The translations under genes were made by a program, and so were the position numbers. The notes beneath the pieces are model-generated. The model was given only the letters and a program-made list of their open reading frames with translations, was not told the origin of the DNA and made no database searches. Below, in pieces: positions 1-33,120 of a stretch of 33,120 bases of DNA (its first letter is position 1; each line of letters opens with the position of its first letter). Origin of the DNA: a bacterium (GTDB lineage Bacteria; Patescibacteriota; Minisyncoccia; Minisyncoccales; CG1-02-41-26); NCBI GenBank assembly GCA_030619905.1, contig JAUXAO010000001.1:183051-216170 (forward strand), written 5' to 3'.

Positions 1-2
1 AG

Positions 3-3000
3 GAAGAGGGAGCGACAACTACGACAACTACAGAAGTAACGAGCACTGAGGCAACAACTACTGAGACAATAACCACAGATACAACTACTACTACAGAAAT
101 AATAGAACCAGATGCCGAAGATGCTGGTGCAGAACAAGCGACGACTACTTATGAACAGGCAACGACAACAGAACAAGAGACAGGAGACCAGCAACAAGAG
201 ACAAGCGACGAGGGACAAGAAGAATCAACGACCACTGATGAAGGTATTAGTGATATTCCGCCAGAAGATACTCTTCCCAACATCGATGCTAAAATTATTA
301 TTTGGTATTCCCTCAATGACCAGGATTGGCAGGAATTGGATACTATTTCTGACTACCCATTGTCTAATGCTTTAAATGACGGCTATTTTGAATATGATGC
401 CTCGTTTTTAAAGAGTTGGGATGATATCAAAAATCTTAAGATTAAATTTGAAGGAGTAATTGGCGGAGAAACAAATATCATTGTCTATCTTGATAGTGTT
501 TGGATAGAAACGAATTGCCAGCAACAGGCAACAAGTGACAAGGGACAAGAGACAGGAGAAGGAGAGACAGACGGAGAAGAGATAAGCGATCAAGGAGAAG
601 AGGTAAGCATGGAGGAAGCGACAACTACCGAGACAACAACTACTGAGGCGACGATGACTGAGGCGACGACAAGCGATGAAGAAATCATAGAAGAGACACC
701 AGAGGAGGAAGCCGAAGAAGAAGCTGAAGAGAAACCAATTGAAGAAGAAGTTGAAGAAGTAGAAGAACCAGAAGAGTTAGTAGAAGAACCAGAACCAGAA
801 GAAGAGGAAGAGTCCGAAGAGGAGGAACTCGAAGAAGAACATCAAGGAGAGATTGAATCGTTATCTAAAAAGAATAGCTTTCGAGCAAATGAAAATCCTG
901 AATTTAGATTCAGGTATAAAAAAGTTTATTATAAATTTTTAGCTTTAAATAAAAAACCTGATACTACTTTCAATTTAACTACAACTACCCCAGATATTAC
1001 TACTGCTACAACAACAGCCACTACTAGTGCAACTGTTACTACTTCTACTAGTATTACCACTGCCACTTCCTCTGAAGATTTATCTTTATTTGAGAATAAT
1101 TCTTCTTCTACCAGTTCTACAGTAGAATCTAATAATAGTACTGCTACATCGGCTACCAGTACGGGAGCTACAACTTCAAGTTCAACTACAACTTTAAGCA
1201 ATGATTCTTTTATTAATTCTAATTCGACCTCTACAATTTCTTTTGAAAATCAAATATTAGGCACCCTTATCTCAGAACCTGTTAATAACTCTAATACTAA
1301 TACTTCTACTCCTCCTGTTAAGAATCTTTGGGAAGATATCAAGGTGAATTTGGAGATTAAAGGACCTGATAGTAACAGAAAAGATTTTGATTATAATATC
1401 TCATTTGAGGATAACGGAGATTTTTCAATAGAGCTTGAAAAACCATCTCAATTTCAGCCGGGTCGCTATAAACTTATTTTTACCATTGAAGAAAATGATC
1501 AAACTCAAGAATTTGAACAAACTTTCACTTGGGGTATTTTAGCTATAAATACAAATAAATCTATATATGTTAGTGGTACTTCTGTTAGTGGTACTTCGTC
1601 TAATATTGGCGATACTTCATGGGTAGGCAGTGAAACTGCCTACATACAGATGGCAGCTTTAAGAGATGATGGTCATACCATATGCGATGCGAATCTAAAA
1701 TTAGAAATCATTTTGCCTCAAGGAAATATCACTTATCCAGAAGTCCAAAAGTCAGGCAAGTGTGGACCGGATAATGTTACAGATGTCCCAGATTATTTCG
1801 CTTACTATCAGATAAGCAAAATAGGTATCCATCAGATGAGGTTAACTAATTTAGATAATGGTTATGAAATAGAAGATTCCTTTGAAGTTAGAGATTATGT
1901 TCCTTTTGATGTTGAGAGAATTGGGCCAACTAGAATCTATCCCCCAGCAATTTATGGAATGACTTTAAAAATAAAAGCTAATGAGAATTTTAGCGGACAG
2001 GTGATAGAAAGTGTGCCAGAATCATTTGAGGTTATAGAAGCGAATCAATCGCGAATATCTACGCGAAATGACGCGAAAGAAATTGTTTGGGATGTTAGTT
2101 GGAAGACAAGTGAGGAATATGAACTTTCATATCAGTTCGATGCTCCAAATATAAGTCCCTACCTTTATCTCTTGGGACCATTAGAAATAGGGAGTTTTCA
2201 AGAAATTAGACAATGGCAGGTGGCGGCGGATAGTCCTGATACAATTACTATTGAACAGCAGATAAATATTATTGATCAGGAGTATTCGATAAGTGCTTCC
2301 GTTTTCCTGCCAGTTGATAGCAGGCTTGGTTTGATAAAATGGGATGGAACAAAATATTCCGATGAAACAGTCTATTTTGAAGCTGTGATTAAAACCGATA
2401 ACCCCGAAAGAGACATCTTCGCAGCTCTTTTTGAGGACGGAGAAACAAACCCAGTAACTGCTACCGGAACGGTCAGTCATACTGGAGATACTAACTGGAC
2501 AAGAGAACGATCTGTCAATCCTATTAGTTTATCTGACGGAACAAGCTACACCGTTAGGATTGCAGGCCCTGATACAGATGCTAATTTTTCTATCAAAGCT
2601 GCGCGGTTGATTATTGTTCAGACCGATGAGACCAGTATTACTTCCACTCAAACTCAGATTGAGGTGGGATATAATGCAATTACAACTGATACTTCTTATA
2701 CTTCCACTACTGACCCAAAAATCTATTATTATGATTCTTCAAAATTTGATCCAGCACCAACTGCCTATTTTGAGGCAACAATAAAAAACGACAATATAAC
2801 AGGAGACGCGACAAATACTAGCCCTACTAACTGTGGTCTTGCGGAAAATGTTGATACCGGGGGCAATGACTGGAATGTTGCCAGTAATGGGGCTTGCGAT
2901 GCCACTAACGATACCTATTCTACAGTTACTACTGCTGGCACCACGCCGACCGACTATCTTAAAATCACCAATTTCAATTTTAATATTGCGCCCGGCAGCA

Positions 3001-4427
3001 CGATAACCGGCATTGTGGCAACCATTGAAGCAAATTCTACGAAGGTGGGAGGGAAATTAGCCGATGATTACAATGTGTACATTGTTAAAGGAAGCACCAT
3101 CAGGACAGATTCAACCGATATGGCATACGTGGATGATTGGCCCACTAGTGATGCTGTTAACACCTATCCTAATGGCGGAGCCACCAACAATACCTGGGGA
3201 GTAGCCGAGGGCTGGACTTCTCTTGATATAAATAATTCCGGGTTTGGTTTGGCATTTGAGGTTTACGAAGCAGATAGCAAAGCCTGTGTTGTTTCTGTTG
3301 ATAATATTACTCTTAAGGTTTATTACACTACGCCTGGCGGTGTAGCCACCACCTCTGTGCGGCTTTGGAATAAGACAGATGGACAAGCAGTTACGGGAAG
3401 CGAAATAGCTACCACTACCACCAGCTGGTCGAGGATTCGGAGTTCAGCAATTGCTTCGGCTAATTTCCCGACAGAGAAAGAATATCTGGTTCAAATTCAG
3501 ACCTCTAATGCCGATATTACAGCCCGTATTGCCAATGCCAAAATTATTTTAGACCAAGCAACCGGCACCGGGATAGATAAAGTAGAAATGGTCCATCAGT
3601 ATGTGAATACTACCATCGTGACTGCCAGCAGTTCCTACACAGGAACTGATTTTGATAATCAATATAATCCTGATAACTGGTCTGTCGGATCATTCAACCA
3701 TTATTTTGAGGCAACGTTAAAAAACAGCCCAGATACCACCTATGCTCAGCTTTATGTTACTGGTTATGGTCCAATCATTAATAGTGAGGTGTCGACTACT
3801 AGTGGTTCATATGTGCGGGAAAGAAGCGCTGATCTTTCCAAAAATGGCAATTGGCCAAGTTCTACCAGTACTCTTGATACTCAGATTAAGGGCTCGCCGT
3901 GCTACAGCAGCTACAGCCCGAGTCCTTCCTGGTCTAAAGTGGCTGACACTCTTGTTCGGGATATTGATAACCTTGGGGATTCTGCCGCTACAGTCGACAA
4001 AGATATTTACTGTGACGATTATAATTGCATTCTTTGGAAAAATAACGCTGCCCCTCCCACAACAGTTTGTATTGATTCAGACCCCAATGTTTACGGCAAT
4101 ATTCTTTGGGACAAAACAGATGCATCAAGTGGCACAAACTGGGCTGATATTGATCATTATTCTATTTCTATCTCAGGAGATGAAATAGGAGGAACCCATG
4201 CTCCAGGAACCATAATTGGTGTTAATAACTGGAATATCGGAAATAAGAACTGGCTGGCCCGAGACCATGGAGAAGGTAGCAGTGCCTATCCTGCAATGCA
4301 GGCCTGTATCAATAAAGGAGCAGGTTGGCGATTACCCAATGGTTTGGAATTAGATAGTATTCGAGACCAAGCCAAAGGTTCAGTTCCCTACTCTCGCCTT
4401 CCAAACATCCAGACCGACTTCTATTGA
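3..4427 (+). CDS. Giant secreted adhesin-like protein, N-terminal part (5' truncated; ends at in-frame TGA)
   Basis: The frame is open from the first bases of the window, so the real start lies upstream and the ATG at 336 is internal. The visible part begins with a Thr/Glu/Gln-rich stalk, continues with a Glu-rich stretch, a Thr/Ser linker, and Ig-like beta-sandwich domains. Three related modules follow, each with a YFEA(V/T)(I/L)K motif (about 2370, 2760 and 3705). The last 180 residues form a DUF1566-like lectin-fold domain containing GWRLPNGLELDSI. The frame stops at TGA 4425-4427, where related domains have the Trp of a WSSTE motif. Reading continues in the same frame without another stop into the 4464-8843 ORF, so the two are almost certainly one gene of more than 2,900 codons. 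A role in surface attachment is inferred from composition and domains; no enzyme motif is seen. Confidence 0.8.
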   Translation, partial: EEGATTTTTTEVTSTEATTTETITTDTTTTTEIIEPDAEDAGAEQATTTYEQATTTEQETGDQQQETSDEGQEESTTTDEGISDIPPEDTLPNIDAKIIIWYSLNDQDWQELDTISDYPLSNALNDGYFEYDASFLKSWDDIKNLKIKFEGVIGGETNIIVYLDSVWIETNCQQQATSDKGQETGEGETDGEEISDQGEEVSMEEATTTETTTTEATMTEATTSDEEIIEETPEEEAEEEAEEKPIEEEVEEVEEPEELVEEPEPEEEEESEEEELEEEHQGEIESLSKKNSFRANENPEFRFRYKKVYYKFLALNKKPDTTFNLTTTTPDITTATTTATTSATVTTSTSITTATSSEDLSLFENNSSSTSSTVESNNSTATSATSTGATTSSSTTTLSNDSFINSNSTSTISFENQILGTLISEPVNNSNTNTSTPPVKNLWEDIKVNLEIKGPDSNRKDFDYNISFEDNGDFSIELEKPSQFQPGRYKLIFTIEENDQTQEFEQTFTWGILAINTNKSIYVSGTSVSGTSSNIGDTSWVGSETAYIQMAALRDDGHTICDANLKLEIILPQGNITYPEVQKSGKCGPDNVTDVPDYFAYYQISKIGIHQMRLTNLDNGYEIEDSFEVRDYVPFDVERIGPTRIYPPAIYGMTLKIKANENFSGQVIESVPESFEVIEANQSRISTRNDAKEIVWDVSWKTSEEYELSYQFDAPNISPYLYLLGPLEIGSFQEIRQWQVAADSPDTITIEQQINIIDQEYSISASVFLPVDSRLGLIKWDGTKYSDETVYFEAVIKTDNPERDIFAALFEDGETNPVTATGTVSHTGDTNWTRERSVNPISLSDGTSYTVRIAGPDTDANFSIKAARLIIVQTDETSITSTQTQIEVGYNAITTDTSYTSTTDPKIYYYDSSKFDPAPTAYFEATIKNDNITGDATNTSPTNCGLAENVDTGGNDWNVASNGACDATNDTYSTVTTAGTTPTDYLKITNFNFNIAPGSTITGIVATIEANSTKVGGKLADDYNVYIVKGSTIRTDSTDMAYVDDWPTSDAVNTYPNGGATNNTWGVAEGWTSLDINNSGFGLAFEVYEADSKACVVSVDNITLKVYYTTPGGVATTSVRLWNKTDGQAVTGSEIATTTTSWSRIRSSAIASANFPTEKEYLVQIQTSNADITARIANAKIILDQATGTGIDKVEMVHQYVNTTIVTASSSYTGTDFDNQYNPDNWSVGSFNHYFEATLKNSPDTTYAQLYVTGYGPIINSEVSTTSGSYVRERSADLSKNGNWPSSTSTLDTQIKGSPCYSSYSPSPSWSKVADTLVRDIDNLGDSAATVDKDIYCDDYNCILWKNNAAPPTTVCIDSDPNVYGNILWDKTDASSGTNWADIDHYSISISGDEIGGTHAPGTIIGVNNWNIGNKNWLARDHGEGSSAYPAMQACINKGAGWRLPNGLELDSIRDQAKGSVPYSRLPNIQTDFY
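171..220 (+). repeat. Heptamer repeat (RGACAAG family), copy set 1
   Basis: Roughly seven-base units related to AGACAAG run in tandem inside the giant gene and are translated as a QQETSDEGQ-like segment. A second set lies at about 521-560. The same heptamer occurs near 9832, 11860, 11940 and, inverted, 12961. Confidence 0.65.
521..560 (+). repeat. Heptamer repeat (RGACAAG family), copy set 2
   Basis: Tandem degenerate heptamers (GCAACAG GCAACAA GTGACAA GGGACAA GAGACAG) encode QQQATSDKGQETG within the giant surface gene. They belong to the family seen again around the dockerin gene. Confidence 0.65.
600..850 (+). repeat. Thr/Glu low-complexity stalk region
   Basis: Simple codon repeats of ACA/ACG/ACT and GAA/GAG encode a TTTEATMTEATT-like stretch and then a Glu-rich run with few other residues. 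A similar Thr/Glu repeat stands at the very start of the window (3-110). It is probably an extended, highly acidic stalk of the surface protein. Confidence 0.8.
4425..4427 (+). other. In-frame TGA at a conserved Trp position
   Basis: The TGA is followed by TGT TCT ACC GAG in the same frame. In the FISUMP domain of the same gene the matching codons are TGG TCT TCT ACT GAG (WSSTE, about 6483). The stop therefore sits where Trp is expected. It could be a nonsense mutation, an assembly error in a variable region, or read-through. Confidence 0.85.
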
Positions 4428-4463
4428 TGTTCTACCGAGTACAGCAGTACCATTGCCTTCATC

Positions 4464-7400
4464 ATGAATACCAACTATGGTGAGTTTTACGCGTCAGAGA
4501 CATTCCCTAAGTCCCTCAACACGGTCTATGTCCGCTGCGCCCGCGAACAAACGGACGTCCCTTCAGTTTCCAACTCCTGGCTGATTATTCAGGCTTCATT
4601 AAAGCCAGCACCTCCTCCCTATATTACTATCTCAGGTACCGTTTATACTGGTGAAGAAACAGGTCCAATTGGTGCTGGCAGAACAGTGAAAGTTAAAATT
4701 AATGGCGATGGTGAGTATTCAACCTCTACTGACTCTGATGGAACCTATTCTATTCCTAATGTGACAATTAACGAAGTTAATGACGTAGTAACTGTTTTTC
4801 TTGTTACCAATAGTTACCAAGAGAGAGCAAACACGGTTACTTTGGCCTCAAGCACTTCAAATAATATCGGGGGTTTAAATCTCTATCAGAACCGAATCAT
4901 TATCCGGCACGAAGGCGATGGCCCCATTACCATTACTGACTTAGACAAATATGATTACGAACAAGATACTGATATTCTGTTTACTGCTTCTTCTACTCCC
5001 GCCACCTTGACCGCTTCCTCAACTTCGGAGTTTTTCATCTGGTCAGGAGATACTTTCCAGACCGGAGGAGCAGGTGGCAATATTTCCTTGTATGATGTAG
5101 ATATTAGAGGAACCTTTACAGCCACTTCTACCCAAACCATTTCTGTTTCTGGTTCTTGGTTTGCTTCTTCTACAGCTACTTTTACTGCTGCCAGTTCCAC
5201 AGTTACTTTTACGGCTACCACAACCGGTAAGACAATCACCACGGCTGGCAATTCCTTTTACAATTTAACTTTCAATGGTTCTGGAGGAGGTTGGACTTTT
5301 CAGGATGTCGCTACTACTTCGGCCACTACCACTATTTCCAACGGCACCCTTAGCCAGGGAGCAAACAATTTTATAACCCGAAGTTTAACTATTGCCTCAA
5401 ATGCCACATTTACTAAAGCAACTGGTGGAGGAATCTTAATCTTTGAAGGCAGTGGCGAAGGGTATTTTGAAGATAGCAATGAAACTAAGAATAATTTAGG
5501 CAATGTCCAGATTGGGAACTCACCAGCCAGCACGAATCTTAAATCAGATTTTTGGGCTGACAGTTTAACTGTTAATAGCGGGGATATCTTCAGAACAAAA
5601 GGGTATGAAGTAAATATTACCAATTACATTACTATCTACGGAACATATGACTGTACTGATACAGGGGGAGAAGGAGACGAAACTATTACTACCTTGGGTA
5701 CTAATTGGACAGTAGATTCTGGCGCAACTTTTACAGCTGCCAGTTCTACTATTACCTTTACGGCCACTACTACTGGCAAGACAATTACCACGGCTGGCAA
5801 TTCCTTTTACAATTTAACCTTCAACGGCCCTGGTGGTGGTTGGACTTTTCAGGACAATACTACTTCTACTAATAACTTTACTATTAGTAACGGCACAATT
5901 ACTGGACCTTCGAGTGGAATTATTGCTGTAGGAAACAATTGGTTAAATGGTGTTACTTGCGATACTTTATCTTATGAAGGTAAAGATTATAATACTGTTT
6001 TGATCGGAGACCAGTGTTGGATGACAGAAAACCTTGATTATGATAATGGTTGTGAGAGCGTAGAATGGGTAAATGATAGTGACGAAGGATGGTGTGGGTA
6101 TTATGATGATGCTGGGTCAGACGATACATATGGTCTGTTATATCAATGGTCAGCAGCAATGAATGGTACTACCACAGAAGGGGCCCAAGGAATTTGTCCT
6201 AGTGGATGGCATATTCCTTCTCATGATGACTGGACTGATTTAGAGCGTCAAATATGTTCTGATATTGGGAATAGTGGATGTGAAACCACTTTTCCTAAAA
6301 ATACTACAACCACTGGATATCTGGGTGATGGAGAAGCACCAGCCATGGCAGCCAGCACAACTCTCTGGTCAGATGGCGCCCTGGAGAGCGATCCTGACTT
6401 TGCTACTTCTGGACTGGATATCCTTCCTGCCGGTTATCGGGACACCGATGGCGCTTACACCTCTCGCAGCGGCTACGCGCTCTTGTGGTCTTCTACTGAG
6501 ACTGGTACTGATGCTTGGTACCGGGTCTTGCGCTACGTTGTCACGGGTGTCTACCGGGCCAGCTACGATAAGGCTAGCGGGTTTTCAGTGCGTTGCCTAC
6601 AAGATTCGCCTGCTGATGGTAATTTTACTCACAATGATTCCACGGTTCGCTTTTATGCCACTGATTCCGGCAATACCATAACCTCTGGCGGCTCTTCTTC
6701 TTTTTATAACCTAACTTTTGATGGCTCCAATGGTGGCTGGACTCTCCAGGACAGCGCTACTTCTACTAATAACTTTACTATTAGTCAGGGGACAGTAACT
6801 TCTACTACCAGCACTCTGGCTGTTGGCGGAGATCTTGATGTGTCTAATGGAACTTTTAAAAATAACTCAGGTAAAGTTTTATTTAATTCTGATTCAACTG
6901 GCAAGAATATTACTACCGGCGGTACAGGTAATTCTTTTCACGATATTGAGTTTAACGGCTCTGGTGGTTGGACTTTTAACACTGGTGACCACGACATTAA
7001 CAACGACTTCACCATTACTAGTGGGACAGTCACTTCTACTCCCGGCACTTTATTAGTTGGCGGAAACTGGCTTAATTCTACCGGAACTTTCAATGCTACT
7101 TCCGGCACGGTAACCTTTGATGCTGGCTCAACTGGTAAAACAATTGACCCTGGTTCTTCTCCTTTTAATATTATTACCTTTGATAATGGCTCTGGCGGTT
7201 GGACAATCACTGCTAATGCTACTTCTACTAATAATTGGAACATGACTAATGCCCAATCTTTTGCGGCTACTTCTTCAATCACTATTGAAGTTAAGGGCAA
7301 TTATATTATTTCTGATTCCATCCCTGCAGTTACTACCTGGAATTCAAACTCCACTTTATATCTCAACAGCGAGTCTGCTTACACGGTTGGCTCTAAAAAC

Positions 7401-8843
7401 CAAAGCGCCGAAGCGGAAGAATACGCAACTTTAAAGATTGGAACAAACACTGATATCAGGATGTGGAACTCTACTTCTTCCAATTACACTATTGATGCTT
7501 CCGGCTCTTTATATTCTCAAGACCACAATTATGAAGATGGCAAACTTCAAATCTGGGGTGATTATCATACCACCTCTACTGATTATTGGAATTATGCTGA
7601 TGATTTTGATGGAGCAGGTAGTGCTAACCGCCCATGCCAGGTAACTATTAACTCTAATACTTCTATTACTGTTGACAGCGGCGAGACTTTGGAAATTAAA
7701 GGAGGAGAAGCTACTTCTTCAGATATTACTATAATTAATGCTTCAGCTTCATGGGATTTAAATAATAATGGGACTACCACTATTCAGGAAGCTACCATTA
7801 ATTACTTAAACCCAGCTACAGGTACTATTACTGTTTTAAATACAACTTTAAACAATGAAGATACTCCTGAGTCTGGTGCCACCCTTAATGTTGACTGGTA
7901 TTTAGGAGGTCATGTAGTTGATGCCAATTCTACTTCTACTGATGTTGTTAATGCTACCACCACTATTTCGGAAGAGAGTACTACTTCTCAATCTACTGTT
8001 TGGGAATGGTCAGGAAGTGGTTGGGGAACAGCTTCAACCACTCAGACTACTTTAACTGATGCTTCAGGCCTTTTTCCTCAGCCCGGCACTAATGGCGCCA
8101 TTCGGATCAGAGAATACTCAGCGACAAGTACGGCTACTACCTATTACAAATATAATTTGGCAATTACAGCTAATGGTTTCAGTAATTATAATTATTATAA
8201 CGATCAAGGAACTAATTATATAGCTTCGGCTTCAAGTAGTGATGGTGATGTTGATACCTGTATTTCTGAAACATGGCAGAGAGATGATATTGATGCTAAT
8301 AATACTGAACAAACCTTAAATGAACCGCCGACCACTGGAACCTGGTATGTTGGTATGGATTCTGACTTGGAGTTTGGAGTGGATTCTTTAACAGTCAACA
8401 TAGGACCTTTAAATGATATCAACAACCTTACGGCCACGGCTACTACCATAACCTATGTTACTAGTACGGCTGGTTATCTAATTCAGGTTTATGATTCGGC
8501 CGGTAATGACGGAACACTGACAGCTACCTCAAGTCCTTTCATTCCTAGATGGGATTATAATAATGATGCTCCTGATCCTTGGGGGACTTACTGTAAAAAC
8601 AATGCCAGTTTTTGCGGCTTTGGTTATACCACTAGTGATGATAATTTAACTGGCGATAACCGTTTCGGTAGTGCCACTGAGTATGCCGGCTTTACCAGTT
8701 CCACTGAACCAGTAGCAGACCGAGGGACAGGTAGCTGGAAGGGCGAACCAGACACTATCACCTACAAGGTCTCTGTTCCTGAAAGCCAGGAACCGGAGAC
8801 GTATGATACGACTATAACGTATGTATGTACTGCTCAATACTAA
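4464..8843 (+). CDS. Giant secreted adhesin-like protein, C-terminal part (FISUMP domain, beta-repeats, WxL-like end)
   Basis: This continues the upstream frame after the TGA at 4425. It has no signal peptide, and its ATG falls inside the DUF1566-like domain, so it is probably not an independent gene. After that domain ends (YVRCARE) comes a carboxypeptidase-regulatory-like Ig module (ISGTVYTGEETG). Long Ser/Thr/Gly beta-repeats follow, with recurring blocks such as NSFYNLTFNG and GGWTF that suggest a beta-solenoid. A FISUMP domain (about residues 495-714: IGDQCWMTENLDY, ICPSGWHIPS, LPAGYRD, LWSSTE, GFSVRCLQD) interrupts these repeats. The final 150 residues resemble the small secreted protein at 10238-10873 (QEPETYDTTITYVCT against QEAETYADTLTITAT), suggesting a WxL-like cell-surface domain. 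There is no C-terminal membrane segment. Function as a surface display or adhesion protein is inferred. Confidence 0.8.
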   Translation: MNTNYGEFYASETFPKSLNTVYVRCAREQTDVPSVSNSWLIIQASLKPAPPPYITISGTVYTGEETGPIGAGRTVKVKINGDGEYSTSTDSDGTYSIPNVTINEVNDVVTVFLVTNSYQERANTVTLASSTSNNIGGLNLYQNRIIIRHEGDGPITITDLDKYDYEQDTDILFTASSTPATLTASSTSEFFIWSGDTFQTGGAGGNISLYDVDIRGTFTATSTQTISVSGSWFASSTATFTAASSTVTFTATTTGKTITTAGNSFYNLTFNGSGGGWTFQDVATTSATTTISNGTLSQGANNFITRSLTIASNATFTKATGGGILIFEGSGEGYFEDSNETKNNLGNVQIGNSPASTNLKSDFWADSLTVNSGDIFRTKGYEVNITNYITIYGTYDCTDTGGEGDETITTLGTNWTVDSGATFTAASSTITFTATTTGKTITTAGNSFYNLTFNGPGGGWTFQDNTTSTNNFTISNGTITGPSSGIIAVGNNWLNGVTCDTLSYEGKDYNTVLIGDQCWMTENLDYDNGCESVEWVNDSDEGWCGYYDDAGSDDTYGLLYQWSAAMNGTTTEGAQGICPSGWHIPSHDDWTDLERQICSDIGNSGCETTFPKNTTTTGYLGDGEAPAMAASTTLWSDGALESDPDFATSGLDILPAGYRDTDGAYTSRSGYALLWSSTETGTDAWYRVLRYVVTGVYRASYDKASGFSVRCLQDSPADGNFTHNDSTVRFYATDSGNTITSGGSSSFYNLTFDGSNGGWTLQDSATSTNNFTISQGTVTSTTSTLAVGGDLDVSNGTFKNNSGKVLFNSDSTGKNITTGGTGNSFHDIEFNGSGGWTFNTGDHDINNDFTITSGTVTSTPGTLLVGGNWLNSTGTFNATSGTVTFDAGSTGKTIDPGSSPFNIITFDNGSGGWTITANATSTNNWNMTNAQSFAATSSITIEVKGNYIISDSIPAVTTWNSNSTLYLNSESAYTVGSKNQSAEAEEYATLKIGTNTDIRMWNSTSSNYTIDASGSLYSQDHNYEDGKLQIWGDYHTTSTDYWNYADDFDGAGSANRPCQVTINSNTSITVDSGETLEIKGGEATSSDITIINASASWDLNNNGTTTIQEATINYLNPATGTITVLNTTLNNEDTPESGATLNVDWYLGGHVVDANSTSTDVVNATTTISEESTTSQSTVWEWSGSGWGTASTTQTTLTDASGLFPQPGTNGAIRIREYSATSTATTYYKYNLAITANGFSNYNYYNDQGTNYIASASSSDGDVDTCISETWQRDDIDANNTEQTLNEPPTTGTWYVGMDSDLEFGVDSLTVNIGPLNDINNLTATATTITYVTSTAGYLIQVYDSAGNDGTLTATSSPFIPRWDYNNDAPDPWGTYCKNNASFCGFGYTTSDDNLTGDNRFGSATEYAGFTSSTEPVADRGTGSWKGEPDTITYKVSVPESQEPETYDTTITYVCTAQY
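5178..5306 (+). repeat. 129-bp internal repeat, copy 1 (second copy at 5727-5855)
   Basis: The segments 5178-5306 and 5727-5855 are highly similar at DNA level and encode nearly the same 43 residues (TFTAASST... to GGWTFQD). The period is 549 bp. More diverged copies follow downstream (about 6640-6750 and 7080-7210), consistent with stepwise duplication of a beta-repeat. Confidence 0.8.
5727..5855 (+). repeat. 129-bp internal repeat, copy 2
   Basis: This is the second copy of the 43-residue beta-repeat block described at 5178-5306, differing mainly at third codon positions. Confidence 0.8.
6441..6600 (+). other. Candidate DGR variable repeat in the FISUMP domain
   Basis: From GAC ACC GAT GGC to the GFSVRC motif the codons change character. 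About twenty end in C (TAC, GTC, CGC, AGC, GCC, GGC, CTC), against mostly T- or A-ending codons around it. Asn, common elsewhere in the protein, is absent here. This is what adenine-specific mutagenesis of AAC codons leaves behind. The invariant frame (AW-R-L-Y...K-GFSVRC) is, from memory, that of FISUMP domains diversified by DGRs. No template repeat or reverse transcriptase is in the window. Confidence 0.65.
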
Positions 8844-8880
8844 TATGCGGAAAATGGTGTACAAATAATTAGAAGGATTT

Positions 8881-10020
8881 ATGGATAAAAAATACAAAAA
8901 AGTTTCAGTTCTGTTTAATATTTGGTTTCCAGTTGCTTTAGTATTATTAATTAGTATGGGCTTTGTAGTTCCTTGTATAACAAATGCTCAGATTAGTGTT
9001 TCACCTAGATTGGCTGTCAGTCCTCATACATTTGAGATTGATTTCTTTCCCGGAGAATCAATAACTAAAGAAATCAAAATTACTAATAAAAGTGAAGCAG
9101 CTTTTCCTATGTTAGTAAGAGTGGTTAATTTTACGGCCAGTGACGAAACAGGAAGCACATCATTTGACGAAGTATCAGAAGACCCGTCAATTTCTTCTCG
9201 TAAATGGTTTGAAATTGAAAATCCCAATTTCATTTTGGATGCAGGTGAAACAGAAAAAGTTAATTTTACCATTTCTGTTCCTGAAAATGCCGAGCCGGGC
9301 GGTCATTATGCTGTAATGTTTTTTGAACCTCAGTTACCATCCTTTTATTTTGAAGAAGATAAGCCGCGGGTTGTTCCAGTAATTGGAGTTTTGTTTTTGT
9401 CTTCTGTAAAAACATTTACCTTAGAGCCAGAAGTTAAGGAGAAATTAGAAGTAGTTGAATTTGCCGTACCCAAAGAAGAAAGATTAGTTGCTCTGGAAAA
9501 TCTTACCTCTGCCTTTATTGGAGGAATAGTTCAGGCGGCCAGTGAAGTTACTATAACTAAAAAATCTCCTTCCAATTTTATTTTACGAATCCAGAATAAT
9601 GACATTTATCATATCAAGCCATTTGGCAAGGTTTTAATTCTTAATATCTTTGGCAAGAAAGTGGGAGAAGCGGAAGTTCCCAAAACAACGATTTTACCGG
9701 GAAGGATCCGGCAATTCCCGGTTGAGTTTTTACTGGAGACTCCGAAATATTTAAAATGGCTGCCAGAATCAGTTTCTAATTTCTTAGCAAAGAATTTCTT
9801 CTTTGGAAAATATCAAGCAAAACTTGTGATGGAGACAAGTGATAAAAGACAAGGGACAGAAATGGATTGGCTGCTTATTGCCAATATGAGTTTCTTTGCT
9901 TTCCCCTGGCAATTCTGGCTGGTATTTATTTTAACTGTTCTACTTTTCATTCTTATTTTAGTAAAATATAGAAGAAGAATAATTTTGTCATTAAGAGTGC
10001 TAACCAGGGGCAATGAATAG
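8881..10020 (+). CDS. DUF916/WxLIP-like membrane-anchored surface protein (first copy)
   Basis: This 379-residue protein has a signal peptide (hydrophobic segment about residues 12-35, then NAQISVSP). Two beta-sandwich domains follow, of the kind found in WxL-interacting proteins: ISVSP...FEIDFFPGESITKEIKITNKS, and the hallmark VPENAEPGGHYAVMF. A C-terminal membrane helix (about residues 345-366) ends in a short basic tail (RVLTRGNE). The ATG is preceded by a clear ribosome-binding site (AGAAGGA, 5 bases away), which is unusual in this window. It starts 37 bp after the giant adhesin gene, so it may bind or anchor that protein's WxL-like end. The paralogue at 10939 shares the PENxEPGGHY motif, the AFPW(Q/K) motif before the helix, and the VL(T/V)RG tail. 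Family assignment is moderately sure; the partner role is inferred. Confidence 0.75.
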   Translation: MDKKYKKVSVLFNIWFPVALVLLISMGFVVPCITNAQISVSPRLAVSPHTFEIDFFPGESITKEIKITNKSEAAFPMLVRVVNFTASDETGSTSFDEVSEDPSISSRKWFEIENPNFILDAGETEKVNFTISVPENAEPGGHYAVMFFEPQLPSFYFEEDKPRVVPVIGVLFLSSVKTFTLEPEVKEKLEVVEFAVPKEERLVALENLTSAFIGGIVQAASEVTITKKSPSNFILRIQNNDIYHIKPFGKVLILNIFGKKVGEAEVPKTTILPGRIRQFPVEFLLETPKYLKWLPESVSNFLAKNFFFGKYQAKLVMETSDKRQGTEMDWLLIANMSFFAFPWQFWLVFILTVLLFILILVKYRRRIILSLRVLTRGNE

Positions 10021-10045
10021 TTAATCAGAGGCCCGTTTCCCGGCA

Positions 10046-10072
10046 GTTTATAGGAGGTAAATCTCTATAAAC
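10046..10072 (+). terminator. Hairpin after the first WxLIP-like gene
   Basis: GTTTATAG and CTATAAAC form a perfect 8-bp inverted repeat with an 11-base loop, followed by a modest T-rich stretch (TTTAATATTG). It lies 26 bp after the stop codon and could be a weak terminator or a 3'-end stabilising hairpin. Confidence 0.4.
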
Positions 10073-10124
10073 TTTAATATTGTTTTGAAATATACCATAA
10101 TACAATAAACCTGTGGAAAACTTT

Positions 10125-10154
10125 TTGACTTAATAAGAAGTTTTGTAGTAAAAT
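10125..10154 (+). promoter_or_regulatory. Putative promoter for the WxL-like gene
   Basis: TTGACT and TAAAAT are separated by 18 bp, about 83 bp upstream of the ATG at 10238. The hairpin at 10046 lies just before it, which suggests that a new transcript starts here. Confidence 0.5.
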
Positions 10155-10237
10155 AAATTTATGTTAAAATAAATAAGTTATAAAAAATATAAAAGTCGGA
10201 ATAAAGTTTTGGATAAAATTTAAAAATCAAATAAGAA

Positions 10238-10873
10238 ATGGCAAAGATAATTAAAAGAAATATAGATATAATCATAGTGGCTGGGATTGGGCTCTCTTTA
10301 GTAATCGTGGCGATGATAGGGGTGTATCAAAGGATACCGATGGCTCCTGTTAATTATGTCAGCGCTGCTACTACTGGTATAAGTGTTTCGGCAACGGTGC
10401 AAGAGTGGCTTACCTTGGGAGTTTCTACCTCATCGGTAGCTCTTTTACCTGATTTAGTTAGTTCAGCTGGTGTTACTGCCATTGCCAGTAGTAGTGACAT
10501 AAATATAACTGTTGGAACTAATAATGCTGCCGGATGGATTCTTAGTGTTGAAAGCACAAATGGAAAATTAACAACATCAACTTATGATATTGATACCTGT
10601 AATGTAACCTCTAGTATTGATGCTGGTACGGATATGTATGGACTCAATGCTACTACTTCACTTGGAACTGTTACCATTAGCCCCAACTATAATTATTGGG
10701 GACAAGATATAGTAGGTACAGCATCTACCACAGATCAGACATTCGCAACGAAGGATGATAAAAACGCAAGTACAACTGTAGCCACAATAAAAATTATGGC
10801 AGCTTGTGACGACCAGCAGGAAGCCGAAACTTACGCCGATACTCTGACCATAACTGCCACCGGAGGTACATAA
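10238..10873 (+). CDS. Small secreted WxL-like surface protein
   Basis: This 211-residue protein has an N-terminal basic segment and a hydrophobic helix (residues 12-30). A likely cleavage site (NYVSAATTG) precedes an all-beta Ser/Thr-rich domain. The pattern resembles WxL-type domains: an N-terminal VSATVQEWLTLGVS strand, a central ITVGTNNAAGWILSVES strand, and a C-terminal ETYADTLTITAT strand. The same strand order appears at the C-terminus of the giant adhesin. There is no membrane anchor after the domain, so it is probably released or held non-covalently. It sits between two WxLIP-like genes, matching the usual WxL/WxLIP gene pairing in Gram-positive bacteria. It has a candidate promoter of its own. 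The WxL relationship is inferred from pattern, not from a database match. Confidence 0.65.
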   Translation: MAKIIKRNIDIIIVAGIGLSLVIVAMIGVYQRIPMAPVNYVSAATTGISVSATVQEWLTLGVSTSSVALLPDLVSSAGVTAIASSSDINITVGTNNAAGWILSVESTNGKLTTSTYDIDTCNVTSSIDAGTDMYGLNATTSLGTVTISPNYNYWGQDIVGTASTTDQTFATKDDKNASTTVATIKIMAACDDQQEAETYADTLTITATGGT

Positions 10874-10938
10874 TGAATTTGTAATTCAGTTTGGTTTGAA
10901 GAAATAGTTTAACCTCTAATAATTTTATATTTAATTTG

Positions 10939-11859
10939 ATGAAGAGGAATATTCTCTTAGTTGTGCTTGTTGGAGGGATAATTTTTAGCCCGCTCCTTTT
11001 TGTGCAGGCAGCTGTTGGAATTTCACCTGTAACTTTTGAATTGACTGGCAGTCCGGGGGATGTAATTATAAATCAACTTAAGGTGTATAATCCTTCAACG
11101 GATACAATAATCGGAATTAAAATGGAGGTAGAAGACATCGCTCCAACAGGAGAGACAGGTCATGTGAGAGTAGAGCCAGCTGAGACAGAAACTTATTCTC
11201 TTGCTCGATGGGTGAAAACAGAGCCTGAAGAATTTACTTTAAATCCCAGAGAAGAAAAATTTGTCACTTTTACTATTACTATTCCAGAAAATGTAGAACC
11301 AGGTGGTCATTACGGTGTGGTTTTAGCAGGAACAAAAGCAGTAGCTGGGCCAGGAGCGGTTGGAGCCACAATAGTTGAAAGAGTAGGAGCTTTAGTTTTA
11401 TTGATAACTCCAGGAGAAATGAAAGAAGAGTTGGTAATAAAAGACTTTACCACCCCTAATTATTCTGAATATGGGCCAGTAGATTTTACGATAAGGTTTG
11501 AGAATAAAGGAACAGTTCATGTAAAACCAGTTGCTTCCATAACTATTACTAATTGGTTAGGGGAAAAAGTAGGTGAAATCCAATTACCTCAGCGGAATGT
11601 TTTACCAAATGCTGTCAGAAAATTTGAAGTTTCCTGGGATAAAAAATGGCTTTTTGCTGGAAAATATACTGCCACTTTAACTGGGAATTATGGAGTATCT
11701 CGTAGCTCTGTCAGTTCGGTAGTAATTACTTTTTGGGCTTTTCCTTGGAAGGTGGGAATAGGAATATTATTAATCATAATATTCTTTATTCTAACTAGAA
11801 AAAGGTGGGCTACTGCTTTTAAGGTTTTGGTTAGAGGAGAGAAAATAATAAAGGGATAG
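10939..11859 (+). CDS. DUF916/WxLIP-like membrane-anchored surface protein (second copy)
   Basis: The 306-residue protein starts at ATG 10939; the track's TTG at 10936 is one codon upstream and less likely. A signal peptide (about residues 1-23) is followed by the WxLIP-like N-terminal domain (AVGISPVTFELTGSPGD, then PENVEPGGHYGVV). A second beta-sandwich carries HVKPVASITITNWLGEKVGE. The C-terminus has an FWAFPWK motif, one membrane helix (about residues 272-291) and a basic tail (KVLVRGEKIIKG). The paralogue at 8881 shares each landmark, so the two arose by duplication. A TATATT box ends 7 bp before the ATG, suggesting a leaderless transcript. A role in binding the WxL-like protein and anchoring it at the cell surface is inferred from family and context. 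Confidence 0.75.
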   Translation: MKRNILLVVLVGGIIFSPLLFVQAAVGISPVTFELTGSPGDVIINQLKVYNPSTDTIIGIKMEVEDIAPTGETGHVRVEPAETETYSLARWVKTEPEEFTLNPREEKFVTFTITIPENVEPGGHYGVVLAGTKAVAGPGAVGATIVERVGALVLLITPGEMKEELVIKDFTTPNYSEYGPVDFTIRFENKGTVHVKPVASITITNWLGEKVGEIQLPQRNVLPNAVRKFEVSWDKKWLFAGKYTATLTGNYGVSRSSVSSVVITFWAFPWKVGIGILLIIIFFILTRKRWATAFKVLVRGEKIIKG

Positions 11860-11887
11860 TGACAAGAGACAAGAGACAAGCGACAAG
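11860..11887 (+). repeat. Heptamer repeat (RGACAAG family), copy set 3
   Basis: Four tandem units TGACAAG AGACAAG AGACAAG CGACAAG begin directly after the stop codon of the second WxLIP-like gene and fill half of the intergenic gap. Confidence 0.85.
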
Positions 11888-11919
11888 ATCATCCGGTTTA
11901 TTCTGGGTGATTTTTTGTG

Positions 11920-11925
11920 TATAAT
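11920..11925 (+). promoter_or_regulatory. Consensus -10 box (TATAAT) for the dockerin gene
   Basis: A perfect TATAAT lies six bases before the ATG at 11932. Transcription would start at or next to the start codon, giving a leaderless mRNA. The -35 region is weak (TTTATT at 11897). Confidence 0.55.
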
Positions 11926-11931
11926 AAGTAA

Positions 11932-12897
11932 ATGCGAAAGACAAGCGACAAGCGACAAGTGACAAGAGACAAGAGACAAGAGACAAAAAAGACACGAAAT
12001 TTTCGGTTCAGTGCCAGTTTTGTACTTTTGTTTAGTGTTAGTTTGGTGGTATGTATTTTTTTTCCTTTATTAGGATATTGTCAAACTCCGACAGTGAATA
12101 TTTCGGTAAGCGCTGAAGTAGCTGGTGAAGCTCCTGAGCCCACGCCACCTCCGCCAGGTGGAGGTGGCGTGGTACCACCTTCTCCTGCGGCAAAGGTTAT
12201 CTTTGAAGGGAGAGCTTATCCTAATGCCTTTTTAACTATTTCAAAAAATGGGGTAGTGGCTGCTACTTTTTTTGCTGAAGAATCTGGTTTGTTCAAGAAA
12301 GAATTAACTGGAATTCGTGGAGGAGTTTATAATTTTGGAATCTGGGCGGAAGATACAAAAGGCCGTAAATCAGTTACTTTAAGTTTCAGTGTCAGTATTT
12401 TAGGAGGAAGAACTACTACCATATCTGGAATTTTTATTTCACCTACTATTTCTCTTATTCCCACTCAAGTGGAAAGAGGGAACGAGGTTGATATTTTTGG
12501 TCAAGCTTTTCCCCGGAGCCAAATTAAAATATTTGTTTCTTCACCAAAAGAAACAGTAAAAGACACCCTTAGCGATAAAGAAGGAAACTGGAAATATAAA
12601 TTAGACACTACTCCCTTAGAAGAAAGAGAACACGAGGCTAGAGCTAAAGCTCTTTTCGGAGATGGTGAACAAAGTCCATTTTCTCATACTCTTTCTTTTT
12701 TGGTTCTGGCTCCGGGAGCTTTGGTTTGTGAAGGGGCAGATTTGAATTTTGATGGAAAAGTGAATCTGATTGATTTTTCAATTCTCTTGTATTTCTGGGG
12801 ACAGAGTAAGCCTTCTAATCGTTGTGCCGATATAAATTTCGATGGTATAGTTGATTTAGTGGACTTCTCAATAATGATGTACTGGTGGACAGGTTAG
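11932..12897 (+). CDS. Secreted dockerin type I domain protein
   Basis: The 321-residue protein begins with an unusual basic segment (MRKTSDKRQVTRDKRQ) encoded by heptamer repeats. A signal peptide (about residues 27-50, ending GYCQT) and a short beta strand (VNISVSAEV) follow, then a Pro/Gly linker and two Ig-like domains (FEGRAYPNAFLTISK; FGQAFPRSQIKIF). The C-terminus is a complete type I dockerin with two calcium-binding loops, DLNFDGKVNLIDF and DINFDGIVDLVDF. Each has the D-x-N-x-D-G...D pattern followed by the second-helix segment. Dockerins bind cohesins, and four cohesin-domain genes follow immediately, so it is probably a surface ligand held by one or more of them. No enzyme domain is present. 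An ATG downstream of the repeats is not available before the signal peptide, supporting this start. Confidence 0.85.
   Translation: MRKTSDKRQVTRDKRQETKKTRNFRFSASFVLLFSVSLVVCIFFPLLGYCQTPTVNISVSAEVAGEAPEPTPPPPGGGGVVPPSPAAKVIFEGRAYPNAFLTISKNGVVAATFFAEESGLFKKELTGIRGGVYNFGIWAEDTKGRKSVTLSFSVSILGGRTTTISGIFISPTISLIPTQVERGNEVDIFGQAFPRSQIKIFVSSPKETVKDTLSDKEGNWKYKLDTTPLEEREHEARAKALFGDGEQSPFSHTLSFLVLAPGALVCEGADLNFDGKVNLIDFSILLYFWGQSKPSNRCADINFDGIVDLVDFSIMMYWWTG
11940..11988 (+). repeat. Heptamer repeat (RGACAAG family), copy set 4, coding
   Basis: Seven tandem GACAAGN units overlap the start of the dockerin gene and encode its DKRQVTRDKRQETK segment. The array is in the same orientation as the intergenic set at 11860. 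Confidence 0.85.
12140..12172. repeat. 13-bp perfect GC-rich inverted repeat in the dockerin-gene linker
   Basis: CCACGCCACCTCC and GGAGGTGGCGTGG form a perfect 13-bp stem with a 7-base loop. The stem encodes the PTPPPPGGGGVV linker. It is strikingly GC-rich for this AT-rich region and would form a very stable mRNA or DNA hairpin about 210 bases into the gene. Confidence 0.85.
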
Positions 12898-12926
12898 AAC
12901 AATCTTATAAAATCAAAAAATATTCT

Positions 12927-14114
12927 ATGATATTAAAAATTTTTAAAACCCAATTCTTAATTCTTGTCGTTTGTTGCTTGTTGTTCGTTGCTTCATCAGT
13001 GGGAGCAGCTAAATTATATTTAGCACCTTCAAATCAAACAATTTATCAGGATAACTCCTTTATTGTTGAGGTGAAATTAGATACCGAGGGGGAAGAAATA
13101 AATACTGTGGAAGCAAATTTAATCTATTCGTCAAATTTATTAGAAGTAATTGATATTAGTAAAGGGAATTCTATTTTAACCCTTTGGTTAAAAGAACCCG
13201 ATATCCAACAAAAAGAAGTTTCCCTTATCGGCGGAATACCCAATGGCTTTCAAGGAGAAGAGGGGCTGATTGCCAAATTGATTTTTAGGGGAAAAGAGAT
13301 AGGAGAGGGAATAATCAGTTTTAAAGAAAATTCAAAAGTATTATTGAATGATGGACAAGGAACCAAAGCCCGATTAAGTTTTTTAGAAGGAAGTTATGAA
13401 ATTATCAAGAGGCCAGAAGGACTGCCTGTAATTTCTTCTAAAACTCATCCTGACCAGAATGAATGGTATAGAATAACTAGTTTATCTTTGTACTGGGATT
13501 TAATGGAAGGAGCCGAATATAGTTGGATTTTGAGTAGAGATCCTTTAACTGAACCAGATGAGATTCCAGATAAGCCTGAACCAAAAGAAGGAGTAGCTTT
13601 TTGGATGGGGGCTATGGAGTATGATTTAAAAGAAGAGGGAGATGGAATTTATTACTTTCATTTAAAACAAAAATTATCTGATAAGGGTTGGTCAGAAAGA
13701 ATTACTTACCGAACAATGATAGATACAATACCACCAGAAGAATTCGAACCCCAAATTGGTCAAGACCCGACAATGTATGACGGTAAATATTTTTTAAGTT
13801 TTGTTGCTCAAGATAAAACTTCGGGAGTTGACCATTATGAAGTTACTGAAGTTCCCTGGCTTTCTTTTGAAAAAACAAAAGAGTGGAAGATGGTTCAGAG
13901 TTCTTATTTATTAGGAGACCAAAAATTGAGAAGTGTCATAAAAGTTAAAGCCGTGGACAAAGCAGGGAATGAACGAGTAGCAGAAATTAAGCCGCCTTAC
14001 AAAATAACGTGGGGAGATGCACTTATTTTATTGTTAATCTTGATTGGAATTGGAGTAATTTTATGGTCGGCTAAGAGAATTTCAGCCGTTAAAAAGTTTC
14101 CAATTTCCAAGTAG
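12927..14114 (+). CDS. Membrane-anchored cohesin-domain protein 1
   Basis: The 395-residue form starts at ATG 12927, directly before a signal peptide (FLILVVCCLLFVASSVGAA). A GTG at 12885 would add 14 residues and overlap the dockerin gene by 13 bp; either is possible. A cohesin-type beta-sandwich follows: KLYLAPSNQTIYQDNSFIVEV, then VEANLIYSSNLLEV, and the late motif SKVLLNDGQGT. A linker (PVISSKTHPDQNEWY) leads to Ig-like domains with DKTSGVDHYEV and DKAGNE motifs. A C-terminal membrane helix (about residues 366-384) has a basic tail. Cohesins are the receptors of dockerins, and the neighbouring gene ends in a dockerin. It is probably a cell-surface anchor. The hydrophobic signal core is encoded by inverted heptamer repeats. 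Confidence 0.8.
   Translation: MILKIFKTQFLILVVCCLLFVASSVGAAKLYLAPSNQTIYQDNSFIVEVKLDTEGEEINTVEANLIYSSNLLEVIDISKGNSILTLWLKEPDIQQKEVSLIGGIPNGFQGEEGLIAKLIFRGKEIGEGIISFKENSKVLLNDGQGTKARLSFLEGSYEIIKRPEGLPVISSKTHPDQNEWYRITSLSLYWDLMEGAEYSWILSRDPLTEPDEIPDKPEPKEGVAFWMGAMEYDLKEEGDGIYYFHLKQKLSDKGWSERITYRTMIDTIPPEEFEPQIGQDPTMYDGKYFLSFVAQDKTSGVDHYEVTEVPWLSFEKTKEWKMVQSSYLLGDQKLRSVIKVKAVDKAGNERVAEIKPPYKITWGDALILLLILIGIGVILWSAKRISAVKKFPISK
12961..12994 (-). repeat. Heptamer repeat, inverted, coding a signal peptide
   Basis: TTCTTGT CGTTTGT TGCTTGT TGTTCGT TGCTTC is the reverse complement of the RGACAAG heptamer family. In this orientation it encodes the hydrophobic LVVCCLLFVA core of a signal peptide. Confidence 0.65.
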
Positions 14115-14130
14115 ATAATTTCTAAATAAA

Positions 14131-15372
14131 GTGAAAAGATTAATTTTACTTTTAGTTATTTTAATATTTTCTTTCTCCGTAACTTTTCCTGTTAAAGCAG
14201 AGTCATCTTCTCTTTATCTTTTTCCTTCTTCAGGGAGTTTTTTGGTTGGCAGCACTTTTACTGTTTCCATTTTTCTAAATACCGAAGGAAGCGAAATTAA
14301 TGTAGTTTGGGCAGACTTAAAATTCCCTCCAGAAATTTTACAAATTACTTCTCCAACCACTGGCAGTTCTTTTATTTCCGAATGGATTATTCCACCAAAC
14401 TATTCAAACGAAAGGGGAATTATCAGTTTTAGAGGAGGAGTTCCTGGAGGGATTATTACCTCGGCCGGCTTAGTTTCCTCAATTACATTCAGGGCAGTTT
14501 CTTCCGGAAAAGCAAGAATTGAATTTAGCGAGGAATCAAAAGTCTTGTTAAATGACGGCAAAGGGACAGATATTCTTGTTGATACCCGCGGCGGAGAATA
14601 TCAGATTTTAATTCCTCCTCCTGAGGGACCAAAAGTTTTTTCGCCCACTCACCCCAATTCTAATATTTGGTACTCAGATTCGAGTCCAAGCTTTTCCTGG
14701 GAAAAAGAAAAAGGGGTTACTAATTTCTCTTGGAGTTTTGACCAAAATCCTCAGGGCAGGCCGGACGGGATCTCAGAAGGAGATAAAACTCTAGTTTCTT
14801 TTTCAGAAGTTAAAGATGGAATTTGGTATTTTCATATCAGACAAAAAAAAGAAGGAATCTGGGGAAAGACCACTAATGTTCCGATTCGGATAGATACTGC
14901 TCCTCCTAATGATTTTAGTCCCAGAGTTGAAACTTATTCCAGATTAGTTGGTTATCAAACCATGGTTTATTTTGAAACCAAAGATAATTTTTCCGGCGTA
15001 GACCATTATGAAATAAATATAATTGATTTAAGCGTTTTTCCTTCAACTCAGTCATTTTTTGCAGAGGTTACAAGTCCTTATAAGGTTCCTTTTCAAGAAG
15101 CCGGTAAATATAATGTAATTATTCGGGCTATAGACAGGGCAGGAAATATTAGAGAGAGTGAGACAAGGTTCCGTTCGATGACTCCTTTAATTACTCATAT
15201 CGAATTGATGACTCCTTTAATTACTCATATCGAAGGAAAGGGGTTAGAAATCAGGGGAGTTCTTTTTTCTTGGTGGCTAATTGGAATCCTGATATTTATT
15301 TTTATATTTGTAATAGGAATAATAATCTGGCAATTAGTTAAAAAATATACTGCTAAGCATAGAGAATATTAA
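14131..15372 (+). CDS. Membrane-anchored cohesin-domain protein 2
   Basis: The 413-residue protein has a GTG start 16 bp after the previous gene. It has a signal peptide (residues 1-23, ending PVKAE) and a cohesin-like domain (SLYLFPSSGSFLVGSTFTVSI to SKVLLNDGKGTDI, about residues 27-150). An Ig-like domain opens with PPPEGPKVFSPTHPN, and a second contains DNFSGVDHYEI and DRAGNIRE. A membrane helix (about residues 376-400) precedes a short basic tail. An exact 30-bp tandem duplication just before the helix gives MTPLITHIE twice. Domain order matches the other three cohesin proteins, and it is closest to protein 3, with which it shares the PPPEGPKVFSPTHP linker. It probably acts as a surface receptor for dockerin-bearing proteins; no enzymatic motif is seen. 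Confidence 0.8.
   Translation: MKRLILLLVILIFSFSVTFPVKAESSSLYLFPSSGSFLVGSTFTVSIFLNTEGSEINVVWADLKFPPEILQITSPTTGSSFISEWIIPPNYSNERGIISFRGGVPGGIITSAGLVSSITFRAVSSGKARIEFSEESKVLLNDGKGTDILVDTRGGEYQILIPPPEGPKVFSPTHPNSNIWYSDSSPSFSWEKEKGVTNFSWSFDQNPQGRPDGISEGDKTLVSFSEVKDGIWYFHIRQKKEGIWGKTTNVPIRIDTAPPNDFSPRVETYSRLVGYQTMVYFETKDNFSGVDHYEINIIDLSVFPSTQSFFAEVTSPYKVPFQEAGKYNVIIRAIDRAGNIRESETRFRSMTPLITHIELMTPLITHIEGKGLEIRGVLFSWWLIGILIFIFIFVIGIIIWQLVKKYTAKHREY
15178..15234 (+). repeat. 30-bp in-frame tandem duplication
   Basis: ATGACTCCTTTAATTACTCA... occurs twice with a 30-bp period and no mismatch across the 27-base core. It adds ten residues (MTPLITHIEL) just outside the membrane helix of cohesin protein 2. 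The identity suggests a recent event. Confidence 0.9.
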
Positions 15373-15373
15373 T

Positions 15374-16825
15374 ATGAATGATTTAGAAAATAACACTAAT
15401 ATAAAACTAAAATGCACTGAATTATTAATAGTGGTTAGTTTAATATTGGTGTTTATTAACTGGTTGCCTGCAGTAAAAGCAGCAGGGGCTTCCTTATATC
15501 TTTCTCCTAATTCAGGCACTTTTTATGTGGGTAGTACTTTTGATGTATCCATATTTGTTAATACCGGGGGAGAAGATATTAATGCTGTTCAGACAGATTT
15601 GAAATTTGATCCCAAGAAACTTCAGATAGCAAGTCCTACAGCTGGAAAATCTTTTATTTCAGTTTGGATTTCCCAACCAACTTATTCCAATATTCACGGG
15701 ACAGCTTTTTTCCAAGGAGGAATGCCTTCTCCAGGGATTAATACTTCTGCTGGATTAGTTTCTACTATTACTTTCCGAGTTATTGCTCCTGGGGAAACAA
15801 CTATTTATTTCTTAGATTCTTCAAGAGTTCTTTTAGATGATGGGAAAGGAACTGATATTCTGACTTCTATGGGGAGAGGTGTTTACATTCTTTCTATTCC
15901 TCCACCCGAGGGACCCAAGGTTTTTTCTCCAACTCATCCAGACCAAAATAAATGGTACAAGAATCCTAATCCTACTTTTTCTTGGGAAAAAGAAAAAGGA
16001 GTTACTGATTTTAGTTACAGTTTGGATTTTGATTCTCAGGGAATTCCAGACAATACTCCAGAAGGCGATTTTACCTCAATATCTTTTACTGATTTGAAAG
16101 ACGGAATTTGGTATTTCCATGTCAAGGCAAAAAAAGCTGGAATATGGGGAGGAACCAGCCATTATATAGTTCAACTTGATTCTACTCCTCCAGCTTCATT
16201 TACTCCGGGAGTAGAACCCTCAACTAAAACAAGCGTTTCTCAACCTATTGTTTCTTCTATTACCACTGATGCTCTTTCTGGGTTCGACCATTTTGAAGTC
16301 AAGGTGATTGATATCAGTCCTGGTCGGGAAGAAAAGGAGGTTGCCTTTTTTGTTGAAGCAGTTAGCCCATATCAACTTCCAGCTCTTGAAATTGGGCAAT
16401 ATATGGTAGTGATTAAAGCTTTTGATAAAGCTGGGAACTGGCGGAATGAATCAATAAAGATTGAGATTATTCCCAAAGGGATTGCCCTAACAGGAAAAGG
16501 AATTTGGTTCTTTGGGATATTTATACTCTGGTGGCTGATTATAATAATTCTCATTTTGCTCTCTCTTCTGATTATCGGACTTTTAATTCTATGGTGGAGG
16601 ACATATCGGCGGTCTCAAAAAGGAAAGAAATGGAGATTAAAAGAAGGAGAAAATAATTTAAAAGATTTTCCCTTAAAAAAACTATCTTTAGAAGATGAAA
16701 AAATAGAACTTATGATCCGGAAAGAAGGATTAGGAAAATTAGTCGAAGATATTTTAAAAGAAGAAGAAGAAGTTGAAAAAAGGCAGAAAGAATTGGGGAG
16801 AAAGAAAAAGAAACCAAGACCTTAG
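15374..16825 (+). CDS. Membrane-anchored cohesin-domain protein 3 (C-terminal tail shortened by frameshift)
   Basis: The 483-residue protein starts one base after the preceding stop codon. Signal segment: residues 17-38 (LPAVKAAGA). Cohesin-like domain: about residues 40-170 (SLYLSPNSGTFYVGSTFDVSI to SRVLLDDGKGTDI). Two Ig-like domains follow (PPPEGPKVFSPTHPDQ; ALSGFDHFEVKV with DKAGNWRNE). A strong membrane helix (about residues 383-413) precedes a long charged cytoplasmic tail. The tail ends ELGRKKKKPRP, but the -1 frame continues a highly charged coiled coil for another 50 codons to TAA 16951. One base is thus missing in the GGGG run near 16797, or slippage occurs there. It follows cohesin proteins 1 and 2 and is probably co-transcribed with them. 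Confidence 0.8.
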   Translation: MNDLENNTNIKLKCTELLIVVSLILVFINWLPAVKAAGASLYLSPNSGTFYVGSTFDVSIFVNTGGEDINAVQTDLKFDPKKLQIASPTAGKSFISVWISQPTYSNIHGTAFFQGGMPSPGINTSAGLVSTITFRVIAPGETTIYFLDSSRVLLDDGKGTDILTSMGRGVYILSIPPPEGPKVFSPTHPDQNKWYKNPNPTFSWEKEKGVTDFSYSLDFDSQGIPDNTPEGDFTSISFTDLKDGIWYFHVKAKKAGIWGGTSHYIVQLDSTPPASFTPGVEPSTKTSVSQPIVSSITTDALSGFDHFEVKVIDISPGREEKEVAFFVEAVSPYQLPALEIGQYMVVIKAFDKAGNWRNESIKIEIIPKGIALTGKGIWFFGIFILWWLIIIILILLSLLIIGLLILWWRTYRRSQKGKKWRLKEGENNLKDFPLKKLSLEDEKIELMIRKEGLGKLVEDILKEEEEVEKRQKELGRKKKKPRP

Positions 16826-16953
16826 AAGAGAAAAGAGAGATAGAAATGGAAAGACACAAAATAGAGCAAAAAAGAGAGAAAATAGAAAAGAAGAGATGGG
16901 AAATGGAACAAGAAAAAGAAAAAATAATAAATAGAATGAAAGAAATCGAATAA
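16795..16953 (+). pseudogene. Frameshifted C-terminal coiled-coil continuation of cohesin protein 3
   Basis: In the -1 frame relative to the upstream gene, from the GGGG run at about 16796, the sequence reads ELGEKEKETKTLEEKREIE and continues as an uninterrupted charged coiled coil. It ends KIINRMKEIE and then TAA at 16951. This explains all of the 136-bp A/G-rich gap before the next gene. An ATG at 16845 could start only a 35-residue piece. It may be a true mutation, a sequencing error in a homopolymer, or programmed slippage. Confidence 0.7.
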
Positions 16954-16961
16954 TTAAATAA

Positions 16962-18401
16962 ATGATTAATCTATTAAACAATATTAAAATAAAACTGAAA
17001 GACACTAAGTTATTAGTAGTGATTGGTTTAATATTGGTGTTTATCAGTATACTACCTGCAGTAGTACAGGCAGCAGAAGCATCTCTATTTTTCAGCCCAA
17101 GCGATGGAATATATCATATAGGGAGCACATTCTTGGTCAAGGTAAAGGTTAATAGTGATGGTACTCCAATCAATGCTGCTCAATCTAAAGTTTTGTTTCC
17201 TCAAGAAATATTAGAAGTGAAAAGTATTTCCAAGGCTGGTTCAATATTTACTCTTTGGCCAGAAGAACCGGTTTTTTCAAACTCAGAAGGAGAAGTTAGT
17301 TTTAAAGGAGGAATTCCAGCTCCTGGATTTACGGGAACAGATAATATTTTAACTATTAATTTTCAAGCCAAGAAAACAGGACAAGCAAAAGTTTCATTTT
17401 CTGAAGCAAAAGTGTTAGCTGCTGATGGGAGAGGAACTAATATTTTGAAACTTACTCAAGAAGCAATCTTTTCAATTACTGAAATTTACCCAGAGGTTAG
17501 CAGGGCCCCTGTTCCCCCTCATCCATTTGACGTAATTGTTGATAATGAAGGAGATCCAACTAATCCTCGTCCATTTCTATATTTTGAAACCAAGGATGAT
17601 TTATCAGGCATAAGCCATTATGAGATAAAAATTGGCCAGGGGGATATATTCTCTTTAGTCATGGTCGAAACTAATCCTCTCCGTCTTTTCCATCAGGCGC
17701 CAGGTTCTTATGAGATTTTAGTCAAAGCAATAGACCAAGCTGGAAATTTTGAAGAATCTTCAGCATTATTAAATATTGAATCTATCCCCATCCCTGAAAT
17801 TTCAGTTTATCCGAGAATTCATACTGCTGGAGAAGAGGAATTTTATATTGCTGGAACAGCGCCTGCAGATTTGACGATAATGATTTTTTTCAAAAGAGAC
17901 CAGGAATTAGTAAAGACTTGGGAGGTTAAAAGTGATAAAAATGGGGATTGGTCTTTTTATACCAGTGATCTTTTTGAATCAGGTAATTATTTAATCTCAA
18001 CCAGGAGTAAAGATCAAAGAGGAGCTATAAGCGATTCTTCGCCGGAATATCAAATAGAAGTGATATTGGCTGGAATTTCTATTGGCCCTTTAATGGTTAC
18101 TTACCGAGCATTATTTCCGATATTAATAATTTTAATTGTTTTGATCACAGGAATTGTTATTTGTCTTATCCTATTTAAGGTAAGAAAGATTAAAAAAGAA
18201 ATTCAGGAAGCTGCCGAAAGTTTAAAAAACACCTTCAATGAAGTAAAAAGAAAGGCCATAGAAAAAATTGAATATCTTGATTCTAAACCAGGGTTAAATC
18301 CAGATGAAGAGAAACTGCGCGATGAGCTTGTAAATATTTTAGAAAAATCCGAGGAAGTAATAGCCAAGGAAATTGAGGATATCAGAGAAGAATTGAAATG
18401 A
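16962..18401 (+). CDS. Membrane-anchored cohesin-domain protein 4
   Basis: The 479-residue protein has a signal segment (LLVVIGLILVFISILPAVVQA) whose DNA closely matches that of cohesin protein 3, indicating recent duplication or conversion. The cohesin-like domain runs over about residues 40-165 (SLFFSPSDGIYHIGSTFLVKV to AKVLAADGRGTNI). One Ig-like domain follows (DDLSGISHYEIKI, DQAGNFEE). A further sandwich then appears that the other three lack (ISVYPRIHTAGEEEFYIAGTAP). A membrane helix (about residues 383-405) precedes a long cytoplasmic coiled coil of about 70 residues (KKEIQEAAESLKNTF...). It ends in TGA, showing that TGA works as a stop here. The last member of the tandem cohesin set, it probably holds dockerin ligands outside while its tail acts inside the cell. 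Confidence 0.8.
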   Translation: MINLLNNIKIKLKDTKLLVVIGLILVFISILPAVVQAAEASLFFSPSDGIYHIGSTFLVKVKVNSDGTPINAAQSKVLFPQEILEVKSISKAGSIFTLWPEEPVFSNSEGEVSFKGGIPAPGFTGTDNILTINFQAKKTGQAKVSFSEAKVLAADGRGTNILKLTQEAIFSITEIYPEVSRAPVPPHPFDVIVDNEGDPTNPRPFLYFETKDDLSGISHYEIKIGQGDIFSLVMVETNPLRLFHQAPGSYEILVKAIDQAGNFEESSALLNIESIPIPEISVYPRIHTAGEEEFYIAGTAPADLTIMIFFKRDQELVKTWEVKSDKNGDWSFYTSDLFESGNYLISTRSKDQRGAISDSSPEYQIEVILAGISIGPLMVTYRALFPILIILIVLITGIVICLILFKVRKIKKEIQEAAESLKNTFNEVKRKAIEKIEYLDSKPGLNPDEEKLRDELVNILEKSEEVIAKEIEDIREELK

Positions 18402-18416
18402 GAAAAAACGATTAAT

Positions 18417-18827
18417 ATGCCAATTGAAAAATCTGCCGGAGCAATTGTTTTCCGGCGGAATAAAAAAATAAAATATCTTTTAATTCAATACGGTTGGGGT
18501 CATTGGGAATTTCCCCGAGGGCTTATTGAAAAAGGAGAATCTTTGGAAGATACTGCTCGACGCGAAATTAGAGAGGAAACAGGGATAGAAAATATTAGAT
18601 TTATCTCTGGATTTAAAGAATGGATAAAGTTTTTCTTCAAGCTCAAAGGAAAAAATATAATGAAGATTGCCACTTTCCTTTTAGCCGAGACCAAAACTGA
18701 AAAGGTAAAACTATCTTATGAGCATAAGGATTATGGCTGGCTCGATTACAAAGAAGCCCTTAATCGTTTAACTTTTGAAAATTCTAAAGAGGTCCTCAAG
18801 AAGGCAAATGACTTCCTTAAGAAGTAG
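18417..18827 (+). CDS. Nudix hydrolase (diadenosine-tetraphosphatase-like)
   Basis: This 136-residue cytosolic protein has a complete Nudix box, GLIEKGESLEDTARREIREETGI, at about residues 35-57, fitting G-x5-E-x7-R-E-U-x-E-E-x-G-U. The metal-binding REIREE glutamates are intact. The start (SAGAIVFRRN) and the WEFPRG segment are typical of the bis(5'-nucleosyl)-tetraphosphatase branch, which removes Ap4A and related nucleotides; the exact substrate cannot be told from sequence. It starts 15 bp after the TGA of cohesin protein 4, in the same frame by chance. The alkyltransferase-like gene follows 5 bp downstream, so the two probably form a small housekeeping pair. Confidence 0.9.
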   Translation: MPIEKSAGAIVFRRNKKIKYLLIQYGWGHWEFPRGLIEKGESLEDTARREIREETGIENIRFISGFKEWIKFFFKLKGKNIMKIATFLLAETKTEKVKLSYEHKDYGWLDYKEALNRLTFENSKEVLKKANDFLKK

Positions 18828-18832
18828 GAATT

Positions 18833-19108
18833 ATGAATATGATAAGTTTTAAAGAGAAAGTTTTTGGGGTAGTGGAAAAAATTCCGGGAGGTGAGGTTGT
18901 AAGTTATAGAGAAGTGGCACAAAGAGCCGGCAGACCTCGGGCTTGGCGGGCCGTAGGTAATATTTTGAGCAAAAACAAAAACCCTGAGTTGCCTTGCCAC
19001 AGGGTGATAAAATCAAATGGGGAAATCGGGGGTTATAATAAGGGAGCAGAAAGGAAGAAAGAACTTCTAAAGAAAGAAGAAGTGAAGATAAACAAATTTA
19101 GAAGTTGA
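18833..19108 (+). CDS. MGMT/Ogt-like DNA alkyltransferase domain protein
   Basis: The 91-residue protein corresponds to the DNA-binding C-terminal domain of O6-alkylguanine-DNA alkyltransferases. It shows the helix-turn-helix (VVSYREVAQRAGRPRAWRAVGN), the Asn-hinge region (LSKNKNPELP), and the active-site PCHRV with its acceptor cysteine. Stand-alone proteins of this size lack the N-terminal domain of full Ogt. They may repair O6-alkylguanine or act as alkyltransferase-like sensors; the presence of Cys favours a catalytic role. The C-terminal KELLKKE helix fits the family. Start: ATG 18833; the next ATG, two codons on, is equally possible. It follows the Nudix gene closely and ends in TGA. 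Confidence 0.85.
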   Translation: MNMISFKEKVFGVVEKIPGGEVVSYREVAQRAGRPRAWRAVGNILSKNKNPELPCHRVIKSNGEIGGYNKGAERKKELLKKEEVKINKFRS

Positions 19109-19132
19109 CAAGAATTGATGATTTTATATAAT
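19105..19132 (+). promoter_or_regulatory. Near-perfect sigma-70-type promoter
   Basis: TTGACA and TATAAT, both perfect consensus, are separated by 16 bp. The TATAAT ends 7 bases before the ATG at 19140, so transcription should begin at or within a base or two of the start codon. The -35 box overlaps the TGA of the preceding gene. Confidence 0.8.
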
Positions 19133-19139
19133 TAAACTG

Positions 19140-19355
19140 ATGAAAAAGAAGAATATTACAATTGAAGATTTAGCTAGAATGGTTCAAAAAGGATTTAGTG
19201 AAACGGCAAAAAGAAAAGAAGTCGATAGACGCTTTGATGGAGTTGACAAGCGTCTGGACAGAATTGAGAAACTTCTTATCGTTGATCACAGACAAAGAAT
19301 AGAGAAGTTGGAAATGGAAGTAAAAAATCTAAAAGAACTATTAGCAGTAAAATAA
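19140..19355 (+). CDS. Small coiled-coil protein of unknown function
   Basis: This 71-residue protein is not assignable to a characterised family. The N-terminus (TIEDLARMVQKGFSE) is followed by a heptad-patterned coiled coil (DRRFDGVDKRLDRIEKLL) and a second helix (RIEKLEMEVKNLKELLA). Proteins with this LARMVQKGF...RFD.VD.RLD.IE layout are, from memory, frequent in Parcubacteria; their role is unknown. It has its own consensus promoter and a probable leaderless start, and it ends at a bidirectional terminator shared with rplT. It is therefore likely an independently expressed single gene. Confidence 0.75.
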   Translation: MKKKNITIEDLARMVQKGFSETAKRKEVDRRFDGVDKRLDRIEKLLIVDHRQRIEKLEMEVKNLKELLAVK

Positions 19356-19371
19356 ATCTGATTTTGGCAAA

Positions 19372-19404
19372 CAAAAAAGGCCTCTTTAAGAGCGCTCTTT
19401 TTGT
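19372..19404. terminator. Bidirectional terminator between convergent genes
   Basis: AAAAAAGGCCTCTTTAAGAGCGCTCTTTTTG can fold into a hairpin (CTCT/AGAG core extended by GC and A/T pairs, with small bulges). It is flanked by A- and T-runs on either side. It lies between the stop codons of the small coiled-coil gene (plus) and rplT (minus), and would serve both. Confidence 0.65.
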
Positions 19405-19420
19405 TTTTGGTGAGGAACAA

Positions 19421-19768
19421 TTATTTTTTTACTTCTTCCATTATTTTTTTGAAAACTTCTGGTTTTTCTTTAGCTAATTGGGATAAGATTTTCCTGTCTA
19501 TCTCAATCTTTTTTTCTTTTAATTGGTGAATGAATTTATTATAAGGTAAACCAAGTTTCCGACAGGCAGCACCAATTTGAATCTGCCATAATTTTCGAAA
19601 ATCTCTCTTTTTTACTTTTCTATCTCGGTAAGCATAAGTCCAGGCTTTTTGTAAGGCCTGTTTTGCTGATTTATATTTTGATTTCCTGCCCCAGCGGAAT
19701 CCTTTGGTCTGTTTCAGGGCTTTTTTTCTTCGTTTATGAGCAGTTTTACCTCGTTTTACTCGAACCAT
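19421..19768 (-). CDS. rplT: Large ribosomal subunit protein bL20
   Basis: The 115-residue protein has the full bL20 pattern: a basic N-terminal extension (MVRVKRGKTAHKRRKKALKQTKGF), then AYRDRKVKKRDFRKLWIQIG-type core residues (here LWQIQIGAACRKLG) and the C-terminal globular domain. bL20 binds 23S rRNA early in 50S assembly. Length is normal for the family. It is the last gene of the minus-strand block infC-rpmI-rplT, the standard bacterial order, and starts 4 bp after rpmI ends. In many bacteria this operon is autoregulated by L20; no recognisable operator is evident here. Confidence 0.97.
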   Translation of the reverse strand: MVRVKRGKTAHKRRKKALKQTKGFRWGRKSKYKSAKQALQKAWTYAYRDRKVKKRDFRKLWQIQIGAACRKLGLPYNKFIHQLKEKKIEIDRKILSQLAKEKPEVFKKIMEEVKK

Positions 19769-19772
19769 GTTA

Positions 19773-19955
19773 TTAAGAAATTAATTTCTTTATCTTTTTA
19801 GCCAAAGGCTTTGGCATTATCTTCCATTTTCTGATTTTACGGATTCTTTTCCCTGATTTTTTACCGCGGAAATGATTTTGACCAGCAGGTCTTCTTAAAA
19901 CCTTTCCAGTTTTTGTAATTTTAAAACGTTTTTTAAGTGATTTTCTTGTCTTCAT
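19773..19955 (-). CDS. rpmI: Large ribosomal subunit protein bL35
   Basis: The 60-residue protein matches bL35: KTRKSLKKRFKITKTGKVLRRPAGQNHF, followed by KKSGKRIRKIRK. It is strongly basic and of normal length for the family. It is a 50S subunit component. The ATG at 19955 lies inside the end of infC, so the two genes overlap by 23 bp, which suggests translational coupling. rplT follows after 4 bp. Confidence 0.95.
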   Translation of the reverse strand: MKTRKSLKKRFKITKTGKVLRRPAGQNHFRGKKSGKRIRKIRKWKIMPKPLAKKIKKLIS

Positions 19956-20469
19956 GATTTTGAGATTGCGATACCATCATTGTTAAACCTCTGGCTTCTC
20001 GCTTAATCTCTCTTTCAATTTTAATAGTAGTTGATTTTTGTAAGATTTCTAGAAACTGATTCATCTTTTGTCTGGCAAAATCGGAAAGACGTTTTTCTCT
20101 TCCTCTTAGAACCATTTCGATTTTTATCTTGTACCCTTTCTTGAAAAATTTCTCCGCTGCTTTTACTCGAGTTTCCATATCATGAGGAGAAATATTAAAT
20201 CTTAATCTTATACTTTTTAATTCGCCGCTTTTTTGCTGTTTTTGTTTTCTTTCTTTCTTTTTTACCTGGTAAGCATACTTTCCATAGTCTCCGATTTTGC
20301 AAACCGGAGGGCTAATTTTCTGAGTCACTTGGATTAAATCAAGCCCGGCTTCCCGAGCTTTTCGTAGAGCATCTTCTAATCTAAGAACTCCCAACTGTTT
20401 TCCATCTTTGTCGATTAATCTTACTTCCCTCGCTCTTATTAGATTGTTGATAAATATTCTTTTGAACAA
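19933..20469 (-). CDS. infC: Translation initiation factor IF-3
   Basis: The 178-residue protein shows both IF-3 domains. The N-terminal domain has REVRLIDKDGKQLGVLRLEDALRKA and PPVCKIGDYGKYAYQ. The C-terminal domain has IRLRFNISPHDMETRVKAAEKF and KIKIEMVLRGRE. IF-3 binds the 30S subunit and checks start-codon and initiator-tRNA selection. The start given by the track is TTG (20469-20467), with no Shine-Dalgarno; ATT at 20481-20479 in the same frame is an alternative. Rare infC start codons are known in other bacteria, where they allow autoregulation, so a non-ATG start here is plausible. The gene begins about 20 bp downstream of the tmRNA 3' end and overlaps rpmI. Confidence 0.93.
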   Translation of the reverse strand: MFKRIFINNLIRAREVRLIDKDGKQLGVLRLEDALRKAREAGLDLIQVTQKISPPVCKIGDYGKYAYQVKKKERKQKQQKSGELKSIRLRFNISPHDMETRVKAAEKFFKKGYKIKIEMVLRGREKRLSDFARQKMNQFLEILQKSTTIKIEREIKREARGLTMMVSQSQNHEDKKIT

Positions 20470-20488
20470 GTAGATAAAAATTATTTAG

Positions 20489-20827
20489 TGGAGGTGGAGG
20501 AAATCGAACCCTCGTCCAGAAATTCTTCCGAAACAATTCTACAAGCTTAGTCTATTTTATCTTTAAGGTAAGAGAATATGAAATAGACAAAATTTCTCAT
20601 ACCCGAGCTCCATAATTTTGGTAATAATCTGGAGCAAGAATAATTACCTATCTCGATATATGGCACCTCTTACTGCTTATCGAGAATCAGCAGGGAGATG
20701 GCATTACGCTAAAGCGTAAGCGGGTTTTGAAAATAAGTTTGCACTTATTAATTCTGAGAGTTTAACGAGATTTCAGAGCTCGGCTTGCTTATTCCAGATG
20801 AAGTTTCTGTCAAAGCCTTTCACCCCC
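20489..20827 (-). ncRNA. ssrA: Transfer-messenger RNA (tmRNA)
   Basis: On the minus strand the RNA begins GGGGGTGAAAGGCTTTGACAG and ends GGACGAGGGTTCGATTTCCTCCACCTCCA. GGGGGTG pairs with CACCTCC as the acceptor stem. GAGGG-TTCGATT-TCCTC forms the T arm, and CAGAAACTTC pairs with GAAGAATTTCTG as helix P2. The tag reading frame is GCA AAC TTA ... GCG TAA at 20742-20704, encoding ANLFSKPAYALA. It ends in the hydrophobic YALA-type degradation signal. The terminal CCA is not encoded (genomic ACTA follows), so it must be added. Its 5' end overlaps the last 18 bp of smpB. tmRNA with SmpB frees stalled ribosomes. Confidence 0.95.
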
Positions 20828-21271
20828 TTTCATTGCTCTTTGTATTTCTCTTTCAGTTTCTCTCTTTTTAATTTGAGTTCTTTTATCAATCTTTCTTTTT
20901 CCTTTGGCAATTCCAAACTCTATCTTTATTTTTCCTTTATCAGTATACACTTTTAAGGGTATCATCGTCAAGCCTTTTTGCTTGACCTTGCCGATTAATT
21001 GTTTGATTTCGGATTTTCTTAAAAGAAGTTTTCGTGATCTTTTAGGATCATAATCACTTGGAGTATTTTTTGGCTGATAAGGAGGAACATTTGCTCCAAT
21101 TAGAAAAACCTCAGGAGGAGATTCCTTTACAATAACAAAAGAACCTCTTAAGCCCATTTTTCCGGTTTTAATTGATTTTACTTCTTGACCCTGTAAAACA
21201 ACCCCGGCCTTAAACGTTTCCAAGATAGAATAGTTAAATAATGCTTTTTTGTTTTCCAATATGACCTTCAT
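20810..21271 (-). CDS. smpB: SsrA-binding protein SmpB
   Basis: The 153-residue protein matches SmpB: NKKALFNYSILETFKAGVVLQGQEVKSIKTGKMGLRGSFV at the start, then ANVPPYQPKN and RSRKLLLRKSEIKQLIGKV. The core ends GLTMIPLKVYTDKGKIKIEFGIAKGKRKIDKR, with a basic C-terminal tail. SmpB binds tmRNA and delivers it to stalled ribosomes. The gene lies directly upstream of ssrA. Its TGA stop (20812-20810) and last codons form part of the mature tmRNA 5' end. An extended -10 element lies six bases before the ATG. The gene is divergent from argS across 44 bp. Confidence 0.96.
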   Translation of the reverse strand: MKVILENKKALFNYSILETFKAGVVLQGQEVKSIKTGKMGLRGSFVIVKESPPEVFLIGANVPPYQPKNTPSDYDPKRSRKLLLRKSEIKQLIGKVKQKGLTMIPLKVYTDKGKIKIEFGIAKGKRKIDKRTQIKKRETEREIQRAMKGGERL

Positions 21272-21277
21272 GCTTTA

Positions 21278-21286
21278 ATTTTAGCA
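21278..21286 (-). promoter_or_regulatory. Extended -10 promoter for smpB
   Basis: On the minus strand TGCTAAAAT (an extended -10, TGnTAAAAT) ends six bases before the smpB ATG at 21271. Transcription would begin at or almost at the start codon. No good -35 is present, as expected for an extended -10 promoter. Confidence 0.5.
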
Positions 21287-21315
21287 GAAAATAATGTAAA
21301 CTAAAATCATAAATT

Positions 21316-22905
21316 ATGAAAGAGAAGATAGTTCAATTAATAAAAGAAACAATAGATCTTTTGCAAAAACAAAAAGAATTGTCTCAGTTTGAAATTCCTG
21401 AAATTTCGGTTGAATATCCGGAAAAAGAAATTCATGGTGATTATAGCACTAATATTGCCATGAACCTTGCTGGAAAATTGAAGAACAAACCAATAGAAAT
21501 AGCGAAAATCATTACTCAATCATTTAATCAATCACTTTTTGATAAAATTGATGTTATTGAACCCGGCTTTATTAATTTCTCTATTAAAAAGCAATATCTT
21601 CAGGAACAGGTTATAGAAATTTTAGATAAAAGTGAAAGGTTTGGAACATTGACTATTGGTAAAGACAAGAAAATTCAGGTTGAGTTTATTTCAGCCAATC
21701 CAACTGGTCCTTTAACATTAGGAAATGGTCGTGGGGGATTTTGTGGAGACGTTTTAGCCAATATTTTAGAAAAAGCAGGTTATGAAGTAGGAAGAGAATA
21801 CTATATTAATGATGTTGGAGAGCAGATTAAAAAATTAGGGCATTCAGTTATCGGGGACAAGGAAGCAGTTTACAAAGGAGAGTATATAAAAGAATTGAGA
21901 AAAAAGATAAAAGAGAAAGAACCAGAAGAGGCTGGTCAATTAGCGGCCAAGATTATTCTAGAAGAAATAATTAAGCCGAGCGTTAAAAAAATGGGAATTA
22001 ATTTTAATGTTTGGTTTTCAGAAAAAAGTCTATATGAAGATAAGAAAGTAGAGAAAATTCTAGATTGGCTGAAAAAAAATAAACTGGCTTATGAAAAAGA
22101 TGGAGCTCTATGGTTTAACTCAAGCAAGTTTGGCGATGATAAAGACAGAGTTTTAGTCAAAGCTGATGGCGAAAAGACTTATCTCGCTTCTGATATTGCT
22201 TATTTAAAAGATAAATTTGAAAGGGGATTTGATAATTTAATATATATCTGGGGAGCTGACCATCATGGTTATATAAAACGGATAGAAGCTGCAGCCGAGG
22301 CCTTGGGCTATCAAAAAAAACAGGTAAAAATCATTATTATGCAGTTGGTTAGACTTCTTAAAGGAGGTCGAATAGTTCGAATGTCCAAAAGAGAAGGCAC
22401 TTTTATAACTTTAGAAGAATTAGTTGATGAAGTAGGATTAGATGCAGCCAGATTCTTCTTTTTACAAAGAAGTCCAGACAGTCACTTGAATTTTGATTTA
22501 TCTTTAGCTAAAGAACAGTCTGAAAAGAATCCTGTTTATTATGTTCAATATGCTTATGCAAGAATTTGTAGCATAGTGGAGAAATTCAAAGTTCAGAATT
22601 CAAAAGTCAAAACTACGGCTCAAAACTTAAAATTATTAAATCATTTATCAGAATTAAGGTTAATTAAGCATCTTATTAAGTTTCCAGAAATTATTGAAGA
22701 TACGGTTAAAGATTATCAAATTCAAAGATTGCCTCAGTATGCGTATAAATTAGCTGGTTCTTTTCATCAGTTTTATAGAGATTGCCGTGTTTTGACAGAG
22801 GATAAAGAATTAAGTAAATCTCGTTTAGCTTTGATTTTAGCGACAAAAATTGTTTTGAAAAATACTTTGGACATAATGGGTATTTCTGCTCCAGAAAAAA
22901 TGTAA
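21316..22905 (+). CDS. argS: Arginine--tRNA ligase
   Basis: This 529-residue class I synthetase charges tRNA-Arg. It has the N-terminal additional domain (YPEKEIHGDYSTNIAMNLA) and the signature FISANPTGPLTLGNGRGG (about residues 125-141), where the HIGH motif of most ArgRS (LHVGHGRG) reads TLGN. EYYINDVGEQIKKLG follows, and the second motif is RMSKREGTFITLEELVDEVG (about residue 355). The C-terminal anticodon-binding domain has NPVYYVQYAYARICSI. Length is normal to slightly short. It is the first gene of a plus-strand operon; a possible -10 (TAAAAT at 21302) lies 8 bases before the ATG. The next gene starts 1 bp after its stop. Confidence 0.95.
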   Translation: MKEKIVQLIKETIDLLQKQKELSQFEIPEISVEYPEKEIHGDYSTNIAMNLAGKLKNKPIEIAKIITQSFNQSLFDKIDVIEPGFINFSIKKQYLQEQVIEILDKSERFGTLTIGKDKKIQVEFISANPTGPLTLGNGRGGFCGDVLANILEKAGYEVGREYYINDVGEQIKKLGHSVIGDKEAVYKGEYIKELRKKIKEKEPEEAGQLAAKIILEEIIKPSVKKMGINFNVWFSEKSLYEDKKVEKILDWLKKNKLAYEKDGALWFNSSKFGDDKDRVLVKADGEKTYLASDIAYLKDKFERGFDNLIYIWGADHHGYIKRIEAAAEALGYQKKQVKIIIMQLVRLLKGGRIVRMSKREGTFITLEELVDEVGLDAARFFFLQRSPDSHLNFDLSLAKEQSEKNPVYYVQYAYARICSIVEKFKVQNSKVKTTAQNLKLLNHLSELRLIKHLIKFPEIIEDTVKDYQIQRLPQYAYKLAGSFHQFYRDCRVLTEDKELSKSRLALILATKIVLKNTLDIMGISAPEKM

Positions 22906-22906
22906 C

Positions 22907-23479
22907 ATGAATAATACTTATTTTATTTTGAGACATGGAGAAACTCTTTATCAACTCAAAAAAGAAGAAATAATATATCCCTGGCCAGAACCTTCGCCCA
23001 TATTATTAACTGAAAAAGGAAAAAAACAGATAGAGAATGTGGCCAAAAAGCTTGAAAGTGAAAAAATTGATTTGATTTTTTCATCAGATATTCCAAGAGC
23101 CAAAGAAACAGCCGAAATTATTTCAAAGAAAATTAGAATTAAACCAATTTTTGATTCCCGAATACGAGAAATCGATATGGGGATTTATAAAGGAAAACCA
23201 GCCAAAGAATATGAAAAGGATTTTTCTGATCGGAAACGAAAATTCTTTGATCAACCCCTAAATGGTGAATCTCGACAAGATTGCAAAAAAAGAATGATGA
23301 ATTCTTTAGAAGAAATTGATAAAAAGTACAGAAACAAGAATATTTTAATAATAAGTCATGGTACTCCTTTATATCTTTTAGAAGGAACAATTAGGGGATT
23401 AAAAGATGAAAAACTTTTAGAGAAAAATAAAGATTTTTCTTTGGAGGTTGGCCAATTTAAAAAATTAGGATACAAATAA
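22907..23479 (+). CDS. Histidine phosphatase family protein (phosphoglycerate mutase-like)
   Basis: The 190-residue protein carries the RHG catalytic motif (FILRHGETLYQ, residues 6-16). It also has the second conserved region SSDIPRAKETAEII, the acidic REIDMGIYKGKP segment, and the second catalytic histidine in ILIISHGTPLYLL. This is the branch 1 histidine phosphatase fold. Members include cofactor-dependent phosphoglycerate mutase and many small-molecule phosphatases; the short length and general motifs do not allow a substrate call. It lies 1 bp after argS and 14 bp before ileS, so it is co-transcribed with them. Confidence 0.88.
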   Translation: MNNTYFILRHGETLYQLKKEEIIYPWPEPSPILLTEKGKKQIENVAKKLESEKIDLIFSSDIPRAKETAEIISKKIRIKPIFDSRIREIDMGIYKGKPAKEYEKDFSDRKRKFFDQPLNGESRQDCKKRMMNSLEEIDKKYRNKNILIISHGTPLYLLEGTIRGLKDEKLLEKNKDFSLEVGQFKKLGYK

Positions 23480-23493
23480 TCAAAATACTTCAT

Positions 23494-26394
23494 ATGACTA
23501 TTAATTTCCCGGAATTAGAAAACAAAATATTAAAGTTTTGGGAAGAAAAGAAAATCTTTGAGAAATTAAGGAAAAAGAATAAAGGCAAAAAACGCTGGTC
23601 ATTTTTGGATGGACCAATAACAGCCAATAATCCTATGGGAGTTCATCATGCCTGGGGAAGAACCTATAAAGATTTGTTTCAGAGGTATAAAGCAATGAGA
23701 GGTTTTGATCAAAGGTTTCAAAATGGATTTGATTGCCAGGGTCTATGGGTAGAAGTAGAAGTTGAGAAAGAGCTTGGTTTCAAAGAAAAAAAAGATATAG
23801 AAAAATATGGAATAGGGAAGTTCGTTGAAAAGTGCAAAGAGAGAGTCTTAAAATATTCAGATATCCAGACAAAACAATCAATTAGATTAGGACAGTGGAT
23901 GGACTGGGAAAATTCCTATTTTACAATGTCTGATGAGAATAATTATGCCATTTGGTATTTTTTGAAAAAATGTCTGGAAAAAGAACTTCTTTATAAAGGA
24001 AGAGATGTTGTTCCCTGGTGTCCACGTTGTGGAACAGCTATTTCTCAGCATGAGATCCTGTCTGAAGAATATCAAGAAATTTGTCATAAATCGGTTTTTG
24101 TAAAGTTACCAGTTATTGGTCAAAAAAATCTTTTCTTTATTATTTGGACAACTACTCCCTGGACATTGCCTGCCAATGTTGTATTAGCTGTTCATCCTGA
24201 CTTGGAATACTCTAAGATTAAAAATGAAAAAGGAAATGTTTTTATTCTGCTTAAGGAAAAATCAGAATTAATTCCAAATGGCGAAATCATAAAGACATTT
24301 AAAGGTAGAAAATTAGATGGAATGAAGTATAAGGGAATGTTTGATGAATTGCCCGAAGTTAAAAAATCTCTTAAAAAATATGAGCATAGAGTAATCATAT
24401 GGGATGAAGTAAATACAGAAGAAGGTACAGGCATTGTTCATATTGCCCCGGGTTGTGGTCAGGAAGATTTTCATCTGAGTAAAGATCTAAAGATTCCAGT
24501 TATTGATCCTACAAATGAAGAAAGTAAGTATAAATCCGGGTTTGATTTTTTGAGTGGCAAATTAGTAACCCAAGTAAATGATTTAATCTTTGAAGATTTA
24601 GATAAAAAAGATTTTATTTTTAAAATTGAAAATTATACTCATCGTTATCCAACATGCTGGCGGTGCAAATCAGAATTAATCTTTCGTCTAGTTGATGAAT
24701 GGTATATTTCCATGGAAAAATTAAGAGAAGGATTGATAAAAAGCGCTCCAAAGATAAAATGGATTCCCTCTTTTGGTTTAGAAAGAGAATTGGATTGGCT
24801 CAAGAATATGCAAGACTGGCTGATTTCCAAAAAACGTTACTGGGGTTTAGCTCTGCCGATTTACGAATGTTCAAAGTGTGGTAGTTTTGAAGTAATTGGG
24901 TCCAAGCAAGAATTAAAAGAAAAAGCAGTAGAGGGTTGGAAAGAGTTTGAAGGTCATTCTCCTCATCGGCCATGGGTCGATAAAGTTAAGATTAAATGCT
25001 CAAAATGCGGCCAAGTACTTTCTCGGATTCCTGACGTAGGTAATCCATGGTTAGATGCTGGAATAGTTTCTTTTTCAACAATGAAATATTTTTCTGATAA
25101 GGAATTTTGGCAAAAATGGTTTCCAATTGATTTCATCTCTGAGTCTTTCCCTGGTCAGTTCAAAAACTGGTTTTATTCTCTCTTAGTAATGAGTCAAGTT
25201 TTAGAAGATTGTCCTCCAATGAAAACAATTTTTGGTTATGCAACTGTTGTTGATGAAAAAGGCGAGGAAATGCACAAATCAAAAGGAAATGCTATTTGGT
25301 TTGATGAGGCAGTGGAAAAGATAGGGGCGGATGTAATGAGATGGATGTATGCTGGGCAGAATCCTGTTCACAATCTAAGATTTGGTTACAAAACAGCTGA
25401 AGAAGTAAGAAGAAAACTTCTGACTTTATGGAATAGTTATGTTTTTTTTAAAACATATGTTTCCAAAGAAGAATTTCCAAACAAATCTGAATTTCCAAAA
25501 CCTAAGTCACTTTTGGATAAATGGATTCTTTCTCGTCTGAACAATTTAATTGAAAAAACAACCAAATTTTTGGATGGTTACGATGTTAACCGAACAAGTT
25601 CTGCAATTGAAAACTTTTTTATAAATGATCTATCTCTCTGGTATATTAGAAGGTCTAGAAAAAGGTTTCATTCTTCATCAGAACAAAGTTTAGTACAGGA
25701 TAAAAAAATTAAAAGAGAGGCGGTAGATACTTTGTATTTTGTTCTTTTAAATTTGACTAGATTAGTTTCCCCGATAATGCCATTCTTTAGTGAAGAGATT
25801 TATTCAGGCTTAAAAACAAAAGAGATGTCAGAATCAGTTCACTTGGATGACTGGCCAGAAGTAAATGAAAAAGATATAGATTTGGATTTGGAAAAGAAAA
25901 TGAATAGAGTCAGAGAAATTGTGGCTTTGACTTTGACTGAAAGAGCAAAAGCCGGCATAAAGATTCGTCAGCCTTTAAAAGAATTGAGAATTAAAAATCA
26001 GAAATTAGAAATAAATGAAGAATTATTGGATTTAGTTAGAGAGGAAGTGAATATTAAAGGCATAGTTTTTGATTCTAAAATCAAAGAAGAAATAGAATTA
26101 GACACAGAGATCACAGAAGAGTTAAAAAAAGAAGGCAATATCCGAGAGATTATTCGTCAGATTCAGAGCCTACGTAAAAAAGCTGGATTTACCCCTGAAG
26201 ATAAAATTGTAATTTATTATCAAGGAGAAAAAGACCTAAAGACGATTTTAGAAAAAAATAAGAAAAATATTTTATCAGGAACAAGAGCTGAAGAAATAAA
26301 AGAAGAATTGCCGGAAAAGGAAGTTTTGGCTGGAGAAAAAATAGTCAAAATTAATAAAAAGGAACTTTCTCTTTCAATTAAAAAGGTCAAATAA
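23494..26394 (+). CDS. ileS: Isoleucine--tRNA ligase (class I aminoacyl-tRNA synthetase)
   Basis: The 966-residue protein has the IleRS/ValRS/LeuRS architecture. A HIGH-type motif lies at NPMGVHHAWGRTYKD (about residues 46-60). The editing domain has TTTPWTLPANVVLAVHPDLEY and GTGIVHIAPGCGQEDF. Then come WYISMEKLRE, KRYWGLALPIYEC with a Cys-rich insertion (CSKCG twice), and GNPWLDAGIVSFSTM. The KMSKS loop reads EEMHKSKGN (about residue 592). The C-terminal domain binds the anticodon. IleRS is the best match because of the overall motif set; a generic class I tRNA ligase label would be the conservative choice. It is preceded by the histidine phosphatase gene and followed after 9 bp by a small basic protein. 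Confidence 0.85.
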   Translation: MTINFPELENKILKFWEEKKIFEKLRKKNKGKKRWSFLDGPITANNPMGVHHAWGRTYKDLFQRYKAMRGFDQRFQNGFDCQGLWVEVEVEKELGFKEKKDIEKYGIGKFVEKCKERVLKYSDIQTKQSIRLGQWMDWENSYFTMSDENNYAIWYFLKKCLEKELLYKGRDVVPWCPRCGTAISQHEILSEEYQEICHKSVFVKLPVIGQKNLFFIIWTTTPWTLPANVVLAVHPDLEYSKIKNEKGNVFILLKEKSELIPNGEIIKTFKGRKLDGMKYKGMFDELPEVKKSLKKYEHRVIIWDEVNTEEGTGIVHIAPGCGQEDFHLSKDLKIPVIDPTNEESKYKSGFDFLSGKLVTQVNDLIFEDLDKKDFIFKIENYTHRYPTCWRCKSELIFRLVDEWYISMEKLREGLIKSAPKIKWIPSFGLERELDWLKNMQDWLISKKRYWGLALPIYECSKCGSFEVIGSKQELKEKAVEGWKEFEGHSPHRPWVDKVKIKCSKCGQVLSRIPDVGNPWLDAGIVSFSTMKYFSDKEFWQKWFPIDFISESFPGQFKNWFYSLLVMSQVLEDCPPMKTIFGYATVVDEKGEEMHKSKGNAIWFDEAVEKIGADVMRWMYAGQNPVHNLRFGYKTAEEVRRKLLTLWNSYVFFKTYVSKEEFPNKSEFPKPKSLLDKWILSRLNNLIEKTTKFLDGYDVNRTSSAIENFFINDLSLWYIRRSRKRFHSSSEQSLVQDKKIKREAVDTLYFVLLNLTRLVSPIMPFFSEEIYSGLKTKEMSESVHLDDWPEVNEKDIDLDLEKKMNRVREIVALTLTERAKAGIKIRQPLKELRIKNQKLEINEELLDLVREEVNIKGIVFDSKIKEEIELDTEITEELKKEGNIREIIRQIQSLRKKAGFTPEDKIVIYYQGEKDLKTILEKNKKNILSGTRAEEIKEELPEKEVLAGEKIVKINKKELSLSIKKVK

Positions 26395-26403
26395 TAATAA
26401 AAT

Positions 26404-26736
26404 ATGGTAAATTCATCAAAAAATAAAATACCAGAGAAAAACTCTAAAGAGGATTTTTTTGGCAAAAAAGGGTATCTCTCGAGGCTTGAATTGAGACAAA
26501 AATTAAAAAAAGCTCCTTCAAGAGTTCCAGGCTTGGGAAAATGGTATACTCGGCGAGAAAGAGTGGATATGGAAAAAGAGACATTTGGAAAAGAGTATAA
26601 AGATTATATTACTCGTCGGGAGTTTCAACATCGGCTTCGAAAATTAGAGAGGGAAAAATTCGGAGTAAAAACAGGTAAGGAAAAATTAGAAATCAACAGA
26701 AAAATCAAGTACTTAAAAGAATTGACTGGTTTTTAA
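26404..26736 (+). CDS. Small basic protein of unknown function
   Basis: I do not recognise this 110-residue protein. It is rich in Lys, Arg and Glu and looks mostly helical. Landmarks are FFGKKGYLSRLELRQKLKKAP, GLGKWYTRRERVDMEKETF and DYITRREFQHRLRKLEREKFG. The repeated (Y)xxRxEF/LRxKLrK pattern suggests two copies of one helical unit. No signal peptide or membrane segment is seen. It sits between ileS and recO with gaps of 9 and 11 bp, so it is expressed with translation and repair genes. The basic charge could mean nucleic-acid or ribosome binding, but that is only a guess. Confidence 0.75.
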   Translation: MVNSSKNKIPEKNSKEDFFGKKGYLSRLELRQKLKKAPSRVPGLGKWYTRRERVDMEKETFGKEYKDYITRREFQHRLRKLEREKFGVKTGKEKLEINRKIKYLKELTGF

Positions 26737-26747
26737 ATTCAATAAAA

Positions 26748-27467
26748 ATGTTCATTCATTACAGGACAAAAGCTTTCTTTTTAAATGAACAGAATAGAGG
26801 GGAAGCTAATCGACTTTTTACAATTTTCACCAATGACTTTGGAAAATTGAGAATTTTTGGGAAAGCCATTCGAAAAATTAGATCAAAATTGAGGGCTGGT
26901 ACTGAGATTTTTTCTCTGTCAGAAATTGAATTTATTCAGGGGAAAAGTCATAAAACATTAACTGACACCGTTCTAATTGATAGATTTGAAAATATAAAAG
27001 AAAATCCAGAGAAATTGAAAGTCGCTTTTCAAGTAGCTGAAACCATGAATTCTTTTTTAGAAGAAGAGGAGAGAGATGATGAAATTTGGAGGCTATTAGA
27101 GGAAACTATTCAGAGATTAAATAACTGCTCACTGAAAACTAAAAACTATTCACTGATTTATTATTATTTCTTCTGGAATCTTGTTTCTATTTTAGGATAT
27201 AAACCCGAACTTTATCATTGTTCTGTTTGCCAGAAAAAATTACTTCCATACAATCTCTGTTTTTCCTCAAAAGAAGGCGGAATAGTTTGTGAATCTTGTT
27301 TTCAGAAAATGGATAAAAAAACAAAAGATTTCTATTTGAAGATAAATATAAATGTAGTTAAAATTTTAAGACTGATTATTAAAAAGAATTGGAATATTTT
27401 AAAACAGTTAAGAATAGGGGAAGAAGATAAAGAAAATCTTAACTCCCTTTTAAAAAAAATTAAATAA
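26748..27467 (+). CDS. recO: DNA repair protein RecO
   Basis: The 239-residue protein has the RecO layout. An N-terminal OB-fold domain (KAFFLNEQNRGEANRLFTIFTNDFGKLRIFGKAIRK) is followed by a helical domain with YYYFFWNLVSILGYKPELYHC. A zinc site follows: CSVCQ (about residues 163-167) and CESC (about 185-188). RecO anneals single strands and, with RecR, loads RecA in the RecFOR pathway. Length is normal. The gene lies within the argS-glyS operon, 11 bp after the small basic protein and 18 bp before a surface protein. Confidence 0.93.
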   Translation: MFIHYRTKAFFLNEQNRGEANRLFTIFTNDFGKLRIFGKAIRKIRSKLRAGTEIFSLSEIEFIQGKSHKTLTDTVLIDRFENIKENPEKLKVAFQVAETMNSFLEEEERDDEIWRLLEETIQRLNNCSLKTKNYSLIYYYFFWNLVSILGYKPELYHCSVCQKKLLPYNLCFSSKEGGIVCESCFQKMDKKTKDFYLKININVVKILRLIIKKNWNILKQLRIGEEDKENLNSLLKKIK

Positions 27468-27485
27468 GTTAAACTAAATAAATAT

Positions 27486-29144
27486 ATGTTTAAAAAACCT
27501 TTGATAATTTTCCTGATAGTTTTATTTCTAGGAGTAGGATTAACAGGTCTTTGGTATTATCAAAAGAACAATTATTCCAAAGAAATATTAAAGATCGAAA
27601 TCTTAGGCCCAGAATATGCTCAGGCTGGGGAAGAAATTGAATATTTGGTGAGATACAAGAACAACGGCAACGTTGTTTTAGAAGACCCAGAACTTATTTT
27701 TGAATATCCAAAATATTCGTTTCTTCAGAATGGTGAAGAATTAAGATGGACCAAAAAAGTTGAAGATATTTATCCTGGAGAAGAAAAAAGTGTTAAATTT
27801 AAGTCACGGCTTTTAGGCAAAGAAAATGAAATAGTTACTGCTCAAGCTTGGTTAAGTTATCAACCAAAAAATCTGAAGGCGCGCTATGAATCAAAAACAA
27901 CCTTTAGCACTCAAATCAAATTTGTTCCTTTAACTTTTGAATTTGATCTTGCTTCAAAAATTGAAACAGGTCAGGAACTTCAGTTTTCTTTAAACTATTT
28001 TTCTAATTTTAATTGTGAACTTTCTGACTTGAGAATTAAACTTGACTATCCTAATGGATTTCTTTTTAAAAGTTCTTCACCTCAAACTTTAGAAGAAACC
28101 GAATGGGAAATTACTTCTCTTTTTCAAGCTAGTGGAGGAAGGATAAAGATTTTAGGGGAAATTGAGGGGGAAACAGGAGATCAAAAAGTTTTTCGAGGGG
28201 AACTAGGTATTTATATAGAAGGGGAATTTATTGTTTTAAAAGAGGCTGCTCAATCAATTCAGATTATTGAACCTGCTATTTATATTTCCCAGATGGTGAA
28301 CAATTCTCCAGATTATATTGCTAACCCCGGTGATTTACTCCATTACGAAATTTTCTTTAAGAATATTGGCAAAAAATCTTTTAGCAAAAAGTTCTTATTA
28401 GTTAGACTTGAAGGTAGAGCTTTTGATTTAGAAACTTTACGATCAGATAAAGGTGAGACAGGTCCGAGAGATAATTCTATAATTTTTGATTGGAAAAATG
28501 TTCCAAAACTAAGTTTTCTGGATGCTGGTGAGGAAGGAAAAATTGAATTCTGGATAAAAGTGAAAGATGAAGATTCTGGCGAGGAAATAAAGAATCCCTC
28601 ATTGAAAGACAGAATTCTGATTAGTGAAGCGGAGAAAGAATTTGAAATAAAAGTTAACTCGAAACTCATTGTCTTACAAAAAGCTTATTTTCAGGAAGAA
28701 TTTTTCGGTAATTCTGGCCCTCTGCCTCCAAAAGTAGGTGAGGCTACGACTTATACAATTCTCTGGCAAGTTAAAAACTACTGGAATGATCTTAATAATG
28801 TAAAAGTTAAAGCTGTTCTGCCAAATAATGTAAAACCTACTGGTCGAATTTTTTCTGAGGATGCCAAGTTTACTTTTGATCCTGCCAGCCGAGAAGCAAT
28901 TTGGAACATAGGAGATGTGGCGGCTTATGAGGGAATAGGAAAAACACCTTTGACCTTAGCTTTTCAGGTTGTTTTAACCCCTGATTTAAACCAAGAAGGA
29001 AAAACAGCTCTTTTGGTTAAAGAAGCAGAAGTCATGGGTCAGGATAAGTTTACTCAAGACATATTAAATTCAAAAGCGTCAGAAATTGACACTAGCTTAC
29101 CAGATGATGAAACTATTACTGAGCAACAGGGAATTGTTCAATAA
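27486..29144 (+). CDS. Membrane-anchored protein with DUF11/CARDB-like beta-sandwich repeats
   Basis: This 552-residue protein has one N-terminal membrane helix (PLIIFLIVLFLGVGLTGLWYY, residues 5-25), then only extracytoplasmic beta domains. Four related modules can be seen. The first begins ILGPEYAQAGEEIEYLVRYKNNGNVVLEDPEL. The second begins FDLASKIETGQELQFSLNYFSN. The third contains NSPDYIANPGDLLHYEIFFKNIGKKSF. The fourth contains KVGEATTYTILWQVKNYWNDLNNVKVKAVLP. Such modules resemble DUF11 and CARDB domains, which serve as stalks or adhesion units. No catalytic motif is present. It is inserted between recO and glyS in an otherwise informational operon, with gaps of 18 and 6 bp. Function is unknown. 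Confidence 0.8.
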   Translation: MFKKPLIIFLIVLFLGVGLTGLWYYQKNNYSKEILKIEILGPEYAQAGEEIEYLVRYKNNGNVVLEDPELIFEYPKYSFLQNGEELRWTKKVEDIYPGEEKSVKFKSRLLGKENEIVTAQAWLSYQPKNLKARYESKTTFSTQIKFVPLTFEFDLASKIETGQELQFSLNYFSNFNCELSDLRIKLDYPNGFLFKSSSPQTLEETEWEITSLFQASGGRIKILGEIEGETGDQKVFRGELGIYIEGEFIVLKEAAQSIQIIEPAIYISQMVNNSPDYIANPGDLLHYEIFFKNIGKKSFSKKFLLVRLEGRAFDLETLRSDKGETGPRDNSIIFDWKNVPKLSFLDAGEEGKIEFWIKVKDEDSGEEIKNPSLKDRILISEAEKEFEIKVNSKLIVLQKAYFQEEFFGNSGPLPPKVGEATTYTILWQVKNYWNDLNNVKVKAVLPNNVKPTGRIFSEDAKFTFDPASREAIWNIGDVAAYEGIGKTPLTLAFQVVLTPDLNQEGKTALLVKEAEVMGQDKFTQDILNSKASEIDTSLPDDETITEQQGIVQ

Positions 29145-29150
29145 AAAACT

Positions 29151-30506
29151 ATGGATTTAACTCAAAAAATTATTTCTCTTTGTAAAAGACGCGGTTTTAT
29201 CTTTCCTTGTTCTGAAATCTATGAAGGATTAGGAGGGGTTTATGATTTTGGGCCTTTAGGAGTGGAATTAAAGAATAATCTTAAAAAAACCTGGTGGGAA
29301 GAAATGATTAAAAACCATGATGATATTGTCGGCTTAGATGCTGCGATTTTGATGAATCCACAAGTATGGAAAGCATCTGGCCATTTGAGCGCTGGTTTTG
29401 CTGATGAATTAATGGAGTGTAAAGATTGTCGTAAACGGTTTAAATTCGATGAATTAAATGGAGATAAATGTCCGGAATGCGGCGGGAAATTAGGCAAACC
29501 TAGAAAATTTAATTTAATGATGAAAACCTATGTTGGGCCGGTTGAAGATGAAGCAACTGTTACCTATTTGCGGCCAGAAACCTGCCAAGGGATTTATATC
29601 AATTTTTTGAATGTTATGAGTTCAATGCGCCTCAAAATTCCATTTGGCATGGTTCAAATTGGTAAAGCCTTTCGGAATGAAATTAACCCCAAAAATTTTG
29701 TCTTTAGGACTCGGGAATTCGAGCAAATGGAAATGGAATGGTTCTGTCATCCTAAAGAGGCAAACAAATACTTTGATTATTGGAAAGAGGAAAGATTAAA
29801 GTGGTATCAAAAACTGGGAATGCGAAAGGAAAATTTAAGGGCTAAAGAAATTTCAAAAGAAGAAAGAGCTCATTATGCTAAGAGACAAATAGATATTGAA
29901 TACCATTTTCCTTTTGGCTGGGGAGAGATTGAAGGGGTTCATAATCGGGGAGATTGGGACCTTAAAAACCATTCAAAATATTCCGGAAAAGATTTGAGCT
30001 ATACAGAGGAAGATGGCTCCAAATACTACCCATATATTATTGAAACTTCAGTCGGAGTGGAAAGAGCTCTTTTTGCCTTTTTATTCGAGGCCTATCAGGA
30101 GATTAAAGGGGGGAGGACAACTACCACAGAATCAGCTAAAGAAGTTGAAGTTTTGTTAAAATTACCCAAATCTTTGGCTCCCATAAAGATTGCTGTGCTG
30201 CCGCTTGTTAAAAATAAGCCAGAGATTGTCAAAAAAGCAAAAGAAGTTTATCAGTTATTAAAACCTTATTTTGTCTGCCAATATGATGAAGTAGGCTCGA
30301 TTGGCAGAAGATACCGAAGAGTTGATGAAGTGGGTGTCGTTGCCTCGATTACATGTGATTTTCAAACATTGGAAGATAATACAATCACAATAAGAGAAAG
30401 AGATAGTATGAAACAAATAAGAGTTGAAATCTCAAAATTACAAGAAGTAATTCAAAAAATTCTTAAGGGAAAAAATTTTTTAGAGCTCGGAAAACTTGTT
30501 AAATAA
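29151..30506 (+). CDS. glyS: Glycine--tRNA ligase (dimeric class II type)
   Basis: The 451-residue protein is the single-chain alpha2 GlyRS, not the two-subunit GlyQ/GlyS form. It starts with KRRGFIFPCSEIYEGLGGVYDFGPLG. An insertion with four cysteines (CKDCRKRF ... CPECGGK) probably binds zinc. Motif 2 is FRNEINPKNFVFRTREFEQMEMEWF. Motif 3 is ETSVGVERALFAFLFEAY, and a C-terminal anticodon-binding domain (IKIAVLPLVKNKPE ... YDEVGSIGRRYRR) follows. It charges tRNA-Gly. It is the last gene of the argS operon, 6 bp after the DUF11-like gene, and is followed by a convergent gene remnant. Confidence 0.95.
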   Translation: MDLTQKIISLCKRRGFIFPCSEIYEGLGGVYDFGPLGVELKNNLKKTWWEEMIKNHDDIVGLDAAILMNPQVWKASGHLSAGFADELMECKDCRKRFKFDELNGDKCPECGGKLGKPRKFNLMMKTYVGPVEDEATVTYLRPETCQGIYINFLNVMSSMRLKIPFGMVQIGKAFRNEINPKNFVFRTREFEQMEMEWFCHPKEANKYFDYWKEERLKWYQKLGMRKENLRAKEISKEERAHYAKRQIDIEYHFPFGWGEIEGVHNRGDWDLKNHSKYSGKDLSYTEEDGSKYYPYIIETSVGVERALFAFLFEAYQEIKGGRTTTTESAKEVEVLLKLPKSLAPIKIAVLPLVKNKPEIVKKAKEVYQLLKPYFVCQYDEVGSIGRRYRRVDEVGVVASITCDFQTLEDNTITIRERDSMKQIRVEISKLQEVIQKILKGKNFLELGKLVK

Positions 30507-30512
30507 TTTCAA

Positions 30513-30813
30513 CTATTTCTCTATCAGTTTTTTTATATTTATAAATACTTTATTAAAATCGAGACTCGAAATTTTACATATTTTTTTGAGAATGTAAAGT
30601 GGTATTCTATTTTTTCTTACTCTCCAGGCAGAAAAAGTAGCCTTATGGATTTCTAAAAATTTAGCACAATTTTGATCTCTCCCAAACCTTTCCCTTATTT
30701 TTTAAGGGTAGCCTTGTATTTTTACTAACATATTTACCAATACAGGTTGGGAAAGCTGAAAGTTTAATTTTACCTTGGTCTTTCAAAATTTTTAAATAAG
30801 TTCTTATATAACT
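30513..30813 (-). pseudogene. Frameshifted remnant of an HTH-containing protein
   Basis: This fills the 313-bp gap after glyS. On the minus strand one frame reads RTYLKILKDQGKIKLSAFPTC and runs on to TRLPLKN before a stop. A second frame then reads KIRERFGRDQNCAKFLEIH and continues through ATFSAWRVRKNRIPLYILKKI to a TAG at 30513. Together they look like one protein broken near 30695 in an A-rich run. The second part has the look of a helix-turn-helix (CAKFLEIHKATFSAW). No start codon and no complete frame remain. The original family is not identified. It faces glyS tail to tail and abuts the nuclease gene, so it may be left from the same insertion. Confidence 0.6.
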
Positions 30814-30858
30814 CTAACTATGATAACTAAAATGATTTTAAATAAGGAGAGAAATAAA

Positions 30859-31806
30859 ATGAGATGTCCAAATTGCGGAAACCAAAATGTAGTCAAAAAA
30901 GGCAGAAGAAAAACTAAATTTGGGTTCAGGCAATTTTATTATTGCAAAGATTGCGAAAAAGGGTTTGTCGGCAGCAAGCTCCCCCATAAAACTTATGGCC
31001 CAAAAATTATTATCAGTGCTGTTAGTTATTACAATCTTGGCAATACACTGGAAACATCTGCTAAACTTACCAACAGAAGATTTAAGGTTAAGGTTTCCAA
31101 AAGTTCTGTCAGCCAATGGTTGAAAGAGCTAAAATATATCTGCACATACAACAAAATCAGACCGGAAGTAGCAAAAAATTATGACCAAGCGATTTTGATC
31201 AGTAAAACTTTTAAGCATAATGATTTAGCTTATAATTTTAAATACCATAAACCAAAATTAGAAATGTTTTGTAGAAATAATGACTTTTTTCCTCTGGCGA
31301 TATATATCAAAAATTTTGAAAAGGGCTGCCCTGATTTTTTTGATGATATTAAAAACAGATGTTCTCAGACAAAGATTAAAGTCAACATTAAAAAAGAGAG
31401 CAGATATAATAATGCTTGTCGGTTAGCTGAGTTTGCTTTGAAATCTTGCGATGTCAGTTCTAAAAGGCACTCAGTGGTTGAAAATTTTATGCTTACTAAT
31501 GATTCTTCAACTATTGCCTGCGAAGTGCCAGTCTGGCTTTGGGAGAAAAATCTGGATATGGGAATAAGCGGGCATGTTGATATTTTGCAAATTAGGTCTA
31601 ATAAAATATATGTTTTAGATTTTAAGCCAAATGCGTTAAGAGAAAATGAACAAAAAGTTGCCTCCCAGCTTTTTTGGTATGCCTCAGGTTTATCGTTTAG
31701 AACTTCTATCCCGTTTAAAAATTTTACCTGTGCTTGGTTTAATGATAAAATTTATTATAAGTTTAACCCAGCAGATACAAAAGTTAGATTTTTAAGAAGC
31801 AACTAA
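30859..31806 (+). CDS. Zinc-ribbon/HTH protein fused to a PD-(D/E)XK nuclease domain
   Basis: The start ATG 30859 is chosen over the track's 30820 because a strong ribosome-binding site (AAGGAGAG) lies 8 bases before it. The 315-residue protein begins with a transposase-type zinc ribbon (MRCPNCG ... YYCKDCEKGF; four Cys). A helix-turn-helix region follows (ISAVSYYNLGNTLETSA ... SKSSVSQWLKEL). The C-terminal half has a RecB/Cas4-like nuclease core: GHVDILQI, YVLDFKP (the D-x-K of the active site) and QLFWYA (the Q-x3-Y motif). There is no DDE transposase domain. The N-terminal half is typical of IS1/IS1595-like DNA-binding regions. It may be a mobile-element or defence endonuclease with its own DNA recognition; function is inferred. 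Confidence 0.75.
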   Translation: MRCPNCGNQNVVKKGRRKTKFGFRQFYYCKDCEKGFVGSKLPHKTYGPKIIISAVSYYNLGNTLETSAKLTNRRFKVKVSKSSVSQWLKELKYICTYNKIRPEVAKNYDQAILISKTFKHNDLAYNFKYHKPKLEMFCRNNDFFPLAIYIKNFEKGCPDFFDDIKNRCSQTKIKVNIKKESRYNNACRLAEFALKSCDVSSKRHSVVENFMLTNDSSTIACEVPVWLWEKNLDMGISGHVDILQIRSNKIYVLDFKPNALRENEQKVASQLFWYASGLSFRTSIPFKNFTCAWFNDKIYYKFNPADTKVRFLRSN

Positions 31807-31879
31807 TTTTGTCTCTAGAGTAGGCAATGGATTTAGGAAGGAATTTAGTTCTGATTGGAAGAGTGTGAAGATAAAACAA

Positions 31880-31907
31880 GTGACCCATTTTGGAAATTTT
31901 ATATAAT
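31880..31907 (+). promoter_or_regulatory. Putative promoter for the repeat protein
   Basis: GTGACC and a perfect TATAAT (31902-31907) are spaced by 16 bp, 31 bp before the ATG at 31939. The intergenic region 31807-31938 shows nothing else. Confidence 0.5.
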
Positions 31908-31938
31908 AGAAATAAGTAAAAGATACATCTATTAACCA

Positions 31939-33120
31939 ATGAAAAAATGTAAAAAAGGAAAAAACATAAAGAATATAGACATGGTTCTTAAATACAAAAA
32001 AGCCCTGAATTTTGGAAAAGTGTTTAAGGAAAGGCGTGGAGCTAGGCGTGTTTCCTTTGCTGGGCTGATTTTGACAATTCTTATTATAATTTTAATTTTT
32101 CCTGTAAATCTTTTAGCAACAGCCTGGGAAGTAGATACAGCGGTTTATGAGAATGTGTATAAATATGTGGGTTCTCAAGAAACAACTCCTTGCGGTGTAA
32201 CCTTCAGCTCTGACGGAAGCAAGATGTATATTATGGGAACTGCCAGTGATACAGTACATCAATATACACTTTCTACTGCCTGGGATGTTTTAACAGCAAC
32301 TTATGCTGATAAATCTAAATATGTGCGTTCTCAAGATACTTCTCCTTATGATATAACCTTTAGCTCTGATGGAAGTAAGATGTATATTGTGGGAACTGCC
32401 AATGATACAGTATATCAATATACACTTTCTACTGCCTGGGATGTTTCAACAGCAACTTATGCTGATAAATCTAAAGATGTAAGTTCTCAAGAAACATTGC
32501 CTCGTGGTGTAACCTTTAGTTCTGACGGAAGCAAGATGTATATTATGGGAACTGCCAGTGTTACAGTACATCAATATACACTTTCTACTGCCTGGGATGT
32601 TTCAACAGCAACTTATGCTGATAAATCTAAAGATGTGAGTTCTCAAGATACTTCTCCTTATGATATAACCTTCAGCTCTGACGGAAGCAAGATGTATATT
32701 ATGGGATATACCACCGATACAGTATATCAATATACACTTTCTACTGCCTGGGATGTTTCAACAGCAACTTATGCTGATAAATCTAAAGATGTAAGTTCTC
32801 AAGAAACAACTCCTCGTGGTGTAACCTTCAGCTCTGACGGAAGCAAGATGTATATTGTGGGAAGTGCCAGCGATACAGTATATCAATATACACTTTCTAC
32901 TGCCTGGGATGTTTCAACAGCAACTTATGCTGATAAATCTAAATATGTGGGTTCTCAAGAAACATCTCCTCACGGTGTAACCTTTAGCTCTGACGGAAGC
33001 AAGATGTATATTGTGGGAAGTGCCAGCGATACAGTACATCAATATACACTTTCTACTGCCTGGGATGTTTCAACAGCAACTTATGCTGATAAATCTAAAG
33101 ATGTAAGTTCTCAAGAAACA
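31939..33120 (+). CDS. Secreted beta-propeller-like repeat protein (3' truncated by window)
   Basis: The frame is open from ATG 31939 to the window end (at least 394 codons) and is missing from the ORF track, apparently because no stop is reached. The basic N-terminus (residues 1-41) precedes a hydrophobic signal or anchor segment (FAGLILTILIIILIFPVNLLA). From about residue 78 the protein consists of 52-residue units with GVTFSSDGSKMYI, DTVYQYTLSTAWDVSTATYADKSK and SSQET. Six full units and part of a seventh are visible. The SSDGSKMYI...QYTL pattern is that of a beta-propeller blade. It is presumably a surface protein for binding or adhesion, but the ligand cannot be inferred. The near identity of the units at DNA level implies recent expansion. 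Confidence 0.85.
   Translation, partial: MKKCKKGKNIKNIDMVLKYKKALNFGKVFKERRGARRVSFAGLILTILIIILIFPVNLLATAWEVDTAVYENVYKYVGSQETTPCGVTFSSDGSKMYIMGTASDTVHQYTLSTAWDVLTATYADKSKYVRSQDTSPYDITFSSDGSKMYIVGTANDTVYQYTLSTAWDVSTATYADKSKDVSSQETLPRGVTFSSDGSKMYIMGTASVTVHQYTLSTAWDVSTATYADKSKDVSSQDTSPYDITFSSDGSKMYIMGYTTDTVYQYTLSTAWDVSTATYADKSKDVSSQETTPRGVTFSSDGSKMYIVGSASDTVYQYTLSTAWDVSTATYADKSKYVGSQETSPHGVTFSSDGSKMYIVGSASDTVHQYTLSTAWDVSTATYADKSKDVSSQET
32170..33120 (+). repeat. 156-bp tandem repeat array
   Basis: Units begin at 32170, 32326, 32482, 32638, 32794, 32950 and 33106 (each at the codon before TCT CAA GA). They are nearly identical and in frame (52 codons). Differences concentrate at a few codons, such as the residues after CCT (TGC GGT, TAT GAT, CGT GGT, CAC GGT). 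The array continues past the window. Confidence 0.95.

Follow-up and report, generated by a model that had tools for sequence, protein, structure and literature searches.

A dockerin protein beside four membrane-anchored cohesin proteins

In a nearly complete, 617-kb genome of the Patescibacteria, a secreted protein that ends in a dockerin (DOC) is followed by four tandem genes for cohesin proteins (COH1 to COH4). Our results suggest that this set of genes probably fastens a pilus-like structure to the cell surface, and the reading to which we give reasonable, though not high, confidence is that of a non-cellulosomal cohesin-dockerin pair that would serve as a non-enzymatic surface anchor for a Pam/WxL-like fibre. 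The window, by which we mean the whole stretch of 33,120 nucleotides that was analysed, from 183051 to 216170 of contig 7, carries the genes in the order A, B (together 3-8843), C, D, E, DOC, COH1, COH2, COH3 and COH4 on the + strand. The open reading frames of DOC (11932-12897) and of the four cohesin proteins (12885-18401) lie where an earlier note, made from the sequence, had placed them.

Features of the locus:
3-4427, + strand: A, upstream part of a large A/B protein; an in-frame TGA lies between A and B and the gene start lies before the window
4464-8843, + strand: B, part of a large surface protein with a FISUMP domain (PF09603, 1.9e-32); its C-terminal end resembles that of D by alignment
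8881-10020, + strand: C, second WxLIP-like membrane protein, of a genome-wide family shared with E (PF06030, 1.9e-4, below cut-off)
10238-10873, + strand: D, small protein, secreted, with a weak likeness to Pam pilins (NCBIfam CPR_Pam_pilin_C, 9.2e-4; 19.3 bits, cut-off 55)
10936-11859, + strand: E, WxLIP-like membrane protein directly upstream of DOC (PF06030, 9.1e-5, below cut-off)
11932-12897, + strand: DOC, secreted protein of 321 aa with a signal peptide, a Pro/Gly linker, two Ig-like domains and a C-terminal dockerin (Pfam Dockerin_1, 2.5e-6; AF2 pLDDT 81)
12739-12804, + strand: dockerin calcium loop and helix 1, DLNFDGKVNLIDFSILLYFWGQ (loop positions 1, 3, 5, 9 and 12 intact)
12829-12894, + strand: dockerin calcium loop and helix 2, DINFDGIVDLVDFSIMMYWWTG (shares 13 of its 22 residues with repeat 1)
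12885-14114 (likely start 12927), + strand: COH1, with signal peptide, cohesin, Ig-like part, TM helix and a tail of about 10 aa (homology to COH2; orthologues match Pfam Cohesin)
14131-15372, + strand: COH2, with cohesin, Ig-like domains, TM helix and a tail of about 7 aa (Pfam Cohesin 1.8e-4, just below cut-off)
15374-16825, + strand: COH3, with cohesin (aa 39-175), Ig-like domains, TM helix (about 386-410) and a tail of about 70 aa (Pfam Cohesin 1.3e-8; AF2 pLDDT 86.7)
16962-18401, + strand: COH4, with cohesin, Ig-like domains, TM helix and a conserved cytoplasmic helical tail (Pfam Cohesin 7.3e-7)
18192-18398, + strand: cytoplasmic tail module of COH4, about 70-75 aa, ...KEIEDIREELK in the window copy (present in 46 of 196 genomes of the order)

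A and B share one reading frame, split by the TGA (window 4425-4463), and a single open reading frame in a related locus (L082) matches both together. The TGA may be a nonsense mutation, a sequencing error or a site of readthrough in a surface protein, more than 3,300 aa long, whose start lies ahead of the window. A promoter and terminator scan of 8500-19500 gave counts within noise (35 versus 30.5 +/- 6.0; 8 versus 8.2), and the operon borders therefore cannot be set. Downstream of the locus a tmRNA gene (20488-20827, - strand, tag ANLFSKPAYALA) adjoins the IF-3 gene.

The dockerin of DOC

DOC scores 28.0 bits against Pfam Dockerin_1 (PF00404), above the cut-off of 22.9, which makes its C-terminal domain a type I dockerin by profile, and both of its 12-residue calcium loops are complete (DLNFDGKVNLID and DINFDGIVDLVD), just as the earlier note had read them. 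The same hydrophobic pattern recurs in the two halves (LI...LY and LV...MY), at positions that we take to be those contacting the cohesin in known complexes. Given this pattern and the residues common to the repeats, the two halves would fit two equivalent modes of cohesin binding. The dockerin is also the best-conserved part of the protein, holding most of the invariant columns in an alignment of 11 relatives, and a profile of these relatives matches solved dockerins (2y3n_B, 7.8e-6). DOC begins with an N-terminal hydrophobic segment and lacks a membrane helix at its C-terminus; for DOC and the cohesin proteins alike, signal peptides and TM helices were assigned from hydropathy and structure models only. 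The named relatives of DOC belong to Nealsonbacteria, Paceibacterota, Kaiserbacteria, other Parcubacteria and Microgenomates.

The pairing of these two domains is that of cellulosomes, and it is to cellulosomal dockerins such as 2y3n_B that the dockerin of DOC is nearest in sequence, both of which would suit a cellulosome-like complex whose cohesins gather dockerin-tagged enzymes for polymer breakdown. However, a Pfam search of the genome for further dockerins, as had been proposed, returned that of DOC alone, and it sits on an Ig protein. A scaffoldin serves many tagged enzymes, whereas here four cohesin proteins face one dockerin, the opposite arrangement, and no polysaccharide-degrading domain or carbohydrate-binding module (CBM) scored above the Pfam cut-off in the window. 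The absence of glycoside hydrolases and CBMs reported earlier thus holds for the proteins scanned. Since Pfam finds a single dockerin in the genome, neither such an enzyme nor a CBM was detected at the locus and each protein bears one cohesin, we rejected the cellulosome, which we regard as highly improbable.

The cohesin proteins

Against Pfam Cohesin (PF00963, cut-off 24.1 bits) COH3 and COH4 score 35.6 and 29.9 bits, and COH2 falls below at 22.2. COH1 is missed by Pfam and is assigned by homology: it shares 33% identity with COH2 across 334 residues (E 6e-55), and Pfam Cohesin is matched by three of the nine proteins in its set of orthologues, at best with 1.3e-5. Identity is 53% between COH2 and COH3 and 27% between COH3 and COH4. 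For COH1, the ATG at 12927 is a likelier start than the GTG at 12885, which overlaps DOC. The AF2 model of COH3 consists of a nine-stranded N-terminal domain, more beta domains and a long TM helix, and it superposes on PDB cohesins that were solved with their dockerins (2vn6, 6kgf and 4uyq) with TM-scores of 0.72-0.79. The model confirms the nine-stranded jelly-roll fold of cohesins for the N-terminal domain of COH3. These results bear out the claim of four tandem cohesin proteins, and hydropathy and models agree with the layout given for each of them, namely a signal peptide, Ig-like spacers, a C-terminal membrane helix and a cytoplasmic tail. Each protein carries one cohesin rather than an array, and the cohesins that Pfam finds in the genome are confined to this locus.

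Conservation of the gene pair

Counting full-length DOC and strong cohesins in a sample of 196 genomes of the order, we found DOC in 46 and cohesins in 64, and every genome with DOC is among the latter (Fisher 2e-30, a value that ignores relatedness). The next matching gene after DOC is a same-strand cohesin at 47 of 51 places, within 130 bp at 40 of them, and between one and six cohesin hits lie within 9 kb of DOC. A compact form, seen in several loci, combines DOC with one short-tail and one long-tail cohesin (L072, L073 and L078).

Such an association is expected if DOC and the cohesins bind each other, and it argues against a reading in which they do not. There, the dockerin would be a calcium-stabilised end cap or bind another partner, and the cohesins would bind other surface ligands, as animal TMEM132 may. 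Consistent with a lack of binding, DOC with its dockerin stands without a cohesin gene in the examined stretch of the Microgenomates-type loci L090 and L091, and 18 genomes have cohesins without a strong DOC. Also in its favour, the outward residues on the predicted binding sheet show no significant excess of conservation over those on the back sheet (p = 0.35, with strand orientation inferred); the most conserved cohesin motifs lie on strands 5 and 6 and the loop that follows strand 6. Several of the 18 cohesin-only genomes are, however, contig-edge cases, and the co-occurrence in 46 of 46 genomes, the adjacency of the genes and the coincidence described in the next section between exchange of the dockerin for a TM helix and absence of neighbouring cohesins all speak against it. 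We consider this reading unlikely, if worth keeping in mind.

Several loci depart from the common layout. At 4 of the 51 places there is no cohesin on the same strand and contig as DOC. One locus has a second, diverged copy of the whole cluster shortly after the first (L064:11460-17968; a secreted protein, an anchor-like protein, DOC and two cohesins). Cohesin and dockerin also occur in single proteins (L025/L034, where L034 is G089; L035, from G022; and L079:7632-9353, from G030), which could form self-assembling chains. Between the first and second cohesin genes of L082 lies an O-antigen-ligase-like (Wzy_C) membrane protein with TPRs (12149-14419), which may glycosylate surface proteins.

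Exchange of the dockerin for a membrane helix

A sample of 287 genomes across the phylum yielded 34 dockerin-bearing relatives of DOC (32 full-length at E < 1e-30, plus those of G367 and G248, where inspection of the sequence confirmed the dockerin), and every one of them has a cohesin match of E 1e-27 or better in the same genome. Six relatives from other lineages (G392, G269, G464, G394, G384 and G478) keep the Ig part and end in or near a TM helix. None of these six has a cohesin domain within the surrounding 6-8 kb; genome-wide listings gave zero cohesin-family matches for G464, G394 and G384 and weak ones for G392, G269 and G478. A WxLIP-like gene lies directly upstream in five of the six.

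A tree of the Ig region requires about two changes between the dockerin and TM types of anchor, so the exchange reflects few events rather than many independent ones, and the relatedness of the genomes makes a p-value for its association with cohesins uninformative. Since the TM-type relatives stand without neighbouring cohesins, the simplest reading is that dockerin and cohesin together do the job of the TM helix, in other words that the pair would substitute for a built-in membrane anchor.

Pam-pilin-like and WxLIP-like neighbours

PF06030, the WxLIP peptidoglycan-binding domain, is matched by 11 of 12 members of the C/E family (best 1.8e-6), with the window copies below the cut-off, and PF11797 by 1 of the 12. 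The family has a C-terminal TM helix, as WxLIP has (PMC10599100). The WxL domain itself (PF13731) has no match anywhere in the genome even at E 10, and WxL membership of the locus was rejected on this ground. A WxLIP-like gene is found at most 1.5 kb upstream of DOC at only 27 of the 51 places.

By alignment, the C-terminal domain of D recurs in larger secreted proteins of related loci. The CPR_Pam_pilin_C model matches these secreted proteins of the relatives at 8.9e-6, 6.7e-7 and 4.5e-10, the best with 39.8 bits and all below the curated cut-off of 55. Such below-cut-off matches lie at 10238-10873 of the window and in three related loci (L082:7742-8884, L098:4464-5528 and L096:686-1741), and a wider Pam-like pilus family may exist in Patescibacteria. 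In L096, three genes in a row encode the Pam-pilin-like C-terminal domain, a protein of the WxLIP-like type and a DOC relative that is anchored by a TM helix and has a PamR-like part (2.8e-21). PamR is matched by the TM-type relatives of DOC and PamT by one DOC relative (L089), all below the NCBI cut-offs. The PamR and PamT models have no match to DOC, COH1-4, C, D or E of the window, and DOC and COH1-4 match no Pam model at all.

The shared pilin-like domain and the gene trio of L096 lead us to infer that the locus in the window is related to, or a variant form of, a Pam pilus locus in which the membrane anchor would have been split into a dockerin and cohesins. We do not claim Pam membership, because the matches stay under the NCBI cut-offs. 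In the part of the literature that we searched, no paper on the CPR Pam pilus system was found.

A conserved cytoplasmic tail on the last cohesin protein

Across related loci the tail of the first cohesin protein (COH1) is short, mostly 2-13 aa, and that of the last (COH4) is about 75 aa. Across the order the COH4-type tail ends in ...KEIKDIEKELK and is usually found on the last cohesin of the cluster. The module tracks DOC, which is also present in 38 of the 46 genomes that have it. The tail of COH3, by contrast with that of COH4, varies between genomes and is not conserved, so that of the earlier suggestion that the long cytoplasmic coiled coils of proteins 3 and 4 could pass on or organise binding, the part on protein 4 gains support and the part on protein 3 does not. 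Proteins of about 100 aa that seem to consist of a TM helix and the COH4 tail module without a cohesin occur in some genomes, for example G101 (C5:13948-14196), G178 (C47:8409-8654), G172 (C51:9389-9631) and G036 (C31:6874-7125).

Because the COH4 tail is conserved across genomes, it likely has a cytoplasmic partner, and through its helical tail COH4 would link the surface to the cell interior. We can only tentatively extend this to a trans-envelope, calcium-controlled tether, in which one dockerin adaptor clips a pilus-like fibre non-covalently onto several cohesin receptors and the COH4 tail joins docking to its partner, so that attachment of the fibre could be sensed or released.

The conserved tail would also suit adhesion to a host, with the cohesin receptors or DOC binding it directly (an archaeon, for example) and the tail signalling contact. 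Nealsonbacteria and other Minisyncoccota have been reported with methanogens (PMC13293708), and the Ig-rich folds are adhesin-like. Yet binding in the same cell to the dockerin encoded next door is a simpler account of the gene order, and we judge direct host contact improbable.

A proposed anchor for a surface fibre

We favour anchoring on the cell's own surface. The dockerin of the secreted DOC would plug into the cohesins of the four membrane-anchored receptors, presumably with calcium bound, and so keep DOC, along with any partner of its Ig domains, on the outside of the cell. The cargo would be a Pam/WxL-like fibre made of the pilin-like D and the large A/B protein, with the WxLIP-like C and E. 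The several cohesins could act as parallel attachment points, and COH4 would carry the link through the membrane to its cytoplasmic tail.

This anchoring is supported by the co-occurrence and adjacency of DOC and cohesins, by the single dockerin and single cohesin locus that Pfam finds in the genome and by the conservation of the dockerin, as well as by the dockerin/TM exchange, the tracking of DOC by the COH4 tail and the Pam-pilin-like neighbours. Against it stand the level conservation of the binding face, L090, L091 and the four places without a cohesin, the small number of changes behind the dockerin/TM exchange, the WxLIP-like gene near only about half of the DOC genes, Pam matches below their cut-offs and the lack of a Pfam WxL domain. 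The earlier proposal of a non-enzymatic pair that holds surface structures is strengthened by the conserved synteny with surface and pilin-like genes and by the dockerin/TM swap in relatives.

Comparison with known systems

In clostridial anchoring scaffoldins of the SdbA/OlpA type, a surface-fixed cohesin retains a dockerin-bearing partner. The locus resembles them in a weak sequence match to an SdbA-type cohesin (5g5d, 0.0055) and differs in having no enzymes, CBMs or cohesin arrays, a TM anchor with a tail, and Ig-like spacers. Cohesin and dockerin modules outside cellulosomes are already known (Peer et al. 2009, as cited in PMC10066038 and PMC6030884) and, as far as those citing papers describe them, are like ours in standing on enzyme-free surface proteins. 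What sets our locus apart is a single dockerin protein paired with several membrane-anchored cohesins in a conserved operon, together with a cytoplasmic tail that is likewise conserved and with pilin- and WxLIP-like neighbours.

WxL/WxLIP clusters encode a small secreted protein, a large secreted protein with a related C-terminal domain and an Ig-Ig-TM protein (PF06030), and reports of WxL proteins come almost exclusively from Lactobacillales and Bacillales (PMC10599100). The window locus brings together three protein types like these, with PF06030 matches below the cut-off. Unlike those clusters it has no detected WxL domain, and no cohesin-dockerin pair is described in them (PMC10599100). 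The likeness to the CPR 'Pam pilus system' (NCBIfam NF058581, NF058579 and NF058578) lies in the pilin C-terminal model, which matches D and the secreted proteins of related loci; the difference lies in the sub-threshold scores and in DOC and cohesins that match no Pam model. The cohesin-Ig-TM-tail layout of the COH proteins recalls the animal TMEM132 adhesion proteins, an already known class that combines a cohesin and Ig-like domains with a single TM helix and a tail in the cytoplasm (PMC6030884). Unlike at our locus, no dockerin homologues are detectable in vertebrates (PMC6030884), and the organisms are others and share no gene context with ours.

Our literature search, which covered part of the literature, found no description of the locus or of a cohesin-dockerin system in Patescibacteria. 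To our knowledge, the tether, if true, would be the first case of a cohesin-dockerin system that anchors a pilus in the membrane.

Little is known of how the tiny Patescibacteria attach proteins and fibres to their surface, and hence to their hosts. The locus offers a conserved, testable candidate anchor that employs, without enzymes, a protein pair ranking among the strongest known. The natural exchange of dockerin for membrane helix in relatives directly predicts the role of the pair, and the conserved cytoplasmic tail may provide a new handle on the organisation of the envelope.
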